Positions 1 through 64,000 of a DNA stretch of 64,000 nt are shown one piece after another. The notes below the pieces were generated by a model. That model saw nothing but the letters and a program-made list of their open reading frames with translations, was not told the DNA's origin and made no database searches. Every line of letters begins with the position of its first letter. The stretch's first letter is position 1. Source of the DNA: Saprospiraceae bacterium (GTDB lineage: Bacteria; Bacteroidota; Bacteroidia; Chitinophagales; Saprospiraceae); assembly GCA_020631235.1 (NCBI GenBank), contig JAHDHQ010000005.1, positions 125,205 through 189,204 on the forward strand, given 5' to 3'. The position numbers and the translations under genes are program-made.

Positions 1-2521
1 CTCGGGTAGTAGTTAGTAAGCTTACTGCAGCTCCACTAGGATTTAAGACCGCATGTTCGCCAGCTGAAACAATATGTGGATCATCGTAGCCTGCAAACGA
101 ACAAGTTGCGGTTACCATAAGTGTTAATTTATCAGGGTTGTGTAAATCCTGTATGTGGTTACTTTGAAGCACTCGTTCTTGAGCCCATCCAGTGGGTCCA
201 CCATGACCTAAATAGCATTGGACTAACAAGCCATTTTCTATATTCTTGATCAGATCTTTAGTAACACCAGGATAACGTTCTCCACCAGGTGTCGTTTCTT
301 GAGGGTAGGCATCGTAGTACACTTTTTTCTGGTTGTATAAAGGAGAATGCACTTCTGTATCTTCAGCAATTGAATTGGCATCTCCAATGTGTAGAACACC
401 GTCTTCGTCATCCGCAGCAAAACTAATGAAGGTACGCCAAGGTCCTAGAGTGCTTTTCGAACTTTGATAGTGTATGAGTTTGTCTACTACGGTTGTTGCT
501 TCAGTTATATTGTTAACCGGTAAACGTCCCACAGAAACGTCCAAGAGACCATCTTTTAATACACCTCCTTCATCTTCATCCAATAATGCAAAATAGTCAT
601 CTGATGGATAAGCGTAAATAGGAGCTAATGATTCATCACTCTCATAAACAGGAATAAAGTTTTTAAAACCTAATTGCTCATCTAAGTTTCGCTGATCATA
701 TGATCCATCTCCAAACAACAGCAAGTAATTAAACTGATCATCACGTTCGTAAATCATTTTAACAAAATCTCGAATAGCTGTCGGATCTAGTTTGCCAGAA
801 CTAAACTCATTAAATATTAAATCTACATCTACAACGGCTATTTCAGCATCTGATCGTTCTCTATAAAAATCAGCTAGTCGTTCGGCTTGTGGTAAAAAGT
901 CTTTATAACTCACAATAAGATAGTCTAAGCGATCTATTCCATGCAAGTTTTGATTATTGACAGAAGATACAAAAGAAGGCTGACTGTATTGATTGTTTGG
1001 GTCAAAGACGATATATTCTCTTAATTGATTGTTATTATTACTACCAAAACTCACTACGTTATTTTGACTTAAATATCCGTGATTGATGCATTGAGCTGTG
1101 TTTGTAACATCCCAGATTATTAGATCATCTTTATTGCTTTCGATTCTAAAGCCAGTAGATCCGTGATTATACATGCTCTTTTGTCTAATCATTAAAGGTT
1201 TGTTTTCATATACTAATTTATCTTCTGTGCTTAACTCTAGATAATCAATCCAACCTTTAGCTTCCGAATCGTTGTTTTTTATGTATTCCACCTCCACACT
1301 ATTGAGCACATTAGGTGATATGTCTTCATCAAAAATGGCTTTTATTGCGTAGGTGTCTGAGACTTCTCCCACATTCGTGGCATTCATGTTTTTTGATAGT
1401 TCAATGTCGCCAATATTGAATTTGACTTTTGTTGTGTTATTGGACCTTCCTGCAAATAAAGCCTTCATTGCAATGGGCTTATCTAGAAGCGTGTTTGAAA
1501 AATCAAATTGATTAGTATAATCATAATTTGTGGTATTAAAATACTGATCGCCAAACCATCTTTTTCCAGAACCTTCAGTTGAGGCAAAATCACCTAGCAA
1601 ATTTATTTTATCGATTTCATAGCGCTGGATATTGGTTCCATGACTATAGGTATTAGACGGATCTGTGATGTTGCTTTGTTGGTTTAGAGGTGTGTAGTTT
1701 TCATCACCTACTTTTAGAAAATAATAGTTGTCTGTAGAGTAAATATTTTTCTGATAAGAATAAGCATTGTCCTCAATAAGAATATTATCCGATCCTTCCC
1801 CATAAAATAAAATCTCATCCCCTTCATCGAAACTACCATCATTTAAACCTTTCCTAAACGTCCCAATTTCAGTTAGATCATCAATCCTGGCTTGATCATT
1901 GGCATCTGCTAAATAACCTCCTCCTTGACCAAGAATGATTAATTTATCAGGATTAATGTCGCTTGGATTAATTCCAGCTTCTTGTAGGAAACTATGGTTT
2001 ATACTGTAAATGCCATTGGCAGAAATAGAAAATTTTACGATTTCTCCATCAGCTAATTGTGAATTAGTTGTAAATGGTCCTCGATTAGAATTATTAGAAT
2101 TATTTTTTATTTCAATGTTGATGTCAAAGGATTTTATGGGAATATATATATCATCAACCAACTGAAAAGGAGAAAAACTAATTAAAGCATATCGCTGTCT
2201 TTTTTCAGTAGCTAGTTTCACTTGTATATCGTTTAAAAACTGCTTGTCTGAAGTAGCTGGTATTGAAGCATCTTGTAATAATTTTATGTTGCTAATTTTT
2301 ACCTCGATGTCACTAGCTCCATTGGGTACCATGATTTTAGTATCATAGCTTGGATAATTTTGATTTGCGTCGTGATTAGCGTTTGTAAAGGTAAATTTCG
2401 GAGACTTAGCCGCTTCATAATTTTCATTCACCATCCATTGCAGCTGGACTTGATTGGATGTTTGGGCGGTGATCGTAAAATGAAGAGAAAGTAAGATAAA
2501 GTTGATTAGCAAGATTCTCAC
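1..2521 (-). CDS. porU: PorU, type IX secretion C25 signal peptidase/sortase (3' end outside window)
   Basis: Cell-surface cysteine protease of the T9SS attachment complex; it removes C-terminal sorting domains and attaches cargo to the surface. About 840 codons are visible and the C-terminus lies beyond base 1. A GTG start at 2521 is followed by a signal peptide (VRILLINFILLSLHFTITAQ). The gingipain-type C25 domain is clear near the cut end: catalytic His773 in LGHGGPTGWAQ (codon at 203-205) and catalytic Cys807 in ATCSFAGYDDP (codon at 101-103). An in-frame TTG two codons upstream is an alternative start. It is divergent from a porP/sprF gene and close to gldJ, a grouping typical of T9SS gliding loci. 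The family is certain; the symbol is very likely because of the length and the gldJ neighbourhood. Confidence 0.88.
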   Translation of the reverse strand, partial: MRILLINFILLSLHFTITAQTSNQVQLQWMVNENYEAAKSPKFTFTNANHDANQNYPSYDTKIMVPNGASDIEVKISNIKLLQDASIPATSDKQFLNDIQVKLATEKRQRYALISFSPFQLVDDIYIPIKSFDINIEIKNNSNNSNRGPFTTNSQLADGEIVKFSISANGIYSINHSFLQEAGINPSDINPDKLIILGQGGGYLADANDQARIDDLTEIGTFRKGLNDGSFDEGDEILFYGEGSDNILIEDNAYSYQKNIYSTDNYYFLKVGDENYTPLNQQSNITDPSNTYSHGTNIQRYEIDKINLLGDFASTEGSGKRWFGDQYFNTTNYDYTNQFDFSNTLLDKPIAMKALFAGRSNNTTKVKFNIGDIELSKNMNATNVGEVSDTYAIKAIFDEDISPNVLNSVEVEYIKNNDSEAKGWIDYLELSTEDKLVYENKPLMIRQKSMYNHGSTGFRIESNKDDLIIWDVTNTAQCINHGYLSQNNVVSFGSNNNNQLREYIVFDPNNQYSQPSFVSSVNNQNLHGIDRLDYLIVSYKDFLPQAERLADFYRERSDAEIAVVDVDLIFNEFSSGKLDPTAIRDFVKMIYERDDQFNYLLLFGDGSYDQRNLDEQLGFKNFIPVYESDESLAPIYAYPSDDYFALLDEDEGGVLKDGLLDVSVGRLPVNNITEATTVVDKLIHYQSSKSTLGPWRTFISFAADDEDGVLHIGDANSIAEDTEVHSPLYNQKKVYYDAYPQETTPGGERYPGVTKDLIKNIENGLLVQCYLGHGGPTGWAQERVLQSNHIQDLHNPDKLTLMVTATCSFAGYDDPHIVSAGEHAVLNPSGAAVSLLTTTR

Positions 2522-2613
2522 AGGCAATAATATATTTTGGGGTTTAAACGTTACTTCAATGCTCGTATTGCGACAAAAATGAAATTAAAAAAGTAATTCC
2601 ACTAAAAGATATT

Positions 2614-2621
2614 TAAATTTG
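2614..2621 (+). promoter_or_regulatory. Candidate -7 box for the porP/sprF gene
   Basis: TAAATTTG fits the Bacteroidota -7 consensus TAnnTTTG and lies 49 bases before the TTG start at 2671. No clear -33 TTTG is seen at the usual distance, so this is tentative. Confidence 0.35.
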
Positions 2622-2670
2622 TCGTCGCTAGTATAAATAAAATACATTTACTAATCTTAAGCCACTGTTT

Positions 2671-3669
2671 TTGAGAAAGATCATATTTTTTTCCATCTGT
2701 TTATTTTGTTGTGTTTGCAAACAGACTTTTGCTCAAGATTTAGTATTCAGTCAGTACTACAATGCATCATTAAACTTGAATCCTGCGTTTGCTGGTAATA
2801 CCGATTATCCACATTTGAACCTCAGTTACCGAAATCAATGGCCTAGTTTTGACAATGCTTTTGTGAGTTACCTTGCCTCGTATGATCAGTACTTTCACAG
2901 GGCAAAAAGTGGAATCGGGCTTATGATTTTGTCGGATAATTTAGGTGATGGTATATTGCTTAATAACAGCGTTAATCTCACCTATAGCTACAAAATTGAA
3001 TTTAATCGAGATTGGCAATTAAAAATAGGCTTATCATCGGCATTAGGACAAACGAGAATAGATTGGAATAAATTAATTTTTGAAGACCAAATAGATCCTC
3101 TGAATGGATACATTCCGGGTACAAATTCAGGTGAGATCCCGAGTACAAGCCCCAACAATGTATACTTTAATGTAAATACAGGTGTTTTGCTGTATAATAA
3201 AACATGGTATGCGGGCGTAAGTTTTTTTAATCTAAATAGCCCATATCAAGGATTTTTAGAACAAGGAGCTCTTAACAGAATTGGTCTTCCTATTCGGTAT
3301 TCTGTCCATGGAGGATATCAATTTGTGATCGAAGAAGAAAATAAAAACAGTTATGGCACGTTTATAAGTCCAAACTTGCTTGTGACTGCACAAACAAATT
3401 TTGTTCAAATAACACCTGGGGTAGCGCTGCAATATCAGCGACTTTTGGGAGGGCTGTGGTACCGACACGCTTTTACAAATCCCGATGCATTAATTTTATC
3501 TGCAGGTTTTTTATTTGATATTTTTAAAGTAACTTACAGTTACGACCTAACCATTTCGAAACTTTCCGTTAACACAGGAGGTAGTCATGAGCTATCAATG
3601 GTGTTTAATTTGACAAATTTAGCCCCCGAAAGATCTAAACTAAATGACTGTTTAAAATTGTTTAGATAA
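2671..3669 (+). CDS. PorP/SprF family type IX secretion outer-membrane protein
   Basis: Predicted outer-membrane beta-barrel of the PorP/SprF family, whose members sit in the T9SS or help deliver particular cargo such as adhesins. The protein has 332 residues: a signal peptide ending TFA-Q near residue 21, then the family's hallmark start DLVFSQYYNASLNLNPAFAG and repeated amphipathic strands (GLMILSD, YSYKIEF, GYQFVIEE). The start is TTG, with no Shine-Dalgarno; it is preferred because the signal peptide begins directly at it. It is transcribed away from porU and lies just upstream of gldJ. Bacteroidota genomes carry many paralogues, so it cannot be called the core porP from sequence alone. 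Confidence 0.85.
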   Translation: MRKIIFFSICLFCCVCKQTFAQDLVFSQYYNASLNLNPAFAGNTDYPHLNLSYRNQWPSFDNAFVSYLASYDQYFHRAKSGIGLMILSDNLGDGILLNNSVNLTYSYKIEFNRDWQLKIGLSSALGQTRIDWNKLIFEDQIDPLNGYIPGTNSGEIPSTSPNNVYFNVNTGVLLYNKTWYAGVSFFNLNSPYQGFLEQGALNRIGLPIRYSVHGGYQFVIEEENKNSYGTFISPNLLVTAQTNFVQITPGVALQYQRLLGGLWYRHAFTNPDALILSAGFLFDIFKVTYSYDLTISKLSVNTGGSHELSMVFNLTNLAPERSKLNDCLKLFR

Positions 3670-3701
3670 AGCGGTACGAATATTGAGTGGTTTAAATTAA
3701 G

Positions 3702-3732
3702 TTTTGTTCAAAATAATTTTTGTATATATTTG
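3702..3732 (+). promoter_or_regulatory. Promoter of gldJ (Bacteroidota type)
   Basis: TTTTG at 3702-3706 and TATATTTG at 3725-3732 are separated by 18 bases, close to the -33 TTTG / -7 TAnnTTTG arrangement. The gldJ ATG follows 16 bases later, giving a very short leader. Confidence 0.55.
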
Positions 3733-3748
3733 CGAGCTACATAAATAA

Positions 3749-5266
3749 ATGGAAATGAAAAGGAGTTTCAAATTTTTATTTTTTCTTATCTCCGGTGCGG
3801 TAATTTTTTCTTCTTGTAATAGAGGAAACACTGGAGGAACATCATCAGCAACTGGTTGGGCTTATAATGACCCAGATTCAGGTGGATTCGAAAAATTAGA
3901 TTACGAAGGACAAATAAATGGTCCTAATTTAGTACTAATAGAAGGTGGTACATTTAACATGGGTTTGACCAATGAAGATGTAACATTTGAATGGAACAAC
4001 ATTCCAAGAAGAGTAACTGTATCATCTTTCTACATGGATGAGACAGAAGTTTCAAACATCAACTGGAAAGAATATTTATTCTATTTGAAGAGAGTATACA
4101 AGTCTTATCCACAAGTTTGGTTAGATGCTTTACCAGATACACTTGTTTGGAGAGAAGAATTATCATTTAATGAACCATTGGTTGAGACATACTTACGTCA
4201 CCCATCATATGATGATTATCCAGTTGTAGGTGTAAATTGGTTACAAGCGCAAGATTTTTGTACTTGGAGGTCAAGTGCCGTAAATGAACAATTATTGGTA
4301 GAGAGAGGGATTCTTAATGCCAATACACTTGAGCAACAAGACAGCGAAACATTTAATACAAAAGCGTATTTATCTGGACAATATGAAGGTAGTGTAAATA
4401 AAAACCTAGAAAACAAAGCTACAGGTGGAGAAAGATCTGTTCGTTTTGAAGACGGTATTGTATTACCGGAATATAGATTACCTACTGAAGCAGAGTGGGA
4501 ATATGCAGCTTTAGCCCTTATCGGAAATCAAGCAGCATCTGGAGATGAAGTAATCACAGATAGACGTATGTATCCTTGGGATGGCAATACAGCTAGATAC
4601 CAAATTAGAAATAATAGTCAAGGAGATATCCTAGCGAACTTTAAACGAAGTCGAGGTGATTATATGGGTATGGCAGGAAATCTTAATGATAATGCATCAA
4701 CACCAGGTCCAGTAAGAGCTTATATGCCTAATGATTTTGGTCTTTACAATATGGCTGGAAATGTAAATGAGTGGTGTGAAGACGTTTTCAGACCTTTAAC
4801 AAGTCAATCTTTAAGAGATCCGGAAAACCATGATTTGAATCCATTTAGAGGTAATCAGTTCTCAGAATTGATTTTAGATGAAGATGGTAGACCAGTAGAG
4901 AAAGATTCTTTAGGTAGATTAAGAAGTCAGTTAGTCGAAGATGATACATTAGGAATCAGAGAGAATTATCGTCTAGGAGATGTAAGAAACTTTAGAGATG
5001 GTGATGATGAGTTTGTGAAGTATGGATATGGTGTAACTACATTGATTAGCGATAAATCAAGAGTAATCAAAGGAGGATCATGGGGTGATAGATTGTTTTG
5101 GTTGTCTCCTGGAGCTAGAAGATATAAAGATGAAGATAAAGCTGATAGAATGTTAGGATTTAGATGTGCTATGATTAGAGTGGGAGGACCTTCTGGAAAT
5201 GAAGATACCAGTGGAAATATGTTTAAAGAAGGAGAGCAAAAAGGAGGAAAGAAAAGACGATATTAA
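3749..5266 (+). CDS. gldJ: GldJ-like gliding motility / type IX secretion lipoprotein
   Basis: Outer-membrane lipoprotein with a formylglycine-generating-enzyme (SUMF1/FGE) fold; in Flavobacterium GldJ is needed for gliding and stabilises the T9SS. It has 505 residues: a lipoprotein signal with lipid-anchor Cys in FSSCNRG, then the FGE-type domain from about residue 60 to 490 (VLIEGGTFNMG, LPTEAEWEYAAL, NMAGNVNEWCEDVF, VIKGGSWGDR, LGFRCAM). The tail is basic (KGGKKRRY). GldK has the same fold; I prefer GldJ because of the porU neighbour upstream and murF immediately downstream, the order known from flavobacteria, and because no gldLMN genes follow. A hairpin terminator ends the gene. Confidence 0.8.
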   Translation: MEMKRSFKFLFFLISGAVIFSSCNRGNTGGTSSATGWAYNDPDSGGFEKLDYEGQINGPNLVLIEGGTFNMGLTNEDVTFEWNNIPRRVTVSSFYMDETEVSNINWKEYLFYLKRVYKSYPQVWLDALPDTLVWREELSFNEPLVETYLRHPSYDDYPVVGVNWLQAQDFCTWRSSAVNEQLLVERGILNANTLEQQDSETFNTKAYLSGQYEGSVNKNLENKATGGERSVRFEDGIVLPEYRLPTEAEWEYAALALIGNQAASGDEVITDRRMYPWDGNTARYQIRNNSQGDILANFKRSRGDYMGMAGNLNDNASTPGPVRAYMPNDFGLYNMAGNVNEWCEDVFRPLTSQSLRDPENHDLNPFRGNQFSELILDEDGRPVEKDSLGRLRSQLVEDDTLGIRENYRLGDVRNFRDGDDEFVKYGYGVTTLISDKSRVIKGGSWGDRLFWLSPGARRYKDEDKADRMLGFRCAMIRVGGPSGNEDTSGNMFKEGEQKGGKKRRY

Positions 5267-5289
5267 TCCGAACTTTTAAAAATAAATTA

Positions 5290-5323
5290 AAGCCTTTATG
5301 TAATTTGCATAGAGGCTTTTTTT
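5290..5323 (+). terminator. Rho-independent terminator of gldJ abutting the murF start
   Basis: AAGCCTTTATG (5290-5300) pairs with CATAGAGGCTT (5308-5318) with a single G-U wobble, followed by an unbroken T run to 5323. The next base is the A of the murF ATG, so the terminator's T tract directly abuts the start codon. Confidence 0.75.
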
Positions 5324-6622
5324 ATGGAGATAAAACAACTATATCAATCATTTATTGAGTCAACGGGCGTATCTATTGATACTAGGACTTTAAAGAAGGA
5401 TAATATTTTCTTTGCATTATCTGGCCCCAATTTTAACGGAAATGCCTATGCAAAATCGGCTCTGGAGTTAGGAGCATCCTTTGTTGTCATAGATGATGAA
5501 GAATACCTGGTAAAAGAGCATAAAAACTACCTATTTGTAGACAATACTTTAAGGGCTCTTCAAGATTTAGCCAGACATCATAGGAATACATTCGATATAC
5601 CTATAATTGGCTTAACAGGTTCGAATGGGAAGACAACCACAAAAGAACTGTTAGCAGCTTGCTTAGCATGTAAGCATAATACCTTATTTACGCATGGAAA
5701 TTTAAATAATCATATCGGTGTGCCTCTGACTTTGCTGAACTTAGATGATACGCATGAAATAGCTATTATAGAAATGGGAGCAAATCATGTAGGAGAAATC
5801 GCAGAACTTGCCCACATTGCATTGCCAACGCACGGATTTATAACTAATATAGGGAATGCTCATTTGGAAGGTTTTGGAAGTCAAGAAAACATCTTGAAGG
5901 CGAAGTGCGAACTCTATGATTTCTTAGATGAAAGTGGTGGAGTGATATTTTATAACCCATTAGATGAAATGATCCTAACTAATATCACACGATACCATTC
6001 GACAAATGCCGTAGAATTAATATCGAGTGAAAGCCTCACTTCAGCAGGATTAAGCTTGACGATTCATGTAAATGGGGAAAATATACATACGCATTTAGTG
6101 GGAAGTTATAACCTAATGAATGTAAACGCTGCATTATCCATCGGTCGGTATTTTGATGTTCCTTTAGATGAAATGCTAAACGCTATCAAAGCTTATATTC
6201 CTTCCATGAATAGATCTCAGTTTGTAGAAAGAGAGGGTTATCATTATGTGCTTGATGCTTATAATGCTAATCCATCAAGCGTGGGTTTAAGTTTAGAAAG
6301 TTTTGCTAAGTTGAAGGATACACATAATAAATGTGTGGTCTTAGGTGATATGTTCGAATTAGGAGAAGCATCTATTCCTCTGCATTTAGAAGTAGTACAA
6401 AAAGCAATCGATTTAGGATTTAAATCTATTTACTTAGTGGGGCCTAATTACGCTTCTGCTTCATCTATGTTGTTAAATGATTCCATCACTAATATTTATG
6501 CATTTAACAATTTTGATGATGTGTTTATACAGTCATTTAATTCCATGAAATCAAAAGATGACATCTATCTAGTTAAAGGAAGTAGAAGTATGAAGATGGA
6601 ACGGCTAATCGAAATAGGCTAA
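5324..6622 (+). CDS. murF: MurF, UDP-N-acetylmuramoyl-tripeptide--D-alanyl-D-alanine ligase
   Basis: Cytoplasmic ATP-dependent Mur ligase that adds D-Ala-D-Ala to the UDP-MurNAc-tripeptide, the last soluble step of peptidoglycan precursor synthesis. The 432 residues show the short Bacteroidota N-terminus (SIDTRTLKKDNIFFAL), the P-loop GLTGSNGKTTTKE at about residues 96-108, the central-domain motif AIIEMGANHVGEI, and the C-terminal domain with YHYVLDAYNANPSS. The start matches the family N-terminus exactly, although it directly follows the gldJ terminator. Its 3' end overlaps the convergent ureohydrolase-like gene by 18 bases. Confidence 0.95.
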   Translation: MEIKQLYQSFIESTGVSIDTRTLKKDNIFFALSGPNFNGNAYAKSALELGASFVVIDDEEYLVKEHKNYLFVDNTLRALQDLARHHRNTFDIPIIGLTGSNGKTTTKELLAACLACKHNTLFTHGNLNNHIGVPLTLLNLDDTHEIAIIEMGANHVGEIAELAHIALPTHGFITNIGNAHLEGFGSQENILKAKCELYDFLDESGGVIFYNPLDEMILTNITRYHSTNAVELISSESLTSAGLSLTIHVNGENIHTHLVGSYNLMNVNAALSIGRYFDVPLDEMLNAIKAYIPSMNRSQFVEREGYHYVLDAYNANPSSVGLSLESFAKLKDTHNKCVVLGDMFELGEASIPLHLEVVQKAIDLGFKSIYLVGPNYASASSMLLNDSITNIYAFNNFDDVFIQSFNSMKSKDDIYLVKGSRSMKMERLIEIG

Positions 6623-7594
6623 GAACTTATTTGGAATATCATTCTGGCACACAGTCTCATAATCTTCAAAGCTACATGGGATATATTCTCCTGATTCGTT
6701 TTGTCCAGGATTTTTAAACCACCACTTCCCGGTTTTCTTACCTTGGATAAAGGTTAAATCAGCGTCTAAAGAATCGATGTATACGACGTACTCCTTATTG
6801 GATTTGTCATACACATCTTCTTGCATAGCTGTTTCTGCGCCTTCTAAGAAGTACCAAGTCAACAATGAGCATAATTCCGCTATTTCAGGTGCTTTGAACT
6901 CATTGGTTTGAATATGTATGGTTTTAGTTGATGTGGATCCAACATATTTAAAAATTTGACAAATTTCATAAATGGATAATCCAGTTAGATTTTTAGCTGC
7001 TTGAGGCAAGCAAGTATGATCTAAAGCATTTAAATTAAGACTGAGGTGTTGCGCATTTCTAAGCATTGGCTCTACCTTGGCTGGGTTTGCTTTGATTTGA
7101 CCTAAGCTTAATGCCATGGTGTCATCTAAGTTTTTTAACGTGGGTAATGCATTTAGATGACGTTGCAAACCCAGATAAGTATTCTGTTCAGCATCATTAT
7201 CTGTGACTACATCTGAAATGAGGCAATGACGTTGGGTGGTGGTTTTAGATCGGAAAGTATTGATGATAGCATTCGATACGTTGATATCTCCACCAACAAA
7301 TACAATTCTATGAGATTGACTTAAGTCTTTTAATAAATTCGTAATGGATTTTATATCCTTGTTTCTTAAGTGGCCAAGGTCGATAAATTTCGTAGAAAAA
7401 TGATCGTTTAATTGGTCAAATGCCTTTCTAAAATGAAAATTTAACGGCATATTTTGAAAAATAAAAGCGATAGGGTAGTCTTCAATATATGGTTTATCTG
7501 GAATCGAAGCCATTCGGTGGCCGATTTGCTTATCTGAAACGTTAGTATTGTTGAGAACCGTTCGTTCAATTGTGTGTAACCAATGGTGAATCAT
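6605..7594 (-). CDS. Arginase/formimidoylglutamase-fold protein, probably inactive
   Basis: A 329-residue member of the Bacteroidota ureohydrolase-like family (arginase/formimidoylglutamase fold). The family C-terminus is recognisable (WYFLEG at 247-252, DLTFIQGKKTGKWWFKNPG, IPCSFEDYETV). The metal ligands are largely lost: the GGDHS position reads GGDIN (101-105), the DxDxxDP position reads NLNALDHT (187-194), and no DAHxD motif is present, only DVVTDNDAE (128-136). Active members bind two Mn ions through these residues, so catalysis looks unlikely; a structural or regulatory role is an inference. ATG start at 7594. It converges on murF with an 18-base overlap. Confidence 0.7.
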   Translation of the reverse strand: MIHHWLHTIERTVLNNTNVSDKQIGHRMASIPDKPYIEDYPIAFIFQNMPLNFHFRKAFDQLNDHFSTKFIDLGHLRNKDIKSITNLLKDLSQSHRIVFVGGDINVSNAIINTFRSKTTTQRHCLISDVVTDNDAEQNTYLGLQRHLNALPTLKNLDDTMALSLGQIKANPAKVEPMLRNAQHLSLNLNALDHTCLPQAAKNLTGLSIYEICQIFKYVGSTSTKTIHIQTNEFKAPEIAELCSLLTWYFLEGAETAMQEDVYDKSNKEYVVYIDSLDADLTFIQGKKTGKWWFKNPGQNESGEYIPCSFEDYETVCQNDIPNKFLAYFD

Positions 7595-7990
7595 ATATTA
7601 CGAAATTTATTAATGTAAAAATACATGATTATTAATTAATTACAAATAAGTTTTATGTTTAATGTGAAAAAATTAAAATAATTTGTAAATAATTGGATGT
7701 TGAATAGGGGGTGTTTACAATCTTTGGTGTCATGTGATAGATTAAGTGGTGTTCTTTTCTGACTTACTTCACAAAACATTTATAAGAATACTGAATACTT
7801 TTTGTCATTTTAAGTCCCCAAGTGCAGTCTTTCATTGGGTCCTTGATCCTGTCGATTAATTTCATTTTCTCTATTTTAACAACTAATTTGAAATACTTTT
7901 AATATTTAATTCTATCAATGCTAGAGTTTAACACATTAAAAAAAAATGTAATTTTTTAGCAAAAAACTCCATTTTAATTAAAAGAAAAAT
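7595..7990. other. Intergenic region without a gene
   Basis: An AT-rich gap between the divergent ureohydrolase-like gene and the OmpA gene. It holds the tandem heptamer GAATACTGAATACT near 7787 and A/T runs near 7930-7990, but I see no open frame, tRNA or strong hairpin. It presumably carries both promoters. Confidence 0.5.
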
Positions 7991-7998
7991 TAATTTTG
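7991..7998 (+). promoter_or_regulatory. -7 box of the OmpA/TSP3 gene
   Basis: TAATTTTG matches TAnnTTTG exactly. It covers an in-frame upstream TTG at 7996, so that codon cannot be in the mRNA if the box is real; this is why the ATG at 8035 is taken as the start. Confidence 0.5.
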
Positions 7999-8034
7999 GT
8001 GAGAAATTGCGTAATAACTTCAATTTTAGACCTT

Positions 8035-9960
8035 ATGACTAGTAAATATTTTATTCTGGTTTATTTACTTATTTCCTTCTGTTTCAGTGCAATTGCACAA
8101 GTCGGAGATGAAGAAATAATTCTTTCCCCTTTAGATACCATTGAAGGTAATTCCAATGATGATACTTGGAAGACAGCAATCATCTCAGACGATATGACTG
8201 TGGATGAAGAGCAAAATAAGCAATGGAGGATGGGTGAGTATGGTTATTCAGCAAAACCTAAAAATGCTTGGGAAGCAGGTTTGTCTCTTGGACATTTCTT
8301 TATCGATGGTGATATAGATAGAACCTTACCTGGTGGTTGGGGAGCTGGTGTACATTTACGCAAAGCCATTCATTATGTTTTTTCCATCAGAGGTACAGTA
8401 TTTTTTGGTCAAGCAACAGGTTTAGATCCTCAAGCATGGAAGCATAAATCTTTTACTAACTCCAAAGGAGTTGGGGGAGGACTTGTCGAGGCAGAATATG
8501 CTCCATATAGCCAAGCAAATAATCCGATTATAGATGGTCAAGAACCAATTCACTGGTTTCCATCACATAGAACTCGATACATGTATTGTAGTTTAGAAGG
8601 GATTGTAAACATTGGAAATTTACTTTTTCATAAAGAAAGAAATAAGTGGAATTGGTATGCTTTAGGTGGTGTCGGTTTGGATAATAACTGGACTCAACTA
8701 GATTTATTGGATGCAAATGGCAATCCTTATACAGATCTAAAGGGAAGAGTTAATTGGACAGAAGAAAAGTTTAACACTCAAGCAGGTCGTTTAGAAATTA
8801 AAAATGATCTTAGAAATATTTATGATGGAGTGTACGAAACAGAAGCACCTAAGAAAAAAGGTATTTACAGAGTAGGAGATGATATTAATATTCACGTAGT
8901 ATGGATTGCTGCTATGGGTATTTCAAGAAAAATCACAAAAAGATTTAATGTAGGTTTAGAACACCAAGTGATGGTTACTGATAACGATCATTTAGATGGT
9001 ATTAAGTTTAGAACTTCACTAGATCAAACAAATAATGTCGACATTGGACATTATACAAACGCTAGACTAGGAATTAACATCGGTAACTTTGATAAAAGAA
9101 CAGAGCCGTTGTATTGGTTAAATCCATTAGATAATGCTCTAAACGACATTGCTTCTTTAAAGCAACGCCCGGCCTTAGATTTAACAGATGCTGATGAAGA
9201 TGGTGTTATCGATATGATGGATCAAGAATTAGACACTGACCCAGGTTGCCCTGTGGACACAAGAGGTGTTACTTTAGATAGTGATGGTGATGGAATCGTT
9301 GATTGTAAAGATAAAGAGCCTTACTCACCACCTTGTCCTACTGATGAGTTTGGTGTAGCTAATTGTCCAAAAGACTGTTGTATCGAAGAGGATGACGTGA
9401 GAAGAATTATCAATGAAACAACGCCAGCAATCATTAAATCTACTCCAGTGTCAAGCAGACCAGGAGGAAATAATACGACAACTACTGTAGTTAGATCAGG
9501 ATGTGGAGAATGGTTCCTACCAATGATCCATTATGATTTAAACAAGCATAACATTAAGTCTGAATACTACAGTCATTTACACCATGTTGCTTACGTAATG
9601 AAGAAGTGCCCTGAGCTTTGTATAGCTGTTCAAGGTCATACTGATCAAAGAAGTAACAATGATTACAATACTAAATTATCATACAAAAGAGCTCAAGGAG
9701 CCATTGACTATTTGGTAGCAAATTACGGTGTAGATAGAAGTAGATTAAAATTAATGTATGGTGGAGAAGAAAATCCACTAGTTAGTTCTCCTAACTCAGA
9801 ATCTCATCACTATATGAATAGAAGAGTTGAGTTTAGAGTTTGCGAAGGAAGTGATTTTGATATGCAAGCACCAGTAGGTACTTCGACTCAATCTTCTCAA
9901 ACTAAATCAGGAGAAATTATAAGAGACTATAATAACGGATACAAAAACTCCGGATATTAA
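8035..9960 (+). CDS. OmpA-family outer-membrane protein with thrombospondin type 3 repeats
   Basis: Secreted or outer-membrane protein of 641 residues that probably links the outer membrane to peptidoglycan. After a signal peptide (MTSKYFILVYLLISFCFSAIAQ) comes a beta-rich barrel-like domain to about residue 370. Calcium-binding TSP3-type repeats follow at about 384-430 (DADEDGVID, DSDGDGIVDCKDK), and then a C-terminal OmpA peptidoglycan-binding domain at about 490-605, with GHTDQRSNNDYNTKLSYKRAQ and RRVEFRV. Upstream TTG and GTG codons extend the frame but fall on the putative -7 box, so the ATG at 8035 is chosen. Strong terminator downstream; single-gene unit. A T9SS-associated role is possible but not shown. 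Confidence 0.85.
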   Translation: MTSKYFILVYLLISFCFSAIAQVGDEEIILSPLDTIEGNSNDDTWKTAIISDDMTVDEEQNKQWRMGEYGYSAKPKNAWEAGLSLGHFFIDGDIDRTLPGGWGAGVHLRKAIHYVFSIRGTVFFGQATGLDPQAWKHKSFTNSKGVGGGLVEAEYAPYSQANNPIIDGQEPIHWFPSHRTRYMYCSLEGIVNIGNLLFHKERNKWNWYALGGVGLDNNWTQLDLLDANGNPYTDLKGRVNWTEEKFNTQAGRLEIKNDLRNIYDGVYETEAPKKKGIYRVGDDINIHVVWIAAMGISRKITKRFNVGLEHQVMVTDNDHLDGIKFRTSLDQTNNVDIGHYTNARLGINIGNFDKRTEPLYWLNPLDNALNDIASLKQRPALDLTDADEDGVIDMMDQELDTDPGCPVDTRGVTLDSDGDGIVDCKDKEPYSPPCPTDEFGVANCPKDCCIEEDDVRRIINETTPAIIKSTPVSSRPGGNNTTTTVVRSGCGEWFLPMIHYDLNKHNIKSEYYSHLHHVAYVMKKCPELCIAVQGHTDQRSNNDYNTKLSYKRAQGAIDYLVANYGVDRSRLKLMYGGEENPLVSSPNSESHHYMNRRVEFRVCEGSDFDMQAPVGTSTQSSQTKSGEIIRDYNNGYKNSGY

Positions 9961-9989
9961 TAAGTAGAACGTTTACAGAATACGAATAC

Positions 9990-10025
9990 AAAAAAGAGCT
10001 GGCATTTATGTCGGCTCTTTTTTTT
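9990..10025 (+). terminator. Terminator of the OmpA/TSP3 gene
   Basis: AAAGAGC on the left and GCTCTTT on the right frame an imperfect stem with a loop around GCATTTATG, followed by eight or more T residues. It lies about 30 bases after the stop codon. Confidence 0.75.
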
Positions 10026-10183
10026 ACTCAGAATACTGAACACTAATTTTTGGTTGCCATCATTGAGAATGAATACAGACAAATAAGCAGCTACCTCCTT
10101 TGATGAGCGCTTAAAACTCCATTTTGCCGACAATTTATGAGCCTCAAATCTTATTAAATCTGGCTTGTGATGAACGTCTCATT

Positions 10184-10224
10184 AAGCATACAAAAATCAA
10201 TTAGTCATTGATTTTTGTATGCTT
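10184..10224. repeat. Perfect 18-bp inverted repeat with 5-base loop
   Basis: The arm at 10184-10201 (AAGCATACAAAAATCAAT) is the exact reverse complement of 10207-10224, around the loop TAGTC. It sits far from either neighbouring gene, each of which has its own terminator. A short T run (10223-10226) follows, so a further terminator is possible; a small RNA or a mobile-element remnant are alternatives. Confidence 0.8.
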
Positions 10225-10426
10225 TTAATAGGAGTAAAAAGTAAATTTGGTCAAGATAAAATCTTATATAGCAATTAGTTGCTTCATTTGCAACTGTGAT
10301 GTAGGACTAGCTTATGGAAGCTAATTTGTATAATGTCTCATAACTAAATAAATACCATTCTCTCGGTTTGGTAAAATTTCAGTTTTTAATGTCCAATATC
10401 GTGCTAATAGACATTGATAAATAGCT

Positions 10427-10459
10427 AAAAAAAAAAGCTCGAATGTTACTTCGAGCTTT
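10427..10459 (-). terminator. Terminator of the M48/Bax-inhibitor operon
   Basis: AAAGCTCGAA (10434-10443) pairs perfectly with TTCGAGCTTT (10450-10459). The A run at 10427-10436 becomes the U tract on the minus strand. It lies just beyond the stop of the Bax-inhibitor gene at 10482. Confidence 0.8.
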
Positions 10460-10481
10460 TAGTATTTGTTTTAATCTTTAT

Positions 10482-11231
10482 TTACTCACTAGCTGCAAAC
10501 TTGCTTAGTAGTCGCAAGAATTCTACATACAACCATACTAAGGTAACTAATAAGCCCATACCAACAAACCATTCCATATACTTTGGTGCTCTGGCTTCTA
10601 CACCTTTTTCGAAGGCATCAAAATCGATGATTAAATTTAAAGCAGCAACAGCTATAATGGCTAAACTAATTCCAATCCCTATTAAGCCATTATCATGCAA
10701 ATAAGGAACATTAAAGCCTACAAAACTTCCGATGATGCTAATTACATACATAAGCATAATGGCTCCAGTAGCCATCATAACGCCTAATTTAAATTTGGCT
10801 GTTACCTTTATAATACCCGTTTTATAAATCATAAGCATCGTAAATAAGGTGCCGAATGTAAGGCTGACTGCTTGAAAAACAATGCCATCAAATTGGTAGG
10901 CAAAATAGGCAGAGATTGCCCCTACAAATAAACCTTCGAAGGCAGCATAAACTGGTGCTGCCACCGCAGAAGTATGCGGTTTTATGCTGGCAAAGATGAC
11001 CGCGGCCAGTCCACCTAGCATGCCCACCCAAAGAAATAGGGTAGAAGGCATAATATAGCTGATTAGCGTCGTTACCATCATGATGCCGAACAACATCAAG
11101 GTTTTATTGATAGCTCCTTCCATGGTCATAACTTCAGAACTATCTAGTATTAATCGATCGTCGGTATTGATCCTTTTATCTAAAGCAGTATCCTTGATTA
11201 AGGGATTTTTAGATTCTAAAAAACGTGACAT
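10482..11231 (-). CDS. Bax inhibitor-1/YccA family membrane protein
   Basis: Inner-membrane protein of 249 residues with about seven membrane segments after a hydrophilic N-terminus of some 45 residues. The order and spacing fit the bacterial BI-1-like family (YccA/BaxI_1 type), including the pattern PVYAAFEGLFVGAISAYFAYQ. Family members are linked to membrane stress, proton or calcium leak, and control of FtsH-type proteolysis, but the exact role here is unknown. It starts 24 bases after the M48 protease stop on the same strand, so the two are probably one operon, pairing a membrane-stress protein with a quality-control protease. Confidence 0.85.
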   Translation of the reverse strand: MSRFLESKNPLIKDTALDKRINTDDRLILDSSEVMTMEGAINKTLMLFGIMMVTTLISYIMPSTLFLWVGMLGGLAAVIFASIKPHTSAVAAPVYAAFEGLFVGAISAYFAYQFDGIVFQAVSLTFGTLFTMLMIYKTGIIKVTAKFKLGVMMATGAIMLMYVISIIGSFVGFNVPYLHDNGLIGIGISLAIIAVAALNLIIDFDAFEKGVEARAPKYMEWFVGMGLLVTLVWLYVEFLRLLSKFAASE

Positions 11232-11255
11232 AATTTGATTTTAGTTGTTAAATAA

Positions 11256-12116
11256 TTATTGTATTCCTCGATTATATTTTTCGATTGTTTCCGTGATTTT
11301 CTCTCTTCGGTTTGCTGGACTAGGATGTGTGCTCATTAATTCTGGTTGACGGTTGCCTCCAGAAGCTTTCTCCAGAATGTCCATGACGCCTAGCATAGCA
11401 TAAGGATCATAACCAGCTTGGATAGCTAAGACTACGCCTATTTCATCAGACTCTAATTCCTGATCTCTTCCATATTTCATGTTGACTAAATTGCCTACGT
11501 ATTGCGCCATCTGAGCCATGGAGGCATCACCAGCTCCGATTACAGCCGCCATAGTTAAGCCTTGGGTAAGTTCCATTTTTGCCATTCTTTCTGCACCGTG
11601 ACGATGTATGACATGACCTATTTCATGTCCGATAATTCCAGCTAATTGATCTTCGTTTTCTAGTTTCGAAAACAAAGCTTCAGTAATAAAAACTTGCCCT
11701 CCCGGTAATGCAAAGGCATTGATTACATTAGGATCATACAATAGGTGAAAATCATATTGATAATCAGAGTCGACGGCTAGATTTGTCCTCAATAATTTTT
11801 GACCAATGGTTTTTACATACTGTTGTAGTTGTGGGTCTGGATGTAATCCTCCATGCTGTTGGACCATTTGAGGTGTTGCTTGAAGTCCTATTGCTATTTC
11901 TTCTTCAGTGGTAAGGGATACCCTTTGGACTTCACCAGTTATCGGATTAGTTTGGGTATTAAAATAATATTTAGCTACAGCATAACCTCCATATAATAAA
12001 GCTATAATGAGCATGATTTTAAATCTTCCTCCAATAAGTCCACCTCCAGAGCCTCTTCTTCTGTTATTACCATAGCCTCCACCATAAGGGTTTTGTTGGG
12101 GTCTTCTTCTGTACAT
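11256..12116 (-). CDS. M48-family zinc metalloprotease, membrane-anchored
   Basis: A 286-residue Ste24/HtpX-like protease. The first 30 residues are rich in Gly, Arg and Asn, followed by one membrane anchor (FKIMLIIALLYGGYAVAKYYF). The peptidase domain has the zinc motif HEIGH at residues 164-168 and the downstream glutamate in ELESDEIGVVLA, and ends with MSTHPSPANRREKI, typical of the M48 subfamily that includes BepA and LoiP-like periplasmic proteases. The domain probably faces the periplasm and degrades misfolded envelope proteins. First gene of a two-gene unit with the Bax-inhibitor protein. Confidence 0.9.
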   Translation of the reverse strand: MYRRRPQQNPYGGGYGNNRRRGSGGGLIGGRFKIMLIIALLYGGYAVAKYYFNTQTNPITGEVQRVSLTTEEEIAIGLQATPQMVQQHGGLHPDPQLQQYVKTIGQKLLRTNLAVDSDYQYDFHLLYDPNVINAFALPGGQVFITEALFSKLENEDQLAGIIGHEIGHVIHRHGAERMAKMELTQGLTMAAVIGAGDASMAQMAQYVGNLVNMKYGRDQELESDEIGVVLAIQAGYDPYAMLGVMDILEKASGGNRQPELMSTHPSPANRREKITETIEKYNRGIQ

Positions 12117-12211
12117 CTTGTTGTTAGTTTATAGGTATAATGATGAATATATAACTAAAGTTTCTATATATCTATTTTTTTAAATATTTCCAATGTTGAT
12201 AATCGAAATTA

Positions 12212-13636
12212 TTAAGGAGCTGTCCTAACAGTAGTATTTCTATTTATCCAGCAACCGACTTTAAAAGTGTCCCCTTCCTGTATGTTTCTCTGAAATATAT
12301 CTGATTTCTTTGGCATATATTGTTTGTATGTATTAATCCATTTATTAGCCTCGGTAGCTACATTCGCATCGATTTGCTTGGCTTTATTAAACATATCTAT
12401 GGCTGGCCATGTCACAATTTGGCTATCCCATCCTGTTCCCGGACCGCAAATTGGGCCAGAAGATGCATAAAGTTTGCCTATTAGAATATATGGTTCTCCC
12501 CAGTTTGGCTTAATGTCCGCAGCTTGCTGAGCATACTTTCTAGCTTTTGGATAATTCTTGATTTCTCCGTAATAGATCTTAGCGATTAAAAATAGATATT
12601 TAGCTTTTTTTTCAATGTCGTCTTTACTATTTGCAAATTCCTCAAAATATTTAACGGCATTCTGATAATCTCCTGATTCATAGGCGTTATAGGCTTGCCT
12701 TAAGACGCTTTCTTGAGGAGGGGCTACCTGACAATTTGTTTTTTTAGCTTGTATGACTTGTGCAAACTCTGTTTGGTTCTCAGCACATTCGGCATATTTG
12801 AGTTTTCTGAATACTTTATTGATGGCATCACAATCTTTTGGATTGTCTAAAAATTCTTGAAAATATTTATCCACGTAATATTCGCAAGGGTATAAGCCTT
12901 TTATTCCTTCTAAATTTTCTAAACGCGGTGGAGCATAATCATTGACAATTTTCCAGGCATCACAATCTTTAACACAATTAGCCATGCCTTTTTTCACAGC
13001 ACTTAAAACAAGCTGTGCGTATTTTCCAGCCTCTTCTTTGCTGATAGCTCCATTGACTGCTTTGTCAAACAAAATCTTAGCAAATGGATTAACGATAAAA
13101 TAATCCATATCCTCTCCTTTACTATCTATAGAGGCTTTAAATAATTCATAAATTTCTTCGTCAGAGCTGTGTTCTTTCATGTAATAATAAAGATCAAATC
13201 CTAATCTCCCTTTTACATAATCCTCATCTCCAAAACACTCAATACGTTTATTGTATATTGATTCTACAGAGTCTCTGTAGCTTTGCTTTAGATTGGGATC
13301 ATTAGTATTAGCATAAAAATGCTTGTACATTTTCACACCATCATCAAATTGATACTTTATGCGACCATTTGCGGCTGGAGCTGTATAGTAAGCTTTTTCC
13401 CACATTGGAAATGCTTCTTCGAAATTATTCTGTTTGACTAAGTCTTTATATAAAACATAAGCCGTTTCTGTAGCATCTTTTTGGCTTGCAGGCAATTGGG
13501 ATAGGGTAGCGCAAGGACCTATATTTTCTGCTGGTACTTCTTCTTTTACGGGTTCTTCGTTGACTTCTGGAGTAATGACTTTAGGAGTACAAGCCATCCA
13601 TGTAACAGAAAGAAGAAGGAATATGTATTTTCTCAT
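12212..13636 (-). CDS. TPR lipoprotein of an unnamed Bacteroidota family
   Basis: Predicted lipoprotein of 474 residues (MRKYIFLLLSVTWMACTPKV, anchor Cys at 17). It has helical repeats of TPR type, clear at the C-terminal side (QAYNAYESGDYQNAVKYFEEF, AQQAADIKPNWGEPYILIGKLY), and ends in a short Cys-Trp segment (FKVGCWINRNTTVR). It is a paralogue of the gene at 34007-35413: both share APAA(N/D)G, DG-K-Y-H, the KPNWG/RPNWG repeat and the terminal CWI motif. An in-frame TTG nine codons upstream is less likely than the ATG at 13636, which starts the signal peptide. Function unknown; probably a scaffold in the periplasm. Confidence 0.8.
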   Translation of the reverse strand: MRKYIFLLLSVTWMACTPKVITPEVNEEPVKEEVPAENIGPCATLSQLPASQKDATETAYVLYKDLVKQNNFEEAFPMWEKAYYTAPAANGRIKYQFDDGVKMYKHFYANTNDPNLKQSYRDSVESIYNKRIECFGDEDYVKGRLGFDLYYYMKEHSSDEEIYELFKASIDSKGEDMDYFIVNPFAKILFDKAVNGAISKEEAGKYAQLVLSAVKKGMANCVKDCDAWKIVNDYAPPRLENLEGIKGLYPCEYYVDKYFQEFLDNPKDCDAINKVFRKLKYAECAENQTEFAQVIQAKKTNCQVAPPQESVLRQAYNAYESGDYQNAVKYFEEFANSKDDIEKKAKYLFLIAKIYYGEIKNYPKARKYAQQAADIKPNWGEPYILIGKLYASSGPICGPGTGWDSQIVTWPAIDMFNKAKQIDANVATEANKWINTYKQYMPKKSDIFQRNIQEGDTFKVGCWINRNTTVRTAP

Positions 13637-13756
13637 GAGTGTGATTGTTTTAAACTTAAACAAAAAAGGGCTTAAGATAATCGTTAAAAAGTACTAAAAT
13701 AGCTGGAAGATTTAGATTCATTCCACCTCAAATTTAATAAAGTGCTTCAAGGCTAA

Positions 13757-15424
<1,668 letters not shown>

Positions 15425-15560
15425 AAAGTCCCATCGACAATGTAATTTATAAGTCTTTTACACAAATAGATTATTTTTTTCGTAAAAATTCTCGCCTCGA
15501 TTACTTTGTAGCTCAGTCATTTAATTTTACATTAGATTCAGCTACACCAGTGAGAAATTA

Positions 15561-15576
15561 ACTATTGACAAATAGT
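15561..15576. promoter_or_regulatory. Palindrome just before the histidine kinase start
   Basis: ACTATT-GACA-AATAGT, two perfect 6-base arms, ends five bases before the ATG at 15582. It could be an operator or an mRNA hairpin over the start; a single copy gives no comparison. Confidence 0.3.
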
Positions 15577-15581
15577 AATCA

Positions 15582-17906
15582 ATGCTGAGATCCAATTTCC
15601 TGTCAAATAAGTCTATCGGCTTAGTTGTACCATTATTAATAGTACTTCATTGTTCTGTTCCTGATTTACTATGCCAAAAAACTCTTGTCGATTCTTTAAA
15701 TCAACTCATTTTAATAGAAAAAATTGACTCCGTTAAACTTGATTATTTGGATCAAATAATCACCAACGGAGGCTTGAAAGATGTGGCTGAGATAAAAACC
15801 TATTTCGAAAAAGGCAAGAGAATAAGTGGAAAAATTGGTGACGTTAAAAAAGGTTTGAATTTTCAGCGAAACACTGCATATACCTTAATCGGAATAGGCG
15901 CTTTTGAGGCAGCAGAGGACATTTACCAAGATTTGTTAAATGAATGTATAGAAACGAATGAATTAGAATGTAAAGTTGATGCGGAATTAGACAAATGTTC
16001 AATATTGTGCAAAAAAGGTAAAGGTGATGAATGCATAAATTGTATGCAAAAAGCTGTAAATGATAGTCATGTCATTGGGTACAAATACGGTTGCGGATAT
16101 GGTCATTATAAAATGGCTGCAAGACTAAGAAGTCAAGGTGATTTGGAAAAAGCTATTTTCCATCTAGATTCAGCTGAAATCATTAACAAACAAGAACCCA
16201 ATGCTTTTCTTACCATTAATATCAATTTAATACGAGGAAGAATTTACAGAGCGAAAGGAGATTATGCGCTTGCCAAAGAACAATACCTGGCGACAGAAAA
16301 ACTTGCTATGGATTTGGACTACCTAGATGACTTGAAAGTAATTTACAATAATTTAGGTACCATTGAACAAACACAAGGAAACTATGAAAGCAGCATTGAA
16401 TATTATGTAAAATCAATAAGGATAAAGGAGAAATTAAATGATACTAGAGGTTTAGCTGTAGGCTATTTTAATATTGGCACTATTCAAAATGACATGGAAG
16501 ATTATGTGGGTTCTCTGGTCAATTTTGATAAGTCTATGAAGATTGCTAAAGAGATTAAAGATTATAGATTAATCATTTTAAACCTGTTACGTTACGGGGA
16601 TGTAGCCAAAGAGCAAAAAGAATTTGATAAAGCAATAGCCTATGAAGAAGAGGCTCTAGCTCTTTCTTTAGAGCATCAATACAAAAAGGGCCATGTAACA
16701 TCACTGTACCATCTTGGTATCATTTATCAATGGATGGAGAATTATAAAAAATCGTATGAATATTTTTTCATTCTTCTACCCTTAGTACAGGAAATGGGTA
16801 GCAAGCCCTATGAAAGTGCTACACTGGCAGCAATAGCTAAAAATTATGTTAGCGAGCGAATGGAAGATAATTTCATGGAAAGCACTTTGGTTCAGCATGA
16901 AATGCTGAACGATGATAATATTCTAAGATTACTTGCAAGAGCTGATGATTTAGCCAATTACATGGAGGCGCCAGAAAATAAAATGGATGTATTACAGGCT
17001 TTAGGGTTATTCCATAAACAGAAAAAGAATTACAAGCTATCCACCGAAGTACTCACACGATATATGTCATTAAAAGACAGTCTTTTTACGGCAAATAGAA
17101 ATAAATCAGTGGCAGAATGGGAAACTAAATTTAATGTAGCTGATAAAGAAAGAGAAATTGTTAAACTCGAAAGTGAAACTAAGATTGCTGAATTAAGGAA
17201 TCAACGAAATAAATCAATTTTGTTAGGTACTATTTTATTCTTTATCGGATTTATAACCTTTGGTCTTACGTATCTAAAACAAAGAAACGCCAAAAGGGAA
17301 GCAAAGAAGACAGAAGCTTTCAGATCGAAACTTTCTAGTGATCTGCATGATGATGTAGGGTCTATATTGACTGGCTTAACGATGCAGACAGAGCTACTGG
17401 AAATGCATGTGGGAGAATCCAATAGACATCATTTTGAAAAAATTGGAGAAATGAGTCGAAGTGCGATGTCAAGAATGCGGGATACTGTATGGGCGATAGA
17501 TTCGAGGAAAGATAAAATCAACGATTTAGTGGATAGAATGCTAGATTTTAGCAATGATGCGCTTGCCCCAGCGGGCAAACGTTTAATCTTTGAGAATAAG
17601 ATAAACAACATTGAACAAAAGATTAAACCTTCAGTTCGTCAAGCCTTGTATTTGATTTACAAAGAGGCCCTTACCAACAGTATAAAACACAGTCCTGGAA
17701 AAGAAGTGAATACCAAGCTGTCTATGGATGGAAACATTATAAAAATGGAGATATCTGACGAAAATCAAGGCCTATCAAGAGATATTCAAACTTCGGGAAC
17801 AGGCATTAGTAATATGCAAATGAGGGCTGAAAAATTAGGTGGACATTTTAGCTATCGGATTGATGACGGATTTCATATCACAACTTCGATTCCTACCAAT
17901 GCTTAA
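15582..17906 (+). CDS. TPR sensor histidine kinase (NarX/LuxR-system type)
   Basis: Membrane sensor kinase of 774 residues. A signal/anchor region is followed by a long periplasmic array of tetratricopeptide repeats (about residues 40-510, for example AEDIYQDLLNEC, AKEQYLATEKLA, SIEYYVKSIRIKEKL), a short coiled coil, and one membrane segment (SILLGTILFFIGFITFGLTYL). The kinase part is HisKA_3 with phospho-acceptor His589 in LHDDVGS, then a HATPase domain (YLIYKEALTNSIKHS, GTGISNMQMRAEKLGG). This type pairs with NarL/FixJ regulators; the partner is very likely the convergent gene at 17903-18526, whose stop codon overlaps this one. The ligand is unknown. Confidence 0.92.
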   Translation: MLRSNFLSNKSIGLVVPLLIVLHCSVPDLLCQKTLVDSLNQLILIEKIDSVKLDYLDQIITNGGLKDVAEIKTYFEKGKRISGKIGDVKKGLNFQRNTAYTLIGIGAFEAAEDIYQDLLNECIETNELECKVDAELDKCSILCKKGKGDECINCMQKAVNDSHVIGYKYGCGYGHYKMAARLRSQGDLEKAIFHLDSAEIINKQEPNAFLTININLIRGRIYRAKGDYALAKEQYLATEKLAMDLDYLDDLKVIYNNLGTIEQTQGNYESSIEYYVKSIRIKEKLNDTRGLAVGYFNIGTIQNDMEDYVGSLVNFDKSMKIAKEIKDYRLIILNLLRYGDVAKEQKEFDKAIAYEEEALALSLEHQYKKGHVTSLYHLGIIYQWMENYKKSYEYFFILLPLVQEMGSKPYESATLAAIAKNYVSERMEDNFMESTLVQHEMLNDDNILRLLARADDLANYMEAPENKMDVLQALGLFHKQKKNYKLSTEVLTRYMSLKDSLFTANRNKSVAEWETKFNVADKEREIVKLESETKIAELRNQRNKSILLGTILFFIGFITFGLTYLKQRNAKREAKKTEAFRSKLSSDLHDDVGSILTGLTMQTELLEMHVGESNRHHFEKIGEMSRSAMSRMRDTVWAIDSRKDKINDLVDRMLDFSNDALAPAGKRLIFENKINNIEQKIKPSVRQALYLIYKEALTNSIKHSPGKEVNTKLSMDGNIIKMEISDENQGLSRDIQTSGTGISNMQMRAEKLGGHFSYRIDDGFHITTSIPTNA

Positions 17907-18526
17907 GCATTAAATAATTTTAATAGTTGTCCTTTTGAGTTGATTTGCAATAGCTCATAAATATTTTTTATGTGAGTTCTCACTGTATTGATAGAAATAA
18001 AATGAGTATCTGCAATTTGCTGGTAGGAGAGTCCTTCAGCCATAGACTTAACGATGTCCATTTGGCGTTCTGAAAGTTTAGATTCCATATCATTCTTTTT
18101 GGGTAGAAAATGATTAGCTATTTTTCTGGCGATGGATGGGGACATAAATGACCCACCTCGAGCCACAGTAAAAATGGATTCCATAATTACTTTTAAAGAA
18201 ACTTTTTTAGACAAATACGAGCATGCTCCAGAACATAATGCTTTAAAGATAGTTTCACTTTCATCATACGTTGTGAGCATAATGATATCTAAGGATGGAT
18301 ATTTCTTTTTCAATATTGGGATACCTTCTAAACCACTCATACCAGGCAGACCGATATCTAATAGTAATATGTCCACTTCCTTTCCTTTAGCTAGTTCCTC
18401 CAAACCATCTTCCACACTAAATGCTGAGAATACCAATTCCATCATCACTTGCATATCAATCGACATCTTTAAACTATTATTTATGGTTTTATCGTCTTCT
18501 ATGATGGCAACTTTGATAGCATTCAT
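17903..18526 (-). CDS. NarL/FixJ-family response regulator
   Basis: DNA-binding response regulator of 207 residues. The receiver domain shows acidic pocket EDD (10-12), phospho-acceptor Asp57 in ILLLDIGLPG, Thr in MLTTYDES and Lys in YLSKK. The C-terminal LuxR-type helix-turn-helix is LSERQMDIVKSMAEGLSYQQ followed by IADTHFISINTVRTHIKNIY. It converges on the TPR kinase and the two stop codons share the bases TTAA (17903-17906). Its promoter carries the palindrome TCACAT-N4-ATGTGA found also before the two surface-protein units upstream, so it may regulate itself and them (inference). Confidence 0.93.
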   Translation of the reverse strand: MNAIKVAIIEDDKTINNSLKMSIDMQVMMELVFSAFSVEDGLEELAKGKEVDILLLDIGLPGMSGLEGIPILKKKYPSLDIIMLTTYDESETIFKALCSGACSYLSKKVSLKVIMESIFTVARGGSFMSPSIARKIANHFLPKKNDMESKLSERQMDIVKSMAEGLSYQQIADTHFISINTVRTHIKNIYELLQINSKGQLLKLFNA

Positions 18527-18565
18527 ACCTCTGAGTTATAAGTTTAATAGGAATATTAATCAATA

Positions 18566-18611
18566 TAAAGGTAGTTCATCAAATTTTGATGCTTATCACA
18601 TGAAAATGTGA
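18566..18611 (-). promoter_or_regulatory. Regulon promoter 1: palindrome plus -7 box of the response regulator
   Basis: TCACAT-GAAA-ATGTGA at 18596-18611 is followed, on the minus strand, by 22 bases and then TACCTTTA (18566-18573). The flanking A/T bases extend the palindrome to 18 bp. No -33 TTTG is present at the normal place, so the palindrome occupies the position of a class II activator site. The same palindrome, spacing and box type recur at 28666-28711 and 33801-33846. Confidence 0.75.
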
Positions 18612-18612
18612 T

Positions 18613-18648
18613 TTTAAAAAAGCGATAAAGATTAAACCTTTATCGCTT
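18613..18648 (-). terminator. Terminator of the OMP/giant/FnIII operon
   Basis: AAGCGATAAAG (18620-18630) pairs perfectly with CTTTATCGCTT (18638-18648), with the T tract on the minus strand from 18613-18620. It lies 23 bases after the FnIII gene stop and directly before the response regulator's palindrome. Confidence 0.82.
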
Positions 18649-18671
18649 ACCAAACAAATCTTAATTAAAGC

Positions 18672-20747
18672 TTAGTAACTGACTACAGTACTTAGCTTTG
18701 ATTCTTTTCCCTTAATAGATTTTACTTTTATGGCGTAACTATAGGTGGTATCTGTTTTTATTCGATCATCAATAAACTCAGTGGTATTTTCTACTTTTTT
18801 ATAGCTGGTCAATTTACCATCATTAGATTTGCGATAAATTAGAAAGTAAATGCCTTCCGTATCTTCATAGTTCCAATTCAGTTCGCACGTTTGCTCGTTT
18901 TTACTAACAGACAAATTGTCTATACTTTTTAAATAATAGGCCTCCCCCAAGCTCACCATCATAATTGATGAATATTCACTCAAGTTATTTGCATCATCTT
19001 CTGATTGGAGTTTGTATTTATATACTATGTTTTCGCTTATTTCATTATCTATATAATGAGTTGCATCAGGGGATAACTCAGCTAATAGTTCCCATTCTTT
19101 ATCCGATGTTTTTCTGAATAATTTTTGTTTAACTACATCGTGACTTTTGCTATTATTAAATAGGATTTCGATGGATTCTTCTGAATTTTTATAATCAATC
19201 ATCACTGGGGCTGTCGGTGCTACAATATCTGGTTTCATGACCTTTAATATCTCAGATGGATCAGACTCATTAAACTTAAAGTCGATGGCAGTGACTTTGT
19301 AGTAAATCTCTTCAGTAAGTGTTTTAAGGTGCAATGAATCTAAGAAAAGTGTATCACCAAGATACTTAGTAGATCTAGCGGTAAACACTGATTTATCATC
19401 ATTGGAAAAATAGACTTTATAATTAGCAACATCTGCTTCGGGTGATTTATTCCATCTAAGTAAAAGATAGCCTGAACTATCAACTATTGCATTTAAACCT
19501 GTAGGAGAATCAGGAGGAGTAGTGTCAATCAAATTGGCCAAATGTCTCAATGATTGTACTTCGTTACTGGCAGTATCTATGGCAGAAACAAAGTAATAAT
19601 TGGCTATTAAATCAGTTTGCTTATGTTGATAGTTTCTTGTATCAGGGCTTAATAATTGGTCATTTAGTTTAGTGAAATATCCATTGGCTTTTGTAGAATG
19701 ATAAATATCGAAGCCTGATAAATCTTCTTCTTTCATTTCTGCTTCCCATTCCCATGAAAGGTTGATGGACATGTTTTCTTCTTGAGTACTGCTAAGTTTT
19801 CTTGGTGGCGAAGTAGAAGTTTTGTCTCTTCCCATTAATTTTAAAGTATCAGAATATGGGCTAAGATGGGCAAAACCGTCAATTCCAGCAATTCGATAAA
19901 AACGTGGAACATAATTTTGTTTAATTGAGTCTGTAAATGAAATGTGATTATAGGGGCCAGACAAATTAGTTTTAGTTTGGATAAATGGAATGTCATTTAA
20001 TCTAGTAAAATTTATACCATCGCTAGATTTTTCGATGTAAAAACCCGAATTTGATTGGCCCACATCCTTCCAAGTTAAAGTTACATTTAGATCATTTTCT
20101 TCAGTTGATACAATTTCTGGAGGGTATCTATAAACTGCACTTCTTTTTGAGATTTTATAATATACAGTATCACTGCTTATTTCTTTGGAAACATTACTTA
20201 CATAAAGTTTGTAGAAGTATGTATAATCTGCGTCGAAATACTCTTTATGAGAAAGCGCCGAGGCTTCGGCACATTTCTCGGAAAAATCTGCGGCTAGAAG
20301 TGCAAGACCAAATTTATTATTCATCTCCTCTTCGACCTTTAAATAGTTTGAAGAAGATGATTGTTGTTTCCCATAAATTGCTTGTGCTGCAACTAAAGGA
20401 AGCTTATTTTCATTATCACTAAATATTTTCCAGTCGTCTAAAGGCCAAGGTTTAATAGGAGAAGAACTGACTTTCTTAAAAAGCACATTGTCTGCATGTC
20501 TTAAACTATCATTTTTTACTTTTTTTAGTTCTAACACATAGCCATTGGAATTGGCGATCTCCCATAATGGATAATTATTAGGTGCCCACCTAAGGCAAAT
20601 ATTGCCATTATATATTTTGCCAATTAAACTCAATGATCGTTCTACTTTAGTTTGACTAGTTGTATCTGGATAGCTTTCTTCTTTTTCTTGTCCGTTTAAC
20701 AATGTAAAGGACCAAAAAAGTAGGCTTATTAATATTGTATGCTTCAT
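18672..20747 (-). CDS. Secreted fibronectin type III repeat protein
   Basis: Exported protein of 691 residues (signal MKHTILISLLFWSFTLLNGQ). Most of it consists of fibronectin type III modules, recognisable by VTLTWKDVGQSNSGFYIEKS, NLSWEWEAEMKEEDLSGFDI, LLLRWNKSPEADVANYKVYF and LNWNYEDTEGIYFLIYRK. The first 180 residues differ and may form a separate domain. No T9SS sorting domain is visible at the C-terminus (SKLSTVVSY). It is the last gene of a three-gene operon, 23 bases after the giant protein. By analogy with such clusters, it is probably a periplasmic or surface partner of the giant protein; function unknown. Confidence 0.8.
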   Translation of the reverse strand: MKHTILISLLFWSFTLLNGQEKEESYPDTTSQTKVERSLSLIGKIYNGNICLRWAPNNYPLWEIANSNGYVLELKKVKNDSLRHADNVLFKKVSSSPIKPWPLDDWKIFSDNENKLPLVAAQAIYGKQQSSSSNYLKVEEEMNNKFGLALLAADFSEKCAEASALSHKEYFDADYTYFYKLYVSNVSKEISSDTVYYKISKRSAVYRYPPEIVSTEENDLNVTLTWKDVGQSNSGFYIEKSSDGINFTRLNDIPFIQTKTNLSGPYNHISFTDSIKQNYVPRFYRIAGIDGFAHLSPYSDTLKLMGRDKTSTSPPRKLSSTQEENMSINLSWEWEAEMKEEDLSGFDIYHSTKANGYFTKLNDQLLSPDTRNYQHKQTDLIANYYFVSAIDTASNEVQSLRHLANLIDTTPPDSPTGLNAIVDSSGYLLLRWNKSPEADVANYKVYFSNDDKSVFTARSTKYLGDTLFLDSLHLKTLTEEIYYKVTAIDFKFNESDPSEILKVMKPDIVAPTAPVMIDYKNSEESIEILFNNSKSHDVVKQKLFRKTSDKEWELLAELSPDATHYIDNEISENIVYKYKLQSEDDANNLSEYSSIMMVSLGEAYYLKSIDNLSVSKNEQTCELNWNYEDTEGIYFLIYRKSNDGKLTSYKKVENTTEFIDDRIKTDTTYSYAIKVKSIKGKESKLSTVVSY

Positions 20748-20770
20748 GTTAATTTATTTGTGTTTAGCTA

Positions 20771-23700
20771 TTAAAAAGACACCTTAAATTTTTCTGAATG
20801 GAACGATGCACTATGCCAATCTTCGCTAGTATTTGCATTTAACGTAGGAAATCGATAATACATAGTTAAGTCCATACGTATATTATTTTCTTTCCTTTTA
20901 TAGAATTCATAATATTCGAAATCCTCTAACCACATATTTTCTTTGTCAGGATATATTTGCCCAATATTTTCTCCTAAACCAATCTCACCTAGACCCTTAT
21001 TACCTACTAAGTGATTTACAAAAGCAAGATCGGTTTTAATCATTATTGTCGTTTGATCCCAATTTATTGTATTTACATTTCCTGAACTGATTTCACTTTC
21101 TGTAAGGCTTAGCGTGTTAGTTTCTGCTTTGTTGCCTATGCCAATTTCATCTTGAATTCTATGAGCTTTAAGCAAAGGATCTCCGGCAGTTTCCCATGGG
21201 AATGTTTTGTCATGTTTATCTCTAAATTCTCTCCAAGATTGCTGAACATTACTATTACTCCAACTCTCACCATTTGGATTGCCGTGAATAAAATCGTAAT
21301 AAGCACCACCTGATTCGTTTAAGCTTTTAGCGTATCCATATTTGTATAATTCTTGAAATTCTATTAAAGGTGGGAATTGACGTCTACCATTTTTAGTAAA
21401 GCCTTCTAAATCAATCTTATCAAATGGCTCACCTTCATCTACTTTTATAGCGTTGCTCCATGGTACTTCAACTAATTTATAGTCAGGCACCCATGTTCCG
21501 GCACCATTTGGTTGCGGATTGTTGTAATCATAGTATCCTCCATTGCTAATGTATCGGTTAGCATATCTTAAAACCCCAATATGCTCTTTATTAACATCTA
21601 CTTTTTCTTTGTAGGTGTTAAATTTACTTGTTCCAAAATAGTATTGATACATTACTTTATCTACCGTTTTTACAGTTGATTCAGAGACCACATCAAATGC
21701 TTTTATATTAGCTGTGTCTTGTTCAGTTTCATTTTTGATAACAATTTCTTTTGTTTCACCAGTTTGTGAATTTTCAATGGTAGTTCTTCTAATAATTTCA
21801 ACTAAATAAACCTGCTCATTATTTAAGCTTGGTTTGTTGTAACTTATATATTGATAATTTCCTTTAATGCTATTCATAACTGATTCAGTAGAATTTCCGC
21901 TTGAGATTTCTGTATATTTTGCGATTAATTGTTGCTTATCATTTGATTTATTTATGACACTTGAATGGAGAGCACTTTTGAGTTTCATAAACCCTTTATC
22001 CCCATGGTTTTTCAGATGATATTTCTGTCCAATGATTGGATAAGTAAGATTTACCACTTGATCATCGATTTTATCTGGTGCAACACCAATTTTAAACTGA
22101 TTACTTTTAAACTCTTTCCAAACTTCGGCCTGAAAATTCTTATTGAAGACTTTAAGGTCTTTGTTATTATCGTTAAGATCTCTAGCTCTGATTTCTAATT
22201 GAACTGTATAGAATGTATTTTCCTTAAATTCATCACTACCATTGGTAATCCAAGTGAATTGTAAGCCATCTTGCTTCTTTACTTTATAGTATCCATTAAT
22301 AATGTTGTTAGGTTTTGCTGTCTCGAATACTTTAAATGTATGAATGTAAGGTTCTAGCCTATTCCATTTATTATAATTTTCGTGCTCAGGATCTTCCGAT
22401 TTTCTAAATTTGTATTCTCTCAATTCATTCAAGAGTGTAAGATCAAAATCAGTATAAACACTCACTTCTTTATCGCCATTTTTAGGGCTTAGCTCATCTA
22501 TAAAAGCTATATCTCCAAAAGGACTGTTTCCAGTAGGGTCACACTTACTCCCAAAATCGACAGCGAAACCAATAGAGCCTTTTACTAATCCGTCTAAGAC
22601 ATTATAATTTAGTCTTCCTTTACCTGCCACCCAAGTTGGATTAGGACCTCCCCCCTTGACGGCTAATGCCGCAGATGCTTGGAAAATATTAATATATTCA
22701 TCTACGAACCAAAGATCTACATGAACATCCACTGAGCCCCAAATTCCAGCATAGACTTGGCCTGTTGCATACCAGCCATTTATACCGATCGGACTTCCAT
22801 CACATAGTGTATTTTCGTTATGAACCATGGCGATATCAAAGCCCGCTGTTGCACCAAAGTTTACATGAACAAAATCATAGTAAGTTTCATCCATATTATA
22901 ATAGAATTGAAGCCCAAATGCAACACCTTTACCAACATCATATAGAGTTTGCTTCTTCTCCCTTTCGGCAATGGCTTTATCTAATCCAGCTGCATTGCCG
23001 TTATTGCTTGCCTCTTCTGTTTTATTTTTATATCCAGGATATTCTCCGCTTAGAATTTGATCAATTTCTTCGGGCATGGAAGGCAGTTTATTGCTTAAGC
23101 CTGGACCAATCATGAAGTAGCCTGCGAGAATGGGTTTAGATTCTGAAGGAATGGCATGTATTCGTAGTTTTCCTCGTTCATCAACATCTTCTTTTTGAGG
23201 TTTCCCCATAAATACATACCAATTCTTAGGGTTTTCTGTTTCAAAATGCATCTCAGCTTCAACCATCAAACCATCATTACCTGCTCCTGATATAACACCA
23301 GGCATATTTACATAGGTATCAAGCTTACCATGAAATACAAGCTCGGGATCTTTGGCTAAATTCGAAACATTAATATTTATATCTCCTTTGGCTGTAACCT
23401 TCGCATTCGCAGGATCACAACCTTTCCCAGTTAAAAAGTAGGCATTGGTTGATAGAGAAATATCTAAGCCTGTTCCTTCATTTGTAGTAAATTCTATTCC
23501 TAATGTTCCATCAGCAAAAAAGGTTTCCGTTTTCTCATATAGCCCTATAATTACAGATGCACTCAGACCCAAAGTGACATCACCTTTATTTTGTGGTGCT
23601 TGAGGAGAGAAAGTCAAACCTGACGGATTTGCTGTTTCTTCATTTTCGGTATCATCTTCAGATGGAGTGATGCTAGCTAAATCAATTGCTTGGTCATTAT

Positions 23701-26700
23701 CTATAGTCATGTTGTAATAAGCACCACCACCAAAACCATATAGACCTTGACCGGTGGTTCCTATTGGAACTCCTTTAGCTAGCTTAATTAAACCTTCTGC
23801 CTGCCAGTACGAATAATAATTAGACGAACCATAGTCACTAAAACTACTTCCTTCTTCTTTATAAGCTCCAAACTCTGTAGCTAGTTGAACATCCATACCT
23901 GCAGGTGTGCCTACCGCTAGGTTTCCTTTTACACCTTTATAATCATCTTCATTGTAGAAACTTAAATCTCCATCAAAGCTAAATCCGGATATAGAACCAC
24001 CTACGGTCATGCTTTCTGGATTGACAGATTGTAATGTATAATATCCATTGTCCATAGAGCTGACAAAGCTTATCTCGGCGCTAGCTGTTAGCCCATCTTT
24101 ATCCCCAACTAAACTAAGTTTTGGTTTTATGGTAAATGTTATTCCATTATCATCACCTTCAATGCTTGAGTATTCTGAGGGGTCAGCGTTTATTGGAATT
24201 CCATTAATACTGCCTTGAGCATCCTCATCAGTTGTATCTTCCTCATTTGCATCATTCTCTTGCGCTGCTAAGCTAAAATCGGGAGCCGTAATTCCTTCTT
24301 TTGTACTTAATAAAAAACCTTCAAATCCTAGACCTGGAATATTAAAATCCATAGTTTCAGCAAGAGAAGCTACATCTTCTGGAAGTATATTTTCATTGAT
24401 ACTAATCACTCCATTTAGGATTGCTGAAATTGATTTCTCCGTTTTCGAATATTTGAAAGTGATTTTACTGTCACCTCTAAGTTCAATGTTGGCCACTAAG
24501 GCAGGAACTGTTAGTTGTTCATCAGGTTCAACACTAAATGTTATGCCTACAAAATCGTCTGAGACGTTATCATTAGCTTCTTCATTTATGATTTGGAGAG
24601 TACCTTGATAAGCAAGTCCTTCTCCTTTTTCTAATATGGGTAAACCAATTTGTCCGTGAATACTACTTTGTTCAAAAGTGTTTCGCACAATTTGTAGTTT
24701 GAAAGTATCTAAAGACATTGCCCAGCCATCAAAACTACCTTCATCTTTATTTAATATACCTCTTTGTTCGAATCCTGTTGTCAAACCATCTTCATCGATA
24801 ATTAAGTGGTTTATTTCAAGGGCTAAACGATCTTCACTTAAGGCCCAATCTGCTGGAGTTTGCATGGTAAATCGTTGAATGTAAAGACCTTCCCAAGTAT
24901 TGGCTTGATCCTCGTTTTCAAAATCTAGTACTTCAGATAAAAAGCCAAATTCATCACTATCTGCCATGTTTTCATCAAAAGGACTTTGTATATCTGATTG
25001 GTCAAAAACGGCTTCTTCTACTTCCCAACTAAAACCTGCTAATCCTGGTACTTGGAACGCACTGATACTTCCAGATAATACATATTGATTTCCTTTTGAA
25101 AGATCTCCTTTTAAGTTGGCAACTACTTGTCCATCACCGATCGATCCATTGGTTCCATCTGGCAAAACTATATCTCTGGAAAAAGTAAGATCTGCCTGAA
25201 TTCTACCTGAATCAAATCCATTACAATCCATTAAAATATAACAACCACTGTCTTGTGCAGCACCATCGCCAACGCCTCGAAATGACATTTGGTTTTCACC
25301 ATAGCTAAAGTTATAATCACTCATCAGATATAATAAAACTCCTTTGTCAAAACCATTAGGTGAGAAATTAATTTGTGATGCGGCAAAACTTGGCAATTCA
25401 ATCCACTCTGGGTTTTCCATCGAAAACATAGCTTCTAATTCAGCATTAGTAGGTGTAAATAGCATATTAGAAAGGCCAATAACCATTTCTTGACCATCAA
25501 TATTTCTATCCCAACCTAAAGGAAGACTTACAGCCTCGTCACCTGTTAATGCAGAAACTAGTTTGCTTGTATTCATATAAGCGTCCCTTAGTTCAGCAGA
25601 ACCATCCACGCCTAAAACTGGGATTTGAGCACCTAGATGTTCCACACCTTCTATCATGGGTGAGATTTCGCCATTATCTTGCATGGCAATGGCTTGACCA
25701 TTAAAAACTTGGTTTGATTTATTTACCTGCAAATCGGAAAATGCTACCTTGATACTTGCACCCGCTAAGAAATTTACAGAAATTTCACCTTCTCCTGTAT
25801 ATCCATTTGCTTCATCACCATCACTTATGGTATTTATTTTCATAGCAAATTTTCCTATTTTAACTTCATCCTGTTCTTCAATTTCAATGTCATTTTGATC
25901 CGTTGGAAGTTGTGTGCTTGTAGTGCCGACACATCCTCCTTCATCATTGGCCACAATTTCTTCATCTTCGTCCTCGATTTCTTCTTCAGGTAATGTCCCA
26001 AAGGTGAAATGAATCACCTCACTATGTCCGCCAAATTGGAAAGCAACTTGATTTTCTGGGTCTATGGCTTTTAATTTAACAGCATAAGTATGTCCATATT
26101 CTAATAGGTCTTCATTATCATTAGTATTAAGTGAATAACCATTGTCTAAGTTCTGTAGATATACCTCAAAAGCATCTACATTTGGAGTAAACATGGCTTC
26201 TTGTTTTTGGCTTATTGGATAATTATTGGCCGTTAAATCGATCAGCTTTAATTCGTATTCTATCCGATCTTTTAATTCAAAGTCAGTTAGATTATGTATC
26301 CAATTCAGATTGATAATTTCAAAATCTTCAAATATTTGATCATTAAAGGGGAACATGATCTCAGGCCTAGAAGGAAATTCTGCAGTAAAGGAAAAACAAC
26401 TTATCTCACCTGGTTCTGATAATGGTTCACCAAATTCACTAAAGGCATGAACACAAATTTCGTATTCTCCTTCTGGTAGTTGTCTGTACAATAGTAAGTT
26501 ATTTCTTTGTTCGTCTGACAAGCCTTGAATATTTGCATCTTGATCCGATAAGCCAGCGAAGGCTTCCTCTATCTCATCTTCACCAAGAATCGTTGATCCG
26601 GGTCCGAATATTATTGATTGGTTACTGAGTCCATCGAGTTCAATACTGAAGCCACCTGTTTGCTTTAGAGAAGCAGAAAATATAGCTTCTACTGGTTCGC

Positions 26701-26884
26701 TAGTATTATTATTTACGATAAAAATTCCTGTTTCTAAATATTCTGAATAGGCCTCTAAATTGGTAGGGAAAGGAGGCGTGAGTAAAACACTAATATCCAA
26801 GGGGTAAGTATTTTGTCCAATGCTGTTTGTAACACATATTAGAACTGTTAAAAGGATCCATAGGAATTGATGTATTTTTTTCAT
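20771..26884 (-). CDS. Giant secreted protein of 2037 residues, TANFOR-domain-like
   Basis: Exported protein (signal MKKIHQFLWILLTVLICVTNSIG). The N-terminal 180 residues resemble the TANFOR domain of Bacteroidota (start YPLDISVLLTPPFP, later LPEGEYEICVHAFSEFGEPL). A fibronectin-like region and an acidic linker (EEEIEDEDEEIVANDEGG) follow. The middle, about 350-1450, is a long beta-rich stretch of repeated phrases such as VAGSISGF-like strands, GVISINENILPEDV and YFMIGPGLSNKLPSMPEEID. It ends in an Ig/FnIII-like part and a unique C-terminus. No YPNP-type T9SS domain is seen. Second gene of an operon with an outer-membrane protein (24-base gap) and an FnIII protein (23-base gap). Function unknown; TANFOR assignment is from memory. 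Confidence 0.72.
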   Translation of the reverse strand: MKKIHQFLWILLTVLICVTNSIGQNTYPLDISVLLTPPFPTNLEAYSEYLETGIFIVNNNTSEPVEAIFSASLKQTGGFSIELDGLSNQSIIFGPGSTILGEDEIEEAFAGLSDQDANIQGLSDEQRNNLLLYRQLPEGEYEICVHAFSEFGEPLSEPGEISCFSFTAEFPSRPEIMFPFNDQIFEDFEIINLNWIHNLTDFELKDRIEYELKLIDLTANNYPISQKQEAMFTPNVDAFEVYLQNLDNGYSLNTNDNEDLLEYGHTYAVKLKAIDPENQVAFQFGGHSEVIHFTFGTLPEEEIEDEDEEIVANDEGGCVGTTSTQLPTDQNDIEIEEQDEVKIGKFAMKINTISDGDEANGYTGEGEISVNFLAGASIKVAFSDLQVNKSNQVFNGQAIAMQDNGEISPMIEGVEHLGAQIPVLGVDGSAELRDAYMNTSKLVSALTGDEAVSLPLGWDRNIDGQEMVIGLSNMLFTPTNAELEAMFSMENPEWIELPSFAASQINFSPNGFDKGVLLYLMSDYNFSYGENQMSFRGVGDGAAQDSGCYILMDCNGFDSGRIQADLTFSRDIVLPDGTNGSIGDGQVVANLKGDLSKGNQYVLSGSISAFQVPGLAGFSWEVEEAVFDQSDIQSPFDENMADSDEFGFLSEVLDFENEDQANTWEGLYIQRFTMQTPADWALSEDRLALEINHLIIDEDGLTTGFEQRGILNKDEGSFDGWAMSLDTFKLQIVRNTFEQSSIHGQIGLPILEKGEGLAYQGTLQIINEEANDNVSDDFVGITFSVEPDEQLTVPALVANIELRGDSKITFKYSKTEKSISAILNGVISINENILPEDVASLAETMDFNIPGLGFEGFLLSTKEGITAPDFSLAAQENDANEEDTTDEDAQGSINGIPINADPSEYSSIEGDDNGITFTIKPKLSLVGDKDGLTASAEISFVSSMDNGYYTLQSVNPESMTVGGSISGFSFDGDLSFYNEDDYKGVKGNLAVGTPAGMDVQLATEFGAYKEEGSSFSDYGSSNYYSYWQAEGLIKLAKGVPIGTTGQGLYGFGGGAYYNMTIDNDQAIDLASITPSEDDTENEETANPSGLTFSPQAPQNKGDVTLGLSASVIIGLYEKTETFFADGTLGIEFTTNEGTGLDISLSTNAYFLTGKGCDPANAKVTAKGDININVSNLAKDPELVFHGKLDTYVNMPGVISGAGNDGLMVEAEMHFETENPKNWYVFMGKPQKEDVDERGKLRIHAIPSESKPILAGYFMIGPGLSNKLPSMPEEIDQILSGEYPGYKNKTEEASNNGNAAGLDKAIAEREKKQTLYDVGKGVAFGLQFYYNMDETYYDFVHVNFGATAGFDIAMVHNENTLCDGSPIGINGWYATGQVYAGIWGSVDVHVDLWFVDEYINIFQASAALAVKGGGPNPTWVAGKGRLNYNVLDGLVKGSIGFAVDFGSKCDPTGNSPFGDIAFIDELSPKNGDKEVSVYTDFDLTLLNELREYKFRKSEDPEHENYNKWNRLEPYIHTFKVFETAKPNNIINGYYKVKKQDGLQFTWITNGSDEFKENTFYTVQLEIRARDLNDNNKDLKVFNKNFQAEVWKEFKSNQFKIGVAPDKIDDQVVNLTYPIIGQKYHLKNHGDKGFMKLKSALHSSVINKSNDKQQLIAKYTEISSGNSTESVMNSIKGNYQYISYNKPSLNNEQVYLVEIIRRTTIENSQTGETKEIVIKNETEQDTANIKAFDVVSESTVKTVDKVMYQYYFGTSKFNTYKEKVDVNKEHIGVLRYANRYISNGGYYDYNNPQPNGAGTWVPDYKLVEVPWSNAIKVDEGEPFDKIDLEGFTKNGRRQFPPLIEFQELYKYGYAKSLNESGGAYYDFIHGNPNGESWSNSNVQQSWREFRDKHDKTFPWETAGDPLLKAHRIQDEIGIGNKAETNTLSLTESEISSGNVNTINWDQTTIMIKTDLAFVNHLVGNKGLGEIGLGENIGQIYPDKENMWLEDFEYYEFYKRKENNIRMDLTMYYRFPTLNANTSEDWHSASFHSEKFKVSF

Positions 26885-26908
26885 GTTAGTAGATTGAAAT
26901 ATATTTGA

Positions 26909-28639
26909 TCAATTAGTTTTTTTAGGTTTGGATGTTGACTTGAAATCAGTCAAAAAGCTGTAACCAACTCTGGCTGTTATTCTTAATTCTTCGAATGGAT
27001 TTTCAGACCTTGATCTATTTAAATAAGAGACATTTAACTGGCTACTAAAAGCTTTTGAGGGTTTGTAGCTCGTACTTACTTTTGTGCTTAAGGTGTTTCC
27101 ATCTTGATTGAAATCGAGAAAGTTTAAATGATAAGAGCCTCCTAAGTTTATCTTCCATTTATTTTCAAAAAGTTTTTTACCAAGTTTAAGCGAAAGACCA
27201 TAGCGCTGAGTATTTCTGTCAGGAAATTGATTTTCAGAATAATTGAGCCCAGTTGAGAGGATGAGTTTTTTTGGTTTAATGTTTATGTTATAGCTAATAT
27301 TACCATTGTAATTATCTATGTTTCTTTCTTCATCTAAGACACTTAATACATCAACTAATTGCTGAGCATTAGCGTTTAGAGTAATGCTAGAAGGGTATGT
27401 TTTGCCTAATTTGACACGAATAGTTCCACCTTTTATATTGGTTGTTTGGGCATATCTTAAGGTATCAGACACGTTAATAAATCCTGGTGTTCTGTCTGTT
27501 TGGAAATTAGAATATCTTGCAGACACAACTAACCATTTTGAAGGAATTAAACTTAAGGTTCCATTGGCAATCTGTCGTTTATTAGTATAGCTTCTTAAGC
27601 TATTTAAATTATTTCTTTGAACACCTCCTGATCCGTTAAAACGAAGTCTATTTTTCCAAGCTGTGAGATTAAACTTGATGGTATAATTTTCGAGATCCTC
27701 TTGGAAATAATAGATGCCTAAACTTTTATAATGTGGATCCACTCTTTTATAGTTAGCGCTTACACCAAAGTTTTTAAATTTTAATCCTACACTTGCATCA
27801 CCAGCAAATTCTAAGCGGGTGGAAAGATTAACAGTAAATAGTTTATCGAGTTGTTGGAGGCTATTATTTGAACTTGAATCTATGAGTTCTATAGCAGAAT
27901 TTTGATCTAAAGTAATAGCACTTGCAGCGACATTTGCCCCAATAAAGAAAGACTTAAATAGGGTAACTTGGAAAGCGCTTCCTAAGGCAATATTTTCTTC
28001 AGCTTTTACCCATTCATTGAGTTCATCGGGAGATGTGATCAGTGGGTTGTCCTTGGCTCTGAGGAAATTAAATTCAATGTAGCTCTTATCATTTCCAAAT
28101 CCTGTAAGTAGGGTTAATGCTTTTCTTTTATAAGTTTCTAATAATTCTATATTTCCAACCAAAGTATCAATTTGAGCCAATGGGTTTTCTAAGTTTCCGT
28201 AAGCTGCCGAGAATCTAAATTTGCCTGGCGTTAATTCTACACCTCCACCTTTAATAACTTGTCCATTAAAAATGTAAGGGTTTAGATTAAGTCGTACATT
28301 TCCAGCTTGAAGCGAAATCCATTTCCATCTTGGATTAATTGCGTATCTGTTAAATGGGTTGTTTAGTGAGCTCTGCGAATCTCTGTATGTAAACGACATT
28401 GGAACACTAAATCCATAGATAGAAAATGTTGTATTTGCTGAAAGAAAATAGCTAAATGGGCTTCTTCTGGAATCAATCCCAAAAGCATCGTAAGCAGAAG
28501 AACCAATACTTATGTTTCCATTAATTTTAAATGGATTGTTTTTATCAAAGTTTTCTAAATTTTGGCTTTTTATATTGTTTAATGCCCCAAAAAAAAGCAA
28601 CAATGATAGAGTCAATTTAAGAAGATAGGAATTTTTCAT
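26909..28639 (-). CDS. Outer-membrane beta-barrel-like protein, first gene of the giant-protein operon
   Basis: Exported protein of 576 residues starting at the ATG at 28639, which gives a good signal peptide (MKNSYLLKLTLSLLLFFGAL, then KSQ). The rest is alternating amphipathic strands typical of a large beta-barrel (FKINGNISIGSSAYDAFGID, FSVPMSFTYRDSQ, KWISLQAGNVRLNLNPYIFN, INLGGSYHLNFLDF), ending with RVGYSFLTDF and a basic tail. An in-frame GTG at 28699 lies inside the regulatory palindrome and upstream of the -7 box, so it is rejected as start. It probably anchors or exports the two secreted proteins encoded next to it (inference). Confidence 0.78.
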   Translation of the reverse strand: MKNSYLLKLTLSLLLFFGALNNIKSQNLENFDKNNPFKINGNISIGSSAYDAFGIDSRRSPFSYFLSANTTFSIYGFSVPMSFTYRDSQSSLNNPFNRYAINPRWKWISLQAGNVRLNLNPYIFNGQVIKGGGVELTPGKFRFSAAYGNLENPLAQIDTLVGNIELLETYKRKALTLLTGFGNDKSYIEFNFLRAKDNPLITSPDELNEWVKAEENIALGSAFQVTLFKSFFIGANVAASAITLDQNSAIELIDSSSNNSLQQLDKLFTVNLSTRLEFAGDASVGLKFKNFGVSANYKRVDPHYKSLGIYYFQEDLENYTIKFNLTAWKNRLRFNGSGGVQRNNLNSLRSYTNKRQIANGTLSLIPSKWLVVSARYSNFQTDRTPGFINVSDTLRYAQTTNIKGGTIRVKLGKTYPSSITLNANAQQLVDVLSVLDEERNIDNYNGNISYNINIKPKKLILSTGLNYSENQFPDRNTQRYGLSLKLGKKLFENKWKINLGGSYHLNFLDFNQDGNTLSTKVSTSYKPSKAFSSQLNVSYLNRSRSENPFEELRITARVGYSFLTDFKSTSKPKKTN

Positions 28640-28665
28640 AAAGCCTCTATTTAAAGAATGTACTG

Positions 28666-28711
28666 TAAAATTAAAGAGCAGCAAAGCTATTTTAATCACA
28701 TAAAAATGTGA
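28666..28711 (-). promoter_or_regulatory. Regulon promoter 2: palindrome plus -7 box of the OMP/giant/FnIII operon
   Basis: TCACAT-AAAA-ATGTGA (28696-28711; 20 bp with flanking AA/TT) precedes TAATTTTA (28666-28673) by exactly 22 bases on the minus strand. The predicted leader to the ATG at 28639 is about 20 bases. The 22-base spacer is not similar to those of the other two copies, so conservation of the palindrome is not due to recent duplication. Confidence 0.78.
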
Positions 28712-28775
28712 TTTAAGAGGGGTTAGTGCTCATTATTTCTAATGCTTGAAGTACAATAATTACCTTGTGAGGAAT

Positions 28776-28809
28776 AAAAAAAGAGGTGCAAAATAACATT
28801 GCACCTCTT
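28776..28809 (-). terminator. Terminator of the Ig-repeat adhesin gene
   Basis: AAGAGGTGCAA (28781-28791) pairs perfectly with TTGCACCTCTT (28799-28809); the A run at 28776-28782 gives the U tract on the minus strand. It separates the adhesin from the next regulated operon. Confidence 0.82.
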
Positions 28810-28832
28810 AGACTTTTATATATAAACCATCA

Positions 28833-31800
28833 TTACTTAATTATTGATATTTGTTTGCTTGCTTTGATATTTGGGCCAATTATTTGGAGCAAATAATTAC
28901 CTGCTGGAATCATAGAAATATCAATAGTTTCTGTAATGGAATCTGTCTGATTAATTGTTTGCTTATGTACCAACTGTCCTTGATAGTTAAAAACATTCAA
29001 TGTGCCTTCAAAATATTCTGAAGATTGTAAATCAACAGTTATGTGGTTTGTTGCAGGATTCGGATAAGCCTTGAATGAGTTTACAATAGTTAAATGTTGA
29101 TTTGAAGAAATTGTTTCTATAACTGTCTCAAAGGTGCTAGTACAACCGTGCACATCAGTTACATAAACTTCGATTCTTCCTTCGTTTAATCCTTCGGCAA
29201 AGCTTCCTTGTTGACCATCTTCCCACTCAAAATCAAAGGGACCATCACCTTCAATAACTGTAATGTTTGAAGTTCCATCGAAACCTGCAGGACTAGCTGG
29301 TGTATTTTCAAAACTAACTTCTATGGTAGGTGGATTTTCAAGAAGGGTGCTTTGAGTTGCCTGGCAACCATTAGGACCAGTTACTATCACGGTGTAGATT
29401 CCAGCTACACCTGCTTGGATGTTTTGATCAAATGATTCAAAGCCCTCAGGCCCATTCCATTCGAAACTTGAACCATTTGGAGGGTTCGTTAATGTAATAT
29501 CTCCTAAGTTGTCAAAACAGTCGATTATGCTTGCTTCTAAATCAAATACTGGATCATTAAAATCAGCTAAAACTTCTACAGTTGATGTCACACTACAACC
29601 GTTTGCTGCAGTAGCTACGACTGTATATTCTCCAGCATTTTGAACCAATGGATTAGGGTCAATAGATATAAATCCATTGGGTCCAGTCCACATGACTGAT
29701 ACATCATCATCCGAAGTGACAGATAAATTAATTACTGCATTGTTACAATCTAGTGTGCCGCCTGTTGCAAAAATTTCGGGCGTTACCACATCACTAAATA
29801 CTTCGACTGTTGCTACAGAGACACATCCATTTGCACTAGTAGCTTCCACGGTATAAAATCCAGCTTCCACAACTGTTGGGTTAGGCTCAGATGAAGTAAA
29901 ACTACTCGGACCGCTCCACAAATAGCTTACTTCAACATCAGCGCTTGCTGAGATGACAATAAATTCATTTTGGCAATCTAATGTCCCACCTGTTATTTCT
30001 ACTTCGGGAAATTCAAAATCTTCTTCTATCGTTAAAGAGGCTACTCCCGAACAACCGTTTTGTCCAGTTACAGTTAAAACATACATTCCTCCTTCAGAAA
30101 CTTCTGGCGTTAATTCACTGGATGTAAATCCATTGGGACCAGTCCACATAATATTGATGTTTTCACCTTCCACACTTCCTTGTAAATTAGTTGTTGGCTG
30201 AGCACAATTTATTTGACCGTCGAAAACCACGGGGATTGGTGAATTAAAATCTTCTTCAATTACTATAAATGTGTTAGCATTACATCCATTGGTACTTGTA
30301 ACTTCAATGGTGTAAACACCAGGTTCAGCTACTTCTATGTTTTTATCATCTGAAGTAAAGTTATTAGGTCCCGACCATGCGTATATTACATCTTCATTAT
30401 TTATCTCGACATTGATAATAACTGTACTATTATTACAATCAATAACTCCACCGGTTAATGATATAACTGGTAGATCATCATCAGCAGTTACTTCTACCGT
30501 CATCATACTAGTACAACCATTGGTGCCGGTTGCAACCACAGTATAGCTTCCAGCCGTATTTACTTGAGGATTTGCGATTGCTGCTTCGAAATCATCCGGA
30601 CCAGTCCACATATAATTTACGTTTTCATCTGTTGAATTTGCACTTATGGTAATCACGTTGTTTTCACAATTTAGTAAACCACCAGTGGCTGTTAGATCAG
30701 GTCCTTCACCATCAAAGCTTACTTGTACCATAACAGAATTCATGCAGCCATTTTGACCTATTGCAGTTGCGGTATAATCTCCTGCTTCACTAACAATAGG
30801 GCTTGATTCTTCACTAGAAAATCCGTTCGGTCCTTCCCATTCAAAAGTTACTCCTTCATCTGGGGATGAAACTGAAATAGTAGTGCTTTCATTGGCACAA
30901 TTAAGCATTCCACCCTCCGCAATGACAACGGGAATGGTTAAATCTTCTGAAGCAACGGCTAAGCCAGTAGCGACACAGCCATTAGGTGCCATTATAGTCA
31001 CTGTGTAAATACCTGCTTCATCAACAGATATTGTAGATTCATCGCTAGTAAACCCGTTAGGCCCAGTCCAAGTATATGTGACACCTTCTGTGTCTGAACT
31101 GGCTGACAAACTAGTTTCTGCATTATTGCAATCGATTACTCCACCAACGGTGGTTAAGTCTGGAACATTGGTATCGGTTAACACCTCCACTTGGGCAGAA
31201 GCAGTACATCCATCTAATGTTTCAGCAGTTACAGTATAAGTACCAGCTTGGCTTACGATTGGATTTTGTTCGTTCGAAGAAAAACCACCTGGACCTTGCC
31301 AAGAATACGTTACATCCGATGTAGAGTTTGCTGACAAGGTTATTGCTCCCCCTTGACAATCTAAGGTTCCACCTTCAGCCGTTAAATCAGGAGCTGTTTC
31401 AAAATTTACATTGATATTATCTTCAGCGCAACAACCATTTTCTGAGTAAACAACTACAGAGTAATTATCAGTTGTGTTTACCGTAATGCTTTGGGTTGTT
31501 TCTCCAGTGGACCACAAATAACTAGTGCCTGCTTCTGCTGTAATTTCATAATCAGGCACATCGCACAATACTATATCTTCTCCTAAATCGATAGAGAAAT
31601 TATTTTCAATGGAAACATTCCAATTGTATGATACGGCGTTTCCACAATAATCAGAAGCCGTATAGGTATAGGTGTAAACTTCAACGATATTAGCATCACA
31701 ATCATCTGTAGAAGAAGTAATAGTAAATTCAATTAAGTCTGAAACATCTCCATTGCAAGCATCCATGCTCATTAATACTGGTGGATCTGGAAATTCGTCA

Positions 31801-33773
31801 CCACATTGAATGACAACATCAGCTATCTGGCCTGATAAAATAGGTGCTTGAGTATCAACTAATTCTATAGATAAAGAGGTAAACCCTATAACACCGCATG
31901 CACTTTCTGCTTGATATTCAATAGTAGTCAAGCCAGATGATGATCCATCACATTCTGCGTCGAAAAAGCTACCTGACTCAGATCCAACAACTTCACCATT
32001 ACAAGTTCCTGCACTCGGAATATAACTATCGATGATCTCTTGTAAATCATCTACTCCACATTCGCCGGTAACCAACATTGGTAAATCAAAAGGTGCTAGC
32101 CAGACCGGTTGTAATTGGTCTGTAATTATTACTTCATAACTTGCCTCAGCAATATTTCCACAAGCATCTTCGATTATGAAGGAGTGTGTTTCAGTCTCAA
32201 TAATCCCACTTCCATCAGAACAATCATTAGCTACAATTGAAATGGTTTCGATTAATCCAAAGGTAACATCTCCTTCACAAGCATCATCTGCGAATATATC
32301 TACTCCAATAGCAGGAATATTTGGTAAAAAGTCATCGCCGCAATCATACATAATTGGTTCAGATGGGATACCACTAATAATAGGAGCTTGTGTATCTAAA
32401 AGCTCTACAGTTATGGATTTATAGCTTGAACTAACTACATCAGGAAAAGGTCCATTTTCATTTCCTGTTTGGTACCATTCAGTTAAACTATTTGCTCCGC
32501 CACAAATATTTAATTCGTATGCATTATCTAATTTTTCTATCCAATTTTCAAGATTAGGACAATTGTCAGTAACACTTAAATTTGCTTCTTCATCTAAAAT
32601 CATTTGGGCTGCATCGTCAACCCCACATTCTCCAATTAATGTTATATTTAAATCTCCTGTAAAAGAAGGTGCAATACCATCCATTACACTCACGACGGTT
32701 TGACAAGTTGTTTCATTCCCATTTCCATCTTCAATAGACCAATTATAGGTATAATATCCAGGGGTATTACTCCATGAGTATGGAAATGAACTGCCTGGAA
32801 TTAAACCGTAAGGACCGAATAAAGTGCCATCAGGGTCAATCAGGGTTACTAGCCCTGATACATCACAATTGTCCATAAACGTGGGATCAATGATTTCCCA
32901 TTCTGCTTCACAATTCTCATCAAAGAATACATCAAAACTAGTTGGACATTCCACGAAAACCGGAAATTCAGAATCCGTAGCTTCGAGTAAAAAATTATAA
33001 GCTGGACTTGTACAACCATAATCATCTTCCACAAATATATTGTTCTCACCTGTTTCTATCCATAAATTAATAGCTTCTACATTTGCTGATGTGGAATTAC
33101 TTAAATCATTTGCATAAACAGTCGATGCAGCACAAATTCCATCTTCCACCACAATGTCAATTTGTGCTTCAGAGCCAGGGCATTCTGGCGCTGATCCATT
33201 TAAAACGACACTGGTCACAGATGGACAAATATTTCCAAATACAATTTCAGAATAGAATACTTCTGAAAAATAGCTTGCTTGAAAATTATCATTACAAATT
33301 TTTATTTTCCAAATTCCATCAGCATTAATACCATCATCGTTAAGACTGCCAAAATCATCCTCAGGTTGTGATTCCACATAGTATAAACTGCTCCATGTAT
33401 CTTGAGGTGTAGGGAGTGAAGGACACGGAATGTATCTCACAGCACAAATTCCTCCAGACCATCCGGGAAATGATCCTGAAGTGGATGCTGCCATTACAAA
33501 TTCTGAACCATCGGGTGCTTCTAATACTACGTCGACAAAATAGCCGTCAAAGACATCTATATCTATAAAAACTTGAGTAATGCCTAAATTATCAACGCCT
33601 AAATTGCCAATGCCGCTCACACTCACATTAATTTCTTGAGGAGCTCCTACACATTCGTCAAATACAGGACCGGTAAAGTCTCCAACGAAAGTTTGTGCAA
33701 AAGCACTTCCTGTTAAACTTATAAAAAGTAAAATTTTTAAATAATTAATAATGGTAAGTAGATAGGATTTCAT
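28833..33773 (-). CDS. T9SS-exported adhesin with P-domain-like head and nine tandem Ig-like repeats
   Basis: Surface protein of 1646 residues. After the signal peptide (ends SAFAQ) comes a jelly-roll domain resembling the proprotein-convertase P domain (VDVVLEAPDGSEFVMA, NADGIWKIKICND). Several HYR/Ig-like modules follow to about residue 790, then nine tandem repeats of about 76 residues, each with the pattern GG-xxx-C ... W-x-GPNGF ... AGxYTVxxxxxNGC. The two Cys per repeat probably form a disulfide. The last 80 residues are a T9SS type A sorting domain (FKAYPNPATNHITVDL, ending KASKQISIIK), processed by PorU. ATG at 33773 is chosen: the upstream TTG at 33803 falls on the -7 box. Confidence 0.88.
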   Translation of the reverse strand: MKSYLLTIINYLKILLFISLTGSAFAQTFVGDFTGPVFDECVGAPQEINVSVSGIGNLGVDNLGITQVFIDIDVFDGYFVDVVLEAPDGSEFVMAASTSGSFPGWSGGICAVRYIPCPSLPTPQDTWSSLYYVESQPEDDFGSLNDDGINADGIWKIKICNDNFQASYFSEVFYSEIVFGNICPSVTSVVLNGSAPECPGSEAQIDIVVEDGICAASTVYANDLSNSTSANVEAINLWIETGENNIFVEDDYGCTSPAYNFLLEATDSEFPVFVECPTSFDVFFDENCEAEWEIIDPTFMDNCDVSGLVTLIDPDGTLFGPYGLIPGSSFPYSWSNTPGYYTYNWSIEDGNGNETTCQTVVSVMDGIAPSFTGDLNITLIGECGVDDAAQMILDEEANLSVTDNCPNLENWIEKLDNAYELNICGGANSLTEWYQTGNENGPFPDVVSSSYKSITVELLDTQAPIISGIPSEPIMYDCGDDFLPNIPAIGVDIFADDACEGDVTFGLIETISIVANDCSDGSGIIETETHSFIIEDACGNIAEASYEVIITDQLQPVWLAPFDLPMLVTGECGVDDLQEIIDSYIPSAGTCNGEVVGSESGSFFDAECDGSSSGLTTIEYQAESACGVIGFTSLSIELVDTQAPILSGQIADVVIQCGDEFPDPPVLMSMDACNGDVSDLIEFTITSSTDDCDANIVEVYTYTYTASDYCGNAVSYNWNVSIENNFSIDLGEDIVLCDVPDYEITAEAGTSYLWSTGETTQSITVNTTDNYSVVVYSENGCCAEDNINVNFETAPDLTAEGGTLDCQGGAITLSANSTSDVTYSWQGPGGFSSNEQNPIVSQAGTYTVTAETLDGCTASAQVEVLTDTNVPDLTTVGGVIDCNNAETSLSASSDTEGVTYTWTGPNGFTSDESTISVDEAGIYTVTIMAPNGCVATGLAVASEDLTIPVVIAEGGMLNCANESTTISVSSPDEGVTFEWEGPNGFSSEESSPIVSEAGDYTATAIGQNGCMNSVMVQVSFDGEGPDLTATGGLLNCENNVITISANSTDENVNYMWTGPDDFEAAIANPQVNTAGSYTVVATGTNGCTSMMTVEVTADDDLPVISLTGGVIDCNNSTVIINVEINNEDVIYAWSGPNNFTSDDKNIEVAEPGVYTIEVTSTNGCNANTFIVIEEDFNSPIPVVFDGQINCAQPTTNLQGSVEGENINIMWTGPNGFTSSELTPEVSEGGMYVLTVTGQNGCSGVASLTIEEDFEFPEVEITGGTLDCQNEFIVISASADVEVSYLWSGPSSFTSSEPNPTVVEAGFYTVEATSANGCVSVATVEVFSDVVTPEIFATGGTLDCNNAVINLSVTSDDDVSVMWTGPNGFISIDPNPLVQNAGEYTVVATAANGCSVTSTVEVLADFNDPVFDLEASIIDCFDNLGDITLTNPPNGSSFEWNGPEGFESFDQNIQAGVAGIYTVIVTGPNGCQATQSTLLENPPTIEVSFENTPASPAGFDGTSNITVIEGDGPFDFEWEDGQQGSFAEGLNEGRIEVYVTDVHGCTSTFETVIETISSNQHLTIVNSFKAYPNPATNHITVDLQSSEYFEGTLNVFNYQGQLVHKQTINQTDSITETIDISMIPAGNYLLQIIGPNIKASKQISIIK
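29330..31390 (-). repeat. Tandem array of nine Ig-like coding repeats
   Basis: Nine successive coding units of about 228 bases. The most constant parts encode WTGPNGF and NGC. The copies differ clearly in sequence, pointing to an old array rather than recent slippage. A more divergent unit (SYLWSTGETTQSITV ... NGCC) precedes the first. Confidence 0.82.
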
Positions 33774-33800
33774 AATTACTTGTTTGATTATATAATATCT

Positions 33801-33846
33801 CAAAAGTAATTTGATGATCCATCCTCTCAGTCACATGAAAATGTGA
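33801..33846 (-). promoter_or_regulatory. Regulon promoter 3: palindrome plus -7 box of the adhesin gene
   Basis: TCACAT-GAAA-ATGTGA (33831-33846) precedes TACTTTTG (33801-33808) by exactly 22 bases on the minus strand; the ATG at 33773 follows the box by 27 bases. Same layout as at 18566-18611 and 28666-28711. Confidence 0.78.
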
Positions 33847-33956
33847 AATTGCAGGTGTTAAAAGCAAAAAAATAGTGATTATGATCTATCTTCCAAAATA
33901 TAAGCTTATTTAAAATCGCTTCAAATGAGTACCCCAAAGACAGATTATTTGTAATA

Positions 33957-33988
33957 AAAAAAAGCGCTTCACCAGAAGCGCTTTTTTT
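33957..33988 (-). terminator. Terminator of the TPR gene at 34007, bidirectional in form
   Basis: Seven or more A residues, GCGCTTC, a loop ACCA, GAAGCGC and a T run (33957-33988) make a 14-bp stem with U tracts on both strands. It follows the stop of the minus-strand TPR gene by some 20 bases and insulates the regulated adhesin promoter. Confidence 0.85.
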
Positions 33989-34006
33989 TTATGTTTAGTT
34001 TAAGTT

Positions 34007-35413
34007 TTATTTAAACCTGACCCTTACTGTTTCACCGATCCAGCAAGGAACTTTCACTGATTGTCCAGCCTTAACTTTTCTCATAAAGCCTTCTTGTTTT
34101 TCCGGTAATGAAGCATAGTATTTGCTTAATCTAGATTGCGCTTCTTCAGCAGCTTCCGGATCAATACTTTTTGCGTATTCATATTTTTCCATAGCAGCAA
34201 TTATAGCTAGTCTAACAGCCCAGTCATCACCACATCCACGAGCAGAACTTCCATACATATCACCTATGGTTATGTAAGGATCTCCCCAATTCGGTCTTAA
34301 TTTGGCTGCTTCTCTTGCATTGTTCCTAGCATCACTATACTTCTTGAATTTACTATATTGAATTTTAGCGACAGAAAGTAAGTAACTTGCTTTTTTTACA
34401 TTGTCAGTTTCCTTGGCAATGGCTTTTTCGTAGTAAGAAATAGCTCCTTGAAAATCACCCTCTTGTCTAAGTTTTTTTGCGTATTTCGCCGGATTATTCT
34501 CCTTATCGTCAGATAACATTTGAGCATTCGCTGCGGCAGCATAAGTTTTCCATTTGCCGTCTAGTTCCTTAACTAATTCGTCATCATCAGCACAACCTTG
34601 GGCTTTTAGCTTTGCAAGTACTTTCTTTATAACATCTTTGTCATCAGGGTTAGCATCGTACTCAGGTCTTAATTTGTTTTTGAAAAATTCACAATCAAAT
34701 ATTTCACTTTCCACCGGCGCATAGTGCACTTTAGATGCTTTCCATGCTTGTTCGAAATAAGTGCCGTAATCTGCATTGTTTTCTATGTTATGTTGGGCAA
34801 TTTTTTCTAGAGACTGGTAAATCTCTAAAGCTTGTGCTTTTTCTATTTTACCCTTTTGGTATTGATACACTGCAATTTTTGCCAGTGGATCGAAAACAAT
34901 ATATTCCACATCATTACCACCTAAGTTCATCGCTTCTTGTAAAACTTCAAAGTTTTTAGAATAGGGAGAATTTAGAGAATAGTACATATCATATCCTTGT
35001 CTACCTCGTAAATAGGAGATACGTTGGTTTACACATTCTTCTGTATCTCCACATTTTAAAGAAATGCTTTTTGCTCTGTAACATTCTACTGCTTGGTCAT
35101 ATAAGGCTACAACTTTGCTTGCAAATTCTTTTTTCTCAGCATCATCTGTAGAGTTTTGAAATTTGTGAAGATAGATTTTAGCTCCATCTGTCATATGGTA
35201 ATCTCTTTTTCCGTCTGCGGCTGGGGCTATATCGTATGCTTTTTGCCAGTTTTCGAAGGCAGTAGAATAATCTTCCGTCTTTAAGGCTGATCGATAGATA
35301 GAGTGTGCATCTGTAGCTTCACTTTCTTTTTCATTTCCAATCCAATTTGCACATTGTGCATTTCCAAATGTAGCTATTCCAACAAAGAATAACATGTACA
35401 TCAATTTACTCAT
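34007..35413 (-). CDS. Secreted TPR protein, paralogue of the lipoprotein at 12212-13636
   Basis: Exported protein of 468 residues (signal MSKLMYMLFFVGIATFGNAQ; no lipobox, unlike its paralogue). TPR-like helices are visible at YRSALKTEDYSTAFENWQKA, AKKLRQEGDFQGAISYYEKA and AREAAKLRPNWGDPYITIGD. The C-terminus ends with VKVPCWIGETVRVRF, matching the CWI motif of the paralogue. Single-gene unit: its own terminator lies downstream, and coaX/OMP genes upstream end separately. Function unknown; probably a periplasmic scaffold. Confidence 0.8.
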   Translation of the reverse strand: MSKLMYMLFFVGIATFGNAQCANWIGNEKESEATDAHSIYRSALKTEDYSTAFENWQKAYDIAPAADGKRDYHMTDGAKIYLHKFQNSTDDAEKKEFASKVVALYDQAVECYRAKSISLKCGDTEECVNQRISYLRGRQGYDMYYSLNSPYSKNFEVLQEAMNLGGNDVEYIVFDPLAKIAVYQYQKGKIEKAQALEIYQSLEKIAQHNIENNADYGTYFEQAWKASKVHYAPVESEIFDCEFFKNKLRPEYDANPDDKDVIKKVLAKLKAQGCADDDELVKELDGKWKTYAAAANAQMLSDDKENNPAKYAKKLRQEGDFQGAISYYEKAIAKETDNVKKASYLLSVAKIQYSKFKKYSDARNNAREAAKLRPNWGDPYITIGDMYGSSARGCGDDWAVRLAIIAAMEKYEYAKSIDPEAAEEAQSRLSKYYASLPEKQEGFMRKVKAGQSVKVPCWIGETVRVRFK

Positions 35414-35508
35414 AGCTTAAGTTTATTTGGTGCTTTTTCAGTGTTTAATAAATACAATGTCAAGATGATATAATTTTCTATTATGGTGTGTTAAAGGAAT
35501 TTTAAAGT

Positions 35509-36846
35509 TTAGTTATACTTCCTTTTAAGGAACCACTCATCGTCATTAAATGAGAATCCGAATCTCAATTCCATATAATTTTCAACAAGAACTTCAGAGG
35601 CCATCTTTCGGCCTAATGCAATATTTATATCCGCAATAGAAGATTTACGTTGGTATATAAATGGCATACCTAAACCAAAGGTAACTCCCATGTTGCTCAC
35701 TTGGTTTCCATTAAAACTAGAAGGCTCTGTTCTTGTATAAAAACCTGCTTTATAATTAATTCTTGATAAAAAGTTTGTGATCGAATTGTATTTTGGTACA
35801 TAATAAAACCCGACATTGAAAGAGTTAATATCACTTAAAGATCTAGGGTCTACGTCGTTTGTATAACTAGACCATGGGGAAGTACTATAAGCAACTGAGG
35901 CACCCCATTTATTGCCAGCTTTATAACTCAATCCGAAACCTATTGTACCTGGAATAGTCATCATACCTGCACTATCTTGAACAAAAGTTAAAGTATCAAT
36001 GATATCGCTTGTGTTGGTGGCATTTAAAAAAGTAAATTCACTACTGGTTTCACTTGTATTCGCATTAGAATTACTTGAATAGTGGAGACCTGCTGTTAAT
36101 ATATTTTTTGGTATTAGTTTATCTTCATCCAAGGCTTTCTTGTTAAGAATGTGAGAATACATCAAGCCACCATCCACTTGGAAGCCTCTGATGGAATAAG
36201 CCGTCGTAAAAATGTTATTAAAGGGATTTAGATAGTCCACATAAAAGATGTTTTTCTCATAGTTAATTCTACCAAAAATGTAGCCTAGATTTACCCCAGC
36301 AGAAAAGCCATCATACTGAAAACTATTACCCCACAATAGTTTAGTTGTTCCACCATAACCCGTATAATTTCTTTCTATTTGACCGACTCCTTCGATGGTT
36401 TCTGTTGTGGTTAGATTATAACCTACTTTAGAATACTGCTGTAAAGAAAAGCACATACCTAGGTTATACTTTCTTTCAATGGGACTAAGGGTTCTGTTAA
36501 TAGAGTTAAACAAAGGAAAGGCGATAGACATATAATCAAAGCCACCTGTCCAATTTCGATAGTTACTGTTATCAGTCGATAGATCATAATATTTTGCACT
36601 CAATCCTAAGTCAAAACTGGTTTTTTTCAAATACCCATAAGAGGCCGGATTCAGAGTGTTTGTTTGTGACTCACTGTAATAACCTGATGCGGCAAAGCCC
36701 ATACCGGCAGTCGAAGAAAAGACTTGTGGGTACAAATCACCTATTCCAAATCTTGAGAAAATAGAATTATTCTGAGCCTGTCCTTGTAAAAGTAAGGGCA
36801 GCAATATGAGATTTGATAATATAATTAATCTAGCTACAATATTCAT
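35509..36846 (-). CDS. Outer-membrane protein of the FadL/PorV-like barrel type
   Basis: Exported barrel protein of 445 residues (signal MNIVARLIILSNLILLPLLL, cleaved near LQGQAQ). The mature part begins NNSIFSRFGIGDLYPQVFSS followed by TAGMGFAASGYYSE and LNPASYGYL, the pattern of FadL-like outer-membrane proteins of Bacteroidota. The C-terminal strand is MELRFGFSFNDDEWFLKRKYN. It overlaps the end of coaX by 17 bases, so it is co-transcribed with coaX and purH. The cargo is unknown. Confidence 0.75.
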   Translation of the reverse strand: MNIVARLIILSNLILLPLLLQGQAQNNSIFSRFGIGDLYPQVFSSTAGMGFAASGYYSESQTNTLNPASYGYLKKTSFDLGLSAKYYDLSTDNSNYRNWTGGFDYMSIAFPLFNSINRTLSPIERKYNLGMCFSLQQYSKVGYNLTTTETIEGVGQIERNYTGYGGTTKLLWGNSFQYDGFSAGVNLGYIFGRINYEKNIFYVDYLNPFNNIFTTAYSIRGFQVDGGLMYSHILNKKALDEDKLIPKNILTAGLHYSSNSNANTSETSSEFTFLNATNTSDIIDTLTFVQDSAGMMTIPGTIGFGLSYKAGNKWGASVAYSTSPWSSYTNDVDPRSLSDINSFNVGFYYVPKYNSITNFLSRINYKAGFYTRTEPSSFNGNQVSNMGVTFGLGMPFIYQRKSSIADINIALGRKMASEVLVENYMELRFGFSFNDDEWFLKRKYN

Positions 36847-37549
36847 TTAAGTAGTTTAATCCATCCAAGATGAGAAATGGAAGCACAAATATCTCAGTTT
36901 CTAACAACTCTGCAAAATCATTTGCTGCTCCGCCTGTAAAAATCACCTTTAATTCAGGGTATTTGTCCTTCATTAAAGATATATAACCTTTTAATTCAAA
37001 TAATATTCCATAAAATGCACCATTTTCCAGTGCCATTGCTGTTGACCTACCCAAAATTTCATCATGTTTTTTAAGATGACCTAATGGAAGCTTGGACGTC
37101 ATTTGATCCATCGCATCTAAGCGCATCTTCCAGCCTGGAGAAATATTGCCTCCTAGAAACCGCTTATCTGCAGTCAGTATATCAATCGTCAAACAAGTTC
37201 CTAAATCAACCACTAAGCAGTGTTGACCAGGAAAATGATTTAATGCTCCTAAGCATGCAGTAATTCTATCAACTCCCAATGTGGTAGGCGTATCATATTC
37301 TAGAGTCAAAGGCATTTGAGAGTCATGCCCCACAATGGTATATTCTTTTGGAATATCTAAGCGATTAAGCAGTTGATCAGTGTTTTTTCTAACTGAGCTC
37401 ACCCATACGTTCTGGATGTTTTGTCTATGTAAGAAAAGGCTTAGTTCTGGATCTTCTTCATTTTTAATTTTAATGAAGTCAACCATCAAAGAGCCATCAT
37501 AAAGAGCTAGTTTGATAAAAGTATTTCCTATGTCTATACTTAGGTTCAA
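36830..37549 (-). CDS. coaX: CoaX, type III pantothenate kinase
   Basis: Cytoplasmic kinase that phosphorylates pantothenate in the first step of coenzyme A synthesis; the type III form is not inhibited by CoA. The 239 residues carry the phosphate motif SIDIGNTFIKLALYD at the N-terminus, GVDRITACLGA, the adenosine-phosphate motif LVVDLGTCLTIDIL, GGNISPGWKMRLDAM and VIFTGGAAND. TTG start, chosen because the family begins with this residue. It lies four bases after purH and overlaps the outer-membrane gene. Confidence 0.93.
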   Translation of the reverse strand: MNLSIDIGNTFIKLALYDGSLMVDFIKIKNEEDPELSLFLHRQNIQNVWVSSVRKNTDQLLNRLDIPKEYTIVGHDSQMPLTLEYDTPTTLGVDRITACLGALNHFPGQHCLVVDLGTCLTIDILTADKRFLGGNISPGWKMRLDAMDQMTSKLPLGHLKKHDEILGRSTAMALENGAFYGILFELKGYISLMKDKYPELKVIFTGGAANDFAELLETEIFVLPFLILDGLNYLNEYCS

Positions 37550-37553
37550 GCCA

Positions 37554-39071
37554 TTAGTGTTTAAAATGTCTAACCCCTGTAAAGACCATGGCGATGTTTA
37601 GATCGTTACAAGCATCTATACTCATTTGATCATTAATCGACCCACCGGGCTGAACAATCGCGCTTACTCCTGCCTCACCAGCAAGTTTGACACAATCAGG
37701 GAAAGGGAAAAAAGCATCCGAGGCCATTACGGAACCAGTGGTGTCGAAACCAAATTTTTCAGCCTTTTCTATAGCTTGTTTGCAGGCGTCAACTCTCGAA
37801 GTTTGGCCACAGCCCATACCGATCAATTGATTGTTTTTCACAAGGACTATAGTATTTGATTTTAAGTGTTTGACACATTTATTTGCAAAAGCTAAAGCCA
37901 TTAATTCTTCTTCCGTAGCTTCCTTGAAGGTCTTATTTTCAAAAGATGATTTATCTTCCACTTGGGCATCAGTATCTTGGACAATAACTCCGTCTAAAAT
38001 GGATTTATATTGTTTATCTGAAGAAGGATATCTGTTAAGTTCTAGGAGTACTCTTTTTTTCTTCTTAGTGAGAAGTTGGATAGCTTCTTCAGAAAAAGAG
38101 GGTGCAATGAGCACTTCATAAAAGATTTCATTGATTGCGCTCGCGGTTTCTAAATCGATCTCAGCATTGAAAATAATAACTCCTCCGAAGGCCGATGTTG
38201 GGTCACCAGCCAGGGCATCTCTCCAAGCGTCTATCATACGTGATCTGGTAGCGACTCCACAGGCGTTTGTATGTTTTAATACACAGCAAGTAATCGGATT
38301 ATCCTTAAATTCTTTCATTAATTGGATAGCTGCATCTACGTCTACTAGATTATTAAAGGACACAGCTTTGCCAGAAATTTGTCTAAACATCGGCGCTAAT
38401 TCACCAAAGAAAATACCTTTTTGATGTGGATTTTCTCCGTACCTCAGAGAAGTTGAATGAGCAAAATTGACACTAAACTTTTTTTCTTGTGACAAATAAC
38501 TAGAAATGTGGTTGTCGTAGTTTGATGAGATGTTAAACGCGGCTGCAGCAAGATTTTTTCTTTGTTCAATGCCGCTTGACGCTTTTTGTTCTAGTATATT
38601 TTTTAGTGTAGGGTACTGGTCTTTGGATGGGATAACGACAACATCCTTAAAGTTTTTAGCAGCCGCACGAATTAAAGCTATACCGCCAATATCGATTTTC
38701 TCAATAATCGCCGATTCGTCATTTGTATTTTTTACAGTTTCTTCGAACGGATAAAGATCTACAATAACTAAATCAAAAGTGGGTATGGCATATTCTGATA
38801 ATTCTGCAAGATGACCTTCTTCTCTTTTAGCTAAGATACCTCCAAAAACTTTTGGATGTAAGGTTTTTACTCGGCCTCCAAGAATTGAAGGGTAGCCAGT
38901 CAGTTCTTCTACTTTATGGAGGTCTACTTCATAATTTTCTAGAAAAGCATAAGTTCCGCCAGTGGAATAAACTTTGACCTGATTAGCAATAAGTCCGGGA
39001 ATAATATTTTCAAGTCCATCTTTATGAAAAACTGAAATGAGGGCTGATTTTATTTGAATAGGTTCTTGCAT
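37554..39071 (-). CDS. purH: PurH, bifunctional AICAR transformylase/IMP cyclohydrolase
   Basis: Catalyses the last two steps of de novo IMP synthesis. The 505 residues contain the MGS-like cyclohydrolase domain (ALISVFHKDGLENIIPGL, STGGTYAFLE, LGGRVKTLHPKVFGGIL) and the transformylase domain (LRYGENPHQKG, CVLKHTNACGVA, VMASDAFFPFPDCV, GVSAIVQPGGSINDQ). The ATG at 39071 is preferred over an in-frame TTG at 39080. It heads a purH-coaX-OMP unit on the minus strand. Confidence 0.95.
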   Translation of the reverse strand: MQEPIQIKSALISVFHKDGLENIIPGLIANQVKVYSTGGTYAFLENYEVDLHKVEELTGYPSILGGRVKTLHPKVFGGILAKREEGHLAELSEYAIPTFDLVIVDLYPFEETVKNTNDESAIIEKIDIGGIALIRAAAKNFKDVVVIPSKDQYPTLKNILEQKASSGIEQRKNLAAAAFNISSNYDNHISSYLSQEKKFSVNFAHSTSLRYGENPHQKGIFFGELAPMFRQISGKAVSFNNLVDVDAAIQLMKEFKDNPITCCVLKHTNACGVATRSRMIDAWRDALAGDPTSAFGGVIIFNAEIDLETASAINEIFYEVLIAPSFSEEAIQLLTKKKKRVLLELNRYPSSDKQYKSILDGVIVQDTDAQVEDKSSFENKTFKEATEEELMALAFANKCVKHLKSNTIVLVKNNQLIGMGCGQTSRVDACKQAIEKAEKFGFDTTGSVMASDAFFPFPDCVKLAGEAGVSAIVQPGGSINDQMSIDACNDLNIAMVFTGVRHFKH

Positions 39072-39184
39072 CCTTAGCAATTGGTTTTAAAATGGGTGGT
39101 TTATATTCCATTTAACAAGCCGCAAATATACTATTAAAACCCAGTTTTAAGGATAGCTCAAGTTTAATTATCTGAGTAAAAAAA

Positions 39185-39769
39185 CTAAGATAAATTTAAG
39201 ATGTTGCCCATACTGTAACAAACTCTACATCTTGGTTCGTATTTGTCTTTCTCGCCTAATAAAACGGTTTCATTTTCTTCACTCAGTCTATACGAATGTG
39301 TGGCTAGACTTCCACAATGTGGACAAATGGCGTGGACTTTTGTGATGTACTCAGCTACAGCTAAAAGTTGCGGAATTGGACCAAAGGGATTTCCTCGAAA
39401 ATCCATATCCAGTCCAGCTATGATCACTCGTATGCCTCGTATTGCTAATTGTTGGCAAACTGCTGTAAGATCTTCATCAAAAAACTGGGCTTCATCTATT
39501 CCGACCACATTTACATCATGAATGTGTGCCAAAATTTCTCTGCTTTTTTCCAGGGGTAAAGATTGGATAGCGTTATCGTCATGAGAAACGACTGCTTGCT
39601 CATCGTAACGGACGTCTTTGGCTGGTTTAAAGATGGCTACTTTTTGATTTGCTATCTTAGCTCTTTTAAGTCTTCTGATTAGTTCCTCAGTTTTGCCCGA
39701 AAACATAGAGCCACAAATGACTTCGATCCAGCCGCTGCGCTGGCCTCTAAAACTGGGTTCTAAAAACAT
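39185..39769 (-). CDS. tdk: Thymidine kinase, type II
   Basis: Salvage enzyme that phosphorylates thymidine to dTMP. The 194 residues show the P-loop [15 protein letters not shown], the lasso and catalytic segment [29 protein letters not shown], and a four-cysteine zinc site (CPHC and CRVC). The N-terminal extension of about ten residues is usual in Bacteroidota. Single-gene unit, divergent from the coiled-coil/rhomboid pair. Confidence 0.95.
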
Positions 39770-39906
39770 GAAGGTTAATTTTTTATCAAAATTATCAAAT
39801 TAATACATTTTAGCATATTATTTGATGTATTACAATTAATTATAATATGTTAAAATAGGAATAAAGTAGGCTTAAAATCAGTTTATACATACAAATACAG
39901 GGAAAT

Positions 39907-40608
39907 ATGGACTTAACATCATTTAAGAAAAAATTTAAAAAAGTAGAAACTTTGCTGACCATGATCGAGGGTGTGGGTGAGGCAAATGAAGTAGAAAAAG
40001 ATTTGTTAAAGCTTTATTTACAAGATTTAATAGATGAGATAGGAGGCGAAGTTTTAGCGAAAAAAATAGAACAAAAGGTGAAACTTGATGAGACTAAAAA
40101 GGAGGTAGTCGAAGCAGTTGAAGCGCCAGCTATTAAGGCTGAAGAAGCACCAAAAATGCTTAAGGAAAAACCTGAAATGATAGAAGTGATTCCAGATGTA
40201 CCTGTAGCAAAAGAAAAAGTAGAGGTTCCAAGTGTTGAAAAAGTAAAGACTAGTCTTGCTACTGCATCAATGGGTAGTGTTTCTCAAAGTACTTCATCAA
40301 ACGATATGGATGCCCTATTTGAGAGCGAGGAAGTGACTGATTTATCCCATAAGTTGAGTTTAACCAAAGTGTCAAATATTGCTAAATCAATGGGAATCAA
40401 TGAAAAGATTTTTACCATCAAGGAATTGTTTGGTGGCAATCAAGAAACTTTTAATGAGGTTTTATCTTCTATTCACGAGATGAACACGTATGATGAGGCG
40501 GTTGCTTATCTTAAAACTGGCGTGGCGGAAAGTAATAATTGGTCTAGTCCGAATAATATCAAGAAAGCAAAAAAGTTTCTTAAACTAGTTCAACGAAGAT
40601 TTGTTTAA
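39907..40608 (+). CDS. Conserved Bacteroidota coiled-coil protein, unknown function
   Basis: Cytoplasmic protein of 233 residues with no signal peptide. The N-terminal third is helical and charged; a Glu/Lys/Pro/Val-rich linker (VEAPAIKAEEAPKMLKEKPE) follows. A compact C-terminal domain of about 90 residues contains SMGINEKIFTIKELFGGNQE, TFNEVLSSIHEMNTYDEAVA and FLKLVQRRFV, which I recall as conserved in Bacteroidota proteins of unknown function. Its stop codon overlaps the rhomboid start by one base (TAATG), so the two are translationally coupled. Confidence 0.8.
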   Translation: MDLTSFKKKFKKVETLLTMIEGVGEANEVEKDLLKLYLQDLIDEIGGEVLAKKIEQKVKLDETKKEVVEAVEAPAIKAEEAPKMLKEKPEMIEVIPDVPVAKEKVEVPSVEKVKTSLATASMGSVSQSTSSNDMDALFESEEVTDLSHKLSLTKVSNIAKSMGINEKIFTIKELFGGNQETFNEVLSSIHEMNTYDEAVAYLKTGVAESNNWSSPNNIKKAKKFLKLVQRRFV

Positions 40609-41303
40609 TGACTTCTATGGATCATCATTCCAAACATTTTATTAGCGCGTTAAAGAAACCTATGGTGTTTATAGGTTTTTTGTGGGTGTTTCACTTTTAT
40701 CGTATTTTCTTGTCCTCAGGAAGATTGCGTTTAGGTATTTTTCCGAGGGAGATTGATGGATTGCTCGGGGTGATTACAGCTCCACTTGCTCATAGTGATA
40801 TGGGACATTTAATATCGAACAGTCTTCCCTTGCTAGTTTTAATGACCATTATATTTTATTTCTATCGCCGTATTGCTTGGCCAAGTTTTTTACTCATCTA
40901 TGTATTAACAGGATTGTCAGTATGGGTGCTTGCTAGGCCTGTTTATCATATTGGGGCAAGTGGTGTCGTATATGGTTTGGTGTCATTTATTTTTTGGATA
41001 GGTATTTTTAGGAGAAACCTAAAGTCTATAATTTTATCCTTGGTTATTGTCATCATGTATAGTGGATATTTTTATGGTTTGTTGCCTAATCAAGAAGGTA
41101 TATCATGGGAAAGCCACCTGTTTGGTGGAGTGGTAGGTATAGTTGTGGCATTTTTATTTAGAGCTATGATTGAACGAGACGAAATAGTAGTAGACCCTTG
41201 GGCAGATGAAAGTGATGAAGAAGACTTTCTTTTAGACCGTGATACCTTTAAGCTAACCAAGTGGGAGCGGGAAGAAAGGGATCGTATGGGACAGGGTCTG
41301 TAG
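40608..41303 (+). CDS. Rhomboid family intramembrane serine protease
   Basis: Inner-membrane protease of 231 residues with about six membrane helices. The catalytic dyad is Ser118 in GASGVVYG and His170 in SHLFGGVVG; the conserved LxxNSLPLLVL segment (HLISNSLPLL) is in the second helix. The C-terminus is an acidic cytoplasmic tail (WADESDEEDFLLD). It overlaps the upstream coiled-coil gene by one base, suggesting a functional pair. The substrate is unknown. Confidence 0.9.
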   Translation: MTSMDHHSKHFISALKKPMVFIGFLWVFHFYRIFLSSGRLRLGIFPREIDGLLGVITAPLAHSDMGHLISNSLPLLVLMTIIFYFYRRIAWPSFLLIYVLTGLSVWVLARPVYHIGASGVVYGLVSFIFWIGIFRRNLKSIILSLVIVIMYSGYFYGLLPNQEGISWESHLFGGVVGIVVAFLFRAMIERDEIVVDPWADESDEEDFLLDRDTFKLTKWEREERDRMGQGL

Positions 41304-41890
41304 TGTTTGAGTTCACATAATTGTATACCCAAGAGACAAATAAGCTAATCTTTAGTTTTTCACCCATTAGGGCTGAGTTTAGCTATCAAGCATTAATACT
41401 CATCAATAATCTTCTCTTCCGATGTAAAAGTGCAATCATTCAGTTTTGATTTCTCAAGTTCCTTGTTTGCCTTAAAATTTAGCCATGATGAATTGCTGCA
41501 TTTTCAATTGTGGGGATATGCCATATTATGAGCTCCACTATCCATTTTCAAGTGATCTTATTAGCCAATAATTGATGAGCGACTTAAATTATTTTTAGGG
41601 TTTTAGTAAGCGTTTGTGTCTGGCTTGGCATTTATTAAAAGAATGCATTCATTATCAATAATTAAAAAGAAAATTGAAAATGAAAATAAGACCCTTTATT
41701 ATTTCCTTTTTGCTTTAGAACCAAATATTTAGGACGATTTTGCCATAAAGCTTGGCTAAAATTACCTATAGGTTGAAGGACAACTTCAAGGCCTCTTTAT
41801 GGATAGGTAAAAGCATCACCATTTATCATCAACCAATTTTAATTTAAGTATTCAGCTACTTCTCCAAGGATTTGCAGAAGCACGAATATT
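41304..41890. other. Intergenic region without a gene
   Basis: About 590 bases between the rhomboid gene and the T9SS Asp-box protein. No reading frame of 60 codons, tRNA, strong hairpin or clear TAnnTTTG promoter is visible. It may be a decayed gene, but no frame still resembles a protein I know. Confidence 0.5.
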
Positions 41891-43294
41891 ATGAACTTTA
41901 ACAATAAAAACTCAGCAATGAAGTATCAATATATTTCCTTAATCATATGTTTCTCCTTTTTATTCAATGCTAATCTTTGTGCACAATGGGAATCCGCAGA
42001 TGAAGAAATACTACTACCAAACCACAGAGTTTGGTCCATTAAAATTGCTCAAGATAGCTCGATTTGGGCAATAGCTACCTATGATAGTTGGCCTCCTACA
42101 AACCAAACCCCAAAAGTTTTCAGGTCAACCAACCTAGGTTATACTTGGAGTAGATCAGAAATAGCCGAAGGTGTCTCAAACTTTGGCTGGGATATTTCAC
42201 CTATTGACAGTTTGAACGCATTTGTATGTTTAGACACATTGGGTCTTTTTCAAACTGAGGATGGTGGACAAAGTTGGAATAAAGTGCCTTCGTATGATTT
42301 TAGTTCTTTTTACGTTCATTTCTTTAATTCAGATGAAGGATGGGTTGCAGGTGTAGATACGACCGCCGACAGGCGCTTAGTGATGAGTCTCACCATGGAT
42401 GGTGGACAAACCTGGGTTAATACTGGAAATGGAATAGGACAAGCCTTAGGAACTTCAGTCCCTACAAATACCAATGATTATCGTGCATTTACTTATTCCG
42501 TAAATTCTTCCTATGATGTTTATGAAAACACCATTATCATAGGGCGTTCTGCAGGAAATTATTGGCGCAGTGATGACAAAGGATATAATTGGACCAATCA
42601 TATGACTCCCCTCGGAGAATTGGGGATTTTGACTTCGAATGTGGCTATGAAAGATGAAAGCACTTTTATGGTAGCTGGAGATATTTTAGAATCTAGTTTT
42701 TGGGGGACGGAAACCGTAAATTTTACAACAACAAATGGTGGAGCTACGTGGGACATCGTCGGAAGCCCAGGTGTGACGGCTGCCGCTAGTCATTATATTC
42801 CTAATAGTGACAGCATTTTTATCATGGCAGGACATAATGATTTTGGATGGGGTGAAGCAGGAACCGCTATATCTTATGACTTAGGAAAAAGTTGGAGTAT
42901 CATTGATGGAAACAGCATTATAGCATTGGATTTTTTGGATGAAAACATAGGGTATGGAGCCTGTTGTAATAATTTCTGGGAAACAGCCAATGGGCAAATA
43001 CACAAATGGAAATTTAATCTATCCTCATCGACCAAGCTTAAAGACAATCCGGCAGTTTTGAACATTTTGCCCAATCCAGTAAATACCTACTTAGAAATAT
43101 ATCCTAGTAATGAATTTAAATCATCTGAATTGAGGATAGAAATCATGGGTGTCAATGGAGCAATTGTGTTTGCTGACAAAGTCCAAAATAGTCAATCTAT
43201 AAAGATCTCAACGATTGATTTACCTAAAGGGTTTTATTCTATTAGAATCAGCGGTTATCACAAAAGTGCCACAAAGAAATTTATAAAAAAATAG
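41891..43294 (+). CDS. T9SS-exported Asp-box (BNR-like) repeat protein
   Basis: Secreted protein of 467 residues (458 if it starts at the ATG at 41918, which is the better signal peptide: MKYQYISLIICFSFLFNANL, then CAQ). The body is a beta-propeller with Asp-box repeats of the type S-x-D-x-G-x-T-W: STNLGYTWSR, TEDGGQSWNK, TMDGGQTWVN, SDDKGYNWTN, TTNGGATWDI, SYDLGKSWSI. Such propellers occur in sialidases and Ycf48-like proteins, but no catalytic triad is evident. The last 75 residues are a T9SS type A sorting domain (LNILPNPVNTYLEIYPSNE, ending TKKFIKK), so it goes to the surface. Confidence 0.87.
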   Translation: MNFNNKNSAMKYQYISLIICFSFLFNANLCAQWESADEEILLPNHRVWSIKIAQDSSIWAIATYDSWPPTNQTPKVFRSTNLGYTWSRSEIAEGVSNFGWDISPIDSLNAFVCLDTLGLFQTEDGGQSWNKVPSYDFSSFYVHFFNSDEGWVAGVDTTADRRLVMSLTMDGGQTWVNTGNGIGQALGTSVPTNTNDYRAFTYSVNSSYDVYENTIIIGRSAGNYWRSDDKGYNWTNHMTPLGELGILTSNVAMKDESTFMVAGDILESSFWGTETVNFTTTNGGATWDIVGSPGVTAAASHYIPNSDSIFIMAGHNDFGWGEAGTAISYDLGKSWSIIDGNSIIALDFLDENIGYGACCNNFWETANGQIHKWKFNLSSSTKLKDNPAVLNILPNPVNTYLEIYPSNEFKSSELRIEIMGVNGAIVFADKVQNSQSIKISTIDLPKGFYSIRISGYHKSATKKFIKK

Positions 43295-43392
43295 AAAGTC
43301 TTAAATCCAAATTCAGCATTAAGTTACTGGGACTTTTAATCGATTTTAAAACATAGATTATATAGTGATGCGAAATATTAAATAACTTAAGA

Positions 43393-44202
43393 CTATCCAT
43401 TAAATGCAATGATGGCTTTTCTGACACTACCGGCTTTTAATAAAAGTTTGTTTGCTGGGTCATAAGCTAGACCTGTTTGTCTCATGAGCATTTTAGTGCC
43501 GCGATCGACTAATTTATGATTACTCAGTTTCATATCGACCATGCGATTATCGATTACTCTACCAAGTTTTATCATTACGCTTGTTGATATAGTATTAAGG
43601 ACTAATTTTTGAGCTGTTCCAGATTTCATTCGAGTGCTACCTGTAAGTACTTCTGGTCCTACGATTACCTCTATAGGATAATCTGCAGCTTCAGCTAATG
43701 GCGTTCCTGTGTTACATGTGATGCAAACAGTTGTAATATTGTTTTTTTGTGCCGTTTTTAAGCCTGCTACCACATATGGTGTGGTTCCAGATGCCGCTAA
43801 GCCCAATAAAACGTCTTTGTCATTAATGGCATATTGTTGTAGGTCAATCCATGCTTGATTAGGATCATCTTCTGCAAATTCTTGAGCTTTTCTAATGGCT
43901 TTGTCGCCTCCAGAAATGAGTCCTATGACCCAGTCGTCATCCACTCCAAAAGTAGGTGGACATTCTGAGGCATCTAATATACCGAGTCGACCAGATGTTC
44001 CAGCACCAATATAAAATAATCTGCCTCCTTGACTCATTTGCTGGTATATGGCATCTATGCTTCGATTGATTTGGTCGAGAGATTTTTCTACGGCAAAAGC
44101 CACTGTCTTATCCTCGTCATTAATTATCCGAGTTAATTCGGCAGTGGTACGTAGTTCTAAATTACGATGTTTGGAAGCTTGTTCGGTTATCTTGTTGATC
44201 AT
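43393..44202 (-). CDS. murQ: MurQ, N-acetylmuramic acid 6-phosphate etherase
   Basis: Cleaves the lactyl ether of MurNAc-6-phosphate, giving GlcNAc-6-phosphate and lactate, a step in peptidoglycan recycling. The 269 residues carry the SIS-domain signature GRLFYIGAGTSGRLGILDAS, then ECPPTFG, LVLNTISTSVMIKLGRV and DNRMVDMKLSNHKLVDRG. The gene starts 41 bases inside the end of the upstream symporter, so translation is probably coupled. Third gene of a deacetylase-symporter-murQ unit. Confidence 0.94.
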   Translation of the reverse strand: MINKITEQASKHRNLELRTTAELTRIINDEDKTVAFAVEKSLDQINRSIDAIYQQMSQGGRLFYIGAGTSGRLGILDASECPPTFGVDDDWVIGLISGGDKAIRKAQEFAEDDPNQAWIDLQQYAINDKDVLLGLAASGTTPYVVAGLKTAQKNNITTVCITCNTGTPLAEAADYPIEVIVGPEVLTGSTRMKSGTAQKLVLNTISTSVMIKLGRVIDNRMVDMKLSNHKLVDRGTKMLMRQTGLAYDPANKLLLKAGSVRKAIIAFNG

Positions 44203-45667
44203 GGAGTAAAGATAATATCCATAGTCCTAGATAGGTAATAAAGCCATTCAGGGCTAAAATTAAGAAGCCAAAAGAAAAGCCATTAAACCATTCCGCGGAG
44301 TACATATTTATTATGTACGATAAGATGGGGGAGGCTAAACAAACGAGTATTACCCATTTGTCCAAGATTAGTCTCTTATGTAAAACCCCAAAAGTATATA
44401 AACCTAATAAAGGTCCGTAAGTATAATTTGCGGCAATAAAAACTTTATTGATCACAGCACCATCATTTAAGCTATTAAAGATAACTATGACCACTACCAG
44501 GATGAATGAAAATCCTATGTGGACGAGTAGTCGAGTACGCTTCTTTTGTGCAACAGACCAGTTTTTCTTTTCAATGTCGAGAATATCTACAGAGAAGGAA
44601 GTTGTCAAAGCAGTTAATGCAGAATCTGCGCTAGAATAAGCAGCTGCTATCAATCCCAAGATAAAAAAAACGCCGATGACAGGCGAAAAATGTTCCAAGG
44701 CTAAAGTAGGATACAATTGATCAGATCGACTAGGTATATCTATTCCCATTTGGTTAGCATAGATATAAAGTAAGGCGCCTAAACTGAGAAATAAAACATT
44801 GGCAAAAATCAAAATGATACTAAAGACAAACATGTTTTTTTGGGCGTCTTTAAGCGTCTTGCAACTCAGATTTTTTTGCATCATATCTTGATCTAAACCG
44901 GTCATCACAAGTGCAAGTAATGCTCCTGAAATAAACTGTTTATAAAAATTATTAGGATCACTCCACCCATCTTCAAAAAAGAACATTTGTCCTAAGCCAC
45001 TGGCTTTAATGGAGGGGCCAATATTGGAAATGCTAATATCTAGCGAGTTACATATAAATATAATTGTTAATGTGACAGCAGTCAACATGCAAATAGTTTG
45101 CATAGTATCTGTCCATATGATGGTTTTAATGCCGCCTATAAAGGTGTAGGACCAAATAAGTAAAATAGAAATAATAACCGTCAGCAAAAAAGGAATGCCC
45201 AAGGGCCCTAAGACAAATTGATCCAGTACTATAGCTACTAAAAACAAACGTAAAGATGCGCCTATAACTCTGCTGAGTATAAAGTAAGCTGCACCAATTT
45301 TATAGCTTGTGGGACCAAATCTTTCTTCTAAATAACCATAGATCGAGGTCAAGTTTAATTTGTAATAGATGGGCATTAAAACGGTGGCAATAATGAGATA
45401 TCCAATTAAATAACCGAAGACCATTTGCATATAACTGAAGGCCATATTTGCTCCTCCTGCTCCCACAGCACCCGGTACAGATATAAAGGTTACCCCAGAT
45501 AGTGTGGCCCCGATCATCCCAAATGCGACGACAAACCATGGTGATTTTCGATTGCCAAGGTAAAAACTTTGACTGTCTGCATTTCGTGTAGTGAAGTAAC
45601 TGATAGAAAGTAGTACAAGAAAGTAACTAACAATGATGAGTAAAATGATCGATGAAGAAATCTGCAA
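44162..45667 (-). CDS. Sodium:solute symporter (SSS family)
   Basis: Inner-membrane transporter of 501 residues with about 13 membrane helices. The SSS features are visible: the N-terminal YFTTRNADSQSFYLGNRKSP, GVTFISVPGAVGAGGANMAF, and the sodium-site region FFILGLIAAAYSSADSALTALTTSF. TTG start at 45667. Its operon with murQ and a polysaccharide deacetylase suggests that the substrate is a cell-wall amino sugar such as MurNAc or anhydroMurNAc (inference); the family also moves sugars and amino acids. Confidence 0.85.
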   Translation of the reverse strand: MQISSSIILLIIVSYFLVLLSISYFTTRNADSQSFYLGNRKSPWFVVAFGMIGATLSGVTFISVPGAVGAGGANMAFSYMQMVFGYLIGYLIIATVLMPIYYKLNLTSIYGYLEERFGPTSYKIGAAYFILSRVIGASLRLFLVAIVLDQFVLGPLGIPFLLTVIISILLIWSYTFIGGIKTIIWTDTMQTICMLTAVTLTIIFICNSLDISISNIGPSIKASGLGQMFFFEDGWSDPNNFYKQFISGALLALVMTGLDQDMMQKNLSCKTLKDAQKNMFVFSIILIFANVLFLSLGALLYIYANQMGIDIPSRSDQLYPTLALEHFSPVIGVFFILGLIAAAYSSADSALTALTTSFSVDILDIEKKNWSVAQKKRTRLLVHIGFSFILVVVIVIFNSLNDGAVINKVFIAANYTYGPLLGLYTFGVLHKRLILDKWVILVCLASPILSYIINMYSAEWFNGFSFGFLILALNGFITYLGLWILSLLHDQQDNRTSFQTS

Positions 45668-45688
45668 AACGTACGATTTTAGACCAAA

Positions 45689-46966
45689 TTAATCAAAATG
45701 ATTTGTTCTTTGGTGATTCAACAAATATTCGAAGACCTTTTCCCAGCCTTCCCAACCGTGTTTAGGATAAAATGAACTATTATGCCATAGAACCCGAAGA
45801 GGTGTTTTGTATTTTTTTGATTGTTCGACCAGTGCTTGCACGCGAAGAATGGCGTTTTCAGGACTGAGTTTCAAATATTTTTTTAAACTAACATCCATAA
45901 TTTGGAATGGATGGATGCGCAATTCTGTTGGCTCATTTTTGCTTAAATCAAACCATAAAAATGAGCGACCAGTACCTGCTCTATAACCAATATTATCAGC
46001 ATAGCCCATGGAATACTCATGTAAGATTCCGTGTGTGACCAACTTTTGGAAAGTACTTGGTAATTTGAAGGCTAAGTAGTGCTGTCTAGTCATATCCGCT
46101 TTTACATGAGGAATCGATGTAAAAGTCTTTAGCTCGTTCTTTAATAAGTTAGGAAACATAAATGATTCCATAGATGGGTGCAGGCCACAAGCATATTTTT
46201 CAGCAAGAGTCTCGATGTGCTTTCGAAAAGCAATATTTTCAGGATTATGCCCTTTGTCAAAGGTAGATCTTTGTGCAAACAAAAAGAAAAACAATGGTTT
46301 ATGTATGTAATATTTATTTAATATATTATAAATGTCAAAAGGGTCAACTAATTGTTCTTTACGGATAGCTTCATGTTCTCTAATGCTTGAAAAATCAAGT
46401 TTTATTGCTTGTTTTAAAAATCGCGCAATATTGATTTTTATTGGGATGTGCTTAGCTAACCAACATTGGTCAATATCAAAAGTCATCTGCACACCGGCCT
46501 GGTCTTTTGTATGAAGTTGTATTCCCAAAACTGATTTTACTAATTGTTGTATATGAGCAACGAGCATATCTACAACAGGCGCTTGCAATAGATTTGTTTC
46601 TTCCAGTATCGAAGATGAGCTGGGAAATCTACCGTAAGTGTCTCTGGGCCTATCGTTATATTCTTCATAGCGACTTAAACAGTAAAATATCATAGACAGG
46701 TAGTCATTCGTTTTCTTTAGTGGTTGCAGAAACCAAGTCTTTGCTTCTTCAAAGGATGTAGTTTCTTGTTCGAATAAAAGCTTAGACGAAGGAATAAATA
46801 AGCTGTTTTTGATACTTTGATGTTGGTTATATTCTATAACTTTTTCATTAGGATGAATCGTCGCTTTATCAGAGCTTAGGGTGTACGGAATATCAAAACA
46901 TTCTAAAAAGATGAAGTCAAGAACATAACTTAATCTAGGAGACTGATATGGACAATAGATAATCAT
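45689..46966 (-). CDS. Polysaccharide-deacetylase-like protein
   Basis: A 425-residue protein of the Bacteroidota polysaccharide deacetylase family. The N-terminal 150 residues form a family-specific domain (YCPYQSPRLSYVLDFIFLEC, LSMIFYCLSRYEEYNDRPRD). The NodB-like part has MTFDIDQCW at about residues 160-168, a family variant of the metal Asp pair, and GLHPSMESF, where His and Ser stand for the metal-site HxxS. Near the C-terminus are LRIHPFQIMDVSL and LWHNSSFYPKHGW. No signal peptide. ATG at 46966. It heads the symporter-murQ unit, fitting a role in cell-wall or other polysaccharide processing. Confidence 0.82.
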   Translation of the reverse strand: MIIYCPYQSPRLSYVLDFIFLECFDIPYTLSSDKATIHPNEKVIEYNQHQSIKNSLFIPSSKLLFEQETTSFEEAKTWFLQPLKKTNDYLSMIFYCLSRYEEYNDRPRDTYGRFPSSSSILEETNLLQAPVVDMLVAHIQQLVKSVLGIQLHTKDQAGVQMTFDIDQCWLAKHIPIKINIARFLKQAIKLDFSSIREHEAIRKEQLVDPFDIYNILNKYYIHKPLFFFLFAQRSTFDKGHNPENIAFRKHIETLAEKYACGLHPSMESFMFPNLLKNELKTFTSIPHVKADMTRQHYLAFKLPSTFQKLVTHGILHEYSMGYADNIGYRAGTGRSFLWFDLSKNEPTELRIHPFQIMDVSLKKYLKLSPENAILRVQALVEQSKKYKTPLRVLWHNSSFYPKHGWEGWEKVFEYLLNHQRTNHFD

Positions 46967-47111
46967 TTAACTGAAAACGGAAAGGTATCAAAATTAATTT
47001 AAACGGGAACTAAACTAAGAATAGAGAAAAGTGCTTAAGTTGTCGTTTGTGTATTATAGACCTAAGACGGCAAAACGAAACAAAAAGCTTAACTTTATAG
47101 TTATTAAAACA

Positions 47112-47915
47112 GTGAAAGATATATTATACATAGCATTTTTATCTTTTGGTTTCGTAAGTATGCTGAGTGCTCAGCGTGTCATGCAGCCTAAAATTGTCGA
47201 ACTTGATCGAAAAGGAGTGATTTTTAAGCAGGAAGAGGCTTTTCAATTTCGTATCCATGAGCAAGGAGCGACTGTTAGTTATTATAAAGGTAAGATTAGA
47301 ACGTATCACAAGACATCATTTTATCAGTTTGAATTAGGCTTTCAAAAAGATTTAAGGGAGCGAAGACAAAATAAGAATTACAATTTTGCGGGTGAAGGCT
47401 CTTCTAGATCATTTACCTTTAGTAAAATAAATAGTGTCATCAATCTACGAGCGGGCATAGGGCGAAAAACATATCTTTCTGAAAAAGCTAAAAGAAGAGG
47501 TATTGCGGTAGGTTGGATGTATGAGTTTGGTCCATCAGTGGCTTTATTAAAGCCTTATCATTTAAAATTAATCTATCTTCCGGATGATGGTCAGCCAGGA
47601 GTAGAAATTGTATCCGAAGCTTATTCCGAAGAAAACGCCGATAAATTTTTAGAATTGGATGATATTTATGGAGCGTCACCATTTGTAGAAGGATTGGGTG
47701 GCATATCTCTTGTGCCTGGCATCCAAGCAAAAGCGGGATTACATTTCGGTTTAGGCGCTTTTGATAAATATATGAGAGCTGTGGAAACTGGCATCATGGT
47801 AGATGTGTTTACGCGGAGAATAGATATACTTGTAGAAACAGAAGAACGAAGAAACAGTCCTTATTTTATTAAATTATTTGCAAGCTTTCAATTAGGTTTG
47901 CGAAGCACAAATTAA
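47112..47915 (+). CDS. Conserved exported protein of unknown function upstream of lipA
   Basis: I do not recognise a named function. From a GTG at 47112 the product has 267 residues with a good signal peptide ([20 protein letters not shown], then Q). The frame is open from a GTG at 47031, which would add 27 basic residues in front. The mature part is rich in beta strands and charged residues, e.g. [40 protein letters not shown] strands and [20 protein letters not shown], and ends [14 protein letters not shown]; it may be a small outer-membrane barrel. It lies five bases before lipA and is probably co-transcribed. Confidence 0.7.
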
Positions 47916-47920
47916 AGCAC

Positions 47921-48796
47921 TTGTTAGATTTACCTATAGTAGAAAAAGATCATAAAGGGAGAGCTCGGAAGCCTGATTGGCTGCGCGTTAAACTGCCTAT
48001 TGGAGAAAACTACAAAAGAGTTAGAAAATTAGTTGATACCTACGATCTCCACACCATATGCCAAAGTGGAAATTGCCCAAATATGGGTGAATGTTGGGGT
48101 GCAGGCACAGCTACTTTCATGATCTTAGGTAATGTATGTACACGTAGTTGCTCGTTTTGTGCGGTCAAAACAGGACGTCCACCGGAGTATGATGAAGACG
48201 AACCGAATCGAGTAGCAGAAGCCATATTTAAGATGCAGGTTAAGCATGCTGTAATTACTTCAGTAAATAGGGATGAACTCAAAGATCGAGGGGCCGAGAT
48301 TTGGTATCAAACGGTTAGAAAAGTAAAAGAAATAAGTCCTAGTACTACGATAGAAACTCTTATCCCGGATGTAAAAGCAAACTGGGATGCTTTGACGAGA
48401 ATGATCCAGGGTGGGCAAGAGGTGGTTAGTCACAATATGGAAACGGTAGAAGCCTTGTACCGAAAGGTGCGACCACAAGCAAAATACCAAAGAAGTTTAG
48501 ATCAGATCAAGTTGACCAAAGAATTTGGAAAGCGTACCAAGTCAGGAGTGATGGTCGGGCTCGGCGAAACCAAAGAGCAAGTTTTTAAAATAATGGATGA
48601 TTTGGTGGAACATGGTTGCGATGTGCTAACAATAGGTCAGTATTTGCAACCCACCAAAATGCACATCGATGTACACGAATTTATACACCCCGATTTATTT
48701 GCTGAGTATAAAGAAGTGGGGCTGGCTAAAGGCCTTGACTTTGTAGAATCAGGACCTTTAGTCCGTTCAAGTTATCATGCTGAAAGACATTTATAG
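47921..48796 (+). CDS. lipA: LipA, lipoyl synthase
   Basis: Radical SAM enzyme that inserts two sulfurs into octanoyl groups on lipoate-dependent enzymes. The 291 residues have both iron-sulfur motifs, the auxiliary cluster [12 protein letters not shown] and the radical [11 protein letters not shown], plus [22 protein letters not shown] and the serine ligand region VRSSYHAER at the end. TTG start, five bases after the preceding gene. It converges on the VCBS lipoprotein gene with two bases between stops. Confidence 0.96.
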
Positions 48797-48798
48797 TC

Positions 48799-51700
48799 TT
48801 AGCTAGTAGGTTTCCAAACTTGCACGTAGTCATTATTATTTGCCACTACGATCATCTCTTTTCCTTGTGGATTTTCAATAATTTTCACTTTACGCACATC
48901 TTTATCAATAAAGAAGCCAGTATCCAGTGGCCTTAGTACTTTAAATTTGTCGTCTTCATATTTCATAATGATACCTACGCCGGCATCAGCTCTTCCTGTC
49001 TCTATTTCGGATACAAAAAGATTTCCACCCATGATTATTTCCGCTTTATTGTCTTGATCGATATCCATAATTGCAATATCAAATATGGGACTTACCTGAA
49101 CTTCATTTGGAAAAGGCTTCCATTCGAATTGGCTACCACCTTTATTAAAAAATGCCGATGATTTAAATGTGTTAATTTGTTTGTGGTCTGCCTCCTGTAT
49201 GCCGCTGTAAATTTGAGTGACATCAGCTCTTGCAAAATCATTGTAAGAAGGAAATTTCTTTTTGATGTCTGGACATTGTTGAGAAGAACATTCTCTTCCA
49301 CGGACAGGAACCACTTTGTCGTCATTGTTATGTGCCAGAACGATATCTACAGATCCACTAGCGTCAAAATCCTTAGCATAAAGGTGAAATTCTCTCTCAT
49401 CGGTAGCTTTATATTTATAATTGTCTCCTAAATTTCCGACAATTAGATCCTCATAGCCATCTTGGTCAATGTCGTGTGCATCAACAGAGAACCACCATCC
49501 CATGGTTTCACCTAGTCCATATTCTTCGCTCTTATCGATTAATTGTTCACCATTATTAATAAACAATTTGACTTTCATCCATTCTCCGACAACTACTAAA
49601 TCTTTTTTATCATCTTTATTTATGTCGACCCAGACTGCGTCTGTTACCATCCCTAATTCCTTGATGGAAGGAATTAATTCATCACTTTTATCAATGTAGT
49701 TTCCTTTCTCATTAATGAGTAATAAGGATTTTGATGCAATAGGATAGTTCCAAGGTGTATGCCTACTTCCTACAAAAAAGTCAAGTAAACCATCGCCATT
49801 AAAATCATACGGTTCGACGCAAGAACCACTAATTCTGGTTTTAGGATCCATAGATTTAAATGTATGACTTAGATTTCCTGCGCCATCATTGATGTATAAT
49901 CGATCACCATATTGGTTCGAATTTTTTTCGTATTCATTTCCTCCAGAAACGACATAAAGATCATTATCACCATCGTTATCTACATCAACGATTTGAGCAT
50001 CTATATCCTCAAATACACTGTGACTGGCTAGAACAGGACTTTTAGCATCAGTAAAACTGCCGTCCGAATTTTGGAACATGAGCTTTCTTGTTCCTCCCGT
50101 CGAAGAACCAATGTAGATGTCTTCTAATTTATCTCCATTCATGTCACCTACAGCTACAGCTGGGCCAAACTGAGACATTTTATGAGGGACTAAAATTTGC
50201 TTTTGGAAATCATCAAAATCATTTTCTTGATGTTTAATATTTAAGTTTAGATCTTCAGCTACATTAGCCAAAAGATCGTTAGATTCAAGGGTGTATTTTT
50301 GATTTATGTTTGCATCGCGTTTTATCGTTAAAACTTGATCTATTCCTGGATTATTTATCGTTTGTAAAAAGTTGCCCGGCCAGATAACTTCGACTAATTC
50401 TACTTTGTCTTGACTTCCTAAACCAAAATGCAATACTGGCTCTACGGATGATTGGTAGCCTCTAGTAGGGTTAAAGTCCTGAATGTTTTTACCATTGTCT
50501 AAATGGACAATCACTTTGGTTCCATAGGCTGTTTTTCCAAGGTTGTCTAATTTAATTCTGAGATAGTGCTGGTTTTTACCTTTTGACGCTTGATTAATAT
50601 GGACAGATGCTTTTGCATTTAGATTGGATACCACTAAGTCAAGATCACCGTCATTATCTAGATCCGCATAACTGGCACCCGAAGAAAAGCCTGAAAAATC
50701 CAAATTATAAGCTTCGCTTTCGTTTTTGAAATTTAGTTCACCATTGTTTTTATAGAATACATTTTTGAGTGGGGTAGAAGTACATCTCTTTAGAAACTCA
50801 CGGTTGATACTTTTTACTTTTTCTTCAAAATCTGGATCATCAGCTGCCTCTGCATACATCTTATTCTTGTTGATTCTAAGATCTCTATCCATAATGTCGA
50901 TGAGGTATCCGTTAGACACATAAATATCATTGTGACTATCATTATTAAAATCGGCGCCTAATACAGCCCAGCTCCAATCTGTCCTATGAACTTCAGCTAA
51001 TTGGCCCACTTCCTGAAAGGTGCCTTTACCAGTATTTATATGCATCATATTCCGCATAATTTGCTGGTGGTAACCTTGTTTAACAAGACCCCAGAATGCG
51101 TCGATATTCATACTAGACATTTGTGCCTTTTCTCTGAAGTTATTTTCAGATAACATATCCAAGGTGATAACATCTGATAGACCATCATTATTAAAGTCAG
51201 TTATGTCAGCTCCCATGCAAGAGAAAGAAATATGCTTGAATGTTTCTTCTAATTCATTTTTAAAGGTGCCATCACCTTGGTTTACATAATACACATCTGG
51301 TTCGCTGTGATCTGTAGTGATGTAAATATCTGTAAATCCATCCATGTTTAAGTCGCCTGCTGTCACACTTAATGTCCATCCATAGCCTAAAACATTTGCG
51401 GCTTCCGTAACGTCAGTGAATTTTCCGTTACCATTATTTTTGTAGAGGTGACAAGAAACTTCGTGCTTTTTCTCTAGCCATCTTTCATAATGCGAACTAG
51501 CTCCAGGTTTTATAAGCAATGAGGGTGGGTGGTTACCTACAAATAAATCTAAATCTCCATCATTATCCATGTCGAAGAAGACAGATTGTATAGAACATCC
51601 ATTATCATCAATTCCATATTTAGCGGCAGACTCAGTAAAACTTAAATCGCCATTGTTGATGTATAATTGATTCCGTCTGTTGTCAGGGTTTTCAAGCGAG

Positions 51701-52167
51701 TAAGATCTGTTTACATAGATATCTAGCAAACCATCGTTATTAATATCGACCATGGTCGTACCTGTACACCAGCTGTCTGAAGATCCAATATTGGACGTTT
51801 CCGAAATATCCTTAAAACTTAAGTTCCCTTCATTTAAATACAATTTATTATCACTTAGGTTTCCGGTGAAGAATACATCGACTAAGCCATCATTATTAAT
51901 ATCGCCAGTAGCGACTCCACCACCATTATAAATATTGATGTAGTCAATCGGTGTTTTGTTTGTTTCTGGATCTAGTTCATTTATAAAATCAATCCCACTG
52001 GTAGCCGCATCTAAATATTCAAAACCTTCTACAATAGGTGTATTGCTTATTGAATTCGAGGATTCTTCGGACGAACAGCTTTGAAAAATTAAAAAAGTGG
52101 ATATTATTGCAAAATAAAAAACCTGTCTGGTCAATTTGTACATTTGACATTTGAAGATCAGTTTCAT
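48799..52167 (-). CDS. VCBS/FG-GAP repeat lipoprotein with ASPIC/UnbV domain (CRTAC1-like)
   Basis: Exported lipoprotein of 1122 residues with anchor Cys in LIFQSCSSEES; an ATG at 52143 is an alternative start with a shorter signal. FG-GAP/VCBS blades with calcium-type DxNxDG loops run through most of the protein (GDINNDGLVDVFFTG, DMDNDGDLDLFVGN, DLDNDGDLDLVVSN, DINKDDKKDLVVV). Between two propeller halves, at about residues 530-620, is an ASPIC/UnbV domain (LRIKLDNLGKTAYGTKVIVH, VEVIWPGNFLQTI). No T9SS domain. The family is very common in Saprospiraceae-like genomes, and its job at the cell surface is unknown. Confidence 0.88.
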   Translation of the reverse strand: MKLIFKCQMYKLTRQVFYFAIISTFLIFQSCSSEESSNSISNTPIVEGFEYLDAATSGIDFINELDPETNKTPIDYINIYNGGGVATGDINNDGLVDVFFTGNLSDNKLYLNEGNLSFKDISETSNIGSSDSWCTGTTMVDINNDGLLDIYVNRSYSLENPDNRRNQLYINNGDLSFTESAAKYGIDDNGCSIQSVFFDMDNDGDLDLFVGNHPPSLLIKPGASSHYERWLEKKHEVSCHLYKNNGNGKFTDVTEAANVLGYGWTLSVTAGDLNMDGFTDIYITTDHSEPDVYYVNQGDGTFKNELEETFKHISFSCMGADITDFNNDGLSDVITLDMLSENNFREKAQMSSMNIDAFWGLVKQGYHQQIMRNMMHINTGKGTFQEVGQLAEVHRTDWSWAVLGADFNNDSHNDIYVSNGYLIDIMDRDLRINKNKMYAEAADDPDFEEKVKSINREFLKRCTSTPLKNVFYKNNGELNFKNESEAYNLDFSGFSSGASYADLDNDGDLDLVVSNLNAKASVHINQASKGKNQHYLRIKLDNLGKTAYGTKVIVHLDNGKNIQDFNPTRGYQSSVEPVLHFGLGSQDKVELVEVIWPGNFLQTINNPGIDQVLTIKRDANINQKYTLESNDLLANVAEDLNLNIKHQENDFDDFQKQILVPHKMSQFGPAVAVGDMNGDKLEDIYIGSSTGGTRKLMFQNSDGSFTDAKSPVLASHSVFEDIDAQIVDVDNDGDNDLYVVSGGNEYEKNSNQYGDRLYINDGAGNLSHTFKSMDPKTRISGSCVEPYDFNGDGLLDFFVGSRHTPWNYPIASKSLLLINEKGNYIDKSDELIPSIKELGMVTDAVWVDINKDDKKDLVVVGEWMKVKLFINNGEQLIDKSEEYGLGETMGWWFSVDAHDIDQDGYEDLIVGNLGDNYKYKATDEREFHLYAKDFDASGSVDIVLAHNNDDKVVPVRGRECSSQQCPDIKKKFPSYNDFARADVTQIYSGIQEADHKQINTFKSSAFFNKGGSQFEWKPFPNEVQVSPIFDIAIMDIDQDNKAEIIMGGNLFVSEIETGRADAGVGIIMKYEDDKFKVLRPLDTGFFIDKDVRKVKIIENPQGKEMIVVANNNDYVQVWKPTS

Positions 52168-52240
52168 AGACTATTTTTGAGACTTAAAATGAAACGCAAA
52201 AATATTAAATTTTACTTATTAATTTGAAGATTCAAGGCCT

Positions 52241-53470
52241 TTGAAAAATTACCGACAAACTTTAGATTTTTTATACAAACAATTGCCGATGCACCAGCGT
52301 GTAGGGCCTAAAGCAATAAAACTGGATTTATCCAATATTACTCGCTTAATGGACTTGCTAGGGAACCCTCAGCAGGTATTAAAGTATGTGCATGTTACAG
52401 GTACAAATGGGAAAGGTTCTGTTAGTCACTATATAGCCTCAATTTTGCAAGAAGCTGGACATCAAGTGGGCTTATACACTTCGCCCCATTATAAAGATTT
52501 TAGAGAGCGATGTAAGATTAATGGACAATTGGTCGAACAGAAATATGTGGTTTCATTTGTTGAAAAGTTGCATAATCTTGGAGCATTTGAGCAATTAAAA
52601 CCCTCATTTTTCGAAATTTCTGTGGCTCTAGCTTTTGATTATTTTGCTTTCAAAAAAGTTGATGTCGTTGTATTAGAAGTAGGACTTGGTGGTCGACTGG
52701 ACTCAACCAACATTATCATTCCAGAACTTGCTGTGATAACCAACATTGGACTAGATCATCAAAATACACTGGGTGATACTTTGCCGGCTATTGCCCGAGA
52801 AAAGGCGGGTATTATTAAGCAAGGCAAACCCGTTTTAATAGGAGAATATCAAGCTGAAGTTCAACAAGTTTTTGTGGATAAAGCAAAATCATTGTCGGCC
52901 CCACTTTATCAGAGTAAAGATGTAATCGCCGCATTCACTTACAAAATAGAAAAGAATATTAATCCATTTTATGCACGGAATGTACAAACTAGTTTAGCGG
53001 CTAGCCTTCTCATTAGTAAGGCTTTTAATATAAGCAGAAAGCATCAAGTGGATGGCATAAAGAATGTGAGAGAGAATTGTTATTACATTGGTCGTTTTCA
53101 ATTTATAGACTCGGCACCAAAAATATTAGCTGATGGCGCTCACAATTTACCTGGCTTAAAAGCATTTTTAGGAGGTATAGAAAGTATATCCTATGATAAA
53201 TTACACATAGTTTTAGCCATGGTAGGTGACAAGCCTCTAGAAAAAGTTTTAAGCCTGTTTCCAAATAAAGCTAAATATTATTTTGCTAAAGCCAACATAC
53301 CCAGAGGCAAGGATGCTAATCTATTAAGCCAAGAGGCGGCTCTTTATGGATTAAAAGGGAAAAGCTACATATCAGTCAGAAAAGCCTTAGCTGCTGCTAA
53401 ACAATCTGCCCATAAAAATGATTTAATAGTCATTACAGGTAGTATTTACACAGTAGCAGAAGTCATATGA
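52241..53470 (+). CDS. folC: FolC, folylpolyglutamate/dihydrofolate synthase
   Basis: Adds glutamate to folates (and possibly to dihydropteroate). The 409 residues show the Mur-ligase-like fold: P-loop HVTGTNGKGSVSHYIA, TSPHYKDFRERCKING, VVLEVGLGGRLDSTN, TNIGLDHQNTLGDTLPAIAR, EKAGIIK, and LADGAHNLPGLKAF in the C-terminal domain. TTG start, because the family N-terminus begins at about this point. The ubiX start overlaps its stop (ATGA), so the two are coupled. Confidence 0.93.
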   Translation: MKNYRQTLDFLYKQLPMHQRVGPKAIKLDLSNITRLMDLLGNPQQVLKYVHVTGTNGKGSVSHYIASILQEAGHQVGLYTSPHYKDFRERCKINGQLVEQKYVVSFVEKLHNLGAFEQLKPSFFEISVALAFDYFAFKKVDVVVLEVGLGGRLDSTNIIIPELAVITNIGLDHQNTLGDTLPAIAREKAGIIKQGKPVLIGEYQAEVQQVFVDKAKSLSAPLYQSKDVIAAFTYKIEKNINPFYARNVQTSLAASLLISKAFNISRKHQVDGIKNVRENCYYIGRFQFIDSAPKILADGAHNLPGLKAFLGGIESISYDKLHIVLAMVGDKPLEKVLSLFPNKAKYYFAKANIPRGKDANLLSQEAALYGLKGKSYISVRKALAAAKQSAHKNDLIVITGSIYTVAEVI

Positions 53471-54027
53471 AAGAAACTAAAAAGATAGTGCTAGCCATCG
53501 GAGGCAGCAGTGGTAGTATCTACGCTAAATTATTAATGGATAGATTGTCTAAGTTGGAAAATATTAAGGTAGGCGTTTGTGTGAGTAAAAATGCCATTAT
53601 CAATTGGGAAATAGAGATCGGTCCTTTTGATGCCAAGCACTATCCTTTTGACTTTTATGATGCTAATGATTTTAATGCGCCATTCGCATCAGGTTCGGCA
53701 CAATACAACTACATGGTAGTTTGTCCTTGTTCGATGGGTTTATTAGCTAGAATGGCACAAGGAGTTTCTAATGATTTAAGTACTCGAGCCGCCGATGTTA
53801 TTTTAAAAGAAAAGCGAAAATTGATTGTTGTAGCGAGGGAGATGCCATTGAGTACGATACATATTAATAACATGCTTTTATTAGATAGTGCTGGAGCCTT
53901 GATTATGCCAGCTTCGCCTTCTTTTTATTCACAACCAAAAGATATCGAAGCCTTGTGTATGACGGTTGTTGATCGCGTGCTGGATCATTTAGATATTAAA
54001 CAAGATACTTACCGATGGGGAGAGTGA
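53467..54027 (+). CDS. ubiX: UbiX, flavin prenyltransferase
   Basis: Prenylates FMN to make the cofactor of UbiD-type decarboxylases. The 186 residues carry the N-terminal flavin motif VLAIGGSSGSIYAKLL, VVCPCSMGLLARMAQGVSND, LSTRAADVILKEKRKLIVVA, REMPLSTIHINNMLLL and MPASPSFYSQPKDIEAL. Overlaps folC by four bases. No ubiD gene is seen in the window. Confidence 0.93.
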   Translation: MKETKKIVLAIGGSSGSIYAKLLMDRLSKLENIKVGVCVSKNAIINWEIEIGPFDAKHYPFDFYDANDFNAPFASGSAQYNYMVVCPCSMGLLARMAQGVSNDLSTRAADVILKEKRKLIVVAREMPLSTIHINNMLLLDSAGALIMPASPSFYSQPKDIEALCMTVVDRVLDHLDIKQDTYRWGE

Positions 54028-54040
54028 TTATGAGTTCATA

Positions 54041-54059
54041 AAACATTATGAAAATGTTT
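54041..54059. terminator. Weak hairpin between ubiX and the YihY gene
   Basis: AAACATT (54041-54047) pairs with AATGTTT (54053-54059) around a five-base loop, between two convergent genes. The stem is short and AT-rich, so termination is uncertain. Confidence 0.3.
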
Positions 54060-54066
54060 AATATGT

Positions 54067-55038
54067 TTATTCTTCTTGCAAACTTTCTTGCATTTTTTTG
54101 TTGTATATTTTAGTTTTATTTACAGCAATACTCGCATTGAGTTCAAAACCTACCAATAAGATAAAAGCATTAATTTGAAGCCAAGCTAATAAAACAATTA
54201 GTGCTCCTATCGAGCCATATATTTCGTTGTAGCGGCCAAAATTATTTACAAAATATGCAAATGCCATGGAGCTTATAATAAGTAATATAACGGCTAAGGT
54301 AGCCCCAGGATTTATAAAAGGTATCCTTCTAAACATGGCTGGTCCATATCTATAAATAAGCGTAATAATTAGATAAAAAAGTCCTACCAAAGCTAGCCAT
54401 TGGAAAATAAATAGTATCCATTTAGACATGAGTGTCCAGCCTAGCCTATCTAACTGAACCGTAATTATCTGATGTCCGAAAACAATGAAAAGGATGGATA
54501 AAATCAAAACAGTAGAAAGGAGAACAGTCAGAAATATGGCCACTAAACGGTGGCGCACCATGCTCCGCTTCTTAAAAGTTTGTTTATAGCTACTTTTGTC
54601 AAACCCATACATTAGGGTCGAAAGCCCGCTAGAAGCAAAGAAAACCGCAAGGATAAATCCCAGACTCAACAAATTATTTCTTTTTCGTGTCACTACATCT
54701 TCGACCATGCTAAAAAGGTAATTGTGCGCATTTTCTGGCATGATTCCACTTGTGTTATTAGACAGGGTGTCTAAAATGTCTACAGAAATGGGGAAGAGTG
54801 GCAGTAGGGTGAAAACAAAAATTAAAGTAGGGAATAAGGACAGGAAGAAGTTAAATGCCACTGAGTTAGCTCGTGTAACAATATCATCTTTCATCGCTTC
54901 TTGCACAATTAATGATATAACATCATAAATGCTAGCACCTCCAAATCCTGGCAAAGAGTATTGTTTACTCAATCCCAGCAAGCGGTACCAAAAGTATTTG
55001 CTTGCTCGAATGATTGGATTTTTAGTTTTTTTATTCAA
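54067..55038 (-). CDS. YihY/BrkB family inner-membrane protein
   Basis: Inner-membrane protein of 323 residues with about six helices. The family pattern appears as ANSVAFNFFLSLFPTLIFVF, SSGLSTLMYGFDKSSYKQTF, LIYRYGPAMFRRIPFINPGA and GSIGALIVLLAWLQINAFIL, then GFELNASI. The members were once thought to be RNase BN; recent work points to lipid or envelope roles. Its start overlaps the thioesterase stop by eight bases, so it follows in the same mRNA. Confidence 0.9.
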   Translation of the reverse strand: MNKKTKNPIIRASKYFWYRLLGLSKQYSLPGFGGASIYDVISLIVQEAMKDDIVTRANSVAFNFFLSLFPTLIFVFTLLPLFPISVDILDTLSNNTSGIMPENAHNYLFSMVEDVVTRKRNNLLSLGFILAVFFASSGLSTLMYGFDKSSYKQTFKKRSMVRHRLVAIFLTVLLSTVLILSILFIVFGHQIITVQLDRLGWTLMSKWILFIFQWLALVGLFYLIITLIYRYGPAMFRRIPFINPGATLAVILLIISSMAFAYFVNNFGRYNEIYGSIGALIVLLAWLQINAFILLVGFELNASIAVNKTKIYNKKMQESLQEE

Positions 55039-55441
55039 AGTGATGTTCTAATGCTTTCGTCATAAAATCAGGGACAGAAACACGTTTATTTGATGTCATG
55101 TCAATAAAGAATAGTTTGACCTCTGCCTTGTTTATAATGTTGCCCTTTACATTGATGATTTCATGATAAAAAGTAATCATTTTGCTTGGCATTTCTTTTA
55201 AGTAGGTTCTGATGGTTAATAAGTCATCATAGTAGGCAGGTTTTAAGTATTTTACTTCTAAACCTACGACAGGCAGCATGATGCCATGAACATCTTCAAA
55301 GTCTTTATAGTCAAAACCCAAAGAACGAATGGTTTCCACACGACCTATTTCATAATATTTAGGATAATTTCCATAGTACAAATAACCCATTTTATCGGTT
55401 TCGGCATAACGAACTCTCTTATGGAAATCAAAGGAATACAT
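55031..55441 (-). CDS. Acyl-CoA thioesterase, 4-hydroxybenzoyl-CoA/YbgC type hotdog fold
   Basis: Small cytoplasmic hotdog-fold enzyme of 136 residues that hydrolyses acyl-CoA. The motif RVRYAETDKMGYLYYGNYPK followed by YYEIGRVE includes the catalytic Asp and the helix typical of YbgC/FadM. The ATG at 55441 is chosen; the open frame extends upstream into the arginine deiminase gene but encodes nothing family-like there. It lies six bases after that gene's stop and overlaps yihY. Confidence 0.9.
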   Translation of the reverse strand: MYSFDFHKRVRYAETDKMGYLYYGNYPKYYEIGRVETIRSLGFDYKDFEDVHGIMLPVVGLEVKYLKPAYYDDLLTIRTYLKEMPSKMITFYHEIINVKGNIINKAEVKLFFIDMTSNKRVSVPDFMTKALEHHFE

Positions 55442-55446
55442 AAAAT

Positions 55447-56697
55447 TTAGCTTCTGATGATGGGACAAGTCATGCAATGCGAACCACCTCTTGCACGCGA
55501 CAATTCGGAAGAAGGCAAAGTGATAATGGTTTTTTGCAAGCTTTCGAAAAAAGAGGGATCTTCCGAACAAGCATGGATAAAATCCAAGGCTTCCATGATG
55601 GAATATCCATTGTCTTCGAAAGCTTGCAAAGTCTTTGGATTTCGATCATAACTAAGAGCTATCCCTGGTTTTAATGCCACCAAGTTACAACCATCTGTCC
55701 ATTGCTCTCTTTCTTGGAATGGTGAAATCCCGTCTCCTGAGAAGATAAAGTTCATTTCGGGGTCAATTTCGGCATGGATAAAGTCCTTAACCGAGGAGTA
55801 CAATCTGATGGAACCATCTGAACTATGAACCTCGACATTGGAACTTAAACCATCATAAACGATAGGTTTGTAACATACAATGTCATGATGATCCGTTCGA
55901 GTAAATAGTGTGTCGATGTGCATGCAAGATCGATCATTAGGAATAATAATTTTGACCACATGATTCAAGACCTTATCTCTGAAAATCCTATTTTTTAAAA
56001 GCTCAAAACCATGAGCAGTGCTACGTTCACTGCAGCCAATAAGCAAAAAATCATGGTGAAACATCATCACATCACCACCTTCTATTGATACTTTTTCACC
56101 ACTGGCAGATGGTGGAAAATCTTCTAAATTATTTAAGTTGATTATCTTTTGATCATTCACCAAATGTTTAAATAATGGGTGCGAATGGAAGATAAAACGC
56201 GTAATCAAATTTTCTCTTTGCCGGGCAGTTTTTGCGGCCTTGGTTATCAATAAATGGTCTTTGATACTTACGGCAATGTCACGTGTAAAAATAAAATTAG
56301 GTATTGGGTCAAAGAGAACATGTTGGTTAGACGAGTCAATGCCCGTTATCAAAACAGAAGCTAGTGCGTCTGGATCTTTCGCTAGTAGTGTGTTAATCAG
56401 TGATTTAGGTAGTTCTTCTTCACTTACGACCATCTGGATCAACTCCTTTTTTAAGGGAGAATCGGAACCTAACGATTCTTTTAATAAATCTTCGATCCGT
56501 ATGACATTTTCTTTAGATATAGCACATTCTAAAACCCTAGTAAATACATTGTGTTCTTCCACCATTTTAGGGTAATAGACGATGTCGTCGAATAGTAATT
56601 CCTCGGCTCGCTTTGGAGAAATGCGTTGGATACCGATATCAGGTTTGTGAACGATTACTTTTTTTAATAGGCCTATTTCTGAAGAAACTTGGATCAT
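55447..56697 (-). CDS. arcA: Arginine deiminase
   Basis: Converts arginine to citrulline and ammonia. The 416 residues have the family motifs in order: KVIVHKPDIGIQRISPKRAE then ELLFDD, FTRDIAVSI, VSIEGGDVMMFH, SCMHIDTLFTR (catalytic His/Asp) and the nucleophile Cys in RGGSHCMTCPIIRS at the C-terminus. No arcB, arcC or arginine transporter is nearby; the following genes are a thioesterase and a YihY protein. A role in arginine use or acid/anaerobic energy supply needs the missing partners elsewhere. A related amidinohydrolase activity cannot be ruled out. Confidence 0.88.
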   Translation of the reverse strand: MIQVSSEIGLLKKVIVHKPDIGIQRISPKRAEELLFDDIVYYPKMVEEHNVFTRVLECAISKENVIRIEDLLKESLGSDSPLKKELIQMVVSEEELPKSLINTLLAKDPDALASVLITGIDSSNQHVLFDPIPNFIFTRDIAVSIKDHLLITKAAKTARQRENLITRFIFHSHPLFKHLVNDQKIINLNNLEDFPPSASGEKVSIEGGDVMMFHHDFLLIGCSERSTAHGFELLKNRIFRDKVLNHVVKIIIPNDRSCMHIDTLFTRTDHHDIVCYKPIVYDGLSSNVEVHSSDGSIRLYSSVKDFIHAEIDPEMNFIFSGDGISPFQEREQWTDGCNLVALKPGIALSYDRNPKTLQAFEDNGYSIMEALDFIHACSEDPSFFESLQKTIITLPSSELSRARGGSHCMTCPIIRS

Positions 56698-56849
56698 GAA
56701 TTATGCTTTAGTTGTACAAATATATAAAATGAAGATTCGGAGAAAGTTGACATCCACAATATCTTTTCTATTTTAGCTTTACTAATTGATGGGGTCATAT
56801 TTATTTAGGTTTTATGGGCCAATGTTGTTAATCCTTGTAAAAATCGCAT

Positions 56850-57569
56850 ATGCTAAAGAAATTAAAGTCACTTTTTATTGTCGAAGAAGGAGCCAGCTCC
56901 CAAAATAGCTCGAATAATAAAGCACCCAAGGAGGCGAATATGAGTGATTTAGAGCGCGCAATCAAGATGACCGAACAAAAAGAAAAAAGTACATCAAACA
57001 ATACTATTCCCAAAGCGCCTCAAAAAGAAGCACCTGTTCCCAAAGCATCGGGAAAACCTAGCGAAAAATTTGTAGATAAGCTTTTAGCCGCTATTGAAGC
57101 TAATAATTTGGAGGGTTTCGATTATTTGGAATATAAACAGTCTTTACAATCATTAAGTAAAGTGACTATGGATGAGGCTACGCGTTATCAATCAGCTATG
57201 GCCATGGCTAAAACTATGGGTGCAAGTGAAAACAAAATATTTGATGCTGCTCAGCATTATCTAAATATATTGAAAGAAGAACAACAAAAATTTGAAGCTG
57301 CATTTAAAAGCCAAGAGTTAAAGCAAGTTAGCCAACGCGAAGAGAAAATTAAATCGGCCGAAACGCAAATAAAGCAAAAAAGCGAACAAATAGAACAATT
57401 AAAAAAGGAGATCGCAAGCCTTCAAACTCAATTGGATGGAGTAAAACAAGATGCCAATCAAGCCAATGCAAAAGTTCAAGCCACAAAGCAAGGATTTTAT
57501 AATGCTTATCACAGTGTAGTAGATCAGATAAAGGCAGATGTGCAAGCTATGCAGAAATATCTTAAATAA
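56850..57569 (+). CDS. Cytoplasmic coiled-coil protein, first gene of the envelope module
   Basis: No signal peptide; 239 residues. The N-terminus (MLKKLKSLFIVEE) is amphipathic, then comes a Ser/Asn/Pro-rich linker. A compact helical domain spans about 70-145 (KFVDKLLAAIEANNLEGFDY, YLEYKQSLQSLSKVTMDEAT, AMAMAKTMGASENKIFDAAQ). A long coiled coil spans about 145-215 (EEKIKSAETQIKQKSEQIEQ), and the C-terminal piece is YHSVVDQIKADVQAMQKYL. I recall similar proteins next to PspA-like genes in Bacteroidota, but no named function. It probably works on the inner face of the membrane with the next gene, 124 bases downstream. Confidence 0.78.
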   Translation: MLKKLKSLFIVEEGASSQNSSNNKAPKEANMSDLERAIKMTEQKEKSTSNNTIPKAPQKEAPVPKASGKPSEKFVDKLLAAIEANNLEGFDYLEYKQSLQSLSKVTMDEATRYQSAMAMAKTMGASENKIFDAAQHYLNILKEEQQKFEAAFKSQELKQVSQREEKIKSAETQIKQKSEQIEQLKKEIASLQTQLDGVKQDANQANAKVQATKQGFYNAYHSVVDQIKADVQAMQKYLK

Positions 57570-57693
57570 GCTATGTTAGACGTTAAATGCTTTGCTTTAA
57601 TCGAAAAATAGAGTATCGCGGAATTCTTTAATGCCATCCAGCATTTTATTTGTAATTTGGCTACTTAAATGCATTCAATATTTAAGCTGAAAG

Positions 57694-58716
57694 ATGGCAA
57701 CAAAATCTAAAGGAAAATCATTTTGGTCTAAACCAGAAGGTGTTACTGGTGGAATCTTCATTGCAGGCGCCGTGGGTCTTGCTGCTTATGCAGTTTGGAT
57801 ATTAGGAGCTGGATTAGTAGCTGCTGTGACATCTGGGATCGGTATGTACATTAGTTTGGCGGCTCTGGGTGTCCTAGTTTTTATGGCCTTGGACTCTAAA
57901 GCCCGAAAACTGATAGGTTACATGTTTAAAAGTACTATGCGATGGATAACGGGCATTTTTGTGCAAATGAATCCGATTGCGATACTGAAAAATTATGTGG
58001 AAGATCTAAAATACAACCTGAAAAAAATGACCAGGCAGATGGGTAAATTAAGAACCCAAAAGCATGTGTTAATGGAGATGGTCCATAAGAATAGGGTCCA
58101 GATTCAGCAAAACATGAAATTAGCTAGTCAAGCTAAACAAACCAATAATCAATCGGTCATGATTTTAAAATCGAGAAAAGCTGGCCGATTAAAAGAATCT
58201 AATGTTAAGCTTGAAGATTTATTAAAGCAAATGGAGGTCTTGCATAGAGTGCTAAATAAAATGCGCGAAAACTCAGCTATTCTTGCAGAAGATATCGAAG
58301 ACCAAGTTAAAATCAAAGAGCAAGAACAAAAAGCCATTATGGCTAGCCACAGTGCTATGCGTTCGGCTATGAATATAATTAAAGGTGATGCAGATAAGAA
58401 AGCCGTATTCGATCAAGCTATGGAGGCTATGGCTGATGATGTGAGTAATAAAGTAGGTGAGATGGAGCGATTCATGGATGTTTCAGAGGAATTTATGAAG
58501 TCCATGGATTTGCAGAATGGGATCTTTGAAGAAAAAGGGCTTAAGATGCTGGAGAAGTGGGAAGCAGAAGCTGATTCACTTTTGCTAGGAGATGCGAAAG
58601 AGAATATTCTAAACGATGTATTGTCCAATGACGTGTTAGATCTAAACGAAGCACCAAAGGAAAAACTTAAAGCGACGGAAAGTGATAACGAATATGACAA
58701 CTACTTTGACGAATAA
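57694..58716 (+). CDS. Membrane-anchored PspA/IM30-like (ESCRT-III-type) helical protein
   Basis: Inner-membrane protein of 340 residues. Two N-terminal membrane helices (GGIFIAGAVGLAAYAVWILG, GMYISLAALGVLVFMALDS) are followed by a helical domain from about residue 90 to 290. That domain follows the PspA pattern: NPIAILKNYVEDLKYNLKKM at its start, a helical hairpin with the turn near AKQTNNQSVMILKSRKAGRL, and a second long helix (LHRVLNKMRENSAILAEDIE). The tail is acidic (ATESDNEYDNYFDE). PspA, Vipp1 and ESCRT-III proteins remodel or repair membranes; here the domain would be tethered instead of soluble. The similarity is by eye and needs a profile search. Confidence 0.68.
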   Translation: MATKSKGKSFWSKPEGVTGGIFIAGAVGLAAYAVWILGAGLVAAVTSGIGMYISLAALGVLVFMALDSKARKLIGYMFKSTMRWITGIFVQMNPIAILKNYVEDLKYNLKKMTRQMGKLRTQKHVLMEMVHKNRVQIQQNMKLASQAKQTNNQSVMILKSRKAGRLKESNVKLEDLLKQMEVLHRVLNKMRENSAILAEDIEDQVKIKEQEQKAIMASHSAMRSAMNIIKGDADKKAVFDQAMEAMADDVSNKVGEMERFMDVSEEFMKSMDLQNGIFEEKGLKMLEKWEAEADSLLLGDAKENILNDVLSNDVLDLNEAPKEKLKATESDNEYDNYFDE

Positions 58717-58762
58717 ACAATAAACATTCAAAACAATAATACATTCATTCAAAATTTAAACA

Positions 58763-60409
58763 ATGGCAAGAAGATTAACTACCTTTTCAAAGTTACTTAT
58801 CACACTACTCATATTAGCCGTAATCTTTTTTGCGGGCAAATGGGTCTTGGATAATACTGCCTTGGGTTCTAGCATAAAAGAAAAAGCAGAAGAAACAGCT
58901 CAAACATCGAGCGCTAATGGTCAACCATCGAGCAATAGTGATTCAGGTGTTAAGCAAAATAATAAGAAGAATAACAAAGGAAATCAATCTTCATCAAATA
59001 CTGATGTCGATGAAAACACACTAAAAGTCCAATTGGTTTCTTGGGGAGGATATGCTCCTGGATTGTATTTTAACGAGGGTGCCCAAGCTAATGAGCGTAG
59101 TCGATTTTATAAAGACTATGGTGTCAAAGTCGATTTTAAACTAGAAAATGATTTATTAAACGCAATGGATGCGTGGATAGCTGATGAGTATGATATTATT
59201 GTACAAACTGCAGATGCTTTTCCACTATATACAGCGCCAGCGGAGATTAATGCCCTAAACCCAAGAGCATTCATACAAGTGGATTGGTCGAGAGGTGGAG
59301 ACGCAATCATTGTAAAAAGAGGGATTAATACAGTGAACGATCTAAAGGGTAAAACTATAGCTGTCGCTGTCCCTTCTCCAGCGCAAACACTTTTGATTAC
59401 ATCTTTGGAAGCAGCCGGCTTAAAATACGACGATGTTAAAGTCATAAAAACAACGGACAATCTTAAAGCAGCCGAATTGTTTAGATCTTCTAAAGATGTA
59501 GATGCGGCAGTCGTGTGGAGTCCAGATGATGTCTTAGCTACTAGAGATGTACAGGGCTCCAAAATATTGTTGACTACAGAAAACCAATCTCACGTAATTG
59601 CTGATATTATGTTAGCTAAAGAAGAAGTAATCAATAAAAAGCGTAAAATGTTTGATGCCTTTTATGAAGGTTGGATGAAAGGTGTAGCAGAAATGAAAAA
59701 TCCTTCTAATCAAACAAAAGCAGCTAAATACTTAGCAGAGCTAAATGGTGTTTCTGTAGATGACGCAAAAGGTATGATGTCTGTAGTTCATTGGACAGGA
59801 CATGGCGATAATATGAATTTCTTTGGCTTAAACAATAGTTACAGAGGTCAAAAGGGGCAGGATTTATATTCTAAAATGTCCAAGAATTTTGTCAAAACAG
59901 GTGATGCAGAAAATGAAGCACCTAGTTGGAGAACCGTAATAAATACGGGCGCAATCCAAGCCGCAGACAGCAAATTGCAAGGGGCTAAGTATGGCGCTGA
60001 AAAATCAAAAGCCTTTACGCCTGCTACGGATAAAATTAAAAAAGCAGCTCCTATTGCGGTAAAGCCGGTAAGTATAAACTTTCCTTCGGGTCAATATCAA
60101 TTGTCAGAAAACGCAAAAACGATTATCGATTTGCAGTTTGCTGATGTAGCTAAATCATTTGCTAATTCAAGAGTAAGGGTAGAAGGTAATACCGACAATG
60201 TGGGTGCCAGGGCAATGAACATGAGTTTATCTCAAAAGAGGGCTCGATCGGTAGCAGCTTATTTAGAACAGGCTTACGGGATGGATCCTAACAAATTTGT
60301 GATCATCGGAAATGGTCCAGATAAACCTGTTAAAGGTTGTGAAACTAATGCAAATGAAGCCTGCAAAAGTAAAAATAGAAGAACTGAGTTTCAGATTATT
60401 GCTAATTAA
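58763..60409 (+). CDS. SsuA/TauA-type substrate-binding protein fused to an OmpA domain, membrane-anchored
   Basis: A 548-residue periplasmic protein with one N-terminal membrane anchor (LLITLLILAVIFFAGKWVLD) and no cleavage site. After a Ser/Asn-rich linker, residues about 90-390 form an NMT1/SsuA-like periplasmic binding domain (LVSWGGYAPGLYFNEGAQAN, DIIVQTADAFPLY, LKGKTIAVAVPSPAQTLLIT, DVDAAVVWSPDDV). Residues about 430-548 are an OmpA peptidoglycan-binding domain (FPSGQYQLSENAKTI, VRVEGNTDNVGARAMNMSLS, QKRARSVAAYL, NRRTEFQI). The receptor would therefore be fixed both to the inner membrane and to the wall. It is followed by the matching permease and ATPase. Confidence 0.85.
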   Translation: MARRLTTFSKLLITLLILAVIFFAGKWVLDNTALGSSIKEKAEETAQTSSANGQPSSNSDSGVKQNNKKNNKGNQSSSNTDVDENTLKVQLVSWGGYAPGLYFNEGAQANERSRFYKDYGVKVDFKLENDLLNAMDAWIADEYDIIVQTADAFPLYTAPAEINALNPRAFIQVDWSRGGDAIIVKRGINTVNDLKGKTIAVAVPSPAQTLLITSLEAAGLKYDDVKVIKTTDNLKAAELFRSSKDVDAAVVWSPDDVLATRDVQGSKILLTTENQSHVIADIMLAKEEVINKKRKMFDAFYEGWMKGVAEMKNPSNQTKAAKYLAELNGVSVDDAKGMMSVVHWTGHGDNMNFFGLNNSYRGQKGQDLYSKMSKNFVKTGDAENEAPSWRTVINTGAIQAADSKLQGAKYGAEKSKAFTPATDKIKKAAPIAVKPVSINFPSGQYQLSENAKTIIDLQFADVAKSFANSRVRVEGNTDNVGARAMNMSLSQKRARSVAAYLEQAYGMDPNKFVIIGNGPDKPVKGCETNANEACKSKNRRTEFQIIAN

Positions 60410-60426
60410 GTTTAAAAGGAAAGAAT

Positions 60427-61479
60427 TTGTTTGAATGGATGTTTAAACTGCGTGGACCTGTTAGTCCTCTAAATAGTCTCATTTTTGGGATTATTGGTTT
60501 CTTATCCATTCTATTGTTATGGATGATGTTGACCTCAGGGGCAAGTCCGCTTGTCCTTCCTAGTATTTTGCCTTCTCCAGGAAAAGTCTTTTCGGCATTT
60601 GGAGAAATGTTTAGCGAAAATGATTTGATTAGGAATATATGTCTTTCTATGGGTTTTAATCTAGGAGGTTATATAAAAGCACTTTTATTTTCCTTGCCTA
60701 TCGGCTTTTGCATCGGGTTATTTCCCATTTTTAGAGCAAGCTATCAAAGACCAGTGGACGGGATTAGGTTTATTCCTATTACAGCTATCACGGGGATTTT
60801 CATATTGGCTTTTGGTATAGGTTCGGGTATGAAAATCAACTTTTTAGCTTTTGGGATTATGATTTATTTAATTCCCATCATTATTCAGCGCATAGATGAA
60901 GTCAAAGAAGTGTATTTGAAGACCGTATACACTATTGGAGCGAATGCATGGAATACGATATGGACAGTGTATGTGCCTAGTGTCATGTCTAAATTGTCGG
61001 ATGATATAAGAGTGCTAACCGCTATTTCATGGACGTATATTATTGTAGCAGAAGGAATCGCGAGTCAAGGTGGTTTAGGGTCATTAATATTTTTTGTGGG
61101 TAAACGGCAAGGAAGACCTGACAAGGTTTTTGCTATTTTGATCATTTTCATCTTAATAGGGATTATCCAGGATCGCTTGTTTGTGGGGCTTGATAAAAAG
61201 TTTTTTCCTTATAAATACCAACAGAAGCAAAAGGCCAAACCATTATTTACCTTACCAGACTCGGTAAAACTTTTGTTGGGATTTGCAGGTAAAATCTTAA
61301 TGTGGACGACATTGGCCATATACCTTATCATCGCGCTGAATGAATTTACGGGGATCATTTCTGACGTGAAGATTTTGGACTATTTTTTCCAAGATACTTG
61401 TTGGACAATACATCTTGTTTTTCTAGCTATAATAGCCTACCAGATTTATCAGTTTATTAAGCCTAAACCTCTGTATTGA
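60427..61479 (+). CDS. ABC transporter permease, SsuC/TauC type, with extra C-terminal membrane helices
   Basis: Inner-membrane permease of 350 residues. The core of about 270 residues is of the SsuC/TauC class: SILPSPGKVFSAFGEMF, a loop with TVYTIGANAWNTIWTVYVPS as the coupling-helix EAA-like segment, and LTAISWTYIIVAEGIASQGG followed by LGSLIFFVGKRQGR. After it come about 80 residues with two more membrane helices (LMWTTLAIYLIIALNEFTG, WTIHLVFLAIIAYQIYQFI). These are not usual for SsuC/TauC. TTG start with a Shine-Dalgarno-like AAAAGGAAAG at 60414-60423; the ATG at 60439 is an alternative. It overlaps the ATPase gene by one base. Confidence 0.86.
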   Translation: MFEWMFKLRGPVSPLNSLIFGIIGFLSILLLWMMLTSGASPLVLPSILPSPGKVFSAFGEMFSENDLIRNICLSMGFNLGGYIKALLFSLPIGFCIGLFPIFRASYQRPVDGIRFIPITAITGIFILAFGIGSGMKINFLAFGIMIYLIPIIIQRIDEVKEVYLKTVYTIGANAWNTIWTVYVPSVMSKLSDDIRVLTAISWTYIIVAEGIASQGGLGSLIFFVGKRQGRPDKVFAILIIFILIGIIQDRLFVGLDKKFFPYKYQQKQKAKPLFTLPDSVKLLLGFAGKILMWTTLAIYLIIALNEFTGIISDVKILDYFFQDTCWTIHLVFLAIIAYQIYQFIKPKPLY

Positions 61480-62282
61480 TGAAATTATTTATTGACGACC
61501 CCAATCAGAAAAATATCATCGAAATTAGAGGAGCAGGACAAAGCTATGATGGCGGTGAAAATTGGATCATTAAAGATTTAGATTTTATTATAGAAGATAA
61601 ACCTGATCAGGGGCAATTTGTTGTAGTATTGGGTATGTCTGGATGTGGTAAGTCCACCTTGTTAAGATACATGGCAGGCTTGCAAAAGCCTACAGAAGGA
61701 GAGGTTTTAATCGAAGGGAAGCCTGTGTCGAATGAGCGGCGAGTAAGTATGGTTTTTCAGCAATATTCCTCTTTGCCTTGGATGACAGTTTTAGATAATG
61801 TGGGTTTAGCTTTACGATACAAAGGAGTGAGTAAGCGTGATCGAGACGAGCAAGCCATGGAGTTAGTAAAGTTAGTGGGATTAGATGGACATCAACACAA
61901 ATATGCACAATATCCTAATTTATCCGGTGGTCAATTGCAACGTGTGGCTATTGCTCGAAGTTTACTTGCTAATCCCAGCATTTTGTTGATGGACGAACCA
62001 TTTGGTGCATTGGATATAAGGACTCGCTTGCAAATGCAAGAGCTACTAACCAATATTTGGCATAAATTCCAATCGACGATTGTTTTTGTCACCCATGACA
62101 TCGCAGAAGCTGTATACTTAGCAGATGACATATATATAATGAAGTACGCACCGTCTAGATTTGTAGAACACATAGATATAGACCTGCCGATTATTAGAAA
62201 TAAAGAGATTAAAAGAGACCCTCGATATACAGAATTAGTTCATCTAGTAGAAGATACGATGATGAAAGTTGCAAACACATAA
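61479..62282 (+). CDS. ABC transporter ATP-binding protein, SsuB/TauB type
   Basis: Cytoplasmic ATPase of 267 residues that powers the adjacent permease. Motifs are intact: Walker A GMSGCGKSTLLRYMAG, Q-loop VFQQYSSLPWMTV, signature LSGGQLQRVAIARSLL, Walker B ILLMDEPFGALD and the H-loop VFVTHDIAEAV. The usual family position of the PW motif (LPWMTV) supports the nitrate/sulfonate/taurine class. The ATG at 61479 overlaps the permease stop (TGATG), and ends 10 bases before the FKBP lipoprotein. Confidence 0.93.
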   Translation: MKLFIDDPNQKNIIEIRGAGQSYDGGENWIIKDLDFIIEDKPDQGQFVVVLGMSGCGKSTLLRYMAGLQKPTEGEVLIEGKPVSNERRVSMVFQQYSSLPWMTVLDNVGLALRYKGVSKRDRDEQAMELVKLVGLDGHQHKYAQYPNLSGGQLQRVAIARSLLANPSILLMDEPFGALDIRTRLQMQELLTNIWHKFQSTIVFVTHDIAEAVYLADDIYIMKYAPSRFVEHIDIDLPIIRNKEIKRDPRYTELVHLVEDTMMKVANT

Positions 62283-62292
62283 AACAAATAAA

Positions 62293-62832
62293 ATGAAAAA
62301 TGTACTCATTCTAATAGTGCTAGGCTTAGGTTTAGCTTCATGTAATTCTAGCTCAAACACAAAAGCACGTCCGGGTGACGAGAAAGTAGATAAAGCTATA
62401 GTCGCATCTAATCTTTATCAGTATTATGTTTCTAATCCTCAAACTATACAGGATAAAGATAATAACACACTCATCGCTTATGCAGTGGATAAAAACATGG
62501 ATTGTAAAAGGACGCCTAATGGTGTCTATTACACAGTAGAAAAAGCTGGAAATGGCGAAAATTTTATCTTGGGATCAAAAGTATCAGCTGATTATTCAGG
62601 CTATTTGTTAGATGGCACAAAATTCGATTCTAGTTATGACCGAGGTCAACCATTAAAGTTTAATGTCGGGCGTATGATTCAAGGTTGGAATGAATGGTTG
62701 ATGGAAGTGAATAGTGGAACAAAATCAACCCTTCTAATACCATCGCATATGGCTTATGGGAAACGAGGTTTTGGTAATAGTATTCCACCAGATAGCCCAT
62801 TGGTATTTGAAGTGGAAGTAGCAGCTCAGTAA
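62293..62832 (+). CDS. FKBP-type peptidyl-prolyl isomerase lipoprotein
   Basis: Periplasmic lipoprotein of 179 residues (signal MKNVLILIVLGLGLASCNSS, anchor Cys at 17). The C-terminal FKBP domain has VSADYSGYLLDGTKFDSSYD, the Trp in MIQGWNEWLMEV, LLIPSHMAYGKRGFGN and IPPDSPLVFEVEV. It speeds prolyl isomerisation of exported proteins, perhaps those of the same operon. The ATG at 62293 fits the signal; an in-frame TTG at 62269 inside the ATPase gene is less likely. Probably the last gene of the module. Confidence 0.92.
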   Translation: MKNVLILIVLGLGLASCNSSSNTKARPGDEKVDKAIVASNLYQYYVSNPQTIQDKDNNTLIAYAVDKNMDCKRTPNGVYYTVEKAGNGENFILGSKVSADYSGYLLDGTKFDSSYDRGQPLKFNVGRMIQGWNEWLMEVNSGTKSTLLIPSHMAYGKRGFGNSIPPDSPLVFEVEVAAQ

Positions 62833-63134
62833 CAGTCCTTTGCAAAGGAGTAAAATCAAATGCTACCATATATATTATATTTATAAATTAACATATATTT
62901 ATTTATCAAATATTTATATAGCTATAAATTAGTGTTTAATAGTTTATAAATTATTTGCATATAAAATATATATAATATATAAAATACTTTCAAAGATATT
63001 GATCTTTTTGGCGTTTTCTATTTAGTTAAGTGTCAACACTGTGCTTCAAGTCGAAGACTCTTTTGTGGACCCTAGATTATGTTATTTATGTGGATAAATA
63101 AAATTGCCAAGCTGATGAAAGAAGTTTTTTTTTC
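62833..63134. other. Very AT-rich intergenic region with DnaA-box-like site
   Basis: Starts with the palindrome TCCTTTGCAAAGGA (62836-62849). From about 62870 to 62990 some nine bases in ten are A or T, with three copies of TATAAATTA (62882, 62923, 62945). A perfect DnaA-box sequence, TGTGGATAA, lies at 63089-63097, but the same 9-mer occurs by chance inside porP and gldJ, so it proves little. No gene is seen. Confidence 0.5.
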
Positions 63135-63770
63135 TTATTGATGATAGGAGCCTCTAAGAACATAGCCAATGAAAGCGTAGCCTATTATATTGGATATGGC
63201 ATGGGCAATGATTCCTGGAATTATGCTACCGTTGGACTGCTTTTCATTTATTTCCACGATAAAGTAAGCCAATAATGTCGGAGAGATAAAAGCGATGCAG
63301 AGAAAGGCAATGTTATGGATGTTTAGTGCTACTAGCCATAAATGGACTAATCCGAAAATTATGGCTTGTAAAATATTACCTTTTTTATGTCCTAATAACT
63401 TTATTAATTTTTTGGCTATAAACCCCCTGAACAGAATTTCTTCCGAAAGAGCGGTGCTCAAAATTGCAATGATTAATAAAGTTAGTACTGAATCAACGCT
63501 CAAACCCATTGCTCTTATTTTTCCTGCAACGGTGATTGGGGATTGAATAATCTCCAATATCGATGGGTGAGCGGTAAAGAGGATTGATAAGGTTATTGAA
63601 TACAATAGACTGAGTATGATTGCGGATTTAATAGAGCCTGACTTTGGGTGTATTAGACCGATCTGATTAAAGAAATTCTACGGACTTTTTTTGGAGATTA
63701 AGAAAGCAATAAAAGGTATTGTGCTAAATAGCAATATTTGAGCTAGTGCGCTGCTGAAGTGATTTGTCAT
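63135..63770 (-). pseudogene. CPBP-family intramembrane protease gene with in-frame stop codon
   Basis: Read from the ATG at 63770, the frame has a normal CPBP start (first helix ALAQILLFSTIPFIAFLISK, then KSP), but codon 31 is TAG (63678-63680). Right after it the same frame continues with NFFNQIGLIHPKSGSIKSAI and the catalytic parts EEILFRG and FGLVHL, ending at 63135. The full length would be about 211 residues, normal for the family; the first start after the stop is a TTG at 63605 inside a membrane helix. So the gene is probably broken by a point mutation. A sequencing error or readthrough are alternatives. Confidence 0.7.
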
Positions 63771-64000
63771 GTTCTTTTAGTTTTATTCGTTTTGTGTTTT
63801 TAACTAAAGCCTCCACAATTATATGGTAGTAAAGAGTGCAAATGGTTGCCTAAAAATCACATCGGAACATTTTGTTTGTTGTATTCAGCAATTAATAAAT
63901 TTAGTTGAAAAGCTAGGGTGTTTAATAATTTCTTTAAATTAAATTTTATACATTAACTAATATTCATATGTATAATAAATTTAACTTGTTATAATTTGAA
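63771..64000. other. AT-rich end of the window
   Basis: No frame or RNA gene is recognised in these 230 bases. The last 100 bases are strongly AT-rich. Confidence 0.4.

What the first reader, a model, noticed from the sequence alone, without database searches (positions are those of the whole stretch)
18566..33846. Three promoters with the same palindrome at the same distance: a surface-protein regulon
TCACAT-N4-ATGTGA occurs at 18596, 28696 and 33831. Each copy lies exactly 22 bases before a -7 type box on the minus strand (TACCTTTA at 18566, TAATTTTA at 28666, TACTTTTG at 33801). I found no other copy in the window. The spacers are unrelated in sequence, so the pattern is not a simple duplication. 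The normal -33 element is absent and the palindrome takes its place, as for a class II activator. The units controlled are a NarL-type response regulator, the OMP/giant/FnIII operon and the Ig-repeat T9SS adhesin, each closed by a strong terminator. That the response regulator binds the site is inferred.
Basis: partly seen in the sequence, partly recalled or inferred. Interest (0 to 1): 0.8.

Follow-up and report, generated by a model that had tools for sequence, protein, structure and literature searches.

The report
Self-controlled switch for surface proteins
In this Saprospiraceae bacterium one short mirror-image DNA sequence sits at the same distance from a predicted start signal of three neighbouring transcription units, and comparison with hundreds of related genomes suggests that it is most likely the docking site of a sensor-linked regulator that would switch on its own gene together with a set of large, predicted cell-surface proteins.

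Summary
TCACAT-N4-ATGTGA occurs three times in the window and nowhere else in the 4.19 Mb assembly, each copy exactly 22 nt before a TAnnTTT box with unrelated spacers. In 398 Saprospiraceae genomes palindrome core plus spaced box occurs 147 times against 11 for the reversed control. Such a palindrome precedes the RR gene itself in 17 of the 30 nearest relatives, 1 of 20 intermediate and 0 of 20 distant RRs. RR residue 184 tracks the site's outer base pair: Asp with C..G 25 of 25, Thr with T..A 12 of 14, and likewise at other promoters of the same genomes (48 of 51; 14 of 16). Tree-corrected pairs agree in direction but are too few for significance. Likely mechanism: class II activation by an autoregulated TPR-kinase/NarL-type pair, working like P. 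gingivalis FimS/FimR but not shown to be it. I found no description of this site, nor a named function for the outer-membrane protein it would control. No binding or expression data exist.

The parts
18596..18611 (-). palindrome 1, TCACATTTTCATGTGA read on the minus strand
18566..18573 (-). -7 type box TACCTTTA, 22 nt after palindrome 1
17903..18526 (-). NarL-type response regulator, 207 aa (Response_reg + GerE), P0001; recognition helix TVR-T184-HIK
28696..28711 (-). palindrome 2, TCACATTTTTATGTGA read on the minus strand
28666..28673 (-). -7 type box TAATTTTA, 22 nt after palindrome 2
26909..28639 (-). outer-membrane beta-barrel protein, 576 aa (P0003), first gene of the operon
   Evidence: predicted barrel, mean pLDDT 79.7; no Pfam or NCBIfam hit
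20771..26884 (-). giant protein, 2037 aa (P0005), no Pfam or NCBIfam match
   Evidence: relatives in 65 of 150 family genomes
18672..20747 (-). FnIII protein, 691 aa (P0006), last gene of the operon
   Evidence: fn3 37.1 bits
18620..18648 (-). terminator-like hairpin after the FnIII gene
   Evidence: z -3.6
33831..33846 (-). palindrome 3, TCACATTTTCATGTGA read on the minus strand
33801..33808 (-). -7 type box TACTTTTG, 22 nt after palindrome 3
28833..33773 (-). Ig/PKD-repeat protein with a T9SS sorting tail, 1646 aa (P0004)
   Evidence: Por_Secre_tail 44.8 bits, cut-off 27; TIGR04183 44 bits, cut-off 23
28781..28809 (-). terminator hairpin after the adhesin gene
   Evidence: z -4.3
15582..17906 (+). 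TPR histidine kinase, 774 aa (P0002), tail to tail with the RR; likely partner
   Evidence: TPR, HisKA_3, HATPase_c; a homologous kinase lies near the RR in relatives

Best explanation
Three predicted promoters in the window share a 16-bp palindrome exactly 22 nt upstream of a -7-type box, and this palindrome is most likely the binding site of the NarL-type response regulator encoded beside it, which is predicted to activate its own gene, an OMP-giant-FnIII operon and the gene of a T9SS adhesin. Inferred chain: the adjacent TPR histidine kinase senses an unknown signal and phosphorylates Asp57 of the regulator; a dimer binds the two half-sites and occupies about -50 to -35, where the -33 element would lie; from there it recruits RNA polymerase as a class II activator. 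Activating its own gene would make the response self-amplifying. Shown by sequence: the sites, the spacing, their absence elsewhere in the genome, their conservation in relatives, the autogenous position, and the tracking of RR residue 184 with the outer base pair. Inferred: binding, activation rather than repression, the kinase pairing, the signal, and a role of the OMP-giant-FnIII module in surface display.
For: Three sites and no others in the genome. Same arrangement in two further genomes of the genus. 147 matches against 11 reversed-control matches in 398 genomes, 37 of 112 genera. The G that completes TAnnTTTG is present in 67 of 96 boxes though not asked for. With no spacing imposed, 9 of 19 boxes within 44 nt of 32 exact palindromes (the 3 window sites included) lie at 22 or 23 nt. 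A site lies within 350 bp upstream of the RR gene in 17 of 30 nearest RRs (one of these, L085, about 334 bp away), 1 of 20 intermediate, 0 of 20 distant. Residue 184: D 25/25 C..G; T 12/14 T..A and 2 one-sided; S 7/10 one-sided; F 3/3 CTACAT..ATGTAG. At promoters of other genes: D genomes 48/51 C..G, T genomes 14/16 T..A. Of 9 GerE-matching proteins in the own genome only this RR has the TVRTH helix and such a palindrome upstream. OMP-operon promoters with site and box in 7 genomes of 4 genera (genera).
Against: No binding or expression data. The Asp/Thr contrast is a single change on the tree; tree-independent pairs for Thr against the rest are 5, none contrary, sign test p 0.06-0.25. 18 of 43 Asp-type RRs in the set have no site found. 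One Ser RR has T..A and two have C..G. The OMP-operon site of G218 (a contig of the same length as one of Lewinella cohaerens) is T..A although its RR has Asp. In G053 and G145 the palindrome near the operon lacks a TAnnTTT box at 22-23 nt. Targets outside the genus are mixed, and the excess of signal-peptide-like starts is weak (44/72 against 85/194, p 0.013). Many exact palindromes in relatives lie inside genes and look like chance.
Confidence: 0.8

Rival explanations
1. The RR binds the same three sites but represses: the palindrome covers the -33 region and would block RNA polymerase until phosphorylation changes.
For: The palindrome overlaps the place of the -33 element.
Against: The fixed 22-23 nt distance to the box is the habit of activators that touch polymerase; a repressor needs no fixed phase. 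CrbR, a LuxR-family RR, activates from -52 to -36 (PMC5715377, passages).
Confidence: 0.12
2. A CRP/FNR-like or other unrelated regulator binds the palindrome; the RR is only one of its targets.
For: CRP-family sites are palindromes made of TGTGA/TCACA half-sites (recalled), and CRP/FNR homologues are reported in a Saprospiraceae MAG (PMC8510549, passages).
Against: The half-sites are in the opposite order to CRP's TGTGA-N6-TCACA (recalled). The promoter co-occurs with the RR, and the outer base pair follows an RR residue. I did not search the genome for CRP homologues.
Confidence: 0.05
3. The three palindromes are chance or copies of one duplicated promoter.
For: Some palindromes in relatives lie inside genes and look like chance (for example L006, L009, L011-L014; G003 and G128).
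Against: 0 matches in 100 shuffles; flanks unrelated; 147 against 11 in the reversed control; conserved upstream of orthologous genes.
Confidence: 0.01

Closest known systems
FimS/FimR two-component system of Porphyromonas gingivalis
   Same: TPR sensor kinase plus response regulator that turns on surface fimbriae genes in a Bacteroidota member (PMC11053733 and PMC1974823, passages). P0002 hits the NCBIfam FimS model with 68.5 bits. That FimR is LuxR/NarL-type is recalled.
   Different: 68.5 bits is far under the FimS cut-off of 600. FimR is reported to bind the promoter of pg2130; the passages give no palindrome. Here the targets are a T9SS adhesin and an OMP-giant-FnIII operon, and the regulator gene carries the site itself.
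CrbS/CrbR with the ACTU motif (Pseudomonas fluorescens)
   Same: LuxR-family RR, inverted repeat at -52 to -36 before several promoters, needed for activation (PMC5715377, passages).
   Different: Other motif sequence, sigma-70 promoters, acetate genes, other phylum, different kinase.
NarL (nitrate response) and its 7-2-7 sites
   Same: Same receiver and GerE architecture; aligned over residues 6-198, T184 with NarL V189. 16-bp inverted repeats and base contacts by V189 are recalled.
   Different: Other half-site, other kinase type, and a surface-protein regulon.
PorX/PorY-SigP control of the T9SS (P. gingivalis)
   Same: Two-component control of T9SS-related functions in Bacteroidota (abstracts of PMC4800418 and PMC8050853, listings).
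   Different: Those abstracts describe control of secretion-machinery genes by PorX, with a sigma factor in one; here a GerE-type regulator would control a T9SS cargo and an OMP operon.

Membership tests
NarL/LuxR-type response regulators | receiver domain plus C-terminal GerE HTH, both above the Pfam cut-off | tested here: met
   Response_reg 71.8 bits (cut-off 30.2), GerE 48.2 bits (cut-off 23.5)
NarL/LuxR-type response regulators | conserved phospho-acceptor Asp and receiver signature | tested here: met
   E10, D11, D57, T85, K107 invariant in 16 relatives
NarL/LuxR-type response regulators | binds an inverted repeat as a phosphorylated dimer | not testable with these tools
   only indirect: autogenous sites and residue tracking
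Class II activator promoter | site centred near -41.5, abutting or replacing the -33/-35 element, at fixed phase | tested here: inconclusive
   fixed 22/23 nt to the box; centre about -42.5 only by transfer of flavobacterial start sites; no transcript ends
FimS/FimR | kinase reaches the FimS equivalog cut-off | tested here: not met
   68.5 bits against a cut-off of 600
FimS/FimR | TPR sensor domain plus HisKA_3/HATPase | tested here: met
FimS/FimR | controls a fimA or mfa1 fimbrial cluster | tested here: not met
   no fimbrillin-type domain in the controlled genes
CRP/FNR site | TGTGA-N6-TCACA half-site order (recalled) | tested here: not met
   the sites read TCACA-N6-TGTGA
T9SS cargo (adhesin P0004) | C-terminal Por_Secre_tail sorting domain above cut-off | tested here: met
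   PF18962 44.8 bits, cut-off 27; TIGR04183 44 bits, cut-off 23

The most novel reading that the evidence does not exclude
A large lineage of NarL-type regulators in Bacteroidota follows a one-residue, one-base-pair recognition code (residue 184: Asp reads C:G, Thr reads T:A, Ser tolerates either, Phe goes with T:A at the second position). Each regulator marks its own promoter with its site at a fixed class II distance, so that the specificity of many orphan regulators, including other cores such as TCACCC-N4-GGGTGA in Emticicia and Runella and TCGCAT-N4-ATGCGA in Hymenobacter, could be read from genome sequence alone. In the window's genus this switch controls an undescribed outer-membrane display machine (barrel, 2000-residue partner, FnIII protein) and its Ig-repeat cargo.
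Probability: 0.45. Interest if true: 0.72.

Novelty: new member of a known kind. Interest (0 to 1): 0.56.

Why it matters
I found no description of site preferences for this group of NarL-type regulators in Bacteroidota (searches; open-licence PMC papers only). If the code holds, a regulator's targets can be predicted from one residue and its own promoter. It also gives a handle on an uncharacterised outer-membrane operon that, in the genomes looked at, lies next to T9SS cargo or collagen-like proteins. A named type strain, Lewinella cohaerens DSM 23179, has the autogenous site with the expected spacing, so the prediction can be tested.

Tried and rejected

Rows dropped or chosen: the L085 site about 334 bp upstream was set to 'no site' from then on; near-identical RRs were removed before the counts. 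The promoters fetched are 120 of the 147 matches; 7 of the 120 with other flanks were left out of the counts, and 17 of the remaining 113 had no frame of at least 80 codons starting within 350 nt. The 20 'mid' and 20 'para' RRs were picked by me from the list, not drawn at random; the list itself was cut off. One search used 93 of the 120 promoters, those of genomes whose RR I had read; 24 are the RR's own, leaving 69 (51 Asp, 16 Thr, 2 Ser genomes). Some of these genomes have several RRs (for example G149 and G214). Of the 29 RRs read, 8 were added to the tree.
Full report
What is there. The window lies in a 4.19 Mb assembly with 43 contigs. It belongs to Saprospiraceae: its same-genus relative G109 has a contig of the same length (137073) and RR identity as a record titled Saprospiraceae bacterium MAG-172. 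TCACAT-N4-ATGTGA occurs at 18596, 28696 and 33831 and nowhere else in the assembly. On the minus strand each copy ends 22 nt before TACCTTTA, TAATTTTA and TACTTTTG. The spacers are 23-27% identical. Downstream lie a NarL-type RR (17903-18526), an operon of an OMP (26909-28639), a 2037-aa protein (20771-26884) and an FnIII protein (18672-20747), and a 1646-aa Ig/PKD-repeat protein with a T9SS sorting tail (28833-33773). I take ATG 28639 and ATG 33773 as starts; the longer frames run into the promoters. A TPR histidine kinase (15582-17906) lies tail to tail with the RR.

Conservation in the genus. G109 has exact sites before its adhesin (55% identical) and its OMP (62%), and CCACATTTTCATGTGA before its RR (83%). 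G188 has sites before its OMP and RR, and one at a contig end whose gene is missing. Each of the three genomes has exactly three promoters of this type.

Conservation in the family. Relatives of the RR carry the broader site YCACAT-N4-ATGTGR, most often CCACAT-N4-ATGTGG. The pattern CACAT-N4-ATGTG, 23 or 24 nt, TAnnTTT gave 147 matches in 62 of 398 genomes (37 of 112 genera), against 11 for the reversed control (the sums are mine from its table). I fetched 120 of the 147. Of these, 113 have Y..R flanks, 96 of the 113 have a frame of 80 codons or more starting within 350 nt, and 24 of the 96 are the RR itself. Spacing is 23 nt in 82 and 22 nt in 14 of the 96, only these two being allowed; G follows TAnnTTT in 67 of 96 although not asked for. 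With no spacing imposed, 9 of 19 boxes within 44 nt of 32 exact palindromes, the 3 window sites included, stand at 22 or 23 nt (tallied). The palindrome with a correctly placed box precedes the OMP-giant operon in G000, G109, G188, G017, G198, G115 and G218; in G053 and G145 a palindrome lies near the operon but without TAnnTTT at 22-23 nt. In G053, G145 and G098 a small protein with a T9SS-tail match (above the Pfam cut-off only in G053) and a collagen-repeat protein, in G053 and G145 with an S74 chaperone domain, stand ahead of the OMP gene; no palindrome was found at the G098 operon.

Which protein binds. Four lines point to the RR. First, a site within 350 bp upstream is found in 17 of the 30 nearest RRs (one of them about 334 bp away), 1 of 20 intermediate and 0 of 20 distant ones. 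Second, over 150 genomes, 21 of 25 with the promoter have an RR at E 1e-45 or better, against 41 of 125 without it (Fisher p 2.4e-6, one-sided). Of the four exceptions two (G003, G128) lie inside reading frames and look like chance, one (G147) has a more distant RR with its own site, and one (G124) has no RR at E 1e-35. Third, residue 184 of the RR, in the recognition helix TVR-x-HIK and aligned with NarL V189 (its role in base contact is recalled), tracks the outer base pair of the autogenous site: D 25 of 25 C..G, T 12 of 14 T..A and 2 one-sided, S 7 of 10 one-sided (2 C..G, 1 T..A), F 3 of 3 CTACAT..ATGTAG. Eight of these RRs were added after the rule had been seen on the first set: the six with a YYACAT-type site (F 1, T 4, S 1) fit it, one T has TCACCC..GGGTGA, one T has no site. 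Fourth, at promoters of other genes the same residue predicts the pair: 48 of 51 C..G in Asp genomes (exceptions A..G, C..C and T..A) and 14 of 16 T..A in Thr genomes. Caution: Asp forms one clade, and tree-independent pairs for Thr against the rest are 5, none contrary, sign test p 0.06-0.25, so the code is consistent but not proven. The G218 OMP site (T..A with an Asp regulator) and one Ser regulator with T..A stand against a strict code. In the own genome, of 9 proteins with a GerE match only this RR has the TVRTH helix and such a palindrome upstream.

Mechanism. In Flavobacterium psychrophilum TAnnTTTG lies at -12 to -5 (PMC9723704, passage). By that ruler the palindrome would cover about -50 to -35 with its centre near -42.5, the class II position, in place of the -33 element. 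CrbR, a LuxR-family RR, works from an inverted repeat at -52 to -36 (PMC5715377, passages). I therefore infer activation. A kinase homologous to P0002, by its kinase domain in most cases, lies near the RR in 20 of 23 relatives with up to 6 kb of flank and in 8 of 30 loci with 1.5 kb, so P0002 is the likely partner; the signal is unknown. Self-activation is inferred from the autogenous site.

What it controls. The OMP has no Pfam or NCBIfam match, and its homologues are called 'hypothetical protein' where a source named them in the 120 listed of 249. Its model (mean pLDDT 79.7, about 25 strands) is a large barrel; the best structural matches, tied, are OprD-type porins and MtrB, with TonB-dependent transporters and pilus ushers close behind, so no function follows. 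Its neighbours suggest, without showing it, a surface export or display module for T9SS-linked fibres and adhesins. Family-wide the other targets are mixed, so 'surface-protein regulon' should be kept to this genus.

Wider pattern. In titled genomes a palindrome of the same 6-N4-6 build but another core, with the box at 23 nt, stands before related RRs: TCACCC..GGGTGA in Emticicia agri and Runella zeae, TCGCAT..ATGCGA in Hymenobacter mucosus, TCCCAT..ATGGGA in a Calditrichia MAG. These are 4 of 80 loci examined; most of the 80 show no such palindrome.

Literature. Papers were seen as search listings and as passages (PMC1974823; PMC8510549; PMC8757827; PMC9723704; PMC11053733; PMC5715377); none was read whole. 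I saw no description of this site or regulator group in them; the library holds open-licence papers only.

Noticed in passing
L199, L209, L216, L237, L254, L257, L260, L261, L272: In 9 of the 24 RR promoters the ATG lies exactly 35 nt after a palindrome with 23-nt spacing, i.e. at about +1 if the box starts at -12: these RR messages may be leaderless.
   Followed up: no
L064 6802-9780 (G109): In the same-genus genome G109 a second kinase-like gene (992 aa) sits between the RR and the TPR kinase; the window has none there.
   Followed up: no
L161, L163 (G149) and L220 (G279): Promoters of this type also precede genes whose products start with a LuxR-type HTH without a receiver, hinting at cascades.
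   Followed up: no
L067 16461-18620, L068 10549-13022, L077 11240-13898: In other genera the OMP-giant-FnIII operon is preceded by collagen-repeat proteins (two with an S74 chaperone domain) and a small protein with a T9SS-tail match, instead of the Ig-repeat adhesin.
   Followed up: partly
L334, L341, L355, L365 upstream of the RR: Palindromes of the same build but other cores (TCACCC, TCGCAT, TCCCAT) stand 23 nt before the -7 box of related RRs in other Bacteroidota and a Calditrichia MAG.
   Followed up: partly
L022 around 1501: One exact palindrome in a relative is extended by CCC/GGG and followed by a T run next to a gene end: a terminator hairpin that mimics the site.
   Followed up: no
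window 26909-28699 and 28833-33803: Longest-frame starts (GTG 28699, TTG 33803) run into the promoter elements; the signal-peptide-like ATG starts at 28639 and 33773 fit better.
   Followed up: yes
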